Source: Candidatus Cloacimonadota bacterium | Lineage (GTDB): Bacteria; Cloacimonadota; Cloacimonadia; Cloacimonadales; TCS61 | Direction: 5' to 3' | NCBI GenBank assembly: GCA_021735645.1 | Contig: JAIPGP010000039.1 | Span: 1-33,462 of the forward strand | DNA length: 33,462 nucleotides | Part shown: positions 1-33,462 of the stretch, one piece after another | Numbering within the stretch: position 1 is the stretch's first letter | How the letters are laid out: each line of letters begins with the position of its first letter | Program-made: the position numbers and the translations under genes | Notes under the pieces: generated by a model | The model's input: the letters and a program-made list of their open reading frames with translations, nothing else | What the model was told of the DNA's origin: nothing | Database searches by the model: none

Positions 1-74
1 TGTGTTCCCTTATTAACTATAGTATTAAGCTCTTCTCTTTCTTCTTCTGTTAATGTAACTTTATACTTTATCAT
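1..74 (-). CDS. IS630-family transposase, N-terminal fragment cut by the window edge
   Basis: Read on the minus strand from an ATG at 74, this gives MIKYKVTLTEEEREELNTIV followed by NKGT and then the window edge. The 'KVTLTEEEREEL' opening is typical of the helix-turn-helix N-terminus of IS630/Tc1-mariner type transposases. A good ribosome binding site (GAGGTG) lies 4-9 bases upstream of the ATG. Only 24 codons are inside the window, so the DDE catalytic domain cannot be assessed, nor can it be told whether the element is intact. I did not identify the inverted repeat that should lie between this gene and about position 140. Confidence 0.7.
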   Translation of the reverse strand, partial: MIKYKVTLTEEEREELNTIVNKGT

Positions 75-504
75 AATCACCTCACTTTTTTAGAGACAAT
101 TATAATTTCGCCTTACGTCATGTCAAGCTTGACGTGACAATAGTATGTTATTCCAGTTTGTATTTTTGAGTAGGACTTGCCCCGCTGCCGGTACCCCGGA
201 ATTCCATCCTTTGCACTCGGCAACGGCACGGTCTACGAGGGGCGAGAACTACGACCAATCAACTATTCAACACCAAATTTTATCCTGAAAGAAATAACTC
301 GCGCTGGAATCGAGTAGTACTGGTCGTCATCTGCGCCCCACTTGGAAATACCCAGCGGTGCACATATGACTTAGCTGCAGAAATTATTTTAATTTCAAGG
401 GAATGCCGGATAATGAAAATTCTGTTGACAAATCATTTCTGATAATATAGTTTTGAATTTGCATTAGTTAGTTCGCTCAGTTTTTTCTGGTTCAAGGGGG
501 AAAG
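75..504. other. Intergenic region: IS630 flank, short palindrome and unexplained GC-rich block
   Basis: No gene is supported here. Positions 122-133 hold a perfect 12-base palindrome (GTCAAGCTTGAC), bounded by TGTCA at 121 and TGACA ending at 139. It could be part of the IS630 end or an operator. Positions about 174-360 are clearly more GC-rich than the surroundings. In one plus frame they stay open for about 40 codons (174-290) without a start codon or ribosome binding site, and I recognise no protein or RNA family there. The last 80 bases are AT-rich and carry the putative promoter of the next gene. Confidence 0.5.
425..455 (+). promoter_or_regulatory. Putative promoter of the 505-2769 gene
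   Basis: TTGACA at 425-430 is followed by TAGTTTTG at 448-455. The second element matches the Bacteroidota-type -7 consensus TAnnTTTG, and the TTG lies 23 bases upstream of its TA, close to the usual spacing of that promoter type. It can also be read as a sigma70 -35 with TATAGT (446-451) at a short 15-base spacing. Position relative to the GTG start at 505 is sensible. Promoter consensus in this phylum is not established, so this stays tentative. Confidence 0.4.
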
Positions 505-2769
505 GTGAAAGTTTTATCAGTTATAATAATCATTATTTGTATGACTATTCCCATAAGCAGTGAAATAATTACTATAAACAACCGGGACTGGATTCCGCTA
601 TATTCAGAAGACTTTGAAGATGGAGCAGAAGACTGGGAACACTATGATGCTACCGGCGTTTCTGACTGGAATGAATTCTGGCATTTGAGTGATACAGGAG
701 CATATTCCGGTAATTCCTGGTGGATGGGAGATGAAGAACTGGGAGGATATATTGATAACCGCTATCTTGTTCTGGACACACCAGAATTTATCCTGGCAGA
801 AGATAGTCCCGAATTGAATTTCATGTTCTCTCTGAGCTGCGAAGATATTGGTGGAGACCCACCATACAATGCCTGGGATGGTGCCAATGTCCGTATCTCT
901 ACTAATGGTGGTAATACCTGGACTCCTATTGAAGGTACTCCTGAGTATAATGGTACCAGTTTCTATTCTTTTGGCTATGTATTTGATGAAGGTATTGGCG
1001 TCCCCGGTTGGGCGAGTAACACAGAATGGGTTAACTGGACGGCAGCAAATTTTGATCTTTCTGAATATGCAGGTGAAAGTGTAATGCTCCGCTTTGCTTT
1101 TGCTTCAGATGTTGCCTATAACACTCTTGATGATCCTGATATGTTTGGAATAAGGCTGGATAATATTGAGGTTGATACAATAGACGGTATCTTTTTATCA
1201 AACGGTGACGGTGCTGCTGGTGATGAGCAAATGCAGCCAGGCTATGGAAATATTATTACTGGAGACCTCTGGCATATTTATGAAGACACTTCCGCTCCCA
1301 GTCCTGATCAGGCAATAGGCTGCTTCGCAGATAGCTCCGGTACTTATTTACCCGGAATGCTGGATTATATTATCACACCGGTGATATTTCTTCCGGAAAG
1401 TGGCATATATCGCTGGGATGTTAATTTCAAGATGCTGCTTGAGCAGAATACTATCTTTCCTGAAAGTGATTACCCGATAGTACGGATACAAACCCAAATA
1501 CCCGGTGAAGCATGGTCATACTGGAACGACATTTCTTATTGGGCTACCTGGATGTGGGACAACGATTACCCCGAATGGACACTATTCAGTGAAACCTGGC
1601 CCGAAAGTTCAAATATCTCCGAATATGCCGGAAGAAATATCAGAATACGTTTCGGACTGCACAGTAATGATTCCAATGAACCTGTGCCGGGTGGAATTAT
1701 GCTGGATGATTTTTATATATTTGAAGAATATTTTGCTGGACCACCCCCTGAAAATCTTACCGCAGAAGTAAATGACTTTTTGCAGGTGGTATTAAACTGG
1801 GATGCTTTAGAAAATGAAAGAGATTTTACAGGGTACAATATCTGGCGGAGTGATATCAGCGGAGAGGATTATGAAATGCTTGGAATTATCGACCCGATGG
1901 ATGAACCATTTTATACTGATTTTTATCCCGATATTTACTGGAATCATTATGTGGTTACAGGGATATTTGATGGAGAGGATGGAGAACAAAGTAATGAAGC
2001 TTCTGCTTATGTGATTTCTGAAGATGATCTGGATCTGGGTTATGATGATGGAAGCTGTGAAATGGGATTGAATGTGGGAACTGCCAATTTTATGGGAGTG
2101 AAATTCAGCCCTTCATATCCCACAGAAAGAATGCTGTATCATCTGTCTCTATATATAGAAACAATGGATTCTGGTCAGTTTGTATTCAGAATTTATGACG
2201 AAGAAAATGGTGTGCCGGCAGAGCAGTTAGCTCAATTTAATGTTACTCCGGGTGATCTGGTGCAGGGCTGGAATACATTAGATATACCGGAAGAAAATTG
2301 GGAGAATCTCCATTTCACTGCAGGCAGCTTTTATATTACGATCTTTGAGATGGCTCATTTATCTGCTATAGGTGTCGATACGGACAGCTACGGTCACAGT
2401 TATACGGGTAATAGTCCCGAAGAATTGCAGGAATATACGGCAGGAAACATCATGATCAGGGCAATTATGACCGGTGGTCCCGAACAGAATAATGATGAGG
2501 ATATTATACATTCTCAAAATCTAAATGTATATCCCAATCCTTTTAATCCGGAAACTGCGATTGATTACTATCTGGATAAAGAGGTTGATGTTAATATATC
2601 AATCTACAACATTAAAGGACAAAAAGTAGAAGTACTGGTTGATAAACTTCAGGGGTCAGGTCATCATCAGGTTATCTGGTCTGCTGAAAAATATGCAGGA
2701 GGAATATACCTGCTGAATTACAGATCAGAGAACCGACAGGAAACTAAAAAACTTATCTATCTGAAATAG
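505..2769 (+). CDS. Secreted multidomain protein with T9SS-type C-terminal sorting domain
   Basis: This 754-residue protein starts at a GTG preceded by AAGGGGGAAAG, and its first codons form a classic signal peptide (MKVLSVIIIIICMTIPISS). Residues about 30-225 and 240-405 look like two MAM/jelly-roll-type beta-sandwiches: each opens with an 'E-D-F-E-D-G/W'-like or 'DLWHIY' segment and ends with 'LDNIEV' or 'LDDFYI'. Residues about 412-505 form a fibronectin type III-like domain ('NIWRSD', 'NHYVVTGIFDGEDGEQSNEA'). Residues about 672-754 are a Por secretion-system/FlgD-like tail with 'YPNPFNPETAI', 'IYNIKGQKV' and a closing 'LIYLK'. In known families such tails direct export across the outer membrane and attachment to the surface. 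No catalytic motif was seen, so an adhesive or structural role is only an inference. A terminator-like hairpin follows. Confidence 0.8.
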   Translation: MKVLSVIIIIICMTIPISSEIITINNRDWIPLYSEDFEDGAEDWEHYDATGVSDWNEFWHLSDTGAYSGNSWWMGDEELGGYIDNRYLVLDTPEFILAEDSPELNFMFSLSCEDIGGDPPYNAWDGANVRISTNGGNTWTPIEGTPEYNGTSFYSFGYVFDEGIGVPGWASNTEWVNWTAANFDLSEYAGESVMLRFAFASDVAYNTLDDPDMFGIRLDNIEVDTIDGIFLSNGDGAAGDEQMQPGYGNIITGDLWHIYEDTSAPSPDQAIGCFADSSGTYLPGMLDYIITPVIFLPESGIYRWDVNFKMLLEQNTIFPESDYPIVRIQTQIPGEAWSYWNDISYWATWMWDNDYPEWTLFSETWPESSNISEYAGRNIRIRFGLHSNDSNEPVPGGIMLDDFYIFEEYFAGPPPENLTAEVNDFLQVVLNWDALENERDFTGYNIWRSDISGEDYEMLGIIDPMDEPFYTDFYPDIYWNHYVVTGIFDGEDGEQSNEASAYVISEDDLDLGYDDGSCEMGLNVGTANFMGVKFSPSYPTERMLYHLSLYIETMDSGQFVFRIYDEENGVPAEQLAQFNVTPGDLVQGWNTLDIPEENWENLHFTAGSFYITIFEMAHLSAIGVDTDSYGHSYTGNSPEELQEYTAGNIMIRAIMTGGPEQNNDEDIIHSQNLNVYPNPFNPETAIDYYLDKEVDVNISIYNIKGQKVEVLVDKLQGSGHHQVIWSAEKYAGGIYLLNYRSENRQETKKLIYLK

Positions 2770-2801
2770 TACCAGGTGCGATACTAGGAACTACTTAACT
2801 C

Positions 2802-2836
2802 AAATGACAGGCATCTTATGTCTGCCATTTTCTTTT
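2802..2836 (+). terminator. Rho-independent terminator after the T9SS-tailed protein gene
   Basis: Positions 2802-2813 pair with 2819-2830 (AAATGACAGGCA against TGTCTGCCATTT, one A/C mismatch and one G-T wobble) around a 5-base loop. TTCTTTT follows. It lies 33 bases after the stop codon. Confidence 0.7.
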
Positions 2837-2851
2837 ATCAGGTATTGGTCA

Positions 2852-2940
2852 ACCATTGCGGAGGTTTGCAACCATCCGCAAGGTCTTAATCGAATGACTA
2901 GCTGAGTTACCTTGCGGATGGTTTTATCCTCCGCAATGGT
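2852..2940. repeat. Nested perfect inverted repeat between convergent genes
   Basis: Two 13-base arms (ACCATTGCGGAGG at 2852-2864 and ACCATCCGCAAGG at 2871-2883) are matched perfectly by their reverse complements at 2928-2940 and 2910-2922. The result is a hairpin of two 13-bp stems separated by a small internal loop (6 versus 5 bases), with a 26-base apical loop. The two arms on each side resemble each other (ACCAT-CGCA-GG pattern), so the element also has dyad symmetry within each half. It sits between the converging 505-2769 gene and pbpC. It could act as a bidirectional terminator, but there is no T-tract, so a REP-like or mobile palindromic element is equally possible. Confidence 0.75.
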
Positions 2941-3034
2941 GACGACATATTTCTATCAAAGTTTTTACATTAGCTTGCCAGAAGTCTTGTCCTGGGTACA
3001 GGCCAAAACTCCTGCAAGCAGGGTTGATTGTGTT

Positions 3035-5341
3035 TTATTCTGGCAGTTGAATCGTGAAGGATGTGGAAGCTGTATTACCGGAGATGGCTATAATGCTGAG
3101 AGTATGAGTGCCGTTGTCCGGGAGTAGAGGGATATTTTCTTTGCCGATACTGGTGCCCAGATATTCATCATCAAGATACCAGAAAAGTCTAATTTCGGGG
3201 GAATAACCTGAGATTTGGGGAGTTAGCTTCTGCTGCCTGAGATCAATATCTCGGGGCAGAAAGATGAGTGCTCCGGGTTGAGGATAATCAATTTGCAGCA
3301 GGTCGCGGGTGATTGTGGGGCAATCTGCCCGATGAGGCGGAATATCATGAACGGGATAGCCATTCAGGAGCAGAAACTTTTTTACCTGAGGTGGATATAG
3401 AGAAAAGACACGGGTTTCATGTTTGCTGTTTTGCCAGCATTTTGAGCAGACTGTGTTTTTGCCATCAATAGTAACCTGGAAAGGCTGATGAACCTGACAG
3501 AGCCGGAGAGGTTTTGCACGTCTGGAAACCAGTATGGTATCACGCGGACACCATTTGGAGGGTGCCAGTCCGGTAAGTGAGCAGACCTCGCGTTCCTGCA
3601 TTTCATTAGCAGGCATAGTAAACCAGCTATTTTGAGAATCTTTGGGCAGGGCATTGAAAATGGTAAATAAAAGCGGTCCGGAACTGGCTGCTCCGGAGAG
3701 CGAAGGATTGCTTTCATTATTAAAATTACCTGTCCAGACAGCGATTGTATATTGCGGATTCACGCCAATTGCCCAGGCATCGCGGTGACCGTAGCTGGTA
3801 CCTGTTTTCCAGGCAAGCCGGGCTTGGTTGTTATATTGATGCCAGTAGAATTCAGAACCGGGGCGTTTAAGTTCGCTGATGATATTCAGTGTCTGCCAGC
3901 AACTGCCGGGGCTGAGCAGTTGCACAGTCTCAGGTTCAGGCTGATTCTGCAGATAATGTAGTGGTTTGAAGCTGCCATAATTAGCCAGACCAGAAAATAA
4001 AGCAGCCAGATCGAGCATATTCACTTCGCAACCGCCGATGATCAGTGTGAGACCATAGCCGGAAGCAGGTCGAAACAGCGTAGAGATGCCGGCATCTTTT
4101 AGATGGTGATAAAATCTGTCATAACCATACAGGTTCAAAAGTCGTACTGCCGGGATATTAAGCGAACGCACCAGAGCTTCGCGGGCATTTACCCAGCCTT
4201 CATAACCTTTATTAGCGTTCTCAGGCTGAAACCCGCTATAATATGTGGGTACATCATGAATCTTGGTTTCCGGCACTATCAGTCCGTCATCAATTGCCAG
4301 AGCATAAAGAAACGGTTTTAGAGTGGAGCCGGGAGAACGTGATGCCAGCACGCCATCTACCTGACCGCTGCTCTGCTCATCATAAAAATCCTGCGAACCT
4401 ATCCAGACCAGTATTTCACCCGTACGATTATCAGCTACTAAAGCAGCTAAATTCCTGATGCCATTTTCCTGCAGATAAGCAGACCTAAAGTCAATAGACC
4501 TTTCTACCAGGTTTTGCAGCTCCAGATCTAAGGTGGTAATTATCTCTGGCTCATCCTGCCTACCGGCAGCCAGGCGGGTGAGATGCGGAGCTTCGCAGGG
4601 AAATTTACGTTTGCTGGCAGGGACAGGTTCCAGGCAACTGAGCTGGCAGGTATGAGCATCCATATAGCCGGCATCAGCTAATTTATGCAGCAGAAGATTG
4701 CGTTTAGCGATAAGCCGTTGTTGATTATTGCCCGGAGATAATTGTGCGGGTGCATTGGGCAGCACAGCCAGCAGTGCTGCTTCTGCCCAGGACAATTGCT
4801 CCGGTTCATGCCCGAAGTATTTATATGCTGCTGCTCTGATGCCCACAATATTACCCCCATAAGGTGCGTTATTGAGATATAACGATAGAATCTTTTTTTT
4901 GGAATAGAGGATTTCCAGTTTAAGAGCCTGCAGTAATTCTCGCAGCTTTTTGAGCAAAGTGCGGCTGCCGGGCTGTGCAATGCGGCAGACCTGCATAGTT
5001 ATTGTGCTGCCGCCAGCCACAACTTTTCCGGCTTTTATATTTCTCAACATGGCTTTTATGATGGAGACGGGATTAAAGCCGGGATGCTGATAGAAATAGC
5101 GGTCTTCAAATGTGAGAACCGCTTTTTCCAGTTTGGAGGGAATTGACTTATTTTGCGGGAGAAAGCACCACTGCTCATCCTCATTCAAAAAGGCTCTCAG
5201 GATTTTGCCATTTCTATCCAGTACGATTTTACCGTATTTATCAAGCTGCTGAGAGGCATCAGGAGTCACCAGATAGATGATGCCTGCGATCACTATGATA
5301 ATAGCTGCCATTCCCAGCCAGAATTTAAATCTTTTTTTCAT
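3035..5341 (-). CDS. pbpC: Penicillin-binding protein 1C (bifunctional transglycosylase/transpeptidase)
   Basis: This 768-residue protein polymerises and crosslinks peptidoglycan at the outer face of the inner membrane. An N-terminal membrane anchor (residues about 5-25) is followed by a GT51 transglycosylase domain with catalytic Glu79 in 'LTFEDRYFYQHPG' and 'GGSTITMQV'. The transpeptidase domain has 'SPGSTLKPF' (Ser339, Lys342), an 'SLN' motif and 'KTGTSYGHRDAW' (Lys512). The C-terminal region carries 'VCSLTGLAPSKWCP' and the BiPBP_C beta domain that separates PBP1C from PBP1A/1B. I chose the ATG at 5341 because it begins MKKRFKFWL directly at the anchor. An in-frame TTG at 5377 would add 12 hydrophobic residues and lacks a ribosome binding site. 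The gene stands alone. Confidence 0.93.
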   Translation of the reverse strand: MKKRFKFWLGMAAIIIVIAGIIYLVTPDASQQLDKYGKIVLDRNGKILRAFLNEDEQWCFLPQNKSIPSKLEKAVLTFEDRYFYQHPGFNPVSIIKAMLRNIKAGKVVAGGSTITMQVCRIAQPGSRTLLKKLRELLQALKLEILYSKKKILSLYLNNAPYGGNIVGIRAAAYKYFGHEPEQLSWAEAALLAVLPNAPAQLSPGNNQQRLIAKRNLLLHKLADAGYMDAHTCQLSCLEPVPASKRKFPCEAPHLTRLAAGRQDEPEIITTLDLELQNLVERSIDFRSAYLQENGIRNLAALVADNRTGEILVWIGSQDFYDEQSSGQVDGVLASRSPGSTLKPFLYALAIDDGLIVPETKIHDVPTYYSGFQPENANKGYEGWVNAREALVRSLNIPAVRLLNLYGYDRFYHHLKDAGISTLFRPASGYGLTLIIGGCEVNMLDLAALFSGLANYGSFKPLHYLQNQPEPETVQLLSPGSCWQTLNIISELKRPGSEFYWHQYNNQARLAWKTGTSYGHRDAWAIGVNPQYTIAVWTGNFNNESNPSLSGAASSGPLLFTIFNALPKDSQNSWFTMPANEMQEREVCSLTGLAPSKWCPRDTILVSRRAKPLRLCQVHQPFQVTIDGKNTVCSKCWQNSKHETRVFSLYPPQVKKFLLLNGYPVHDIPPHRADCPTITRDLLQIDYPQPGALIFLPRDIDLRQQKLTPQISGYSPEIRLFWYLDDEYLGTSIGKENIPLLPDNGTHTLSIIAISGNTASTSFTIQLPE

Positions 5342-5442
5342 AACTGGCAAACAGATATAAACTGCTATTATGGGCAATGTTTTTTTTGACAGACATGGGG
5401 AGAGATATTGGCACCGAACAAAACTAACAAAACGAACTGGGG

Positions 5443-5477
5443 AATGTAATGTAAGATTTTTTCACCACAGAGGGGGA
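5443..5477. repeat. Intergenic repeat, AATGTAATGTAAG plus CACCACAGAGG type, copy 1
   Basis: AATGTAATGTAAG (5443-5455) is followed by a T-run and CACCACAGAGG. The same combination recurs at 5508-5567 and 21050-21080, and a related form at 21968-22010. Units of CACAGAGG with roughly 8-11 base spacing are a well-known type of dispersed intergenic repeat in uncultivated bacteria. Their function is unknown. Confidence 0.7.
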
Positions 5478-5507
5478 AGAGTAATTGAAAATGATAAATT
5501 GAAAATT

Positions 5508-5572
5508 AAATGTAATGTGAAGAATTTACACCACAGAGGCACAGAGAACACAGAGGTAATGTAAGATATATT
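5508..5572. repeat. Intergenic CACAGAGG-type repeat, copy 2
   Basis: AAATGTAATGTGAAG leads into CACCACAGAGGCACAGAG, then AACACAGAGG, and closes with another GTAATGTAAGAT. It holds three consecutive ACAGAG units, and the GTAATGTAAG motif appears on both sides of the block. Confidence 0.7.
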
Positions 5573-5619
5573 ATCCGCGAAAGCTGCTAATGTCACGAAA
5601 GAATGTTATGTAAATAGCT

Positions 5620-5716
5620 AAGGTAAGAATAGGACTTCTGAGCGGAACTCCAGACAGGAGTTCTGAGCGACATAGGCAGATTCGACGATTTACGACTCAC
5701 TATTCACGACTCACGG
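5620..5716. repeat. Intergenic repeat with duplicated TTCTGAGCG and ACTCAC motifs
   Basis: GGACTTCTGAGCG recurs as TTCTGAGCG 24 bases later. Between them lies a 7-bp hairpin (GAACTCC at 5645-5651, GGAGTTC at 5657-5663). Two copies of CGACTCAC follow (around 5692-5715). A shorter relative is found at 21198-21260 (AGGACTTCTGAGCG and CGACTCACAACTCACGATTC), next to the other repeat types. Confidence 0.6.
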
Positions 5717-5823
5717 TGCGAAGCACAACACCTTTTTCCTTGTACCAGCAGAAAAAAATGGACAATGAATTGTATGAAATAAATATTAGTATATCGGGGA
5801 AATATTATAATTGAGAGGTATAT

Positions 5824-8800
5824 ATGCTCAAGAAGATGCTGGTTTTTGTAATGTTGCTGGTAATATTTCTGTATCTGGCAGGAAAGGGAATTGATGATGG
5901 GGTAAGTGGAAAGAAACTTGATCTACTGCATTATCATAATGTGGGCAATATCTGGCTGCGGGTGAGTAATTATGGTTTTTTTGGCTCGGGAAAAGATATC
6001 ACCCCGCGTTATCCATCTTTGGAATACCCGGGTGGCAGTGGCATAGATTACCTGTTCCGCGGTTCTCTGTGGTTTGGTGCTAAAAAGACTCGCCGTGATG
6101 CTTTTGGGAGAAAATTATACTGGTTAGAAAACCCTGAAGACGAATTTGATGTAGTCACAGATCAGGATGATGACTGGAATGAAAGTCTGAAACTGGTAGT
6201 GGATACGCTGGTGACAGTAGGTTATGATGGAGACTGGGACATCAAGGAGATGCTGCCGGCATATAATCCGCTGGAAACTTCGCCTTTAGGCGACTTGTAC
6301 ACTCATAATAATGCCTATGACGTAACGATGACAACCTCTATCCGTTCGCAGCGACGGGGTGAAGATGATGATGGCGACGGCAAAATAGATGAAGACCCGG
6401 TGGGTTATGCCTTTCCTTTTCGGGCAGGAAATGAGCTGCCGGAAGTTTTCAGTGATTATGGCAGTTTCTATCTACATCAGTTGAATGATGCTGATTTTGG
6501 GAAAGTGATCGACAATATTGAAATCTGGTTTCCCTTAGGATTTGTGGATTTATCAGATAAGAGTAATGAATCGTATAATTTCACTCAGCCAACAGATGAT
6601 GATGGTGATGGTTTATTTGATGAAGATGGCTACCCGGTGTCGGAGCAGGATTTTATTGGTTATTACTATGATTACAGTCCCTTTGGTACTCCCACAGAGC
6701 GTGACTGGGGTAATCATAAAGACCAGAGTGATCATATTCCCTTAAATATCCGCGTGCGACAAATGAGCTATCAGTGGAGTTATGAACATATCAAGAACCT
6801 GGTTTATGTGGAATTTGATGTGACTAATATGAATTTTACCAGCACCTATAGTGACACATTATTTGATTGTGCCATGGGTATATATATGGATTCTGATGTA
6901 GGACCTCAAGCCTGGGATGCAATCTATGCCGATGATGTGAGCTCTTATGTTCCGGGCGTAGGTTATGAATTTGCCTTCACTTATGATCTGGATGGGGATA
7001 GTGGACTTACTGATGGCATGGTGGGATCAAGAGTGTGCACTCCTGACCCGGATCAGCTGGAATTTGCCTGCTGGACCTGGGATAGCGGAGATGGACCGGA
7101 TGATCTGCATCCACTGGATATAAATGCATCTACTACTGCAAATGAGAAATACTGGCTGCTGACAGATTTTAAGAATCCCAATGAGCAGGATTATACTTCG
7201 CTGCGAAGATTCCCTGAAGTTCAGATAAATTCCGGTGGACTTGATACTCGCTATTTATTTGGCTTTTACGGTGCCCAGGAACATACTGGAGATACAGATG
7301 AGCCCGGAGATGAGGGATATGGCATAGCGGATTATCTGGAGACAGATGAATTTGGCAATTATTTCAAACGCTGGAATCTGGCACCCGGCAAGACAATGAA
7401 GATAGTGATAGCAGTATTTCCGGGAGATGATCTCTTGAGCTTGAAGCAGACATCTATTCATGCCAAAGACACTTATGGTGAAGCCCAGGGACTCACGGAA
7501 GTTACACAGCCGGATACATTTATCCATTATATCCCGCCCGAACCTCCAGAAATACCTATGATGTATGCAGAGCTGGTAGATGATGGCAGAGCCTTAGATG
7601 TTTACTGGGATAACCGTTCTGAAATTGATAATGTGGACACCAAAACCGTGAAACCGCAGCAGATTGGCTGGCAGGCTGTCGATACTCTCCTGACAATGGA
7701 CAGCCACATGGATGTGTGGAATAATGATCCTGATTTCCAGGCAGCATGTCCACCTGAATTTGCACCCTATAAGTGGGATGAAGATTTGCAGGCTTATACT
7801 TCCGAAGAAGCTAACCGCAACAGCAATGCCTATGTGAATCCATGGACTGGCTACCGGCTGCGTCATGATTTTCAGGGTTATTCGTTATGGGGCAGAAGTG
7901 GAAGTGGCTCACAGGAATTCTGGATGCTGAAACAGCGTTGGGATAAAGTGGATACAGATCAGGACTATGAAGATTATCTGATAAATTACACTACGGATCT
8001 GTTTATCGATTTTGGTGGAGAAACAGGTTTGGAAAGAGGATTGCCAGATACACGACCGCTTAAAGTTGAAGATTTAGATTATTATCATTTTGATGAGAAA
8101 TATCGACTGGTGCAATATACCAATGCTGATATCGAAAATAATGTGATGATAGCGGGAGAACCTGTCTATAACTGGGACATTGATGATGCTGAGGCTTTGG
8201 AAGCCGCAGTGGGATTGAGTTTTAACGAACAAGCTCTGCTCTATTGTCATCCGGATTTACCAGAAAAAATCTATCTGGAAATCTACGATGATAAGCTGAT
8301 ACCACTCACTAATCATCTGGGACAATCCAATATAGGTATCGAAGAGCGGATGACTGCTTTGCGGGAAAACCGGCTGAGTCGTCGCTATTACAAGGCATCT
8401 ATCAATAATCCGCCTAAGGGAATTGAATATTATGTAGCTGTATCTGCCTGGGATAGAGGGATGCCTTCTCTGGATATTCCGATATTGGAATCTGCCCGTG
8501 ATGCTGATGCTAATATGAAAGTATTTTATCCCGGCTCACAGGCGAAAGATGATCTGGATAATATCTATGTTGTGCCCAACCCCTACATAAGCCACAGTAA
8601 ATTTGACGGGCGGATCAATAATGATACCAAGGGTGACAAAAGCCGGCGATTATGGTTTGTGAATCTGCCGGAGAAGTGCACAATCAAAATCTGGACATTA
8701 GCCGGAGACCTGGTGGATGTGCTGGAGCATGACGGTAATAATAATTTTGAGGATATCATTTCAGTCTCAAAAGCAGCAATGGAAGCTCAGGCTGCCGGGG

Positions 8801-8925
8801 GGCTGGAACCATGGGATATCTTAACGAAATACAATCAGATACCAGCGCCGGGAATATATTTATTCAGCGTACATGATCATGACAGTGGCAAGAGCAAAGT
8901 CGGTAAATTTGTGATAATTAAGTAG
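5824..8925 (+). CDS. Large secreted protein with DxDxDG loops and variant C-terminal sorting domain
   Basis: The 1033-residue product has a hydrophobic signal segment (residues 3-20). Two acidic EF-hand-like or thrombospondin-type-3-like calcium loops are visible: 'EDDDGDGKIDEDP' near residue 180 and 'TDDDGDGLFDEDGY' near residue 257. The rest is rich in Asp, Trp and Tyr, with no recognised catalytic motif. The last 120 residues start with 'IYVVPNPYISHSKFDG', then 'CTIKIWTLAGDLVDVL' and 'APGIYLFSVHDHDSGKSKVG', ending 'KFVIIK'. This is the beta-sandwich tail of FCB surface proteins, with PNPY in place of the common PNPF. Proteins of this layout are known as hypothetical surface proteins in Cloacimonadota and related phyla. 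The function is unknown; an extracellular structural or binding role is inferred. GAGAGG supports the ATG start. Confidence 0.8.
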   Translation: MLKKMLVFVMLLVIFLYLAGKGIDDGVSGKKLDLLHYHNVGNIWLRVSNYGFFGSGKDITPRYPSLEYPGGSGIDYLFRGSLWFGAKKTRRDAFGRKLYWLENPEDEFDVVTDQDDDWNESLKLVVDTLVTVGYDGDWDIKEMLPAYNPLETSPLGDLYTHNNAYDVTMTTSIRSQRRGEDDDGDGKIDEDPVGYAFPFRAGNELPEVFSDYGSFYLHQLNDADFGKVIDNIEIWFPLGFVDLSDKSNESYNFTQPTDDDGDGLFDEDGYPVSEQDFIGYYYDYSPFGTPTERDWGNHKDQSDHIPLNIRVRQMSYQWSYEHIKNLVYVEFDVTNMNFTSTYSDTLFDCAMGIYMDSDVGPQAWDAIYADDVSSYVPGVGYEFAFTYDLDGDSGLTDGMVGSRVCTPDPDQLEFACWTWDSGDGPDDLHPLDINASTTANEKYWLLTDFKNPNEQDYTSLRRFPEVQINSGGLDTRYLFGFYGAQEHTGDTDEPGDEGYGIADYLETDEFGNYFKRWNLAPGKTMKIVIAVFPGDDLLSLKQTSIHAKDTYGEAQGLTEVTQPDTFIHYIPPEPPEIPMMYAELVDDGRALDVYWDNRSEIDNVDTKTVKPQQIGWQAVDTLLTMDSHMDVWNNDPDFQAACPPEFAPYKWDEDLQAYTSEEANRNSNAYVNPWTGYRLRHDFQGYSLWGRSGSGSQEFWMLKQRWDKVDTDQDYEDYLINYTTDLFIDFGGETGLERGLPDTRPLKVEDLDYYHFDEKYRLVQYTNADIENNVMIAGEPVYNWDIDDAEALEAAVGLSFNEQALLYCHPDLPEKIYLEIYDDKLIPLTNHLGQSNIGIEERMTALRENRLSRRYYKASINNPPKGIEYYVAVSAWDRGMPSLDIPILESARDADANMKVFYPGSQAKDDLDNIYVVPNPYISHSKFDGRINNDTKGDKSRRLWFVNLPEKCTIKIWTLAGDLVDVLEHDGNNNFEDIISVSKAAMEAQAAGGLEPWDILTKYNQIPAPGIYLFSVHDHDSGKSKVGKFVIIK

Positions 8926-8975
8926 CAAAGGCTCTAAGAAATGTTGTAAGTGTAAATATTTCCTGATAATTTGCA

Positions 8976-9003
8976 TTGACACAGAACTTAGGGATTCATA
9001 AAT
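8976..9003 (+). promoter_or_regulatory. Putative promoter of the bTHX gene
   Basis: TTGACA at 8976-8981 and ATAAAT at 8998-9003 are spaced 16 bases apart. They sit 35 bases upstream of the small ribosomal protein gene, in the gap after the 5824-8925 stop codon. This fits a gene that also has its own terminator. Confidence 0.45.
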
Positions 9004-9038
9004 GGAATCCAAGGATAAAAACGGAAAAGGAGTGCAAA

Positions 9039-9137
9039 ATGGGAAGAGGCGACCGCAAAACAAAACGTGGTAAGATTGTCAGAAAAAGCTATGGCAATTC
9101 CAGACCTAAGCAAAATAAATTAGACAAAAAGAAATAA
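9039..9137 (+). CDS. 30S ribosomal protein bTHX (Thx)
   Basis: This 32-codon gene encodes MGRGDRKTKRGKIVRKSYGN, then SRPKQNKLDKKK. The 'MGxGDxKTxRGKI.RxSYG..RP' pattern is that of bTHX (THX), the very small basic 30S protein first known from Thermus and common in Bacteroidota and their relatives. It binds in the head of the small subunit and stabilises 16S rRNA. AAGGAG at 9027-9032 is an ideal ribosome binding site for the ATG. The gene has its own putative promoter and a strong terminator, so it appears monocistronic. It is easily missed by gene callers because of its length. Confidence 0.9.
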   Translation: MGRGDRKTKRGKIVRKSYGNSRPKQNKLDKKK

Positions 9138-9172
9138 GTCAGGAGCCATAGCCGTGCTCTGATTGATAAGCT

Positions 9173-9203
9173 GCCTGCTGTCCAGTGACGGCAGGCTTTT
9201 TTT
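9173..9203 (+). terminator. Strong Rho-independent terminator after bTHX
   Basis: GCCTGCTGTC (9173-9182) pairs with GACGGCAGGC (9187-9196) over 10 bp with one T-G wobble, around a CAGT loop. Seven T residues follow. Confidence 0.92.
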
Positions 9204-9233
9204 GATATAATAAAACTGATATAAGAGCGAAAT

Positions 9234-10472
9234 GTGAAATTAAGCCTGTTTTTCCTGAAGAAATACTTCCGGTCACCACGTCAGGAATGGCGACGACCGG
9301 GTTCTCTGTTTATGGTGCTGGGTATCATTATCTCAGTAGCCACGCTCACAATTGCTTTCACCATATTTGATGGCTATGAACGCATGCTGAAAAAAACTAT
9401 TCTAAGCACTAATTCGCATGTTTATATTTTCAGTACCGGCAGAGATGATCTAACGTCAGCAGATTGCCAGCGGTTAAATGAATTCTTTGCTGCAAAGCCG
9501 GAAGTGAAGGCATCAGATGGCTTGATAATCAGTCAGGCAATGGCTACTGCAGGTAATACGAATACGAACAGCAAGGTGATAAGCTGCCAATTGCGAGGTT
9601 TGAACTGGCAGAAGCAGGAATTGCCGATCACCTACCGTGAATATGTGCAGAAAGGGAGCTGGCGGTTGGATGCAGAAAATGACGTGGTTGTTGGCAACCA
9701 GCTGGCGCAGCGTCTTGGTTTGGATACTGGTGACACTATTTATCTGGTAAGCCCTGCCCAGAACAGTTTAAGTCTTCTGGGACTACGTTCCCAGAGCCAT
9801 CCCTATAAAATAGAAGGATTATATCATAGTGGTATATATGAAAGTGACAGTCGGGTGGTATTTATGCAGCCGGGGCAAGCCTGGAAATTCAGTAACCAGC
9901 CTGGCAGGTATTCCCGCTATGAAGTAAAATTGAAACCTGAGCAAATAGACCGGGCAGATTACCTGGCATATATCTGGCAAAATGAACTGAATCTTGATTA
10001 TCAGATTTCCACCTGGCAGGACTTCAACAGCAGTCTTTTTAATCTGCTCAAATTGGAGAAGTGGGTATTATTTTTTATCTTAAGTTTTCTCATCGTGGTA
10101 GCATCATTTAATGTGGTATCATCTGTGAGCACTGAGATAATAGACCGCAGACGGGAAATAGGCATCTTGAAGACAATAGGTTTTTCCAATCGTAGCCTGA
10201 GACAGATATTATTGGGCAGAATTCTGGGCACAGGTGTGATTGCTATATTTACCGGAGAATTGCTGGGAATGCTGCTTGCCTGGTTTGCCAGCATTCAGGA
10301 TTTCTTTAAGTTAAAAGGAGATGTATATTTCCTTGATAAGATAAATGTCTATTTTTCCATTCCGGCAATGCTGCTGATACTGGCAGTGGCATTCATTATC
10401 ATCTATCTGGCAGCAGCACTGCCTCTGCGTAGATTGAACCGACTGGAAATCACTGAAATACTGCGAAGTTAA
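9234..10472 (+). CDS. LolC/LolE-type lipoprotein-releasing ABC permease
   Basis: This 412-residue inner-membrane protein has the MacB/FtsX-type layout. There is a cytoplasmic start (LSLFFLKKYFRSPRQ), a first membrane segment at about 22-46, a periplasmic domain to about 270, and three membrane segments near 272-300, 325-350 and 370-400. The FtsX signature is clear in 'IIDRRREIGILKTIGFSNRS'. Known family members extract lipoproteins from the inner membrane and hand them to the periplasmic carrier. Only one permease is present, so it may work as a homodimer. The GTG at 9234 is used; the overlapping ATG at 9232 is followed immediately by TGA. The ATPase gene follows after 12 bases. Confidence 0.88.
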   Translation: MKLSLFFLKKYFRSPRQEWRRPGSLFMVLGIIISVATLTIAFTIFDGYERMLKKTILSTNSHVYIFSTGRDDLTSADCQRLNEFFAAKPEVKASDGLIISQAMATAGNTNTNSKVISCQLRGLNWQKQELPITYREYVQKGSWRLDAENDVVVGNQLAQRLGLDTGDTIYLVSPAQNSLSLLGLRSQSHPYKIEGLYHSGIYESDSRVVFMQPGQAWKFSNQPGRYSRYEVKLKPEQIDRADYLAYIWQNELNLDYQISTWQDFNSSLFNLLKLEKWVLFFILSFLIVVASFNVVSSVSTEIIDRRREIGILKTIGFSNRSLRQILLGRILGTGVIAIFTGELLGMLLAWFASIQDFFKLKGDVYFLDKINVYFSIPAMLLILAVAFIIIYLAAALPLRRLNRLEITEILRS

Positions 10473-10484
10473 AAAGGAGTAGTA

Positions 10485-11156
10485 ATGGAGCTGGTAGCAG
10501 CAAAAGGAATCTGGAAGAGCTATCGCGAAACTGAAGGAAAACTGGAAATCTTAAAAGGGCTGGATATATATATTCAGCAGGGTGAGACAGTAGCTATCAC
10601 AGGAGAATCCGGCAGCGGTAAAAGCACGCTGCTTCATATTCTGGGTTTGCTTGATGAAGTAGATTGCGGAGAGATATTTTATAAAGGTGAATTGCTGGAT
10701 ACACGCAGTATTAAATCAGATGCATTCCGCAACAGCAAGCTGGGTTTTATCTTCCAATTTCATTATTTACTGGAAGATTTCACTGCTCTGGAAAATGTTG
10801 CACTACCTAATTTTTACCTGACTGGCAACCGCAAGGCTGCTGAGCAGAAAGCTGCCGAATTATTAGCCAGATTGAATCTCACTGGCAGAGGATCACATTA
10901 TCCTAACCAGCTAAGTGGCGGAGAACAACAGCGGGTGGCAGTAGCCCGGGCATTGATAAATGAACCTGATATTGTTTATGCAGATGAGCCAACCGGTAAT
11001 CTGGATCAAAGACACAGCACGGAGCTGGTGGATGTGCTGATAGAACTGAATGAAACCAGGGGTCAGACCTTTGTACTGGTTACGCATGACCAGCAGATAG
11101 CCGGCAGAATGCAGAAACATTATATCCTGGAGAACGGGGTTCTGAGAATCAGGTGA
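10485..11156 (+). CDS. lolD: LolD-type ABC transporter ATPase
   Basis: The 223-residue ATPase powers the upstream permease. It shows Walker A 'GESGSGKST' (residues 40-48), a Q-loop 'FIFQFHYLL', the signature 'LSGGEQQRVAVARAL' (from about residue 143), Walker B plus D-loop 'VYADEPTGNLD' and switch His in 'VLVTHD'. Length and motifs match the LolD/MacB ATPase family. AAAGGAG lies just before the ATG, and the gene sits between the permease and the TamB-like gene with gaps of 12 and 9 bases, so all three are probably cotranscribed. Confidence 0.92.
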   Translation: MELVAAKGIWKSYRETEGKLEILKGLDIYIQQGETVAITGESGSGKSTLLHILGLLDEVDCGEIFYKGELLDTRSIKSDAFRNSKLGFIFQFHYLLEDFTALENVALPNFYLTGNRKAAEQKAAELLARLNLTGRGSHYPNQLSGGEQQRVAVARALINEPDIVYADEPTGNLDQRHSTELVDVLIELNETRGQTFVLVTHDQQIAGRMQKHYILENGVLRIR

Positions 11157-11165
11157 TAAATAAAC

Positions 11166-14100
11166 ATGGCACTTCCCAATAAAAGACGCTGGTTATTGAT
11201 AATTATCGGATTAGTAGTACTGATCAATCTGGTCTATTTTGTCTTTATGCGTCTGAATATGAAAGACCGGCTGGTTCAGAAATATGTGGTAAGCTTTCTG
11301 GAAAACGCCAGTGGCGGTGATGTGAGTATTGGTGATGTAACATTTAGTGAGAAGTATTTACTGATAGAGGGTTTCAGGATAAATCTGCCGGAACGACAAC
11401 TTGAATTCAAAGCCGAGAGCATCCATATTGAATATGATCTGATGCAGTTATTATGGCGACGGGTAAAAAATCAGCCTTTTGCAGAAAGTATCTACGTTAA
11501 TAAACCATATATTAAGTTATTTATTGACCCCCGCAAGATGCACTCCAGCAAAGAAATAAGTAATAAACCACCACTGCCAATGCTGAGAAAGTATTTCCGC
11601 AAACTCAATATCTATGAAGGAGAAATCGAATTTGGGCTCGATGTGGATGTATATAAAATAGAAGAAAGAATATTTCACTTGAATGGTGAGATGCAAACCA
11701 GCAACGGAGTGAGTGCCCTGCTTTCAGGAAATACTGAAAATGGTGGAATTTTGCAGGCAAAAATTGATCTCAGCAGCGGCTGGTTCAATTCTCTTTCTGC
11801 TCAAGTACAGGATTACAGACCCAAAGAAATGTTCATAACCAAAATTGATACTTTGCAGGCACTTTATGATCTTAAATTTACCTATTTACCGGGTCTGATG
11901 ACTATTGATGCCGGAGTGAAGGATATATATCTGGAAGTGGCAGGCAGAAAGATATATGCAGACAGTCTTGATCTGGATGGTGACAGCCACTGCATAGAGT
12001 TCCGGATTGATGAACCAGTATTAGATGGCAATAAAGTAGAAGTATCAGGCAACCTGCTGAATACTTTCAGTTCCAGAATCGGAATAGATGCCAGATTTAA
12101 AGGCGACTCAATGAGTATATTGACTTATCTGCCAATTGTCAAAGGTACGGCAGATGTTCAGGGCACCATGCAGGGACGCTTCACTGATTTTCAGATCAAT
12201 GCCAGAGCAGAAAGTGACAGTCTGATAATAGCCGGACAGGCATTGCGCCAGGCAGAAGTAACTGCTGTGATAGGCAACCGGCAACTGGAATTTAATATTC
12301 AGCATCTGGAGTGGGAAAACAACCAGATCGACGCTTCGGGCTTTTTTGGTTATGACATGACATTCTACTCGCAGGCGAAAGTGGATTCATTTACTTATTC
12401 ATTTTCTGATATTGGTATAAAAGGTTCTCTGGTCACTGAATATGGCAATAAAACCCAGGCAAGCCCCTATCTGATTCTAAGTAATGCCACATTGCATACT
12501 CCCTGGACGGATATCGATAAGCTGGAGCTGAAAGCCGAATATAATTATCCTCAGATCAGTATTACCATGCACAGATTACACAATGACCTCTCACTGATGG
12601 GAAACTTCTATCTGCAGAATAACAGTTATGATGCCAAACTGGAAATGAGAAGATTTCAACTCGGTAAAACTCTTGATAATATCCTACTGCCCATCTGCAC
12701 AGGCAGCATATCCTGCTTCGGTACTCAAGATAAAATCTCATTAGACAGCAATCTTCGCTTCTATGACCAGCACTTTGGCAGTTTTGACGGGCGGATACAA
12801 GCCAGCGGAAGCCTGGACTTTCGCCAGCAGCAAAGCTTGCTGGAACTGCATACGACAAATGCCAAATATAATTATGAAAAGCTGCAAATAGACCTGAAAG
12901 CTGAGGGTAATCTGGACAGCATCGGGACAACTGAATTTAATCTTAATAATTTAATTCAGTTGGATGCCTCTTTTTTCTCTAAGCCTGAACCGGCTTTCAA
13001 ATTCTGCTTAAACGCTACTGAGCTTGATCCGAAAGATATTATGAGATACCTGGTCGAGCACAGCTCTCTGGATAACTATATTGGTAAGATAAAGCTTGAA
13101 CTGGAGGCAGACAGCCGGGCAGATGGAATATTCAAAGGCAGCATTCAAGCTAGAGAACTGCAGTTTGCCGGAACGGAGAAATTAGCACTCGATCTTAGTC
13201 TGCTAGGTGATAAGCAAAGAATCGATATTGCCTCGAGCAGAATCTTTTATCAGGATAAGAATCTGGGAAATGTGCAGGGAAATTTCTCACTTTATCCTAA
13301 AATGGAGGTTAATGTATGGGTTGATGTACCCAGCTTTGATCTAAAAAAACTATTTCCGCAAAAAGGAATAACTGGTACGGGTAATGCTTTCCTGGGCTAC
13401 AGCTTCACGCCGGCTGGAATTTGTTTTAATCTCCAGATGGAAGCTGAAAAATTGAATTATCAAGGTATATGGATAGATAAAGCAGAAGTGGATATCAGCC
13501 AGTTAGACAGTTTGCTGGTCATCAGAAAACTCCACTTCAAAGAAGGCAAAGCTAATTATCTGCAGGCTGAAGGTGAAATCGGCTTCAATATCATGAATTC
13601 CCGCTCCTATCAGGATACCAGCAGTTTACAACTGGAGTTCAGTGGTGATCTATTACGGGTACTGCAAAACAATCTCAGCTACGTGAAAGAAGGAAGAAGT
13701 CAAAGCTCTCTCAAGCTAAGCCTGGCAATGGGTGAAAACGGCTTTGATATTCACAGTATGCACTTTGATCTGAAAGGCAGAAAACTGTTGCTGAAAGACC
13801 AGCAGCAGCCCTTTAAAGATATTGATGTTCAAATGAGCATTGCTGAAAATGTCCTTAATATCCAGAATTTTGAGATCGGAATGGGATATGGAAAGCTGTT
13901 ATTAGAAAACAGCGTAGGATATAACGAGGAAGATATGTATCTGCACCAGTTAAATATCGGTCAAATATTGATATATACCTCCAGGGAAGGAGTGGAATTT
14001 CATGTTCCACGTTATACTGCCCCAAAATCTCTGGCACATCTGAAGATCAAAGGTAGAAACACCCACTACATGAGAATGTTTGTAGATGATGGAGAAGTGC

Positions 14101-15251
14101 TGCTGCGGGGAGATTTGATCCTGAGTGTGACTGATATCACCTATCCGCCGGATACGGCAAATCTTATGAACTGGGTAAATAGTTTCACCTCAGACATCCG
14201 GGAAAGCTGGAGTACAAAGAAAAAGAAAGAAGTAGTATTTGCGCAGGAGGATGAAGACCTGGAAGATTACACTGCTATTCCCATGAATTTTGACCTGCAT
14301 TTGCTTACTGATAACAATGTCCGCTATGTAACCTATCCCTTCAAAATAAATTTCAAGCCCGGTTCATATGTTTATCTTAGCTATAAAAATGATGAATTAT
14401 CTATTTATGACGCCAATTTCAGTGCTGAAGACGGCACAGTGGTACTGGTGGGAACTGAACTGCAAGTCGATAATATACTCGTGAACTATAATAATCTTGT
14501 GAATGAAGCCCGTCTCAATGCCGTGTTCAGCAGAAAAGTTGCCGATGGCACTCAAATCCAGCTGATTATCACCGATGAGGGTGAAGGTTCGTTTCCCAAT
14601 AATCTTACTATGGCTTTTAGCAGCGATAATGCTGATGACCGCACTGATACCGAAAAACTATTCCGGCTTCGCTATGGCAGAGGTCTGGATGATATCACCA
14701 GCACAGAAAGACAAAGCCTTTTCCAGGATGATCTTATCCAGACGGCTGGTGGTGAAATTGAAAACATGATCATCGATCCGGTGATTAACCAGTTTGAACT
14801 TTATGTGAGCAGACTGCTCAGAATAGATTATTTCCAGATGGAAACCAGCTTCATATATAACCTGCTTTCTTCAAACAGTGACCTTTATGGAAATGCCGAA
14901 GATCAGGATAAAAAGTATTCTGCGGATGCTCTGCTGGAAAATCTCTCCTTCAAAGCGGGTAAATATGTCCTCGATGACCTTTTCCTGAACTATAATGTTA
15001 CCTTCCAGAAAGTTTATGAAACTGACCTCACTACTGCCATGGGCGTTTATCACACGGTCTCTTTTAGATATGATATGCCTCTGGATATAAAATTTATTTA
15101 CGATTACCAGATTGATCCCTACGAAAAAGACAGTCATCAGTACAGATTCAGCCGAACTATTAAATTTAATAAAATGTCTGACCTCTACTTTAAAATATTC
15201 TACCCCTACTCCTGGAAACAAAAAATCAAAAATAACCACCAGAATTACTGA
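11166..15251 (+). CDS. AsmA/TamB-like inner-membrane-anchored protein (lipid or outer-membrane biogenesis)
   Basis: This 1361-residue protein has one N-terminal membrane anchor (residues 9-29), then a 'LVQKYVVSFLENASGGDVSI' segment typical of AsmA-like N-termini. A very long beta-rich repetitive body follows ('LSGNTENGGILQAKIDLSSG', 'VQGTMQGRFTDFQI'). The C-terminal region (about 1080-1290) has TamB-like features, including 'EDGTVVLVGTELQVDNI', 'FRLRYGRGLDDI' and 'QTAGGEIENMIIDPVINQFE'. Known TamB/AsmA-like proteins form a periplasm-spanning groove for phospholipid transport or support beta-barrel assembly. Linkage to LolCD suggests a shared envelope-building operon. Low sequence conservation in this family means the precise role is uncertain. 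Start is ATG at 11166 with AGGTGA upstream. Confidence 0.75.
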   Translation: MALPNKRRWLLIIIGLVVLINLVYFVFMRLNMKDRLVQKYVVSFLENASGGDVSIGDVTFSEKYLLIEGFRINLPERQLEFKAESIHIEYDLMQLLWRRVKNQPFAESIYVNKPYIKLFIDPRKMHSSKEISNKPPLPMLRKYFRKLNIYEGEIEFGLDVDVYKIEERIFHLNGEMQTSNGVSALLSGNTENGGILQAKIDLSSGWFNSLSAQVQDYRPKEMFITKIDTLQALYDLKFTYLPGLMTIDAGVKDIYLEVAGRKIYADSLDLDGDSHCIEFRIDEPVLDGNKVEVSGNLLNTFSSRIGIDARFKGDSMSILTYLPIVKGTADVQGTMQGRFTDFQINARAESDSLIIAGQALRQAEVTAVIGNRQLEFNIQHLEWENNQIDASGFFGYDMTFYSQAKVDSFTYSFSDIGIKGSLVTEYGNKTQASPYLILSNATLHTPWTDIDKLELKAEYNYPQISITMHRLHNDLSLMGNFYLQNNSYDAKLEMRRFQLGKTLDNILLPICTGSISCFGTQDKISLDSNLRFYDQHFGSFDGRIQASGSLDFRQQQSLLELHTTNAKYNYEKLQIDLKAEGNLDSIGTTEFNLNNLIQLDASFFSKPEPAFKFCLNATELDPKDIMRYLVEHSSLDNYIGKIKLELEADSRADGIFKGSIQARELQFAGTEKLALDLSLLGDKQRIDIASSRIFYQDKNLGNVQGNFSLYPKMEVNVWVDVPSFDLKKLFPQKGITGTGNAFLGYSFTPAGICFNLQMEAEKLNYQGIWIDKAEVDISQLDSLLVIRKLHFKEGKANYLQAEGEIGFNIMNSRSYQDTSSLQLEFSGDLLRVLQNNLSYVKEGRSQSSLKLSLAMGENGFDIHSMHFDLKGRKLLLKDQQQPFKDIDVQMSIAENVLNIQNFEIGMGYGKLLLENSVGYNEEDMYLHQLNIGQILIYTSREGVEFHVPRYTAPKSLAHLKIKGRNTHYMRMFVDDGEVLLRGDLILSVTDITYPPDTANLMNWVNSFTSDIRESWSTKKKKEVVFAQEDEDLEDYTAIPMNFDLHLLTDNNVRYVTYPFKINFKPGSYVYLSYKNDELSIYDANFSAEDGTVVLVGTELQVDNILVNYNNLVNEARLNAVFSRKVADGTQIQLIITDEGEGSFPNNLTMAFSSDNADDRTDTEKLFRLRYGRGLDDITSTERQSLFQDDLIQTAGGEIENMIIDPVINQFELYVSRLLRIDYFQMETSFIYNLLSSNSDLYGNAEDQDKKYSADALLENLSFKAGKYVLDDLFLNYNVTFQKVYETDLTTAMGVYHTVSFRYDMPLDIKFIYDYQIDPYEKDSHQYRFSRTIKFNKMSDLYFKIFYPYSWKQKIKNNHQNY

Positions 15252-15319
15252 TCAAACTACCCACAATTTTCCTCTCCCTCAAATACATGCTATCTGCTCC
15301 CCACTCATCAGGAAAATAT

Positions 15320-16009
15320 TTAGAAGGCGAATCCGAATTTGAGGATTTCAATATCGAAAAAGATATCGCAGTCATTGGACGCTTCTTCCAGGAAGAGGAT
15401 AGAAGTAACTCCGTTCTCGAGGATGCAATCTTCCCCAATAAAATATCTACCGGCGCTGAGGCTGAAACCCCAGTTAAACCCGCGATAAGAAAAAGACCTC
15501 CAGCCGATGCCTGCTCCTACACCCCATTTAAAAGTGTTGTCGAAACCATACACGTTACTGTCTGATTCCAGGTAGGCAAAGCGGGTGAGAGCACTCATAA
15601 AAAAGCCGTTAGAAGTGTTTCCGGTAAACATTCTGATTCTGGCATCAGCATAAAATAGCTTATCAGTGCCAGCGTGAGAATCATAATAATCATCTTCCCA
15701 ATAGTAAGTTTCAATATCATGACTATAATAGTACCAGGGAACGTAGATTTCCATCATGGGTTTACCGAAATAGGAGAAACCTCCACTGAGTGTAGCGAGA
15801 TTATCTTTGATAGTGAGCAGGCGGACAAAATTAAATTCCACGCCCCAGGTTTTATCTGCCAGGGGGTCATTTTTGTACTGATCGTATAAGCGGTTAACTT
15901 TTTCACCGGTATCTTTAGATATCTTCAGCAGGGAATCAATTTTTGTATCTTCTGCTAATGCCATACTAACAAGCAGCGAAAAGAGAATGAGAAAGATAAT
16001 TTTCTTCAT
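15320..16009 (-). CDS. Small secreted protein, probable outer-membrane beta-barrel
   Basis: The 229-residue protein has a signal peptide (MKKIIFLILFSLLVSMALAE), a short charged helix (about 22-50), and then alternating aromatic strands such as 'WGVEFNFVRLL', 'LFYADARIRMFTG', 'GFFMSALTRFAYLES' and 'WGFSLSAGRYFIG'. It ends in 'EILKFGFAF', with the terminal Phe and alternating hydrophobics of barrel C-termini recognised by BamA. I do not recognise a specific family. The ATG at 16009 has GGAGAAATC upstream. The gene lies downstream of the C25 gene on the same strand, separated by a terminator, and converges on the TamB-like gene. Confidence 0.7.
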   Translation of the reverse strand: MKKIIFLILFSLLVSMALAEDTKIDSLLKISKDTGEKVNRLYDQYKNDPLADKTWGVEFNFVRLLTIKDNLATLSGGFSYFGKPMMEIYVPWYYYSHDIETYYWEDDYYDSHAGTDKLFYADARIRMFTGNTSNGFFMSALTRFAYLESDSNVYGFDNTFKWGVGAGIGWRSFSYRGFNWGFSLSAGRYFIGEDCILENGVTSILFLEEASNDCDIFFDIEILKFGFAF

Positions 16010-16032
16010 GATTTCTCCAGTTGGGTAAAAGA

Positions 16033-16058
16033 AGGGAAGAATCGGGTGATTCTTCCCT
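16033..16058 (-). terminator. Terminator downstream of the C25 gene
   Basis: GGGAAGAATC (16034-16043) and GATTCTTCCC (16048-16057) form a perfect 10-bp stem with a 4-base loop, extended by one A-T pair. On the minus strand the stem is followed by TTCTTTT. It lies 12 bases beyond the C25 stop codon and before the barrel gene. Confidence 0.82.
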
Positions 16059-16069
16059 CTTTAGTTTAA

Positions 16070-19000
16070 TTATTTTCTGGAATTAAGTTTTCTACCCTGT
16101 TCAATAGGGAACTGGTCGATGATACCCACAAAGTATTGCAGAATGAGTGAACCGTCATAGGCTTCCACAGTACCATTTCCATCCACATCTGAGCGGGTGA
16201 TACGCCATTCTTCCCAGGGCAGGGGAGCAACGGCTCCGGGATCGATGCCCACAAAATATTGCAGAGCAATGGAGGCATCAAAAGCTTCCACTATGCCATT
16301 TGCATCTACATCGCCATACATGATACCGCCAGAGGCAGGATTTACAGGAGTGAAGAGAATTGCTGTTTCGTCTGCCAGGGTGTGGGCAGTTTCCGGATAC
16401 ATATTGGCGAAAGTGATTTGCAGACCCTGAGTTCTATCGGGGCTTTCTAATCCTACAGTGGCATAGTTTTCTGCCTGGTCATAATTATTAACCTGCTGAT
16501 AGATAAATATAATTTCACCATCCCCGGTAGCAGTGGGATAGAATTCCGGGTCTCGCAGAACCACCTGGAAATATTGACGGTGGTTAGTGTTATATTCCAG
16601 TCTCATATTTTTCCATTCGAGCATGAATCTATGATTTTCTTCATCATACCAGAAATAGACATAGCCTTCGGAGAGGTCTTCCCAGAAGGGGCATACAAAG
16701 CCGCCAAAACCATAGCCGGAGGGAAGTGCTTTATTACGGAAGAACAGGGTATTTGTATTGCCGAAGGCGAAATATCCATTCTGGCAGACTGTGATACGGT
16801 CAAAGGTTTCACCATAATATTGAAAGTCAAAAGGCAGGTCAAGCTGGTCTAACCAGCCGTCATCAGTTTCGTGCATATGCGGTTGATTAAGGTAGCTTCC
16901 TTCTCCACCCGAATATGGTGAGATATCGAGCCATTCATATACCGGAACTTCAAAATCACCGTTGTCCTGGCTTTCTATTGCCATATAGCCATAGCTGTCA
17001 AAGGTGGGGCTGGCTTCACTGATCTCGCCAATGGGAATGGTGAGTGGAATAACCTGAACCAGTTCAGCACCTTCATAAAGAGAAAGCTGCAGGTTGGCAA
17101 CTTGTCCGGTGATCACATCTGCGGGTAAGAGTTCAAATAGAGATGAGTTTTCACTGGAGTTTCCCGGGGAAATGGAATAATAGGTGGATTCGCTGCTGGA
17201 GACTACTGCGTTGTTATCCAGGCTGAATAACACTGCATTGATAGCTCCTGTAGCAGTTGAACCGCTGTTATATAATTCAATATGTAGAGGACAGACAGTA
17301 CCCTGTAGCAGGAAACCGCTACTGTTTTCAATATCATAACCGGCGAAAGCAACTTCCTGAGATTGAGTTTCCAGCTCTATCAGACTGTTCGAATTGCCTA
17401 AGCTGGAGCTGATATTGCAGAATATTTGACCATAGCGTCCATCAATCCATTGATTATCGGTGTTGATAGTAAAAGTTAATGCAGTTTCATCATCACCAGC
17501 CAGTAAATCCAGATTAGCGGAGCTGACAGGTAGAAAGAAAACACCATCATAATTTAATAATTCAATTGTGATGCCATAAGCACTTGAGCCGGCATAATTA
17601 TGCAGCATCAGTTCCAGTTCAAAGCTGTTTCCGGCGGCAGGAGTGATATTTGTGGAATATTCTGTGATACCCAGCACATCAGCGGCTAATACTTCAATAT
17701 CTTCAGTGGCAGGAATATAGCCGTATCGGGAAGCAGTGACAGTGTATTCACCGAGTGGCATTTCCACGGGGATATAAGCATTGCCATTATTGTTAGTAAT
17801 GTCAGTAGCCAGCAAGCCATCATCAGATGTGACAGCAATGCGGAATCCTTCTACTTGATCATCATCGCTGCTGATAGTTATTTCCAGATAATTTTGTCCG
17901 ATCGGAATTTCTGTGTCTAATTCTAATTCGCAGTTTTTGGGAACATCCGTCCAGATTTCTACAGTGGGGTCGCCTAGAAGGTTATATACATAGAAATAGA
18001 ACTGGTCAGAATCAAGAGCATCGCCCCAGCTGTGACAGAAGGGGAAGTTATTATACATTTCCATTTTGCCGCGCAGCATCATGGCAGAAGTGCCAAATAT
18101 CCCTTCCTGAGTGATGCCCTGATATATACCTAAGTCATTACAGTTATTAAAAGGTGTTTTAGTATCATGCTCGCTGGGTCCGATGAAAGCGATAGCCCCG
18201 CGGGGATTACTGGCAGAGCCGGAGACCAGCCATGTTTCACCAAAGCAGGTGGAGTAGTTGTTATCAGCAAAATCACCACCTCCGCAGACGATACTGGTAA
18301 CCATTGGCAGCATCCAGCCATTGGAGAGGGCATTTATATCGCTGATCTCGAACATGTGTCCCCCAGAAGCACCATTCCAGTAATATGTACTGCCAAAGCC
18401 GCGATAATTAAGAAAAGTATAGCCGGTATTGATCAAGTTGCGCAATTGAGTGTGACTGCTCTGATAAGGAGCAATAAAAGTATCTATCTGGGTATAAGTG
18501 TAATCGAGCAGTTTTTCCCCTGCACAAATCACGGTTTCACGTCCGGAGAAATATTCTGAACCCCAGTTGTCTTCAATCACGCTCATCATCAAACCCTTTG
18601 TGTACCAGTTTGTATTGGTCATATAGGGATTACTTTCATAGTTGATTATCTTGGCGATAGCGGTGGCTAATTGAGTAGTGTTCTGGATTGATATTCTGCC
18701 TATCAGAACATCGGGGAAATAATCAGTTCCTTCCAGCAGAGCATAATTATGGTCTGTAACATCCCAGGGATACATATATCCTTCACAGTAGAAGGCGGGC
18801 AGACTGTAACTGCCACTCACATCACCCACCAGCAGAACATGGTCAGGCGGATACTCCCAGTTATCATAGGCATTCTGGATATAATTCTGGATACTGCTGC
18901 TGCTGCTGCCGGTTTCTGTGGTAGTGGCAATAATGGTGTGGAATCCCATTTTTTGTTTCCATTCTGCCAGTGTTTCCAGATATGAAACAACCGAAGAGCG

Positions 19001-19657
19001 GCTAATAATCAGCAGACTGCCTGCATAATCATTATCATTACGATAATTATCTGCTCCAAATATCCATGACTGTGCCAGTTTATCAAAGGCGGCAGAACCG
19101 GGCAGTTCCCTGCCTGTTTGAGGATTAGTATAATTTGAATAGTCCACGGCGAGTTGAAGATCAAGGTTTGTGATCAGACGAATCTTTTGCAGGGCTGGAT
19201 TATATTGCACTGCAGCTATACTCACCTGCGAAAAACGGTAGTTACGCATGATTGATGGCTCGCTGATAGAGACAATTTCGCTGGGAAACCACTGGTTAGC
19301 GCGGTTATCCTGCCATTGGGTAAGATCTTCCCAGCCACTGGGAATAATTGGGTTTTCGATGTCAATTTCCTTTACATCATAAGTAAATTTGCTGATTTCC
19401 CAGTTACCATTATCAGGCAGAGCGATAATTCTGGTATAATGTGGTAGATCAGGATCACCTATACTGGCTCCCTGCTGCAAACCTTCCACTTCCAAGGTAG
19501 TAAACCGTCCTAATTCCACTGATAGCGTGGATTTAGTGAGCTCCCCAGGCTCTCCGGTTATCTGCAGAACATCGCCAGCCAGATTAATTTCATAGCTGCT
19601 TAAGGCTAAGGTAAATAATAAAAATGTAAGCCCTAATATAAATTTCATTTTTGGCAT
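16070..19657 (-). CDS. Secreted peptidase C25 (gingipain-like) protein with dockerin-like C-terminus; catalytic His apparently replaced
   Basis: The 1195-residue product begins MPKMKFILGLTFLLFTLALS (signal peptide). The ATG at 19657 is preceded by AAAGGAGG; an upstream in-frame start at 19693 has no such site. Residues about 25-200 resemble the C25 propeptide region and about 215-570 the caspase-like C25 domain ('LLIISRSSVVSYLETLAEWK', 'HVLLVGDVSGSYSLP', 'ISIVG'-like strands, 'NLLGDPTVEIW'). The catalytic Cys is in 'SIVCGGGDF' (Cys458). The expected GHG His motif reads 'NYRGFGS', with Phe421 in the His position. Beta-sandwich domains follow. Residues about 1115-1180 form a dockerin-like pair of calcium loops ('GDVDANGIVEAFD', 'SDVDGNGTVEAYD'). 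No T9SS-type tail is present. It is either a protease variant or a non-catalytic relative. Confidence 0.82.
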   Translation of the reverse strand: MPKMKFILGLTFLLFTLALSSYEINLAGDVLQITGEPGELTKSTLSVELGRFTTLEVEGLQQGASIGDPDLPHYTRIIALPDNGNWEISKFTYDVKEIDIENPIIPSGWEDLTQWQDNRANQWFPSEIVSISEPSIMRNYRFSQVSIAAVQYNPALQKIRLITNLDLQLAVDYSNYTNPQTGRELPGSAAFDKLAQSWIFGADNYRNDNDYAGSLLIISRSSVVSYLETLAEWKQKMGFHTIIATTTETGSSSSSIQNYIQNAYDNWEYPPDHVLLVGDVSGSYSLPAFYCEGYMYPWDVTDHNYALLEGTDYFPDVLIGRISIQNTTQLATAIAKIINYESNPYMTNTNWYTKGLMMSVIEDNWGSEYFSGRETVICAGEKLLDYTYTQIDTFIAPYQSSHTQLRNLINTGYTFLNYRGFGSTYYWNGASGGHMFEISDINALSNGWMLPMVTSIVCGGGDFADNNYSTCFGETWLVSGSASNPRGAIAFIGPSEHDTKTPFNNCNDLGIYQGITQEGIFGTSAMMLRGKMEMYNNFPFCHSWGDALDSDQFYFYVYNLLGDPTVEIWTDVPKNCELELDTEIPIGQNYLEITISSDDDQVEGFRIAVTSDDGLLATDITNNNGNAYIPVEMPLGEYTVTASRYGYIPATEDIEVLAADVLGITEYSTNITPAAGNSFELELMLHNYAGSSAYGITIELLNYDGVFFLPVSSANLDLLAGDDETALTFTINTDNQWIDGRYGQIFCNISSSLGNSNSLIELETQSQEVAFAGYDIENSSGFLLQGTVCPLHIELYNSGSTATGAINAVLFSLDNNAVVSSSESTYYSISPGNSSENSSLFELLPADVITGQVANLQLSLYEGAELVQVIPLTIPIGEISEASPTFDSYGYMAIESQDNGDFEVPVYEWLDISPYSGGEGSYLNQPHMHETDDGWLDQLDLPFDFQYYGETFDRITVCQNGYFAFGNTNTLFFRNKALPSGYGFGGFVCPFWEDLSEGYVYFWYDEENHRFMLEWKNMRLEYNTNHRQYFQVVLRDPEFYPTATGDGEIIFIYQQVNNYDQAENYATVGLESPDRTQGLQITFANMYPETAHTLADETAILFTPVNPASGGIMYGDVDANGIVEAFDASIALQYFVGIDPGAVAPLPWEEWRITRSDVDGNGTVEAYDGSLILQYFVGIIDQFPIEQGRKLNSRK

Positions 19658-19804
19658 AAAACCTCCTTTCACATAAAAACAATATATAAGCAATTTTTAT
19701 TCCTTTTTTTGTCAAATAGAAATTAGACCTAGAGAAAATTATTGGATTGACATGTTTTCAGAATTTCTATGATTAGGGTAGCGAAGAAAAAATGGGGGTT
19801 TTTG
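19658..19804. promoter_or_regulatory. Divergent promoter region of the C25 and selenoprotein genes
   Basis: The 147-base gap serves two divergent genes. For the minus strand, TTGACA (19731-19726 read in reverse) precedes TTATAT at a long 20-base spacing, and AAAGGAGG (about 19668-19661) is the ribosome binding site. For the plus strand, TTGACA (19747-19752) and TATGAT (19768-19773) are 15 bases apart, and GGGGG (19795-19799) precedes the ATG at 19805. Shared control of the pair is plausible. Confidence 0.4.
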
Positions 19805-20992
19805 ATGAAGCGGATTTTGACTATTGGTGTATTACTGTTTATCAGTTTCCTGTCTGCATATAGTATTGGAGATACTGTGGGAGACCATTCCTGGACGGAT
19901 AATAATGGAGAATACCACAGTGTTCATGAGTTGGTGGATAGTGGCAGAGTAATTGTATTTTTCTGGGGCGAGAACTGGTGAGGGGGTTGCGTTGCGGCAG
20001 CGCCGCAGCTCAATAGCTGGTGGAATAATGTCAATCAGGATCAGGCTTATCTGTTATGTTCCTATAACTGGAACAGTTATTTTTATGATATGCCCTGGTC
20101 AGCGCAATTAGATAATTATTACAATAATTTTGGTAATGGCTATGTACCCTATTTTTCTGTAATTGGGGCAGATTATGAATATCTGAGTGGGGGTAACAAT
20201 GTTTCCACTGCCATAAGTGCTGCTAATAATGCCATGCTGGGCATGGTCAATATATCCGTTGTCAATCCTATTTCAAATGTGATATTAGAGGCAAATTCCT
20301 CTACTACAATAGACATCAGTGATACATTCATGCATTCCCAGGGTGTTGCCATGACCTATTCCATCACTGCAAATACTAATCCTGACTGCTGTTCGGCTTC
20401 CATCTCAGGCACTACGATATATCTGGATGCCCTGGTTGCAGGGGGATTCTCCAATATTACGGTAACAGCTTGTGCCGGAAATTTATCTGCTGACGATACT
20501 TTCCTGGTTACAGTTCTTGATATATACCCTGCTCCGTTAAATCCCGAAGGAATAGTTATCTATCCCGAAGTATCACTTTCCTGGGAAGAACCGCAAGCTC
20601 TGGCACTTATCACCGGCTGGAATATATACCGGAATAATGAACTGATTGCCTCTTTGTCTGATACACAGTTATCTTATAATGACCTGCCGGAAGATGGCAG
20701 CTATATTTATACAATCCGAACTCAATATCTGCTGGTGGAATCCAGTCCCAGTATCCCGATAGATATTGAAATCTGGAATACAATTGGAGACGTGGATGCC
20801 AGCCAGGAAATTGATAGTTATGATGCTTCGATGATTCTGCATTATGTGGCTGGTATAGAGCCTGGCGGTCTGCCTTTTCCCTGGGTGGAATGGCGCATTG
20901 AACGGGCAGATATAGATGGGAACGGTCTGATTGAAGCCTATGATTGTGCTCTGCTGCTTCAATACATAGTGGGTATTATTGACGAATTATAG
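19805..20992 (+). CDS. Secreted thioredoxin-fold selenoprotein candidate (UxxC) with Ig-like, FN3 and dockerin-like domains
   Basis: If the single in-frame TGA (19979-19981, codon 59) is read as selenocysteine, the product is 395 residues. Residues 1-19 are a signal peptide (MKRILTIGVLLFISFLSAY). Residues about 20-150 form a thioredoxin fold: 'VIVFFWGENW', TGA, 'GGCVAAAP'. The TGA takes the place of the first Cys of WCxxC, Cys62 is the resolving Cys, and Pro67 matches the conserved helix proline. 'GNGYVPYFSVIG' provides the cis-proline strand. Then come an Ig/cadherin-like domain (about 155-240), an FN3-like domain (about 243-320) and a dockerin-like pair of calcium loops (about 326-395, 'GDVDASQEIDSYD', 'ADIDGNGLIEAYD'). 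The whole downstream part keeps the same frame. ATG 19805 has GGGGG upstream; an earlier ATG at 19769 is poorly placed. The alternative is a recent nonsense mutation of a Cys codon, or a sequencing error. Confidence 0.8.
19982..20009 (+). promoter_or_regulatory. Candidate bacterial SECIS hairpin after the in-frame TGA
   Basis: GTTGCGGC (19991-19998) pairs with GCCGCAGC (20002-20009) as an 8-bp stem with one T-G wobble, closing a three-base AGC loop. The loop begins 18 bases after the TGA and has G as its second base. From memory, bacterial SECIS models require a loop about 16-37 bases downstream of the UGA with a G in its first two positions. The run of GC-rich codons here (GCG GCA GCG CCG) contrasts with the AT-rich rest of the gene, as expected if RNA structure is selected. 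Confidence 0.65.
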
Positions 20993-21049
20993 AAATGATA
21001 CAGAAAATGTGGAACACGGATTAGATGGATTGGAGAGATGGTCGCAGCT

Positions 21050-21100
21050 AATGTAATGTAAGATTTTTCACCACAGAGGCACAGAGGAATGTAATGTAAA
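21050..21100. repeat. Intergenic CACAGAGG-type repeat, copy 3
   Basis: AATGTAATGTAAG (21050-21062), a T-run, then CACCACAGAGGCACAGAGG, then a second AATGTAATGTAAAG (21088-21101). Layout and sequence match the 5443 and 5508 copies. Confidence 0.72.
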
Positions 21101-21188
21101 GAACGAAGTCAAGCCAGATGTAGATCAAACTTTCCAGTTTGATGGAAAAAAGGCTTAATCCGGGATTAAGCTACGATTGTAATGTAAA
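21101..21188. repeat. Paired-hairpin repeat, copy A
   Basis: This block carries two adjacent perfect hairpins: ATCAAACT-TTCC-AGTTTGAT (21124-21143) and GCTTAATCC-G-GGATTAAGC (21153-21171), then CTACGATTGTAATGTAAAG. A near-identical block lies at 22028-22118, about 930 bases away, on the other side of the VirK-family gene. Confidence 0.85.
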
Positions 21189-21280
21189 GACTAAGGCAAG
21201 AACAGGACTTCTGAGCGATATAGACTGACTGTTTTTTTTCGACTCACAACTCACGATTCCCGACAATAAAAAATCAGCAA

Positions 21281-21736
21281 TTAATCCGAGTAGAGGTAGG
21301 CTGCTCCTTCATTTTTACCATCATTGATAGTAGTAAAGAATTTCTCGTTCATATCCAGTTCAAAACTTTCTGGTAGAACATATTGAGCAGTGAGTACTAC
21401 GGAATTATCATCACTGATCTTGAGTTTAGCATAGTTATAAACAAAGCCGTTCAGATTGATGAGCCTGGTCTGGGAGCAGACTATAAAAGCCTGAGGATTA
21501 CCAATAGACATGGGAGCAAAATATTCCCAGACGTCAATTGGCATACCACCAATGGCATTAGGGGCAGTGGATTCTTCATTATCAGAGATAAGTTTACAAT
21601 TACCATATTCAATTACCAGACTGGCATCTTCACCCTGACGTAGGGCTGTGAGCAATTCAGCAAAATTCTTGATCTGCTTGGCGGATAAAGACATTATTGC
21701 CAAAATCAGCAGTATAACGAGCATTACTTTTTTCAT
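21281..21736 (-). CDS. VirK-family periplasmic protein
   Basis: This is a 151-residue protein with signal peptide MKKVMLVILLILAIMSLSA. The motifs 'FAELLTALRQGEDASLVIEY', 'APNAIGGMPIDVWEYFAP', 'VYNYAKLKISDDNSVVLTA' and 'ELDMNEKFFTTINDGKN' match the VirK family, whose members are about 145 residues and were named after a gene of the Agrobacterium virulence regulon. The family's biochemical function is not established. The ATG at 21736 has AAGAGG upstream, while a GTG two codons earlier overlaps that site and is less likely. The gene stands alone and is flanked on both sides by copies of the same hairpin repeat. Confidence 0.72.
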   Translation of the reverse strand: MKKVMLVILLILAIMSLSAKQIKNFAELLTALRQGEDASLVIEYGNCKLISDNEESTAPNAIGGMPIDVWEYFAPMSIGNPQAFIVCSQTRLINLNGFVYNYAKLKISDDNSVVLTAQYVLPESFELDMNEKFFTTINDGKNEGAAYLYSD

Positions 21737-21924
21737 AAACACCTCTTACATTTTTTATAGACTTATATTTTGAGAGCGGAGTATTTAGGCAACGTTTTTA
21801 TATTAAGGTGTTGTTGCTGATTTATCAGAAGTAAAACTGCTCTTTCCTGGAAAGAAAACTAAAACATTTAGAAACAGGACAGGCGTTATTTCTAATATAT
21901 GCCTTACGCGATAATTCTTAATCA

Positions 21925-22013
21925 ATCTTCTGAATCAGGATTTGCCGGATTGGGGATATTTACAGGATTAATGTAAGATTTTTTAACCACGGAACACACT
22001 GAACACACGGAAA
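21925..22013. repeat. Composite intergenic repeat (ACAGGATT and CACACGG types)
   Basis: CTGAATCAGGATTTGCCGG, then GGATTGGGGATATTTACAGGATTA forms one unit type. AATGTAAG with a T-run and AACCACGGAACACACTGAACACACGG forms another. Both belong to the same general class of short-period intergenic repeats as the CACAGAGG copies. Confidence 0.6.
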
Positions 22014-22027
22014 ATGTAGTGTTAAGA

Positions 22028-22118
22028 ACGAAGGTAAGCCAGGGATGTAGATCAAACTTTCCAGTTTGATGGAGCAAAAATGCTTAATCCGGATTAAGCT
22101 ACGATTGTAATGTGAAGA
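22028..22118. repeat. Paired-hairpin repeat, copy B
   Basis: It is the second copy of the block at 21101-21188. ATCAAACT-TTCC-AGTTTGAT lies at 22051-22070, and GCTTAATCC directly abutting GGATTAAGC at 22082-22099, followed by TACGATTGTAATGTGAAG. The stems are intact in both copies, while the linkers differ. Confidence 0.85.
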
Positions 22119-22261
22119 ACGAAGAAAGACTGGGCGACATGGGCTGATGGAGGACATTAACCGTGTTAATTTGTTGAGCCTGCAGGGGAGGATGAATGGT
22201 TTAGGAAGATGGGCAGGCACAAGTCTGCCGCTATGGATATGTGTGATTTCTCTTTCTGAGC

Positions 22262-22290
22262 TTGACAGGAAAACAGGTGAGTAAGATATG
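22262..22290 (+). promoter_or_regulatory. Putative promoter of the cobalamin-controlled btuFC operon
   Basis: TTGACA (22262-22267) is followed at 17 bases by GATATG (22285-22290), a weak -10. Transcription would start just upstream of the riboswitch. Confidence 0.45.
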
Positions 22291-22303
22291 GCAAAGATCA
22301 TGT

Positions 22304-22456
22304 TGTGTGGTGCGAAAGTTAAAAGGGAATCACGTGTGAAACGTGAGCGGTCTCAGCCACTGTAAGCAGCGTAAAATAGATATTTGCGGGTCACTGCGAG
22401 AGCGGGAAGGCTTGGAAAGAAAGGGAGCTGCGAGCCAGGAAACCTGCCATACAGAC
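22304..22456 (+). promoter_or_regulatory. Cobalamin (B12) riboswitch aptamer
   Basis: Class hallmarks occur in order: GGTGCGAAAG, AAAAGGGAA (22321-22329), a CACGT-GTGAAA-CGTG helix, GCGGTCTCAGCCACTG (the GCCACTG core), and the B12 box GAGCCAGGAAACCTGCC (about 22432-22448). The aptamer binds adenosyl- or other cobalamins and usually turns expression off. It lies directly before the btuF-btuC operon, which fits B12 import. Protein reading frames running through this segment (from 22343) are not real. Confidence 0.93.
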
Positions 22457-22462
22457 AATGAA

Positions 22463-22527
22463 CATCTCCTGCTGAGAACTGGTGAGATGCTCAAAGCCTG
22501 TACTTTCTGCTGCATAACGGCAGGAGG
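22463..22527 (+). promoter_or_regulatory. Riboswitch expression platform with ribosome-binding-site sequestering helix
   Basis: CTCCTGCTG (22466-22474) can pair with CGGCAGGAG (22518-22526), burying the AGGAGG that serves the TTG start at 22532. A competing 6-bp hairpin, CATCTC (22463-22468) with GAGATG (22484-22489), uses part of the same strand and would free the site. This suggests control of translation initiation, not transcription termination, as no T-tract is present. Confidence 0.65.
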
Positions 22528-22531
22528 TATA

Positions 22532-23383
22532 TTGAACGGGAAATGCGGATATTTTTTCTGGCTGCTGCTGGCAGCACTATTGCTATCTAATTGCACAAAA
22601 CCACCTAAAGCTGACAGCTCTAACCTGAAACTAGTGATCACATCACCTGAAGTAGCGGAAATTGTTTATCAATTGCAGGGAGAAAAGAATATTGCCGGTG
22701 TGACAATGGAATGCAATTATCCGGTGGAACTTCAGAAGATATTTCGAGTAGGAACTTTTGGCGGGATTGATATGGAGAAAGTTGCCGGTTTACAGCCGGA
22801 TGTGATATTTGTATCCGGATTGGAGCAGAACTTTCTGGCAGCTGAGCTGCAAAAGCTTGCTTTCAGAGTGGAAAAGGTTTATCCTGCTTCACTGGCAGAA
22901 ATGCTGAGATCTATTGGAGAGATAGCAAAAGTTATCGGTGCAGAGCAGGTAGGAAAAGAACTGACCGACAGTTTGAGTGCCGTGATAGAGCATTTGCGAG
23001 AGACAATGCCTGAGCAGCGTCCATCCATCTATGTGGAAATATATGGAGATCCCATTATGAGTGTGGCAGATGACTCGTATGTGGGAGAACTGGTAGAATT
23101 AGCAGGATTTGATAATATCTTTGCCGGTCTGCCTCGAGATTACAGCCGGGTGTCACCGGAAGCTGTGCTGGCTGCTGATCCTGATTATATTTTGCTTTTA
23201 TATCCGGGCATGAATTCTGAGCAGGTGGAAAGTCGTAAAGGCTGGGGTCAGGTAAGTGCTGTGCTCCATCAACATATTTATAATTCAGAAGATATAGATC
23301 CAGACTTGTTGTTAAGGGCAACTCCGCGCTCACTTGAAGGTGTGAAACTGCTGCGAGAACTGATTGAGGAAAGAAATGAGTAA
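22532..23383 (+). CDS. btuF: Cobalamin ABC transporter substrate-binding lipoprotein (BtuF-like)
   Basis: The 283-residue protein starts at TTG 22532, five bases after AGGAGG. It gives MNGKCGYFFWLLLAALLLSN then Cys21, a lipoprotein signal with lipobox LLSNC. A longer frame upstream would be the riboswitch and is rejected. The body is a cluster A-II (BtuF/FhuD/HmuT) binding fold: 'KLVITSPEVAEIVYQL', 'RVGTFGGIDMEKVAGLQPDV', a long central helix (about 125-165), then 'YVEIYGDPIMSVADDSYVGE' and 'VSPEAVLAADPDYILLLYPG'. The cobalamin riboswitch points to a B12 or cobinamide substrate. It overlaps btuC by 8 bases (ATGAGTAA). Confidence 0.9.
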   Translation: MNGKCGYFFWLLLAALLLSNCTKPPKADSSNLKLVITSPEVAEIVYQLQGEKNIAGVTMECNYPVELQKIFRVGTFGGIDMEKVAGLQPDVIFVSGLEQNFLAAELQKLAFRVEKVYPASLAEMLRSIGEIAKVIGAEQVGKELTDSLSAVIEHLRETMPEQRPSIYVEIYGDPIMSVADDSYVGELVELAGFDNIFAGLPRDYSRVSPEAVLAADPDYILLLYPGMNSEQVESRKGWGQVSAVLHQHIYNSEDIDPDLLLRATPRSLEGVKLLRELIEERNE

Positions 23384-24296
23384 GCACTGGCGGGTCATTC
23401 TGCTTTTTGCACTGATGACAGCAGTGATTTATATATATATAGTATTTGGCGCGGCATCTGGCTATGTGATCCAGCATTTACGGCTGCCACGGCTGGTGCT
23501 TACCATGCTGGTGGGCATGACGCTGGGCAGCGTGGGATTTGCTTTTCAATTGTTATTAAATAATCCTCTGGCAGAGCCTTATATCTTAGGAGTCAGTTCC
23601 GGAGCTGCCCTGGCAAGTATCTTAGCTGGAGCTGCGGGTTTATTTCTACTGATGCCGCTATTTGGTTTTCTGGGAGCGCTGGCTGCCATGCTGGCAGTTT
23701 ACTGGCTGGCACAAAGAGACGGGATGTTCAATACAACGCGATTACTATTGGCAGGTATCATTGTGGGCATGTTCCTATCCTCCATAATATCATTGGTGAT
23801 GTATTTGAACCAGAATGATATTGGGAATATTATCAATATTTTAATGGGTAATCTAGGGCATATATTCAGTAATAGCGATTGGCAGATATTTATAGGGATT
23901 GCCATCATCTGTCTGGTTCTGCTGGGCTGGCTGGCTTTGCAGGGCAGACGGCTGCTGGTGCTTTCTACTGGAGATCTGTTAGCAGGGAGTCTGGGGCTGA
24001 ATGTGCGACGGCTGCGGGTGCAGATATTTATTGTGTGCTCTTTATTGACCGGGCTAACGGTAGCTTTTTCCGGGATAATCGGCTTTGTGGGATTGATAGT
24101 ACCGCATCTGGTGCGCCTAATCTGGAAAGGGAACAAGCCTGAAAGTATATTTTATGCCGGAGTATTTGGCTCTGTATTCTTATTGATCTGTGATTTTATT
24201 GCCATGCATCTGGCAGTGATCGAATTACCGGTAGGGATAGTGACCTCCTTTATCGGCTGTCCATTATTTATCTATCTGCTTTGGCGGAAGAAATAA
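23376..24296 (+). CDS. btuC: Cobalamin ABC transporter permease (BtuC/FecCD family)
   Basis: This is a 306-residue polytopic inner-membrane protein of the FecCD/BtuC family. Typical motifs are 'RLPRLVLTMLVGMTLGSVGF', 'NNPLAEPYILGVSSGAAL', 'GIIGFVGLIVPHLVRL' and the conserved 'GNLGHIF' region. About nine to ten membrane segments are visible. The ATG at 23376 overlaps the end of btuF and follows GAGGAAAG, so translation is probably coupled and under the same riboswitch. Its ATPase partner is not adjacent; the best candidate is the gene at 26712. Confidence 0.92.
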   Translation: MSKHWRVILLFALMTAVIYIYIVFGAASGYVIQHLRLPRLVLTMLVGMTLGSVGFAFQLLLNNPLAEPYILGVSSGAALASILAGAAGLFLLMPLFGFLGALAAMLAVYWLAQRDGMFNTTRLLLAGIIVGMFLSSIISLVMYLNQNDIGNIINILMGNLGHIFSNSDWQIFIGIAIICLVLLGWLALQGRRLLVLSTGDLLAGSLGLNVRRLRVQIFIVCSLLTGLTVAFSGIIGFVGLIVPHLVRLIWKGNKPESIFYAGVFGSVFLLICDFIAMHLAVIELPVGIVTSFIGCPLFIYLLWRKK

Positions 24297-24318
24297 AAAA
24301 AAGCCTCCCGCAGGAGGC
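24295..24318 (-). terminator. Terminator of the iscR-iscS-iscU operon, overlapping the btuC stop
   Basis: On the minus strand GCCTCC-TGCG-GGAGGC (24318-24303) is followed by eight T residues (24302-24295). It stops transcripts from iscU. The plus-strand T-run is poor, so its effect on btuC transcripts is uncertain. A second hairpin, GATCAG-CAATTTA-CTGATC (24352-24370), lies between it and the iscU stop. Confidence 0.85.
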
Positions 24319-24370
24319 ATAAGTTCTTTATAAATATATAACGTGCGACCGGATCAGCAATTTACTGATC

Positions 24371-25000
24371 TTAGAGATTAATCGTGACTTTTTTCACACC
24401 GGGCAGTTTTTCGATGTGTTCTCTGATCTCATCAGCTACATTTTCGCGGTACTGGTCAAATTTGGGGATTTCCACATCAATAGTCACTAATCCGTCTTCA
24501 TTCACACTGGCATATTTCACCATTTTAAGCGATATAAGGTCTTCTCCAACTTTGGGATAGAGAATTTTGGCGAGTTCAGCGAGTATCATTTCCTTGTTCA
24601 GCGAGCCTTTATCAGATTCAATGAGGTGATGAGCAATTTCATAATTTTTTATAGCCTTGCGTAGAGTGTCCACTGCCAGTACGGAGCAGTGCATTTTCAC
24701 AGGTGGCAAGCCATCCAGTTCTTCAGCGGCTTCTTTCCAGGAGATGGCTTTGGCTTCGGCAATGGTTTTGCCCTTTGCCATATCGGTAATGATGGAAGCA
24801 GTGGCGATATTGGAAGCGCAGCCATAGGAAAGAAAACCAATGTCTTCAATAACCTGGGTATCTTCATTGACATTTAGCCAGATAGACACCTGGTCACCAC
24901 AGGCGGGACTGCCTTCTGTTGCTTCTGCATTTGAGGTGTCAAGCTTGCCCAGATTGTGGGGTTTCATAAAGTGATCCAGAACTTTTTGTGAATACTGCAT
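24371..25000 (-). CDS. iscU: IscU-type Fe-S scaffold fused to a MIP18/DUF59 domain
   Basis: The 209-residue protein has two parts. Residues 1-125 are an IscU scaffold with ligands Cys34 and Asp36 in 'GSPACGDQ', Cys61 in 'SYGCASNIA' and His104-Cys105 in 'KMHCSVLA'. It also has the HscA-recognition motif LPPVK (99-103). Residues about 135-209 are a MIP18/DUF59 (SufT/PaaD-like) domain: 'ILAELAKILYPKVGEDLISL', 'LVTIDVEIP' and 'EHIEKLPGVKKVTINL'. The first part assembles clusters from desulfurase sulfur; MIP18 proteins help deliver them. The fusion therefore suggests assembly and hand-over in one chain (inference). The gene lies 13 bases after iscS. Confidence 0.9.
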   Translation of the reverse strand: MQYSQKVLDHFMKPHNLGKLDTSNAEATEGSPACGDQVSIWLNVNEDTQVIEDIGFLSYGCASNIATASIITDMAKGKTIAEAKAISWKEAAEELDGLPPVKMHCSVLAVDTLRKAIKNYEIAHHLIESDKGSLNKEMILAELAKILYPKVGEDLISLKMVKYASVNEDGLVTIDVEIPKFDQYRENVADEIREHIEKLPGVKKVTINL

Positions 25001-25013
25001 GATTACTCCTATA

Positions 25014-26198
25014 TTATTGTTTTGCTATAAAATCTGCATACAGAGGACTGCGGCGGCGTAATTCTTTTACCACTTCCTCCAGTTTATCAACTACATAATC
25101 AATTTCTTCTCTGGTATTATATCTGCTTAAAGTAAATTTCATAGAGCTGTGGCTTTGTTCGTGATTACGTCCCATAGCCATCATTACATAATTTGCCTGC
25201 AGTCCTTCGGAGAAGCAGGCACTGCCAGTAGCTACACTGATGCCGTATTGGTCAAGCATCATCATAATAGCTTCGCCTTCAATGAAATCAAAAGAGACAT
25301 TCAGGTTATGGGGTGCACGATAATCGCAGAAAGCGCCATTGAGCATAGTATAGGGAATTCTCTTTTCAATACTTTCAAATAGATAGCGTGTCAGGTTGCG
25401 GATATAATCCACGTTTTCCTGGAATTTATCAAAAGCCAGTTCCACTGCTTTAGCAAAACCGGCTATATTAGCAATTGAAATAGCACCTGTAGCCAGGGGG
25501 TCAATTCTATTGATACCGTGACGAGTGGGAGCAACTGATATGCCGGGTTTGATATAGAGTGCACCCACACCTTGAGGTCCATGGATTTTGTGAGCACTGA
25601 GAGTGAGCATATCCACATTCATCTGCTGCACATCGACCGGTACTCTGCCATATCCCTGGCAGGCATCTACAAACAGAGCTGCATTAGATATGGATTCATC
25701 AATGATCTTTTTAATTTCTGTGATATCCTGCAAAGTGCCAACTGTATGATTTGCCAAAGTGGTCATCACCAGGATAGTATCTTTCCGTAGCTCTTGTTTC
25801 AGTTCTTCCAGATCAATGAAACCATCAGCATCGCAGCTCAGATAACTCACTTCAAAACCGCTTTCTTCAAAATAGGCAGCATTCGTGAGGATATCAGGGT
25901 AATCCACAATTGAGCAGATAATATGGTTCCCTTTTGCTGCATTAGCAGAGATATAGCCCTTGATTGCCAGGTTATTAGCATCAGTACCGCTATTAGTGAA
26001 GTGCACAGCTTTCGGCTGGGCGTTGATAGAACCAGCCACTATAGCTTTGAATTCTTCCAGTTCCCGGCTGCGTTCCGTGCCGGGCTGAATAAAGTTTTCC
26101 GGAAAGTGAAACTTTTCTTTATAATAGGGCAGCATGGCATCAATCACTTCCGGGGCTGGTTGACTGGTGAGACAATTATTCAAATAAATTCGCTTCAT
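25014..26198 (-). CDS. iscS: Cysteine desulfurase (IscS/NifS-like, atypical)
   Basis: This 394-residue PLP enzyme takes sulfur from cysteine and passes it to IscU as persulfide. The PLP lysine is Lys204 in 'LSAHKIHGPQGVGALY' and the persulfide cysteine is Cys328 in 'ATGSACFSEG'. Asp178 lies in 'LFVDACQGYG'. Two features depart from typical IscS. The 'TEH' motif whose His stacks on PLP reads 'VDY' (Asp99-Tyr100). The usual 'GGGQE-G-RSGT' loop reads 'RHGINRIDPLATGAIS'. Genomic context (iscR before, iscU after) still supports the Fe-S role, although substrate preference could differ. The ATG at 26198 has AGGAGATC upstream and overlaps the end of iscR by 23 bases. Confidence 0.88.
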   Translation of the reverse strand: MKRIYLNNCLTSQPAPEVIDAMLPYYKEKFHFPENFIQPGTERSRELEEFKAIVAGSINAQPKAVHFTNSGTDANNLAIKGYISANAAKGNHIICSIVDYPDILTNAAYFEESGFEVSYLSCDADGFIDLEELKQELRKDTILVMTTLANHTVGTLQDITEIKKIIDESISNAALFVDACQGYGRVPVDVQQMNVDMLTLSAHKIHGPQGVGALYIKPGISVAPTRHGINRIDPLATGAISIANIAGFAKAVELAFDKFQENVDYIRNLTRYLFESIEKRIPYTMLNGAFCDYRAPHNLNVSFDFIEGEAIMMMLDQYGISVATGSACFSEGLQANYVMMAMGRNHEQSHSSMKFTLSRYNTREEIDYVVDKLEEVVKELRRRSPLYADFIAKQ

Positions 26199-26619
26199 GA
26201 TCTCCTCTTATATATTTATTTATTATACTTTGTAAATTGATATTGGAAAAGTATGATTCCAGATCAGTTCCGATCCGGTCCCAGAACCCGCGAAGATGGC
26301 AGCTTAGACCCTGACAGTAATCCGCATCAATTTTCTGATGCCGGCAATAAGTGTAGTAATGAGATTCTTCCACAGCGTGCATCACATCCTGCAGAGTTAT
26401 AGTTTCTGCCTCACGAGCCAGCAGGTAGCCGCCATTAGTGCCTTTTCTGCTTTTCACCAGCTCCGATTTCTTGAGCAGACTGAAAAGCCGTTCCAGGTAT
26501 TTGGAAGGCAATTGCTGTCTATTAGCCAGCTCCGCGATGGATAGAGGCTGTTTGTCTCCAGTGAGTGCCAGCTCAATCATTGCTCTGAGAGCATATCCCG
26601 TCTTCGTTGATATATACAT
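26176..26619 (-). CDS. iscR: Rrf2-family transcription regulator (IscR-like)
   Basis: The 147-residue protein has an Rrf2 winged helix-turn-helix at about 1-80 ('YISTKTGYALRAMIELAL', 'SIAELANRQQLPSKYLERLF', 'LVKSRKGTNGGYLLA'). Three cysteines follow at 92, 102 and 107 in 'YCRHQKIDADYCQGLSC', the place where IscR holds its [2Fe-2S] cluster. It is expected to sense Fe-S status and repress its own operon. The spacing of the first two cysteines (9 residues between them, against 5 in E. coli IscR) is larger than usual. AAGGAG precedes the ATG. Divergent from btuD. Confidence 0.9.
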   Translation of the reverse strand: MYISTKTGYALRAMIELALTGDKQPLSIAELANRQQLPSKYLERLFSLLKKSELVKSRKGTNGGYLLAREAETITLQDVMHAVEESHYYTYCRHQKIDADYCQGLSCHLRGFWDRIGTDLESYFSNINLQSIINKYIRGDHEANLFE

Positions 26620-26711
26620 CTTTTTTCTCCTTTTAATAACATACTGAATTAGTAGGAGTTCGCAACCTTTTTATTTTCAGTGATTCTGCCGTCAAGCAGA
26701 ATGAGGTAAAA
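26620..26711. promoter_or_regulatory. Divergent control region of iscR and btuD with inverted repeat
   Basis: This 92-base gap must hold both promoters. ATTCTGC-CGTCAA-GCAGAAT (26683-26702) is a perfect 7-bp inverted repeat directly in front of the btuD ribosome binding site (GAGGTAAAA). It could be an operator or an RNA hairpin controlling translation. No cobalamin riboswitch is present here. Confidence 0.45.
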
Positions 26712-27491
26712 ATGATAAATATTTATAATTTGAGTGCTGGTTACCATGACCGGCAGGTGTTGCATAACATCGATCTGCAGTTTAAGCCAGGCAGTTTCAC
26801 GGCATTATTAGGACCTAATGGTGCCGGTAAGACTACGTTGCTCAAATGCCTTAGTGGCTATTTGGCGGCATCTGCCGGCAGGATAGTGATCAATGGTAAA
26901 GAACTAAGAGAATACAGAAGCAGACAGCTTGCTCATCAAATAGCTCTGATCCCGCAGAATTTTCAGTTGCAGTTTGAGTATCAGGTGCGGGAACTGGTGT
27001 TGATGGGCAGATTTCCTTATCTGGGGTATCTGGGCAGTTACACAAAAGAAGACAAAGAAATAGTGAGAAGCACATTGCATGAGCTTGATCTGCTGGAGCT
27101 GGCGGATAAGAATTTCAGTGAGCTATCCGGTGGCGAACAGCAGCGGGTGGCTATTGCCCGGGCATTAGTGCAATGCACACCGATTCTGCTATTGGATGAG
27201 GCTTTTGCCAGTCTGGACGTTAATCATGCCATCAGCATAATGCAGCTATTATCTGAAATTCATTTCACGCAGGACAAGACCATTATCCTGGTCTCGCATA
27301 ATATCAATCTGGCAGTGGAATACTGCACGCAGGCGATATTAATGAAAGATGGACAGATAATCAGACAGGGGCAGCCCAAAGATGTGATCACAGAAGCTTC
27401 CCTGGTAGAGGTGTATGAACACAATATTCAGGTGATAACTAATCCGGTGAGTGGACAGCCCAATCTGGTATATTCGGGATATAAGAGATAA
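26712..27491 (+). CDS. btuD: ABC transporter ATPase for cobalamin (BtuD/FecE family)
   Basis: The 259-residue ATPase shows Walker A 'GPNGAGKTT' (34-42), Q-loop 'IALIPQNFQ', signature 'LSGGEQQRVAIARAL' (from about 138), Walker B 'ILLLDEAFASLD' and switch His in 'ILVSHN'. It belongs to the iron-siderophore/B12/heme importer ATPases. It is the natural partner of BtuF and BtuC, which lack an adjacent ATPase. Its stop codon overlaps the ATG of the TonB receptor gene (TAATG), tying the receptor to this importer. Cobalamin as substrate is inferred from the btuFC riboswitch 2.4 kb upstream; iron-chelate or heme uptake is the alternative. Confidence 0.85.
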   Translation: MINIYNLSAGYHDRQVLHNIDLQFKPGSFTALLGPNGAGKTTLLKCLSGYLAASAGRIVINGKELREYRSRQLAHQIALIPQNFQLQFEYQVRELVLMGRFPYLGYLGSYTKEDKEIVRSTLHELDLLELADKNFSELSGGEQQRVAIARALVQCTPILLLDEAFASLDVNHAISIMQLLSEIHFTQDKTIILVSHNINLAVEYCTQAILMKDGQIIRQGQPKDVITEASLVEVYEHNIQVITNPVSGQPNLVYSGYKR

Positions 27492-29653
27492 TGAACCTAA
27501 AAACGGAAATAGTTATTATGGCTTTATTATATTGCCTGACTTTATCGGCAGAGCGGGTATCCGGATACGTAACTGATGAGCAGGGTCAGCCTCTGGATCG
27601 GGTTTTAGTGAAAAGCTCAGATGATTTTGCCATAACCCGGGAAGATGGAATATATCATTTGAGTGTGACTGTGCCAGATACGGTGCTTTTCCATAAACTG
27701 GGATATGCCGAAATGCGTCTGGCAGCAGATTCAATACCCTTAAAACTGGTTCTGAATAGAACTGCTCTCAGTATTGCCGGCAGAGATGTGGCAGGCAGCC
27801 GTTATAATGACCAGCCGTTAGTTCGCAGACTGATCACAATATCAGATAATCAGGTAGAGAACGAATCACTGGCGGGTTTCATTGCAGCAGAAACGGGATT
27901 ACAGCTAAACGGCACACGCACAGCAGGGACGCAGCAGACCTTGAAAGTGCCGGGTTATGAAAGCAGGCATACGCTGGTGATGCTGGATGGGATTCCGCTG
28001 AACATTGCTGGTGAGGAATTTGACCTTTCGCGAGTACCGCTCAGTTTAATAGCCGAGATAGAGATAATATCTGCTGCAGGCACTGCCGGTTCAGGAGGGA
28101 TGGGTACTGTGATCAATCTGAAAACCGGACAGCCCAGGCAGCCGGTCGAACTGGAAACTGCAATTAGTTATGGCTCATTTGACTATTATACTGCTAATCT
28201 CAGATACAGCAGAATTTTTCAGCGTTTCACCTGGCAGACTAATATCAGTTATCAGCAGGCGGAAAACGATTTTACTTATCCGGCACCTGAAAACTGGAAT
28301 CTGGTAGAGGAAGAATTGACCAGGGAAAACAATTCTTTCCGGCAGGCAGATATTTCTGCCTTTTTCACTTATCGCACGCAGTGGGGTGACTGGGATATAA
28401 AAGCATATTACACAGACTTTATACGCATGCTGCCGGGTGCGATAAATAATCCGGAGCAATTTTACAAAGCTCAGATCTCGGGAGAGATTTTTAAAGGACA
28501 ATTTAGCTGGAATTATGACAGGCAGAAGCTGAACTATTCCTGGAAGAGCTGGTATAATCAGGAAAACACAGTATATGATAATACACGCCTTGATGAAGCA
28601 TATATCAATAACATATATTATTATATCTGCGGTAAGAATAATAAAAAGAGCAGCGGTATCAGACCGCAGATCAACTGGAAACCAGTCTCAAATATAAACC
28701 TGAAGCTGGGTGCTGAACAGCTTTATGAAAGTTATAAATATGAAGAAACAGTGCACCAGCTAAATTCTCAACCCGAAGTTAAAAGAACTTCCCAGGCAAT
28801 ATTTTCCGAACTGGCTCTGAATCTGGAAAAGGGCAGGTTTTCTCCGTGGCTGAAGCTGGACAGTCGGTATGATGTTACTGAGGATTTTTCACCAGAAACA
28901 AGCGGAGGTGCTTTTTGCGGGATAGCTTATGAATCACAGCTAAAACTCTCAGCCTCGTTTGGCAGACTCTGGAGCTATACCCTGCCCTCATTCTACAGCC
29001 TCTACTGGCAGGGCAATGCGGAAGCAATCGGAAATCCTGACCTGAAACCGGAAACCAGCAGCGGATATAAAACGGCTGCCAGTCTGCAGTATCTGGATAA
29101 CATGCTCAGTTTTTCCTGTAGAAAAGATGAATTGCAGGATATGATAATCTGGATTGAATCCGTCAACAAAGCCTGGAAACCTGTCAATATTGGTGAAGCT
29201 CAGGTTACTAATCTGGAATATATGGGAGAATTGACTCCAGCGAAAAATATTAATTTTAAGGGCTCATATACTCAGACAATTTCAGCAGATAAAACCAGGC
29301 TGGAAAATGGAGAAGCTTCGGCTTATTATAATAAAGAACTTATCTACACTCCTGATTATCAGGGCAATTTAGGTATAAACTGGTCCCCGGCACCTTGCAG
29401 TTTTAATATTAACATGCAGTTTACCGGCAGTCAATGGACTACTCGTGACCAATTGACCCAGCAGAAACTTTTGGCAGAATATCAGTTATACAACTGCTCT
29501 GCGGGTTGGAACATGAAATATCGAAACTGGCTGATCACCTGGCAGCTCCAGATCAATAATCTCTTGGATGAACACTATAATATCTATGAATATATGCCGC
29601 AGCCCGGCAGAAATTACAGTTTTACTATTAAATTAAAAAAGAGGATAAGATGA
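27491..29653 (+). CDS. TonB-dependent outer-membrane receptor (BtuB-like)
   Basis: The 720-residue protein starts with a short signal segment (about 1-18). A carboxypeptidase-regulatory-like beta domain follows at about 20-90 ('VSGYVTDEQGQPLDRVLVKS'), then a plug at about 105-215 ('FIAAETGLQLNGTRTAGTQQ', 'VMLDGIPLN', 'IAEIEIISAAGTAGSGGMGT'). The rest is a 22-strand-type barrel ending 'YSFTIKLKKRIR', with the usual 'LDEHYNIYEYMPQPGRNY' C-terminal signature. The N-terminal extra domain is common in Bacteroidota-type receptors. Coupling to btuD suggests uptake of cobalamin or cobinamide into the periplasm. The next gene starts 4 bases before this one stops. Confidence 0.88.
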   Translation: MNLKTEIVIMALLYCLTLSAERVSGYVTDEQGQPLDRVLVKSSDDFAITREDGIYHLSVTVPDTVLFHKLGYAEMRLAADSIPLKLVLNRTALSIAGRDVAGSRYNDQPLVRRLITISDNQVENESLAGFIAAETGLQLNGTRTAGTQQTLKVPGYESRHTLVMLDGIPLNIAGEEFDLSRVPLSLIAEIEIISAAGTAGSGGMGTVINLKTGQPRQPVELETAISYGSFDYYTANLRYSRIFQRFTWQTNISYQQAENDFTYPAPENWNLVEEELTRENNSFRQADISAFFTYRTQWGDWDIKAYYTDFIRMLPGAINNPEQFYKAQISGEIFKGQFSWNYDRQKLNYSWKSWYNQENTVYDNTRLDEAYINNIYYYICGKNNKKSSGIRPQINWKPVSNINLKLGAEQLYESYKYEETVHQLNSQPEVKRTSQAIFSELALNLEKGRFSPWLKLDSRYDVTEDFSPETSGGAFCGIAYESQLKLSASFGRLWSYTLPSFYSLYWQGNAEAIGNPDLKPETSSGYKTAASLQYLDNMLSFSCRKDELQDMIIWIESVNKAWKPVNIGEAQVTNLEYMGELTPAKNINFKGSYTQTISADKTRLENGEASAYYNKELIYTPDYQGNLGINWSPAPCSFNINMQFTGSQWTTRDQLTQQKLLAEYQLYNCSAGWNMKYRNWLITWQLQINNLLDEHYNIYEYMPQPGRNYSFTIKLKKRIR

Positions 29654-30897
29654 TAAAAAAAACCATATTATTTATATTACTAACTTTCTGTTTCCTGCTT
29701 AATGCTGCGGTGCTTTATATATTGAATAGCGGCAGTGAAACGCTTTCCAGGATCGATCTGGAAACGGGAAATGTTAATAATGCCTTTGCTGCTTTGGGCT
29801 ATATGCCAAACCGGTTTGTCTGCAACACGCAGTATATATATGTGGCAAATTCAGGTGACAACAGCATTCAGAAGATAGAAAGCAGCACAGGGGCTACGCT
29901 CACCAATATTTTTCTGGGCTTGAATGTTAATCCCTATGACCTGATCCTGACAGAGGATTATCTTTTTGTATCCGGGGGATTTTCTAATCAGATATACAAA
30001 ATAGAACTGGCAACTGATACAGTAATTGATCAGGTAACAGCAGGCAATAATCCGGCAGGCATGGCAATTAGTGGCAATAAACTCTATGTGGGCAACACGG
30101 ACTACATGACAAACTATAATAATTGCTCCGTTTCGGTTATTGATCTGGAAGCATATGAGGTTATCGCTACAATTCCCACAGCAACAAATCCGCAGTACTT
30201 GCTGGCAGATGGAGATCAGGTTCATGTTTCCTGCACCGGTGACTGGTCAGACGTTATGGGGACGATCCAGATTATTTCAATTTCCACAGATACTATAGTA
30301 CACACCATAGAAATGGGTGGTTATTGCGGCGACCTTACGATCACTCCAGAGGGCATTGTGTATATTGGAGACGCCATGAATGCAGGAGTTTATGCTTATA
30401 ACGCTGCTGACTGGACAGTACTCTATTCTCCTGCTGAGCCTTTTCTACCTGGAGGCAGTGTTATAGAAGCGGATAATACAAACCTGGCAGTTCTCGGTGG
30501 CGAATGGGGACAAAATTTCACGGTCAATCTCTATGAGCTCAATGAGACACACATCTCTGATTTTCAAGTGGGACTTTATGCCATAGATATGAAATTCCAG
30601 CTCCAGCAGTCTTCAACAGACGAAAATTATGTTACTGAAGCTCATGAAGTGACTACATATCCAAATCCTTTCTACAATACGGTAACTTTTAGAACCACCG
30701 ATTCCCGCAGTCAGATAGAGACCATCAAAATATATGATATCAGAGGCAGATTAGTAAAAAATATCACCAGCCCAATGCTACCTGTCTGGGATGGTAAAGA
30801 TAATTCCGGGTTGCCAGTTCCCTCTGGAATTTATCTCTCAATTGTGAAAACTGCCGCTAATTCCTCAACTGCTATCCGCCTGATAAAAATGAAATAA
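29650..30897 (+). CDS. YncE/YVTN-like beta-propeller with T9SS-type tail; candidate BtuG-like surface cobalamin-binding protein
   Basis: The 415-residue protein has a signal peptide (about 1-19), then YVTN-type blades: 'LYILNSGSETLSRIDLETGN', 'YIYVANSGDNSIQKIE', 'DYLFVSGGFSNQIYKIELAT', 'NKLYVGNTDYMTN' and 'CSVSVIDLEAYEVIATIPTA'. From residue 337 it has a sorting tail ('YPNPFYNTVTF', 'IKIYDIRGRLV', 'SGIYLSIVKT'). It overlaps the receptor gene by 4 bases and is therefore in the btuD-receptor operon. In Bacteroides, BtuG is a surface beta-propeller lipoprotein that binds cobalamin very tightly and caps BtuB. The same pairing here, with a secretion tail replacing a lipobox, suggests an analogous role. 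Binding is inferred from fold and context only. Confidence 0.78.
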   Translation: MIKKTILFILLTFCFLLNAAVLYILNSGSETLSRIDLETGNVNNAFAALGYMPNRFVCNTQYIYVANSGDNSIQKIESSTGATLTNIFLGLNVNPYDLILTEDYLFVSGGFSNQIYKIELATDTVIDQVTAGNNPAGMAISGNKLYVGNTDYMTNYNNCSVSVIDLEAYEVIATIPTATNPQYLLADGDQVHVSCTGDWSDVMGTIQIISISTDTIVHTIEMGGYCGDLTITPEGIVYIGDAMNAGVYAYNAADWTVLYSPAEPFLPGGSVIEADNTNLAVLGGEWGQNFTVNLYELNETHISDFQVGLYAIDMKFQLQQSSTDENYVTEAHEVTTYPNPFYNTVTFRTTDSRSQIETIKIYDIRGRLVKNITSPMLPVWDGKDNSGLPVPSGIYLSIVKTAANSSTAIRLIKMK

Positions 30898-31027
30898 GTA
30901 TTCTGTGAACCCAGTGAACTTTGGGGACTGGGATCAGGTTTTGATTATCTGTTGTTGAGCTTTTTTTATGGACAGGATGGACGAGATGGACATGATAGAC
31001 ATGAAGATTTGAAATAGGAGAGTTTTT
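30898..31027 (+). other. Intergenic gap with weak hairpin
   Basis: CCCAGT (30910-30915) and ACTGGG (30927-30932) form a 6-bp hairpin after the propeller gene. A T-rich stretch ends with TTTTTTT at 30961-30967, too far away for a canonical terminator. The 9-base tandem array and the ribosome binding site of the next gene (AGGAGA) follow. Confidence 0.45.
30968..31003. repeat. Four-unit 9-base tandem repeat (ATGGACNNN)
   Basis: The units are ATGGACAGG, ATGGACGAG, ATGGACATG and ATAGACATG. The array lies 25 bases upstream of the GTG start at 31028. It resembles a common class of dispersed ATGGACAGG-type repeats in uncultivated bacteria. The ATG-initiated reading of the array stops at 31012 after 14 codons and is not considered a gene. 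Confidence 0.75.
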
Positions 31028-32230
31028 GTGGAGCTTAGGCTAAAAATAATATATTCAGATTTTATGGATGAGATAACCAAAAATGATATCCTGAGAAAAA
31101 TTGAAGAGCATCTGGATAAACAGGGCATATCTCTCCTTGAGTGTCACATTGAATATGATGGGATATTGATTCTTACAGGTGGCACGGAGCAGGCTGTAGC
31201 AAATGAGATCAATCAGCAGGTTTTGGATAAGATAATCTTATTTACTCATCGGGGTAATAATTCCTTGGCTGCTGCCTTGGAGATTTCTGCCAGTTTTCAG
31301 CGGCAAAATAGAAGCGTGAAGATAATTGATCTGGAGGCGGGAGAAATAGATTTTGATACAAACCAGAACAATTTGAGCGAACAAAAGGCAAAGAGCAGTT
31401 TACTTGGCTATAGATTGGGTGTTATTGGTAAACCTTCTAACTGGCTGATCGCCAGTACTTATTCGGCAGAAGTGCTGCAGCGCAGGTGGGGAATAGAGTT
31501 GCAAAAAGTTGAGATAGCCTACTTGCGAGAGCTTATCAGTAAACATTTATCAGATTCAGATAGCAAGGAAGTGAGGCAATATTCTGGTGAGGTGAGGGAA
31601 CCTGACGGGCAGGACCTGCTAAATTCTCAAGCGGTATATCTGGCTTTAAAGGAAATAATCACTGAATATGAACTTGATGCGCTGACGATTCGTTGCTTTG
31701 ATCTGGTGGTTGAAGATAAAATGACTGCCTGTTATGCTTTGGGCAGATTGAATGCCTCGAATTTTCCAGCCGGCTGTGAAGGTGATATTGCCAGTATTAC
31801 CGGGATGATGTGGGCAAAAAAAGTGCATGACAAAATACCCTGGATGGCTAATCCCGTGCGTATTGACCGTGAGAGATCAGTTATTACTCTTGCCCATTGC
31901 ACCGCACCCTTAAGCGATCTTGAGAATGTGGTTATGCGTTCACACTTTGAATCCGGACTGGGAGTGGGAATTCAAGGCAAGCTGAAATATGATGAAGTGA
32001 CATTATTCAGATTGGGAGGCGAGTATCTGGAAGATATCTGGGCAGCAGAAGGCAGAGTGACAGGGCATCTGCAGGAAGAAAATCTTTGCAGGACTCAGCT
32101 TGAGATCAGCCTTGATGCCGGTGATTTAAAAGCCCTTATTGATAAACCACTGGGGAATCATCTGCTGGTTTTATCGGGGAGATATAAAAAAGAGATTTTA
32201 GCCACGGATTTCACGGATTTGCACGGATAA
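31028..32230 (+). CDS. L-fucose/L-arabinose isomerase-like protein, C-terminus altered by a repeat
   Basis: The 400-residue product starts at GTG 31028 with AGGAGA upstream. Residues about 1-130 form a Rossmann-like domain with 'IEYDGILILTGGTEQAVA' and 'THRGNNSLAAALEISASFQR'. Residues about 195-360 match the C-terminal half of fucose isomerase-like proteins: 'LTIRCFDLV', 'CEGDIASITGMMWA', 'LAHCTAPLSD' and 'HFESGLGVGIQG'. The sugar substrate is unknown. The final residues (ATDFTDLHG) and stop are encoded by an intergenic CACGGATTT-type repeat beginning near 32196, just where relatives continue after a 'HLLVLSGRY'-like strand. The native C-terminus therefore seems to be lost or replaced. It may be functional or decaying. 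Confidence 0.72.
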   Translation: MELRLKIIYSDFMDEITKNDILRKIEEHLDKQGISLLECHIEYDGILILTGGTEQAVANEINQQVLDKIILFTHRGNNSLAAALEISASFQRQNRSVKIIDLEAGEIDFDTNQNNLSEQKAKSSLLGYRLGVIGKPSNWLIASTYSAEVLQRRWGIELQKVEIAYLRELISKHLSDSDSKEVRQYSGEVREPDGQDLLNSQAVYLALKEIITEYELDALTIRCFDLVVEDKMTACYALGRLNASNFPAGCEGDIASITGMMWAKKVHDKIPWMANPVRIDRERSVITLAHCTAPLSDLENVVMRSHFESGLGVGIQGKLKYDEVTLFRLGGEYLEDIWAAEGRVTGHLQEENLCRTQLEISLDAGDLKALIDKPLGNHLLVLSGRYKKEILATDFTDLHG

Positions 32231-32244
32231 ATGTAATGTAAGAT
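32196..32244. repeat. CACGGATTT-type repeat plus AATGTAATGTAAG motif, overlapping the isomerase-like gene end
   Basis: TTTTAGCCACGGATTTCACGG then ATTTGCACGGAT shows three CACGGAT units at 10-base spacing. AAATGTAATGTAAGAT follows, as found beside the CACAGAGG repeats. It supplies the last codons and stop of the preceding gene. Confidence 0.75.
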
Positions 32245-32304
32245 AACTTAATGTTACTGTGAATAGAGCATAAAAAATACTGCGTATCATTCTAAAAAGA
32301 CGAA

Positions 32305-32396
32305 ACAATCACGAGGTTGGTATCTGGGTGCAAATGCCTAGTTTTTCTCGATACTCAATTTAATTATTGCAAAATATTCAAATAAATATAAAAAAG
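32305..32396 (+). ncRNA. Possible IS110 bridge RNA region
   Basis: Two nested pairings can be drawn: GGTATC (32319-32324) with GATACT (32350-32355), and inside it TGGGTG (32325-32330) with TGCCTA (32335-32340), partly through G-T wobbles. IS110 elements are known to express a bridge RNA from the non-coding end upstream of the transposase. Position fits, but I cannot identify target- or donor-binding loops without the element's borders. Confidence 0.3.
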
Positions 32397-32439
32397 CTTT
32401 GCGTATTTTTCAATTAACCACAACCTAAAATACGCAAAG
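32397..32439 (+). promoter_or_regulatory. 13-bp leader hairpin overlapping the transposase ribosome binding site
   Basis: CTTTGCGTATTTT (32397-32409) pairs perfectly with AAAATACGCAAAG (32427-32439), leaving a 17-base loop. The 3' arm takes in the first four bases of AAAGGAG (32436-32442), so the hairpin should limit translation of the transposase at 32448, a common safeguard against read-through expression. Confidence 0.7.
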
Positions 32440-32447
32440 GAGTTAAC

Positions 32448-33350
32448 ATGGAAATACTGCAAAAAACTCGTAAACCCGTCAAGAAAAATCGTGTATTTAA
32501 TGGTTTAACCGTCACGAATCCTAATTCTGCTGGTGTAGACATTGGCTCTCGATATCACTGGGTAGCTGTTGCACCACACTTAATGCCTTATAATGTTCGA
32601 AAATTCTCAACCTTTACTGTTGATTTGCATGAAATCTGCAAATGGCTCAAAGAATGCAAAGTTGAATCTGTTTGTATGGAATCAACTGGTGTTTACTGGA
32701 TACCATTATATGACTTGCTTGAAGAATATGGCTTTGTAGTTTTTTTATGCAATGCAAATCAAGCAAAAAATCTTCCTGGACGTCAGAAAACAGATTATCT
32801 TGACTGTGTCTGGATGCAAAAATTACACTCTTATGGTTTACTGAATAATTCATTTATTCCTAAACTTGCTATTCGTGATTTCCGCAACTTGATGAGGTAT
32901 CGTGAAAAGCTTACGCAAGACAAATCTCGTTATGTGCTCAGGATGCAAAAATTACTAACTCAAATGAATGTCCTCTTGCACAAAGTATTATCAGACATTA
33001 CAGGTAAAACAGGAATGTCAATTATCAAGGCAATAATTGCAGGAAATACAGAACCTGAACAATTACTGAAATTGAAAGTTTATAAAATCAAAGCTTCTGA
33101 TGAAACATTCCTGAAAGCATTACAAGGCAATTATGATACTTCTTTAATCAAATTACTAAATTTTGAACTAAAACAATACGAGGCATCCGTTTCCTTAATC
33201 TCTGAGGTAGATAAGGAAATAAATTTCACCTTACGCAATATTCCTATCGCTGATTTAAATGACAATACAGAACTATCAAAATTATCAGAAAAAGATTTGC
33301 TTATTGCTTATACTGGCGTAGATTTAACTGCAGAACACCTGACCTCATAA
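32448..33350 (+). CDS. IS110-family transposase, truncated (N-terminal DEDD domain only)
   Basis: The 300-residue product carries the RuvC-like DEDD domain of IS110 recombinases: Asp31 in 'GVDIGSRYHWVAV', Glu78 in 'CMESTGVYW', and Asp116/Asp119 in 'GRQKTDYLDCVWM'. A coiled region ('LIKLLNFELKQYEASVSLIS') follows. Family members then continue from an 'YTGVDLTAIDGI'-like segment into the Transposase_20 domain with the catalytic serine and reach about 400 residues. Here the protein ends 'YTGVDLTAEHLTS', so that domain is missing and the recombinase should be inactive. Ribosome binding site AAAGGAG. Codon use is more A/T-rich than that of the neighbours, in line with acquisition by transfer. Confidence 0.85.
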   Translation: MEILQKTRKPVKKNRVFNGLTVTNPNSAGVDIGSRYHWVAVAPHLMPYNVRKFSTFTVDLHEICKWLKECKVESVCMESTGVYWIPLYDLLEEYGFVVFLCNANQAKNLPGRQKTDYLDCVWMQKLHSYGLLNNSFIPKLAIRDFRNLMRYREKLTQDKSRYVLRMQKLLTQMNVLLHKVLSDITGKTGMSIIKAIIAGNTEPEQLLKLKVYKIKASDETFLKALQGNYDTSLIKLLNFELKQYEASVSLISEVDKEINFTLRNIPIADLNDNTELSKLSEKDLLIAYTGVDLTAEHLTS

Positions 33351-33462
33351 AGTATAAATGAAATATAATATCTTACACTTCAATACTTTATCGTCGATTT
33401 GTATTTTTTTCCTTGTCAAAATAAAGATTTGTAATTGATCTTGTTTTTTAAAAACATGGAGG
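33351..33462. other. AT-rich sequence to the window edge
   Basis: No gene is supported. The last bases (ACATGGAGG) may be the ribosome binding site or start of a gene beyond the window. Confidence 0.4.

What the first reader, a model, noticed from the sequence alone, without database searches (positions are those of the whole stretch)
16070..20992. Divergent C25 protein and selenoprotein share a nearly identical dockerin-like tail
Seen: both C-termini have two calcium loops joined by a similar linker (P-W-x-E-W-R-I-x-R-x-D), and both end in a 'QY-VGI-D' helix. Three other secreted proteins in the window use the PNPF/PNPY T9SS-type tail instead. Inference: two separate surface-delivery or assembly systems coexist, and these two proteins may dock to the same partner, with the thioredoxin servicing the C25 protein or its targets.
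Basis: partly seen in the sequence, partly recalled or inferred. Interest (0 to 1): 0.72.

Follow-up and report, generated by a model that had tools for sequence, protein, structure and literature searches.

The report
Dockerin tails replacing T9SS secretion tails
Two neighbouring secreted proteins of a Candidatus Stygibacter bacterium end in the plug (dockerin) of a plug-and-socket system whose sockets (cohesins) sit on giant proteins carrying a type IX secretion tail; relatives of the same two proteins carry that tail themselves, so the plug appears to have replaced the export tag.

Summary
The tails are real: both are Pfam Dockerin_1 domains in a genome with 32 of them. They are not specially alike (57% identity; family mean 54%). 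The divergent gene pair is not conserved: in G088 and G082 the C25 ortholog keeps other neighbours without the selenoprotein gene. So pairing and 'the thioredoxin services the C25 protein' fail, and this C25 subfamily has also lost the catalytic His. The shared-partner idea survives: the genome encodes 18 above-cut-off cohesin domains. Dockerin and T9SS are not separate systems: 18 dockerins are C-terminal on proteins without a T9SS tail, many of them enzymes; 14 lie in a dockerin-shortened cohesin-T9SS triad; and 8 of 9 complete cohesin proteins end in a T9SS tail. In four families tested (this C25, the Sec-thioredoxin, PAD, M14) the dockerin sits where relatives carry a T9SS tail, in at least three lineages. 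Best reading: dockerin cargo of a T9SS-displayed cohesin scaffold, the dockerin supplying the surface address in trans. A cellulosome-like system in Ca. Stygibacter was already reported (PMC8542988). New here: the tail replacement, the triad, and a dockerin-bearing selenoprotein with strong UGA-recoding evidence. Whether assembly precedes export is untested.

The parts
16070..19657 (-). C25 (gingipain-fold) secreted protein with signal-peptide-like N-terminus, prodomain, C25 domain, and C-terminal dockerin; no T9SS tail
   Evidence: PF01364 E=1e-58, PF08126, PF00404; ATG start inferred from orthologs
17957..19012 (-). Peptidase_C25 domain; Cys kept (SIVCGGGDF) but the gingipain His position is Phe (NYRGFGS)
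16133..16318 (-). C-terminal dockerin type I domain of the C25 protein
   Evidence: PF00404 29.0 bits; the PDB match of this stretch is the ScaB dockerin 4uyp_B
19805..20992 (+). secreted Sec-containing thioredoxin-like protein with C-terminal dockerin; no T9SS tail
   Evidence: translation with TGA=U; AhpC-TSA/Redoxin/Thioredoxin weak, Dockerin_1 above cut-off
19979..19981 (+). in-frame TGA read as selenocysteine (motif U-G-G-C)
   Evidence: nearly all family members in the phylum carry exactly one in-frame TGA; SelB and tRNA-Sec in the genome
19982..20020 (+). putative bacterial SECIS region; Ala-Ala-Ala-Pro codons frozen as GCG GCG GCG CCG in the family (GCG GCA GCG CCG here, 19994-20005)
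   Evidence: synonymous-codon uniformity 0.90-1.00 against a mean of 0.46 and a maximum of 0.70 elsewhere; no supported covariation
20786..20968 (+). C-terminal dockerin type I domain of the Sec protein
   Evidence: PF00404 30.4 bits
2527..2757 (+). T9SS type A sorting tail of the 505-2769 protein (contrast: no dockerin)
   Evidence: TIGR04183 44 bits
30658..30888 (+). T9SS type A sorting tail of the 29650-30897 protein (contrast: no dockerin)
   Evidence: TIGR04183 42.4 bits

Best explanation
Both proteins are cargo of one genome-wide cohesin-dockerin display system. They enter the periplasm through a Sec signal peptide (inferred from sequence), fold a calcium-binding C-terminal dockerin (shown by homology), and bind cohesin modules of scaffold proteins that carry the T9SS C-terminal tail (cohesins and tails shown; binding inferred). 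The dockerin has taken the place of the cargo's own T9SS tail, so the surface address is supplied in trans by the scaffold (replacement shown by comparison; function inferred). They are neighbours by chance; each is an independent member of an 18-protein set of cargo that includes many enzymes (C25, M14, GH18, GH57, PAD, CotH-like, pullulanase-like, Sec-thioredoxin). The Sec-thioredoxin would bring a disulfide-active site to the displayed complex rather than serve its gene neighbour.
For: 32 dockerins and 18 above-cut-off cohesins in the genome. Terminal-dockerin proteins have no T9SS tail (0 of 18); complete cohesin proteins nearly all do (8 of 9; Fisher p=4e-6; 6 of 7 if two proteins with sub-cut-off cohesin matches are left out), and 11 of 12 further complete cohesin proteins outside the genome also do (G082 5 of 6, G087 3 of 3, G088 2 of 2, G115 1 of 1; my tally). 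Tail replacement: Sec-thioredoxin homologs with complete ends carry T9SS tails except the window and G082 copies; C25 orthologs at 44-46% identity end in T9SS tails, with dockerin only in G000, G088 and G082 (dockerin clade 100/100); PAD and M14 homologs show the same, with separate replacements in G091 (PAD) and G116 (M14). A PAD-dockerin gene is followed by two cohesin genes, the second with a T9SS tail, in all four genomes of the clade. T9SS core SprA_N present and at least 150 T9SS tails. T9SS is known to move folded proteins (PMC9251779).
Against: No binding data; cohesin specificity is unknown. G116 (24 dockerins, 1 cohesin hit) and G091 (21 and 2) have few recognised cohesins, so there the partner is unidentified. 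Some cohesin proteins lack T9SS tails (the 154-157 aa autonomous cohesin of the PAD operon; a 251-aa lipoprotein-like one in G082). Signal peptides were judged by eye.
Confidence: 0.72

Rival explanations
1. The dockerins are mainly intramolecular structural domains: calcium-stabilised ends that pack on an adjacent cohesin-like module, with no intermolecular docking.
For: 14 of 32 dockerins are followed by a shortened cohesin and then a T9SS tail. The dockerin plus adjacent module is predicted as one confident unit (pTM 0.86 twice). The dockerin-cohesin-T9SS triad is widespread in FCB phyla, and many Cloacimonadota genomes with a single dockerin carry it on a T9SS-tailed protein.
Against: The other 18, including both window proteins, have no cohesin beside the dockerin and, where tested, sit where relatives have a T9SS tail. 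Multi-cohesin proteins of up to about 4,900 aa exist without any dockerin of their own.
Confidence: 0.13
2. The C25 protein and the selenoprotein are a functional pair: the thioredoxin services the C25 protein or its targets on a shared partner.
For: Divergent neighbours with the same tail class.
Against: The pair is broken in both relatives that could test it; the tails are no more alike than random pairs; the C25 subfamily lacks the catalytic His.
Confidence: 0.04
3. Loss of the T9SS tail leaves the terminal-dockerin proteins in the periplasm, docked to periplasmic cohesins, rather than on the surface.
For: An autonomous single-cohesin protein with a signal-peptide-like start and no T9SS tail is conserved in the PAD operon of four genomes; a lipoprotein-like cohesin occurs in G082.
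Against: Most complete cohesin proteins carry T9SS tails, and several cargo families act on polymers, expected outside the cell.
Confidence: 0.11

Closest known systems
Ca. Stygibacter cellulosome-like system (PMC8542988, 2021)
   Same: Same genus: a G088 contig matches in length a record named Ca. Stygibacter frigidus, and the G087 scaffold read from its MKR start is 3,755 aa (my count), the published scaffoldin length. C-terminal dockerins on GH18, GH57, S8 and C25 proteins and a scaffoldin with cohesins and a CTD were reported there.
   Different: In the section read that paper does not describe tail replacement, the dockerin-shortened cohesin-T9SS class, M14 or PAD cargo, or a selenoprotein, and does not discuss how dockerin proteins cross the outer membrane.
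Clostridial type I cellulosome
   Same: Dockerin sequence and predicted fold: a relative's dockerin matches the Acetivibrio ScaB dockerin at 46% identity and Z 13.4, which is also the best PDB match of the window C25 tail; scaffold proteins with several cohesins.
   Different: Diderm host; cohesin proteins end in T9SS tails; cargo is rich in peptidase-family proteins; no cellulase was seen among the cargo scanned.
Planctosome of Nemodlikiaceae (PMC6461901)
   Same: Cohesin-dockerin complex proposed for polypeptide degradation, including an M14 carboxypeptidase, in a diderm.
   Different: No T9SS in the proposed model; anchoring proposed through a lamin-tail domain.
T9SS type A cargo (TIGR04183/PF18962)
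   Same: The same enzyme families carry this tail in relatives.
   Different: The window proteins have no such tail; a dockerin is in its place.

Membership tests
Dockerin type I (PF00404) | two calcium-loop/helix repeats scoring above the family cut-off | tested here: met
Dockerin type I (PF00404) | binds a cohesin | not testable with these tools
   needs a binding assay
Cellulosome-like cohesin-dockerin complex | multi-cohesin scaffold protein in the same genome | tested here: met
Cellulosome-like cohesin-dockerin complex | several enzymes bearing dockerins | tested here: met
Cellulosome-like cohesin-dockerin complex | physical assembly | not testable with these tools
   no experiment available
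T9SS cargo | C-terminal T9SS sorting domain on the two window proteins | tested here: not met
   no PF18962 or TIGR04183 match in either; T9SS core gene SprA_N is present
Selenoprotein | in-frame UGA conserved in homologs | tested here: met
   nearly all homologs that span the site have exactly one TGA; the one listed without a stop carries neither U nor Cys there
Selenoprotein | SelB and tRNA-Sec in the genome | tested here: met
   SelB 319 bits, tRNA-Sec 58.3 bits
Selenoprotein | SECIS hairpin after the UGA | tested here: inconclusive
   strong synonymous-codon freeze, but no covariation support and single-sequence fold z = -0.8
Peptidase family C25 | sequence family | tested here: met
Peptidase family C25 | catalytic His-Cys dyad | tested here: not met
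   His replaced by Phe, Cys kept
Cohesin (for the module after class-B dockerins) | homology to cohesin | tested here: met
   hhalign against dockerin-adjacent cohesins P = 5e-6, probability 86%; same position holds a Pfam cohesin in relatives; no Pfam cohesin match of its own, and the structural match alone is not decisive, Z 7.4

The most novel reading that the evidence does not exclude
A trans-acting T9SS address: dockerin-tagged enzymes bind cohesins of T9SS-tailed scaffolds in the periplasm and cross the outer membrane as hitchhikers through the SprA translocon, the dockerin having repeatedly replaced the T9SS tail in evolution.
Probability: 0.3. Interest if true: 0.85.

Novelty: new variant of a known kind. 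Interest (0 to 1): 0.62.

Why it matters
How dockerin proteins of a diderm cross the outer membrane is not addressed in the published account read here. Repeated replacement of a T9SS tail by a dockerin in the same enzyme families gives a direct, testable answer: the export and anchoring tag can be supplied by a binding partner. It would join cellulosome assembly to type IX secretion and suggest a modular way to display enzymes.

Tried and rejected
Treating the pair as an operon-like module: rejected on synteny. 'Nearly identical tails': rejected on the all-pairs comparison. Separate specificity for class-A and class-B dockerins: recognition residues do not differ visibly. Module after class-B dockerins against the genome's own cohesins alone: not significant with the first alignment (probability 0.5%) and weak with the larger one (15%); resolved only through dockerin-adjacent cohesins of relatives. 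RNAalifold on the SECIS region: no covariation. Searches for papers on T9SS with piggyback transport, and on dockerin with T9SS, returned no paper whose title or abstract describes this mechanism; only a few hits were read.

Full report
What is there. The window is contig C32 of a 3.77-Mb genome. The C25 protein (16070-19657, -) and the thioredoxin-like protein (19805-20992, +, with an in-frame TGA) both end in Dockerin_1 domains.

Is the pair special? No. The genome has 32 dockerins. The two tails are 57% identical against a mean of 54%, and 33% of all pairs are at least as alike. In G088 and G082 the C25 ortholog (74% and 69%) keeps neighbours shared with the window (the large gene of window 11166-15251, TamB-like by eye, in both; the gene of 15320-16009 in G088; the 9234-11156 ABC-type pair in G082), but the selenoprotein gene is not there; the G082 selenoprotein ortholog (66%) lies on another contig.

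Genome-wide anatomy. Dockerins fall into two classes. Class A (18): dockerin near the C-terminus, no T9SS tail. Domains found include C25 (3), M14 (3), GH18, GH57, pullulanase X25, PAD_porph, CotH and the Sec-thioredoxin; several others have no catalytic domain recognised. Class B (14): dockerin, a shortened cohesin, then a T9SS tail; the eight scanned carry mostly non-catalytic domains plus one C25 protein. Classes were typed by the PNPF motif, with Pfam tail matches where scanned. Cohesins: 18 above cut-off, on proteins of up to 4,756 aa and one longer frame cut by a contig end. In the window's genome 8 of 9 complete cohesin proteins end in a T9SS tail, one of them with a variant motif (PNPM); none of the 18 class-A proteins does (Fisher p=4e-6). 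Two of the nine (C5, C123) rest on sub-cut-off cohesin matches; without them the count is 6 of 7.

Cohesin proteins elsewhere (tally made by me from that output, complete frames only, counting G082:C50 once). G082 has 5 of 6 with a T9SS tail, the exception being a 251-aa lipoprotein-like protein; G087 has 3 of 3, G088 2 of 2, and G115, outside the clade, 1 of 1. The frame found for G087:C37 begins inside a longer one, but its C-terminus is complete. Eight further frames run off a contig end and were left out. The small autonomous cohesins of the PAD operon are counted apart.

Tail replacement. Sec-thioredoxin: window and G082 end in dockerin; the other homologs with a complete C-terminus end in T9SS-type tails. 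C25: orthologs at 44-46% identity align up to residue about 1118, just before the dockerin, then continue into a T9SS tail or a longer chain ending in one; dockerin only in G000, G088 and G082, which form a 100/100 clade (deep branching around it is open, so the direction of change rests on the breadth of T9SS-tailed homologs). PAD: dockerin in G000, G087, G088, G082 and G091; dockerin plus T9SS tail in G059; nearly all others whose ends were reached have T9SS-type C-termini, some recognised by me from the sequence because the PNPF regex missed them. M14: dockerin in G000, G087, G088, G082 and G116; others T9SS. G091 and G116 lie outside the Stygibacter-G082 group, so replacement arose at least three times or spread horizontally.

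A conserved cohesin-dockerin operon. PAD-dockerin, a 154-157-aa single cohesin, and a cohesin protein with T9SS tail follow each other in G000, G087, G088 and G082.

The class-B module. Against dockerin-adjacent cohesins of relatives, hhalign gives P=5e-6 and probability 86%; most of those relatives match Pfam cohesin above cut-off and, as a profile, scaffold cohesins (99%). AlphaFold2 predicts dockerin plus module of a relative with pLDDT 92 and pTM 0.86, and a relative with a full cohesin at 89 and 0.86. High pTM suggests a fixed arrangement; interface contacts were not inspected. The dockerin part matches the ScaB dockerin (Z 13.4, 46% identity), and the relative's cohesin matches cellulosomal cohesins (Z about 11.8).

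Selenocysteine. Nearly all homologs spanning the site have exactly one TGA; the exception listed has serine there. SelB and tRNA-Sec are present. Codons +5 to +8 are frozen (GCG GCG GCG CCG, 0.90-1.00 uniformity against a mean of 0.46 elsewhere). A hairpin is plausible but not supported by covariation.

C25 catalysis. Aligned to gingipain R, His of GHG is Phe in the window; Cys is kept. Ortholog sequences printed show F, A, Y, T or C at that place, so this subfamily is probably not a canonical peptidase.

Literature. The Ca. Stygibacter cellulosome-like system, with C25-dockerin and a 3,755-aa scaffoldin with a CTD, is published (PMC8542988). The G087 scaffold read from MKR is 3,755 aa by my count.

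Verdict. Observation confirmed, pairing rejected, shared-partner idea supported, and the more interesting result is tail replacement.

Noticed in passing
window 17957-19012 (-): This C25 subfamily replaces the gingipain catalytic His by F, A, Y, T or C while keeping the Cys; another C25 protein of the genome (C110, 5226-9134) keeps GHG.
   Followed up: partly
window 19805-20992 and homologs L082-L100: A phylum-wide family of secreted Sec-thioredoxins with long C-terminal extensions, most ending in T9SS tails; frozen GCG GCG GCG CCG codons after the UGA.
   Followed up: partly
L036 8775-9239, L150 3936-4409, L151 3530-4003, L234 2922-3392: Autonomous single-cohesin protein (154-157 aa) without T9SS tail between a PAD-dockerin gene and a cohesin-T9SS gene, conserved in four genomes; could be a periplasmic holder for dockerins (speculation).
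   Followed up: partly
L138-L145: Many Cloacimonadota genomes have a single dockerin, on an M14 protein that also ends in a T9SS tail; a possible source of the expanded dockerins.
   Followed up: partly
L206-L233: Dockerin-cohesin-T9SS-tail triads in Bacteroidota, Ignavibacteriae, Balneola, Kryptoniota and Zixiibacteriota.
   Followed up: partly
L161: A MAG named Chryseobacterium gleum carries a dockerin plus class-B-like module; the name may be wrong.
   Followed up: no
window 21281-21742 (-): Small protein with a sub-cut-off VirK match next to the selenoprotein gene.
   Followed up: no
window 32448-33350 (+): Protein resembling an IS110-type transposase (from memory, not tested).
   Followed up: no

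Follow-up and report, generated by a model that had tools for sequence, protein, structure and literature searches.

Results

We analysed a stretch of 33,462 nucleotides (hereafter the window), which comprises positions 1 to 33,462 of contig JAIPGP010000039.1 from a metagenome-assembled genome (MAG) of a Candidatus Cloacimonadota bacterium (GCA_021735645.1; 3.77 Mb, 95% complete). On the forward strand of the window, positions 19805–20992 hold a 395-codon frame that terminates with TAG and is open throughout except for a single TGA at 19979–19981 (codon 59). This TGA lies in the context WGENW-U-GGCVAAAP, at the position of the first Cys of a thioredoxin motif (WUGGC), and Cys62 (19988–19990), the resolving residue of the UxxC, occupies an invariant column in alignment A1. 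Also invariant in A1 is Pro115 (20147–20149), which is contained in the downstream segment GYVPYF and is a candidate for the cis-proline of the thioredoxin fold, as judged by conservation only and not by bond geometry. The original prediction of a lone TGA splitting a 395-codon frame at the first-Cys site of a thioredoxin was confirmed exactly, and its expectation that standard gene calling would lose the catalytic site was met as well, since the list of open reading frames (minimum 80 aa) gave only the 3′ piece, from 20090.

The encoded protein carries a probable signal peptide without a lipobox Cys (residues 1–20; 19805–19864), recognised by eye from KR, a hydrophobic core and small residues. 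Together with the similar starts of other family members, this apparent signal peptide supports the earlier claim of secretion, and judging from sequence the protein is very probably exported. Residues ~21–147 (19865–20245) were modelled by AlphaFold as a thioredoxin-fold domain with a mean pLDDT of 94, in which the CxxC-type motif (UGGC) sits at a helix start, and the model matched a Bacillus thiol-disulfide oxidoreductase, ResA and Etrx2, with Bcp-type peroxiredoxins also among the PDB matches. No Pfam thioredoxin-type model reached its cut-off in the window protein, the best sub-threshold matches being AhpC-TSA and Redoxin; as modelled, the fold is ResA/TlpA/Etrx-like. The Ig-like, FN3 and dockerin-like domains proposed to follow it stood up unequally. 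The type I dockerin, with two Ca-binding-type repeats (residues 327–392; 20783–20980), exceeded the Pfam gathering cut-off (PF00404, 27.5 versus 22.9 bits) and matched PDB dockerins; the Ig-like beta-sandwich (residues ~150–241; 20252–20527) is supported by its presence in relatives and by beta strands modelled with moderate confidence; the FN3-like region (residues ~243–322; 20531–20770) rests only on a weak phmmer match to the FnIII of chitinase A1 (E 0.056). The full-length AlphaFold model was poor beyond residue 240, and therefore no FN3–dockerin arrangement is claimed from structure.

Immediately 3′ of the UxxC codons, a predicted SECIS upper hairpin (19992–20008, forward strand) starts about 10 nt after the TGA and comprises about 7–8 pairs closed by a 3-nt loop, AGC (19999–20001), 17 nt after the TGA. 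With an energy of −17.3 kcal/mol, it meets every constraint of the published bSECIS model, namely a loop of 3–9 nt, a stem of 4–16 bp, G in the first two loop positions, a spacing of 16–37 nt and an MFE of at most −7.5 (PMC13188914). The energy is only moderately below that of shuffles (z = −1.9). In the family alignment, covariation in the hairpin was greater than in any of 500 shuffles or in any slid version, which counts as support and not as a probability, because related sequences can exceed shuffles. Codon choice was as striking: after the UxxC and one further residue, family genes nearly always read GCG GCG GCG CCG, so that GCG is nearly fixed at the motif but accounts for only 5% of the Ala codons of window genes and for 6% in the remainder of the family genes. 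Synonymous recoding with window codon usage reduced the stem from a mean of 4.9 contiguous pairs to 0.16, and a Delongbacteria member that has HETAS in place of AAAP keeps the hairpin through other pairs (GAGAC-GGC-GTCTC). In the set used for recoding, one member (L020/L126) had no hairpin in this register and that of another (L017) was weak. The RNA element is under selection of its own. The SelD gene of the source genome carries a hairpin of 7 bp with a 3-nt GGG loop, also 17 nt after its TGA, in a gene for an unrelated protein. Neither the window nor the family loci gave a SECIS match in Rfam, and confident matches of a SECIS model built from the family were confined to two family genes in the source genome; because the SelD hairpin was not found, this model is specific to the family.

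Among 59 relatives, the closest one outside the source genome is 66% identical over all 395 residues and contains one TGA, the same as in the window gene. Exactly one TGA was present in 37 of 39 homologues from 125 genomes of the phylum; the two exceptions are a weak 40-bit match and a paralogue with SPSS in place of UxxC, in which both redox residues have thus been lost together. In every TGA-bearing member inspected, across two phyla, the TGA falls in the same column, which accordingly holds TGA and not Cys, and the random stops elsewhere in homologues that would have refuted the original prediction are absent, with almost no further TGA in the frames. Codons on both sides of the TGA are under purifying selection, with a dN/dS of 0.15 downstream. 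The shared column, the near absence of other TGA codons and the selection on the flanks together place this TGA far beyond chance. A scan of genome contigs that included a Cys pattern at the site found no Cys version of the family, and outside the family only remote CxxC TlpA-like proteins were seen. The family is apparently selenium-only, with the reservation that the scan is blind to distant Cys homologues, which could have escaped it. Two observations concern the distribution of the gene. In Delongbacteria (L099 and L100; G125:C74; G126:C355, C334), thioredoxin genes containing a TGA occur in clusters, with four to five such genes in each genome and several arranged in tandem. JABMPU010000168.1 (L081), titled Armatimonadetes bacterium, contains the same gene as G010:C154 of the window's own Cloacimonadota family and is probably mislabelled.

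Of the selenocysteine (Sec) machinery that the original prediction required in the source genome, all four components were found: tRNA-Sec with a UCA anticodon (selC), SelA, SelB and SelD, the last being a selenoprotein itself with TGA at its Sec site. Across the phylum genomes, tRNA-Sec was detected in 29 of the 32 having the Sec-form gene and in 32 of the 93 without it (Fisher p 2e-8, a value that overstates independence because the genomes are related). One genome with the gene (G011, 92% complete) yielded neither SelB nor tRNA-Sec, and another (G125) gave no SelB match above cut-off. In a sister family (f13), the genes are ordered selenoprotein, selC, selA, selB on one strand at three loci (L136, L138, L139) and also at L084, while at L137 the contig end cuts the cluster after selA. 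The sel cluster of this family carries its own client gene, and this linkage is the strongest contextual evidence for Sec. Cloacimonetes tRNA-Sec has been described in the literature as having an unusual shape. As a separate observation, a molybdenum/tungsten riboswitch (57.7 bits; L010 2867–2986) lies just upstream of the copy in genome G015, on the opposite strand.

The C-terminal tails of the family are of two main kinds. Under a motif rule, 28 of 42 non-redundant members had tails of the type IX secretion system (T9SS) type, two had dockerins, three were cut by contig ends and nine were classed as other, several of which resemble T9SS tails; one of these nine (L138) passes the Pfam and NCBIfam sorting-tail cut-offs. 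Profiles confirmed T9SS tails in both selenoproteins of locus L043, and a paralogue in the source genome (contig C31) is T9SS-tailed by NCBIfam TIGR04183; across the relatives compared with sorting-domain profiles, matches either passed the cut-off or came close to it. The window protein itself had no match to a T9SS C-terminal sorting domain (TIGR04183/PF18962). Dockerin tails were confined to the window protein and its 66% identical relative, and the two fall inside a clade with full support, whose other members are T9SS-tailed or cut by contig ends; a tail swap is thus the simplest reading, with the caveat that the branch is long (1.03).

In the source genome, 18 matches to cohesins exceeded the cut-off, cohesins being present on contigs C43, C69, C98 and C110, and the dockerin matches listed numbered more than 20 besides that of the selenoprotein. 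The divergent neighbour of the selenoprotein gene (16070–19693, reverse strand) encodes a gingipain-like C25 peptidase (PF01364, 199 bits; PF08126) with a C-terminal dockerin (PF00404, 23.7 bits) that is 59% identical to that of the selenoprotein, and it is a possible client. The source genome shares its genus with G002, a genome that contains the Ca. Stygibacter frigidus contig JAVCCT010000147.1. A cellulosome-like complex consisting of dockerin-tailed C25, S8, GH18 and GH57 enzymes and a cohesin scaffoldin has been described in Ca. Stygibacter by Williams et al. (PMC8542988), in whose article the dockerin enzymes named are all hydrolytic and the string "seleno" does not occur. We consider it probable, without binding data, that the dockerin docks the selenoprotein onto such a surface complex, in which case a redox protein would be an addition to the hydrolytic set known from the same genus. 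A C25 gene immediately adjoins the selenoprotein gene at three loci in three orientations (L075 5133–10387, L073 6215–10411 and the window), with a T9SS tail in L073 and a dockerin in the window. Outside the window, a rebuilt profile found C25 genes beside L073 and L075 only, a one-sequence search having missed the L073 peptidase that Pfam detects. As only three of about 40 loci show it, the C25 partnership is no more than suggestive. Farther along the window, a cobalamin riboswitch (22292–22465, Rfam) is followed, within 22292–29653, by genes for a substrate-binding protein, a permease, an ATPase and a TonB-type receptor; IscS/IscU/Rrf2-like genes lie between them, and by eye the set appears to be ordinary cobalamin uptake and Fe-S genes. 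An IS110-type transposase-like frame, also recognised by eye, lies near the right end (32448–33350).

The window selenoprotein gene stands alone beside the C25 peptidase, away from the genes of the proposed envelope relay. Several relatives, however, are found beside genes for DsbD, a CxxC lipoprotein, a TlpA-like thioredoxin, a putative outer-membrane barrel of the DUF6029 type and a small T9SS-tailed protein, and in locus L043 all genes of these types are on one strand, flanked by two selenoprotein genes. In the source genome, relatives of these proteins surround selC: a lipoprotein (28% identity, E 8e-28), a TlpA::DUF6029 fusion (45% and 36%) and a DsbD N-domain-like protein (40%). The series on contig C89 of that genome (L135 2705–5715; L066 2460–4658) consists of the lipoprotein, the TlpA::DUF6029 fusion, an opposite-strand 23S-intervening-like frame, selC, the DsbD N-domain-like gene, whose start lies only a few bases beyond selC, and then a Fer4_5 polyferredoxin and a further TlpA. 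The selenoprotein, the machinery for Sec and a thiol relay of the envelope are thus connected through three separate arrangements. The DUF6029 barrel-like proteins (L043 8098–9585), and the fusion in the source genome too, end with a Cys pair, CRNGVC, near the C terminus, and the barrel may possibly be redox-active.

Discussion

That the TGA at 19979–19981 encodes Sec we regard as practically certain. The original prediction of an exported, dockerin-tailed selenoprotein is supported, its suggested action on disulfides of the secreted proteins encoded nearby being an inference. Outside its reach lay the rarity of dockerin tails in a mostly T9SS-tailed family, the covarying SECIS, the place of the gene in the sel cluster of a sister family and the linked envelope redox genes. 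To explain the TGA as an error of sequencing, as the stop of a pseudogene or as a codon reassigned to Trp or Gly is scarcely credible: the window coming from a MAG leaves it only as a general possibility, and dozens of independent assemblies carry the same TGA, selection acts on either side of it, the Sec machinery of the source genome is complete, and TGA terminates three of the 20 window genes and occurs inside none of the long window frames. Conservation, the SECIS, flanking selection and codon use in the window contradict these explanations. We put the probability that the gene encodes a genuine exported Sec thiol-disulfide oxidoreductase at roughly 0.88, the activity being inferred; all of the evidence is computational, the genomes are almost all MAGs, and there is no protein evidence.

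The direction of the reaction is far less settled. DsbD and TlpA proteins supply reductant, and the lower redox potential that Sec confers favours reduction. Because genes for both proteins are linked to relatives of the window gene, we infer a surface reductase fed by the relay, a reading to which we give even odds, its reductive direction, electron path and substrate all being inferred. Thioredoxin folds work in both directions, and the enzyme could instead be an oxidase, an isomerase or a quality-control enzyme for secreted disulfide proteins, in the manner of DsbA, DsbC or PDI. Many surface proteins here are secreted, and the T9SS-exported HBP35 both complemented an E. coli dsbA mutant and reduced insulin (PMC2907840). 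Such a role is nevertheless unlikely in our view, because the fold matches ResA/TlpA/Etrx-like proteins, which are mostly reductive enzymes, and because the linked genes and the chemistry of Sec point towards reduction.

Two further functions were weighed against the surface reductase. The sub-threshold AhpC-TSA and Redoxin matches and the Bcp-type peroxiredoxins among the structural matches would suit a surface Sec peroxidase, or an antioxidant linked to methionine sulfoxide or peroxide (peroxiredoxin-type or Etrx-MsrAB2-like), yet a UxxC motif, with its resolving Cys adjacent, is one of disulfide exchange, the motif given for Sec peroxiredoxins is TxxU (PMC13188914), and no MsrA/B was noticed beside the gene, in the absence of a dedicated search; this function seems improbable. 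More improbable still is a role outside redox chemistry, in which a diverged surface protein would serve structure or ligand binding and merely retain the Sec codon. The long branch of the dockerin pair, the SPSS paralogue and the hemin binding of HBP35 (PMC2907840) could be cited in its favour, but the UGA, the SECIS and Cys62 would be costly to keep without redox use, and all three are kept in both dockerin copies; codons downstream of the TGA, moreover, are under purifying selection.

The chemistry proposed has known precedents, and the unusual features are the surface architecture and an apparent absence of Cys forms. Known UxxC selenoproteins of the thioredoxin fold include Trx, a Prx-like thiol:disulfide oxidoreductase, a thiol-disulfide isomerase-like protein (cd02966) and redoxin (PF08534) (PMC13188914). 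They share the Sec-first UxxC, the fold and a bacterial SECIS with the present family, whose members, in contrast, are secreted, large and modular and carry T9SS or dockerin tails. No Cys form of the family was found, although Cys homologues exist for nearly all selenoproteins (PMC13188914). A 2026 inventory of 119 families and subfamilies does not name the family, which could be absorbed by its broad entries such as "thiol-disulfide isomerase-like" (PMC13188914), and NCBIfam selenoprotein models did not match the three members tested. In the searchable literature we found no other bacterial selenoprotein reported to carry a T9SS sorting tail or a dockerin, and literature on selenoproteins with Cloacimonadota, dockerins or type IX secretion held nothing relevant except the tRNA-Sec shape mentioned above.

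To our knowledge, the nearest functional analogue is HBP35 of Porphyromonas gingivalis. It is an exported thioredoxin of demonstrated activity, with a T9SS C-terminal sorting domain like that of most relatives of the window protein, but it has not been reported as a selenoprotein and lacks a dockerin; the likeness is functional, homology to the family being untested (PMC2907840, PMC3120885). The pneumococcal Etrx1/Etrx2 system with CcdA and MsrAB2 offers an extracytoplasmic thioredoxin fed by a membrane protein of the CcdA/DsbD family, and Etrx2 is among the best fold matches, but these are Gram-positive Cys lipoproteins with no Sec, no dockerin and no outer membrane to cross (PMC3914529). ResA and TlpA share the fold (TM-score ~0.7), and genes for TlpA and DsbD are linked to relatives, yet identity is only 12–15%, and the present protein has Sec for Cys and is secreted and multidomain instead of membrane-anchored.

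We read the UGA as decoded by SelB and tRNA-Sec at the downstream SECIS hairpin, and after export the dockerin probably holds the enzyme on a surface cohesin scaffoldin, near dockerin-tailed peptidases and glycosidases, its relatives being held at the surface by T9SS tails instead. For the dockerin form, which lacks a T9SS tail, the route out of a diderm cell is unexplained, and co-secretion with a scaffoldin bearing a C-terminal sorting domain would be one possibility. On the reading as a surface reductase, Sec59 would attack extracellular disulfides, or other oxidised sulfur, and Cys62 would resolve the intermediate; protein substrates under digestion and the C25 enzymes, which are Cys proteases, are possible beneficiaries. 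The oxidised enzyme might then be re-reduced through DsbD in the inner membrane, the TlpA-like thioredoxin, the CxxC lipoprotein and the DUF6029 barrel in the outer membrane. The full scheme, an obligate-Sec extracellular electron relay running from the cytoplasm through these four proteins, with CRNGVC as the Cys pair of the barrel, to surface selenoproteins on T9SS anchors or cohesin–dockerin contacts, is offered tentatively, as a hypothesis that we consider somewhat doubtful.

The family would add one to the more than 110 selenoprotein families known. As it apparently lacks a Cys form, it would tend to escape searches for Cys/Sec pairs, and its genes are cut at the catalytic codon by gene callers. 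It raises the questions of why an extracellular enzyme should be given selenium and by what route electrons get past the outer membrane to recharge it. If the proposed scheme is true, Sec would serve a thiol relay that spans a Gram-negative outer membrane and whose genes, in some lineages, cluster with those of the Sec machinery. One enzyme module here carries two different surface-sorting tails, and in its dockerin form it would bring a redox function to the cellulosome-like complex known from Ca. Stygibacter.

What the first reader, a model, noticed from the sequence alone, without database searches (positions are those of the whole stretch)
19982..20009. SECIS-like hairpin directly after the TGA, in an unusually GC-rich codon run
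Seen: an 8-bp stem with an AGC triloop starts 10 bases after the TGA, and its loop lies 18 bases away with G in position 2. Codons GCG GCA GCG CCG stand out in an AT-leaning gene. Established: bacterial SECIS elements sit inside the coding sequence just downstream of the UGA. Inference: the RNA structure is under selection for SelB binding.
Basis: partly seen in the sequence, partly recalled or inferred. Interest (0 to 1): 0.7.

Follow-up and report, generated by a model that had tools for sequence, protein, structure and literature searches.

The report
Selenocysteine signal hairpin in thioredoxin-like gene
A small RNA hairpin just after a "stop" codon in this bacterial gene is almost certainly the signal that makes the ribosome insert selenocysteine there, in an exported thioredoxin-like redox protein that is found, nearly always with the same stop codon and hairpin, across the little-studied phylum Cloacimonadota and in two Delongbacteria.

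Summary
Confirmed. TGA 19979-19981 lies in frame in a 395-codon gene (19805-20992, +) for a signal-peptide, ResA-like thioredoxin-fold protein (W-U59-G-G-C62) with a C-terminal dockerin. Nine bases later an 8-bp stem with AGC triloop runs 19991-20009. The genome has SelA, SelB, UCA tRNA-Sec and a Sec-containing SelD. Of 29 clear homologues in the order, 28 carry TGA at the same column (the other has Ser); five further Cloacimonadota/Delongbacteria loci do too. The codon run GCG-GCN-GCG-CCG is nearly invariant although GCG is only 4.9% of Ala codons elsewhere in these genes; the Sec-less homologue uses GCA GCT GCA. Pairing forces three of the four wobble G's; the fourth is the loop's first base, G in 30 of 31 GCN codons (A only in the window copy). 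Outer pairs covary. SelD and formate dehydrogenase of the same genome carry the same design: 7-bp stem, GG-starting loop 17-18 nt after UGA. The hairpin is an ordinary bacterial SECIS. The exported UxxC family matched no NCBIfam model and I found no report of it, so it looks undescribed.

The parts
19805..20992 (+). Selenoprotein gene, 395 codons when TGA is read as Sec: signal peptide, ResA-like thioredoxin domain (U59-G-G-C62), C-terminal dockerin. A plain ORF caller sees only 20090-20992 (300 aa).
19805..19864 (+). Probable signal peptide MKRILTIGVLLFISFLSAYS
   Evidence: sequence inspection; cleavage site not predicted
19979..19981 (+). In-frame TGA read as selenocysteine (U59)
   Evidence: same column in 28 of 29 homologues of the order and in L124, L128, L139, L140, L141
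19988..19990 (+). TGC, Cys62, resolving partner of the UxxC pair
   Evidence: invariant column
19991..20009 (+). bSECIS hairpin: arms 19991-19998 and 20002-20009, AGC triloop 19999-20001
19994..20005 (+). Codon run GCG GCA GCG CCG (Ala-Ala-Ala-Pro); homologues GCG GCG GCG CCG. Wobbles 1, 3 and 4 are base-paired, wobble 2 is loop position 1
   Evidence: codon usage and alignment
20786..20968 (+). Dockerin type I domain (protein residues 328-388)
   Evidence: PF00404, 27.5 bits over cut-off 22.9

Best explanation
The hairpin at 19991-20009 is a bacterial SECIS element. As a ribosome reaches UGA 19979-19981, the first ~9 nt are in the mRNA channel and the 8-bp stem-loop stands at its entrance; SelB carrying GTP and Sec-tRNA-Sec(UCA) binds the loop (G at position 1-2) and delivers selenocysteine instead of release factor 2 ending translation. 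The product is an exported ResA/TlpA-like thioredoxin-fold protein with a U-G-G-C redox centre, probably a thiol-disulfide or peroxide oxidoreductase acting outside the cytoplasm. The strange GC-rich codon run is what the protein sequence Ala-Ala-Ala-Pro must look like if it also has to form this hairpin (wobbles 1, 3 and 4 must be G to pair) and carry a G at the start of the loop (wobble 2). Shown here: anatomy, conservation, covariation, machinery, shared design in selD and fdhA. Inferred: SelB contact, Sec insertion, enzymatic role.
For: TGA in 28 of 29 homologues of the order and in 5 further Cloacimonadota/Delongbacteria loci, always U-x-x-C. 122 of 127 GCN/CCN/TCN/ACN codons in the run end in G, against GCG 4.9% of Ala and CCG 16% of Pro codons elsewhere in the genes; the Ser homologue uses GCA GCT GCA. 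8-bp helix: 79.9% of cells paired, 6 of 8 pairs with changes on both sides, 22 such cells, 0 of 500 shuffles reach the score; a competing hairpin has no two-sided change. Wobble base 15 tracks its partner 29: A with U 12 of 13, U with A 9 of 9 at four-fold sites, P = 2e-5 ignoring relatedness. Compensated variants: G004 AGAGGC-GGC-GCCUCU; Delongbacteria L141 CGGA-GGG-UCCG with protein TEGP. Same genome: selD UAAGUCC-GGG-GGACUUA with loop 17 nt after UGA, fdhA AGUAGCC-GGUCU-GGCUGCU, 18 nt. SelA, SelB with SelB-wing_3, tRNA-Sec UCA, SelD-U. SelA in 23 of 24 genomes with the gene, 24 of 82 without, P = 2.5e-9.
Against: No experiment. Segment energy is not better than shuffles (z -1.5) and unconstrained folds compete. 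G028 and G012 lack the core in the predicted fold and G034 has one broken pair. Only 14 of 33 homologues reach -7.5 kcal/mol in the +10 to +41 segment. Pair 14-30 is formed in only 14 of 33. The window's loop AGC lacks the usual G at position 1. Shuffle controls do not correct for relatedness; the four inner pairs are almost invariant and say little by covariation. For selD two of the five measures are at shuffle level.
Confidence: 0.95

Rival explanations
1. The TGA is a true stop: the gene is a pseudogene, a sequencing error, or two genes, and the hairpin is chance.
For: A standard ORF caller gives a 300-aa ORF starting at 20090, after the TGA.
Against: The same in-frame TGA in 28 of 29 homologues of the order at 34-77% identity in independent assemblies, and in another phylum; reading frame and active-site motif conserved on both sides; full Sec machinery.
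Confidence: 0.01
2. UGA is reassigned in this genome (Trp or Gly) and the hairpin has no role in decoding.
For: In-frame TGA is tolerated in several genes.
Against: TGA is the normal stop of 3 of 20 long window ORFs; in-frame TGA falls at known Sec sites (SelD UxxK, FdhA UH, UxxC); tRNA-Sec with UCA anticodon.
Confidence: 0.01
3. The GC-rich conserved run is selected for something other than SelB recognition, such as a pause or readthrough hairpin, mRNA stability or co-translational export.
For: Only comparative data are on hand; SelB contact is not shown. Stem sequence in this family is more conserved than pairing alone would require unless the Ala-Ala-Ala-Pro constraint is counted.
Against: Same geometry (GG loop 17-18 nt after UGA, 7-8 bp) in selD and fdhA of the same genome; the Sec-less homologue lost the codon bias (one case); match to the published bSECIS model.
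Confidence: 0.03
4. The element is a SECIS but the functional fold is a different one, e.g. the unconstrained RNAfold structure with a GGCA loop, or GGUG-CUGY pairing with GCGG-CGCC.
For: These are the minimum-energy folds of the window and of several homologues when the bases next to UGA are free.
Against: The GGUG/CUGY alternative has no pair with two-sided change and equals shuffles; the named hairpin has six. The alternatives use bases within 9 nt of UGA, likely inside the ribosome. selD and fdhA match the named geometry.
Confidence: 0.05

Closest known systems
Bacterial SECIS (bSECIS) consensus model, as restated in PMC13188914 Fig. 2A
   Same: In-frame, directly after Sec-UGA; small loop with G in position 1-2; stem 4-16 bp; loop 16-37 nt from UGA (here 17); energy below -7.5 (here -12.3).
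   Different: At the small end: 3-nt loop and near-minimal spacing; window loop AGC does not follow the usual G[G/U] pattern, while nearly all homologues (GGC) do.
E. coli fdhF SECIS (recalled, not tested)
   Same: Loop starting GG about 18 nt after UGA; the fdhA SECIS of this same genome has a GGUC-containing loop.
   Different: Triloop instead of GGUC; no constant bulged U in the upper stem (one sits lower in G000b only).
Prx-like thiol:disulfide oxidoreductase (PF00578, UxxC) and Redoxin family (PF08534, UxxC) selenoproteins
   Same: UxxC in a peroxiredoxin/ResA-like thioredoxin fold; best Pfam matches are PF00578 and PF08534.
   Different: Window protein scores 22.7 against the PF00578 cut-off 26; signal peptide, 328-1063 aa where complete, with dockerin or T9SS tail; no Cys homologue at this relatedness in the order.
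ResA (thiol-disulfide oxidoreductase, e.g. PDB 4nmu, 1st9)
   Same: Closest solved fold (4nmu, TM 0.73); active-site residue just before helix 1.
   Different: 14% identity; Sec in place of the first Cys; extra C-terminal domains.

Membership tests
bacterial SECIS element | lies in the coding sequence directly after an in-frame Sec-UGA | tested here: met
bacterial SECIS element | apical loop 3-9 nt and upper stem 4-16 bp | tested here: met
   3-nt loop, 8 bp
bacterial SECIS element | G in one of the first two loop positions | tested here: met
   AGC in the window; GGN in nearly all homologues
bacterial SECIS element | 16-37 nt between UGA and loop | tested here: met
   17 nt
bacterial SECIS element | MFE <= -7.5 kcal/mol | tested here: met
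   -12.3 hairpin alone, -13.5 from +10; only 14 of 33 homologues reach it in that segment
bacterial SECIS element | structure conserved by compensatory change | tested here: met
   three weak or exceptional members
bacterial SECIS element | organism has SelA, SelB, tRNA-Sec, SelD | tested here: met
bacterial SECIS element | binds SelB and directs Sec insertion | not testable with these tools
   needs experiment
selenoprotein (UxxC thioredoxin-fold) | UGA at the catalytic position, conserved among homologues | tested here: met
   predicted structure puts U59 at the N-terminus of helix 60-75
Prx-like thiol:disulfide oxidoreductase (PF00578) | PF00578 score over its gathering cut-off | tested here: inconclusive
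   window protein 22.7 (domain alone 25.2) against 26; 24 of 28 members match at E<=0.1, best 4e-7
any NCBIfam selenoprotein or thioredoxin model | score over curated cut-off | tested here: not met
   window protein 16.8 bits at best against 96.8; the window domain likewise, and the members' best E-values are only 2e-4

The most novel reading that the evidence does not exclude
An undescribed, nearly all-Sec family of exported (T9SS-tail or dockerin) ResA-like selenoproteins of Cloacimonadota and Delongbacteria, in genomes whose SelB reads a fixed-ruler SECIS (7-8 bp stem, loop starting with GG 17-18 nt after UGA), and in which one synonymous site (loop position 1) is held by protein-RNA recognition rather than by pairing.
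Probability: 0.55. Interest if true: 0.5.

Novelty: new member of a known kind. Interest (0 to 1): 0.42.

Why it matters
It shows that gene callers cut off the catalytic half of a conserved redox protein in this phylum. It gives a natural dual-coding case in which almost every synonymous choice in four codons can be explained base by base. It adds an exported selenoprotein family, often with a type IX secretion tail, to a phylum whose selenoproteome I found little written about. The mechanism itself is the textbook one.

Tried and rejected
Unconstrained RNAfold: other folds win, not conserved. Alternative hairpin GGUG/CUGY with GCGG/CGCC: well paired but no covariation. First DNA pattern search for further SECIS in the genome had a wrong spacing and found nothing; replaced by covariance models. 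Model R1 over 40 genomes found only the same gene family above E = 0.005. Plasmid search: no match. Literature: no paper found joining Cloacimonadota, Delongbacteria or type IX secretion with selenoproteins, beyond a note on the Cloacimonetes-type tRNA-Sec; the library is incomplete.

Full report
What is there. The TGA at 19979-19981 is followed by GGGGGTTGC, then GTTGCGGC-AGC-GCCGCAGC at 19991-20009. The stated positions, loop, stem and codons are all correct. Reading TGA through gives a 395-codon frame from ATG 19805 to TAG 20992: a signal-peptide-like start, a thioredoxin-like domain with W-U-G-G-C, and a dockerin (PF00404). AlphaFold2 on the domain (mean pLDDT 93.9) puts U59 immediately before helix 60-75, the usual catalytic place, and Foldseek ranks a ResA-type thiol-disulfide oxidoreductase first (4nmu, TM 0.73).

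Is it more than chance? Energy alone does not say so: the segment folds no better than dinucleotide shuffles (z -1.5), and free folding prefers other structures. With the 9 bases next to UGA left out, the named hairpin is the optimum (-13.5). Among 1468 TGA triplets of the window (both strands, all frames) only this one has a triloop at that spacing with at least 6 bp and G at loop position 2.

Machinery. The same genome (3.77 Mb, 95% complete; the window is its contig 32) has SelA (443 bits), SelB (319 bits, over cut-off, with SelB-wing_3), a tRNA-Sec with UCA anticodon and a SelD that is itself a selenoprotein. TGA is also an ordinary stop in 3 of 20 long window ORFs.

Homologues. Of 106 genomes of the order, 24 carry the gene, in 29 copies; 28 have exactly one TGA, always at the UxxC column; the 29th (L078) has WSPSS. 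SelA is present in 23 of the 24 gene-bearing genomes (the exception is 61% complete) and in 24 of the other 82 (Fisher P 2.5e-9).

Selection on the RNA. In 33 aligned genes the run reads GCG GCG GCG CCG with few exceptions. GCG is 4.9% of Ala and CCG 16% of Pro codons elsewhere in the genes, yet 122 of 127 GCN/CCN/TCN/ACN codons in the run end in G, also when the residue is Ser or Thr. The Sec-less homologue uses GCA GCT GCA (one case only). The reason is visible: with Ala-Ala-Ala-Pro in this register, pairs 17-27, 18-26 and 20-24 need G at wobbles 4, 1 and 3, and wobble 2 is the first base of the loop. That base pairs with nothing yet is G in 30 of 31 GCN codons, which points to recognition of the loop. 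The window copy is the one exception (AGC) and keeps G at loop position 2, as two SelD genes with AGG and AGA loops do.

Covariation. On 33 sequences the 8-bp helix has 79.9% cells paired, 6 pairs changed on both sides and 22 such cells; no shuffle of 500 reaches the covariation score, and slid versions are far lower. Wobble 15 is A when its partner 29 is U (12 of 13) and U when it is A (9 of 9) at four-fold sites. Two striking cases: G004 changes C-G to A-U at pair 17-27; Delongbacteria L141 changes C-G to A-U at pair 20-24 with loop GGG and a different peptide (TEGP). Exceptions: G028 has a U-C mismatch, G034 a C-A mismatch, G012 can only form a shifted hairpin with an AGU loop. These controls do not remove relatedness.

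Same design elsewhere in the genome. selD: UAAGUCC-GGG-GGACUUA, loop 17 nt after UGA, repeated with GGN loops in most of 30 SelD genes of the order. fdhA: AGUAGCC-GGUCU-GGCUGCU, 18 nt, in the own genome, with the same geometry in the 12 Sec-FdhA genes read. Three unrelated proteins thus share a 7-8 bp stem with a GG-starting loop 17-18 nt after UGA (AGC in the window copy itself). A covariance model of this family plus selD finds in the own genome only these copies (built partly from them).

Mechanism. Best reading: SelB-dependent Sec insertion, then export of a UxxC oxidoreductase. In three relatives checked the tail is a T9SS type A sorting domain over cut-off (L139, L075, L124), and many other tails look alike by eye. 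In the window copy the tail is a dockerin like that of the neighbouring C25 protease. Export, substrate and reaction are inferences.

What is known. The element fulfils all four constraints of the bSECIS model (PMC13188914). UxxC thioredoxin-fold selenoproteins of PF00578 and PF08534 are known (PMC9312934, PMC13188914). No NCBIfam model recognises the window protein over cut-off. I therefore file the hairpin as a new member of a known kind, in what looks like an undescribed selenoprotein family.

Noticed in passing
window 22292-22465 (+): Cobalamin riboswitch (RF00174, 83 bits) overlapping the start of the called ORF 22343-23383, a periplasmic binding protein (PF01497), followed by a FecCD permease 23364-24296; the true start of the first gene is probably downstream of the riboswitch.
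   Followed up: partly
window 16070-19693 (-): C25 (gingipain-type) protease with propeptide and a C-terminal dockerin like that of the divergently transcribed selenoprotein gene.
   Followed up: no
L075 (own genome C31:29729 onwards): Second copy of the UxxC selenoprotein, 1063 aa with T9SS tail; its SECIS can extend to 8 bp, a bulged U, then 8 bp more.
   Followed up: partly
own genome, many contigs: The C-terminal dockerin-like module of the window protein recurs on more than 20 proteins of this genome, which suggests a common surface-attachment tail.
   Followed up: no
L078 (G027 C160): Sec-less homologue with WSPSS in place of WUxxC: both redox residues are Ser, so it has probably lost catalysis rather than reverted to Cys.
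   Followed up: partly
L170, L177, L184: Some SelD genes of the order (QTGUSIKLPP and AAGUAAKFSY types) lack the GGN triloop at this register and may use another SECIS form.
   Followed up: no
L002 1503-1597 (own tRNA-Sec): tRNA-Sec of 95 nt; a Cloacimonetes-type 7+5 acceptor/T-arm has been reported (PMC5330540) and could be checked here.
   Followed up: no

Follow-up and report, generated by a model that had tools for sequence, protein, structure and literature searches.

Described propeller-receptor pairs and the locus in Cloacimonadota

BtuG, a lipoprotein that carries an export signal for the cell surface, has been reported only from Bacteroidetes, and several of its members bind cyanocobalamin (PMC6143338). 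In the structure of the BtuB3G3 complex, Tyr538 in EL8 of the receptor contacts the cobalamin that is held by BtuG3; an aromatic residue is kept at this position (BtuB1 has Trp, BtuB2 has Phe), and deletion of EL8 abolishes growth on B12 (PMC10404256). The same paper treats BtuG as characteristic of gut Bacteroides (PMC10404256). Two systems of Escherichia coli and the cargo proteins of the T9SS offer further points of comparison. To our knowledge, E. coli BtuB has no propeller partner, and we know of no cobalamin riboswitch that accompanies the PqqU (YncD)/YncE system, which likewise comprises a TonB receptor and a seven-bladed YVTN propeller as protein types. Known T9SS cargo proteins are mostly enzymes and adhesins, and those of type A may be either anchored or released.

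The locus described here lies within a window of 33,462 nucleotides, the whole stretch of DNA that was analysed, in a Cloacimonadota genome whose closest named relative is Ca. Stygibacter frigidus. With a probability of roughly three in four, it is a corrinoid (B12) uptake locus at which a BtuG-type propeller, delivered by the T9SS, captures corrinoids and hands them over to a BtuB-like receptor. A phylum whose members are mostly uncultured anaerobes has a B12-regulated propeller related to BtuG, accompanied by a BtuB-like receptor of its own and differing in its anchor. Capture of this type was discovered in gut Bacteroides and appears not to be limited to them. Should the propeller bind corrinoids, surface capture would represent a more general answer to competition for B12, and exchange of the anchor would be demonstrated. 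In that event, the pair would also provide a second, distant family in which the lid-and-eject mechanism, with its EL8 aromatic residue, could be tested by mutation.

Organization of the locus

At the 5′ end of the locus is a cobalamin riboswitch (RF00174; 22292-22465, forward strand), which scores 83.3 bits in cmscan against a gathering cut-off of 31.5 and, in a whole-genome search, is the sole cobalamin riboswitch in the 3.77 Mb genome. Downstream on the same strand are a btuF-like gene for a substrate-binding lipoprotein (22532-23383; PF01497, 1.6e-29) and a btuC-like gene for a FecCD permease (23364-24296; PF01032, 1.1e-72). The former displays a lipobox (LLSNC) and, by our own reading of the sequence, a TTG start behind GGAGG; the top NCBIfam matches of the latter are BtuC models, yet they fall below the cut-off. 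These elements reside 4 kb upstream of a second group of genes on the same strand, and the iscU, iscS and rrf2 genes occupy the reverse strand between the two groups (24371-26619). The second group comprises a btuD/fecE-like gene for an ABC ATPase of the FecCD/BtuD type (26712-27491; PF00005, 1.4e-35), a gene for a BtuB-like TonB-dependent receptor of 720 aa (27491-29653; Plug domain, 9.6e-8) and a gene for a BtuG-like propeller of 415 aa (29650-30897), all on the forward strand. NCBIfam matches of the ATPase include heme, Fe-dicitrate and corrinoid ATPase models at 243-252 bits, every one of which is below its cut-off.

A first-pass annotation of this DNA had placed the btuD-like ATPase at the head of the operon, in overlap with the receptor gene, and had noted an overlap of four bases between the receptor and propeller genes. 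Both features are present in the sequence, the first overlap being a single base (TAATG) and the second the tetranucleotide ATGA (29650-29653). The riboswitch and the btuF-like and btuC-like genes in the same window had been missed. The order riboswitch-F-C-(isc reversed)-D-receptor-propeller is retained in many genomes of the order, and the reverse-strand isc insertion between btuC and btuD is kept in several of its families. A cobalamin riboswitch likewise precedes the same locus in relatives, and is not confined to the btuF-btuC genes of the window.

A search for a separate riboswitch of the btuD-receptor-propeller operon in the window found none, and the gap between this operon and the divergent rrf2 gene measures 92 bp, which weakens the case for B12 control of the operon in the window. 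Conceivably, the two forward-strand groups constitute a split (noncontiguous) operon around the inserted isc genes, or the outer-membrane part is under the control of Rrf2. The genome also encodes methylmalonyl-CoA mutase and a corrinoid protein, and a search of it for CobB/CbiA detected none; the presence of B12-dependent enzymes in the absence of detectable CobB/CbiA is as expected of a cobamide importer.

The receptor resembles BtuB proteins that are paired with BtuG

The best NCBIfam model for the receptor is TIGR01779 (TonB-B12), which matches with 79 bits (2.1e-22) and does not reach the equivalog cut-off of 599.7, so that by this model the protein is called BtuB-like rather than BtuB. 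When a profile built from 44 receptor sequences was compared with solved structures, the B. thetaiotaomicron proteins BtuB2 (2e-48), BtuB3 (1e-46) and BtuB1 (5e-43) came first, followed by E. coli BtuB (6e-37), Cir (2.5e-27) and others, among them PqqU (6e-21). Judged by this profile, the nearest solved relatives of the receptor are the BtuG-paired BtuBs and then E. coli BtuB. The predicted structure (pLDDT 87) displays a 22-strand barrel, and a fold search with it is led by BtuB2, BtuB1, BtuB3 and E. coli BtuB, which are nearly tied at Z 37-38.5. The receptor shares with these four proteins the architecture of a TonB-dependent 22-strand barrel with a plug, and it differs from them in its sequence (15-19% identity over the structural alignment) and in an extra N-terminal carboxypeptidase-like domain. 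A TonB-type fold with closest similarity to BtuB coincides, in this protein, with linkage to a cobalamin riboswitch or to btuFCD genes.

A more specific resemblance is found in EL8. In the profile alignment, the segment W562-K-P564-V-N566 of the receptor (29174-29188, forward strand) aligns with Tyr538-S-P-V-N of BtuB3, such that W562, its position counted from the alignment, takes the place of the tyrosine that contacts cobalamin. The W-x-P-x-N motif occurs in all 54 receptors inspected, with W562, P564 and N566 invariant in the 44 aligned sequences and present in 10 more, and it conforms to the aromatic-x-[PM]-x-N pattern that BtuB1, BtuB2 and BtuB3, the partners of BtuG proteins, have in EL8. 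The motif is absent from E. coli BtuB, which reads LKYYN at this place, and from the other full-length TonB receptor that was aligned from the genome of the window, which reads QYEN. The EL8 motif offers the clearest clue that this receptor operates alongside a ligand-holding propeller.

A second full-length TonB receptor is encoded elsewhere (contig 130 of genome G000, 2844-6060), immediately after two ATPases that were named as ECF-type from their sequences. That locus looks like an ECF-linked outer-membrane import system.

The propeller is probably related to BtuG

The propeller protein consists of a signal peptide (residues 1-18), a seven-bladed propeller (19-320), a disordered linker (321-330) and a T9SS type A domain (approximately 334-415). 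YVTN repeats are recognized by TIGR02276 with 57.5 bits, consistent with the YVTN-type blades that the first-pass annotation had read from the sequence, and DSSP assigns strands for seven blades in the predicted structure (pLDDT 92.7). The structural comparison with BtuG that had been proposed as a check places the model on BtuG1-3 (VIA) with Z 31-36 and an rmsd of 2.0-2.4 Å over 287-298 residues. The YVTN S-layer protein 1l0q, at Z 36.5, is tied with the best BtuG, and other propellers reach Z 33, so that the fold alone does not decide the relationship.

A profile of 45 propeller sequences (A1) matches 1l0q at 1.5e-28, BtuG1 at 3e-22, BtuG2 and BtuG3 at 1e-15 to 1e-16, and YncE at 4e-7; by this measure the closest relatives of the propeller are BtuG1-3, apart from one generic YVTN S-layer protein that outscores BtuG1. 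The single sequence from the window was insufficient by itself, since phmmer placed 1l0q first, the BtuG1 structures at 2e-4 and BtuG2/3 only at 0.005-0.1; the relationship emerged with the 45-member profile. PF16819, the Pfam family to which the BtuG propeller belongs and which is listed beside B12-binding DUF4465 proteins (PMC13398666), is annotated in a BtuG1 relative of Bacteroides finegoldii and is matched by six of the 45 orthologs; searched as a single sequence against Pfam, the propeller of the window has no PF16819/DUF5074 match. In comparison with PqqU and YncE, both members of the pair share the protein type and have a lower similarity than to BtuB2 (for the receptor) and BtuG1 (for the propeller).

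Several further features are held in common with BtuG1, BtuG2 and BtuG3 of B. thetaiotaomicron. In addition to the seven blades, N-terminal strands complete blade 1 in each of these proteins, and the N-terminal start, NSGSETLS in the propeller described here, resembles NQNNSSLA in BtuG1 and NEG...NATLS in BtuG2/3. Like BtuG, the propeller adjoins a BtuB and is part of a B12 regulon. The differences are a sequence identity of 17-20% over the structural alignment and, most conspicuously, the manner of attachment: a plain signal peptide and a T9SS C-terminal domain are found in place of a lipobox. In a strict classification the protein is not a BtuG, since it lacks the lipoprotein feature; it is better described as a T9SS-tailed capture protein of BtuG-like type, whose binding is predicted.

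Predicted export by the T9SS and a proposed mechanism

The C-terminal sorting domain (30649-30894, forward strand) exceeds the cut-offs of both relevant models, TIGR04183 (37.8 bits, cut-off 23) and PF18962 (29.7 bits, cut-off 27), and contains the motif YPNPF at residues 337-341, which includes the PNPF tail of the first-pass annotation. TIGR04183 is matched by 44 of the 45 aligned orthologs. No lipobox is visible in the Cloacimonadota propellers that were read, which carry a plain signal peptide instead. The genome of the window encodes SprA (449 bits over its segments) and a PorU-like protein whose 384 bits lie just under the equivalog cut-off of 420. Because the tail exceeds both model thresholds, the genome encodes SprA together with a PorU-like protein, and a lipobox is lacking, export by the T9SS is well supported at the level of sequence; the T9SS-type route without a lipid anchor that had been suggested at first reading is backed by these features. 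With regard to the sorting domain and the secretion components in the genome, the propeller thus resembles T9SS type A cargo proteins; a vitamin-capture propeller as T9SS cargo was not found in the open literature searched.

In the proposed mechanism, the N-terminal lipid anchor of BtuG would have been replaced by a C-terminal T9SS sorting domain on a propeller domain that is probably BtuG-related. The propeller would be exported by Sec, cross the outer membrane by the T9SS via its C-terminal domain, and reach the cell surface, there to capture corrinoids on the face that bears its conserved loops. It would then pass the corrinoid to the BtuB-like receptor, where the EL8 tryptophan may help to dislodge the ligand, and the BtuF-like, BtuC-like and BtuD-like proteins would move it through the periplasm and the inner membrane. 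Corrinoid binding, surface anchoring, complex formation with the receptor and hand-over by the propeller are steps that we infer. As far as can be judged from sequences and predicted structures, the pair works like BtuB-BtuG, and a BtuG-like capture strategy outside Bacteroides, as the first-pass annotation envisaged, finds support in the linkage to btuFCD genes and a riboswitch, in the superposition of the propeller model on BtuG1-3, in the profile relationships to BtuB1-3 and BtuG1-3, and in the EL8 motif.

Distribution and riboswitch linkage

The propeller is present in 103 of 124 genomes of the phylum (66 of the 70 good genomes), with one copy in each, and is of full length in most of the phylum. 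One close ortholog of the receptor was found in 50 of 59 genomes. In the first set, which samples the order, 40 genomes have the receptor and propeller genes side by side in the same orientation, -17 to 561 bp apart; the two are also neighbors in all five loci sampled from family f13, which belongs to another order of the class. This conserved adjacency, together with the presence of the propeller throughout the phylum, indicates that the pairing of receptor and propeller is not due to chance. The co-evolution signal between the two proteins exceeds what the distances of IscS and of the ATPase account for (partial r 0.47; 0 of 5000 permutations); it was dropped as a signal specific to this pair, given that propeller and ATPase correlate about equally when IscS is accounted for (0.52). 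Two metagenome-assembled genome records labeled Armatimonadetes/Armatimonadota (loci L109 and L121) bear the Cloacimonadota propeller locus; they appear to correspond to G010 and G022, which were placed in the family of the window, and this suggests mislabeling.

In family f10, the propeller gene is often distant from the receptor gene, and a fixed lid is therefore not required by gene order. Where the two are separated, the propeller has a riboswitch of its own in most such genomes (G037, G038, G050, G056, G057 and G058), and in G055 the genes are neighbors and yet have one riboswitch each. Among 35 further f10 loci, in which matches cut by the contig end (L133, L137) are counted, a riboswitch lies directly before the propeller gene in 31, and before the receptor-propeller pair in two, and none is present in the remaining two; in the 31, its 3′ end is 143-211 bases ahead of the conserved start of the mature protein. 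This brings the genomes with a riboswitch directly upstream of the propeller gene to 38 (seven in the first set and 31 in f10), and separate riboswitches for receptor and propeller are present in G055, G058, L152, L155 and L159. Genomes that were searched whole contain one to three riboswitches, so that their placement before the propeller cannot be due to chance, and the position directly before this gene ties the propeller to B12 independently of the receptor. In four genomes of one genus (G043, G053, G063 and G066), no riboswitch for the propeller was detectable, and for G043 and G053 none was found before the propeller even at lax settings.

The separation of the genes in many f10 genomes, with a riboswitch that would permit independent dosage of the propeller, also bears on an alternative in which the propeller is a released, cobalophore-like scavenger. 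Comparable to the HasA hemophore, part of the protein would leave the surface, bind corrinoid at a distance and return to the receptor rather than act as a fixed lid, a behavior that would be compatible with the general capacity of T9SS type A cargo for release. The adjacency of receptor and propeller in 40 genomes argues against this, as does the EL8 motif, which is common to lid-type BtuBs and points to direct contact with a ligand held by the propeller, and we regard a released scavenger as unlikely. Capture at the surface with hand-over to the receptor is the preferred reading.

Corrinoid binding and the nature of the substrate

The case for corrinoid binding by the propeller has been built so far on regulation, homology and fold, and a mapping of the BtuG2 pocket residues Trp194, Tyr239 and Trp272 onto the propeller did not give reliable one-for-one conservation, since the blades may align out of register. 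It might accordingly be proposed that the propeller belongs to the B12 regulon and sits at the surface without binding corrinoid, for instance to scaffold the receptor or to cap it protectively. The relationship to BtuG speaks against such a role, given that cyanocobalamin is bound by several BtuG members (PMC6143338). In addition, residues conserved in at least 90% of sequences cluster in the loops of one propeller face (11 of 75 loop positions, versus 1 of 48 on the other), a contrast to be read with the caveat that YVTN repeats themselves favor this face. A non-binding propeller therefore seems improbable, and a corrinoid-capturing protein remains the favored interpretation. An argument from surface charge, based on the negative binding face of BtuG2, was discarded, as the conserved-face loops are the more negative in only 4 of 45 sequences; the propeller domain as a whole is acidic, with a mean charge of -25 across the 45 sequences.

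Import of another molecule by the pair, which might be PQQ, heme or a siderophore if the propeller is likened to YncE and the receptor to PqqU/YncD, can be set aside as very improbable: the propeller does match YncE and, with 72 bits against a cut-off of 287, the propeller family TIGR03866 that is associated with PQQ; the best ATPase models are those for heme and Fe-dicitrate, and iron-sulphur assembly genes sit inside the locus, but cobalamin riboswitches precede btuFC, the receptor and the propeller itself, and PqqU, Cir and heme receptors are all more distant from the receptor than BtuB is. The siderophore or heme reading in particular was rejected on the riboswitch evidence, and the consistent linkage of receptor homologs to siderophore or heme genes, which had been named at the outset as grounds for abandoning the BtuG comparison, was not encountered; the genes found beside them are btuF, btuC and btuD, accompanied by cobalamin riboswitches.

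Lipoprotein propellers in an unrelated lineage

A similar arrangement is found in metagenome-assembled genomes of a small, unrelated lineage, in which a propeller that bears a lipobox comes after a short TonB receptor (L122, 3979-6981; L123, 165-3129). The lipoprotein propeller scores 98 bits against the A1 profile, and the same receptor-propeller pair exists in a third genome of this order (G126; L187, 1151-4436). In the latter, a divergent cobalamin riboswitch of 34.0 bits, over the cut-off, lies directly before the receptor gene. Weaker matches occupy the same place in L122 and L123, one of 31.3 bits (just under the cut-off) and one of 32.0 bits to the AdoCbl-II model (cut-off 36.5). Judged by the lipobox, the anchor of these propellers is probably a lipid, which suggests that the anchor varies while the propeller does not.

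A broader view can be put forward tentatively. BtuG-type propeller capture may be an old, multi-phylum module whose anchor has been exchanged, being a lipoprotein with an export signal in Bacteroidota, a T9SS domain in Cloacimonadota and a plain lipoprotein in L122, L123 and L187; at the same time, the Cloacimonadota T9SS form, whose gene often lies apart from that of the receptor and under a separate riboswitch, may go beyond the role of a lid paired one-to-one with the receptor and trap corrinoids in a dispersed or releasable form. Taken jointly, these two proposals are possible, if doubtful.

Other genes in the window

A 400-aa protein encoded after the propeller (31028-32230) has a weak match to the sulfoquinovose isomerase SftI; among the relatives examined, this neighbor lies beside the propeller only in G001, which belongs to the same genus. 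Another secreted protein with a T9SS tail, displaying an immune-inhibitor-A-like MAM domain, is encoded at 505-2769. Dockerin domains occur in a C25 (gingipain-like) peptidase of the window (16070-19693) and in another of its proteins (20090-20992), both of which fit the cellulosome-like complex that has been reported for Ca. Stygibacter (PMC8542988).
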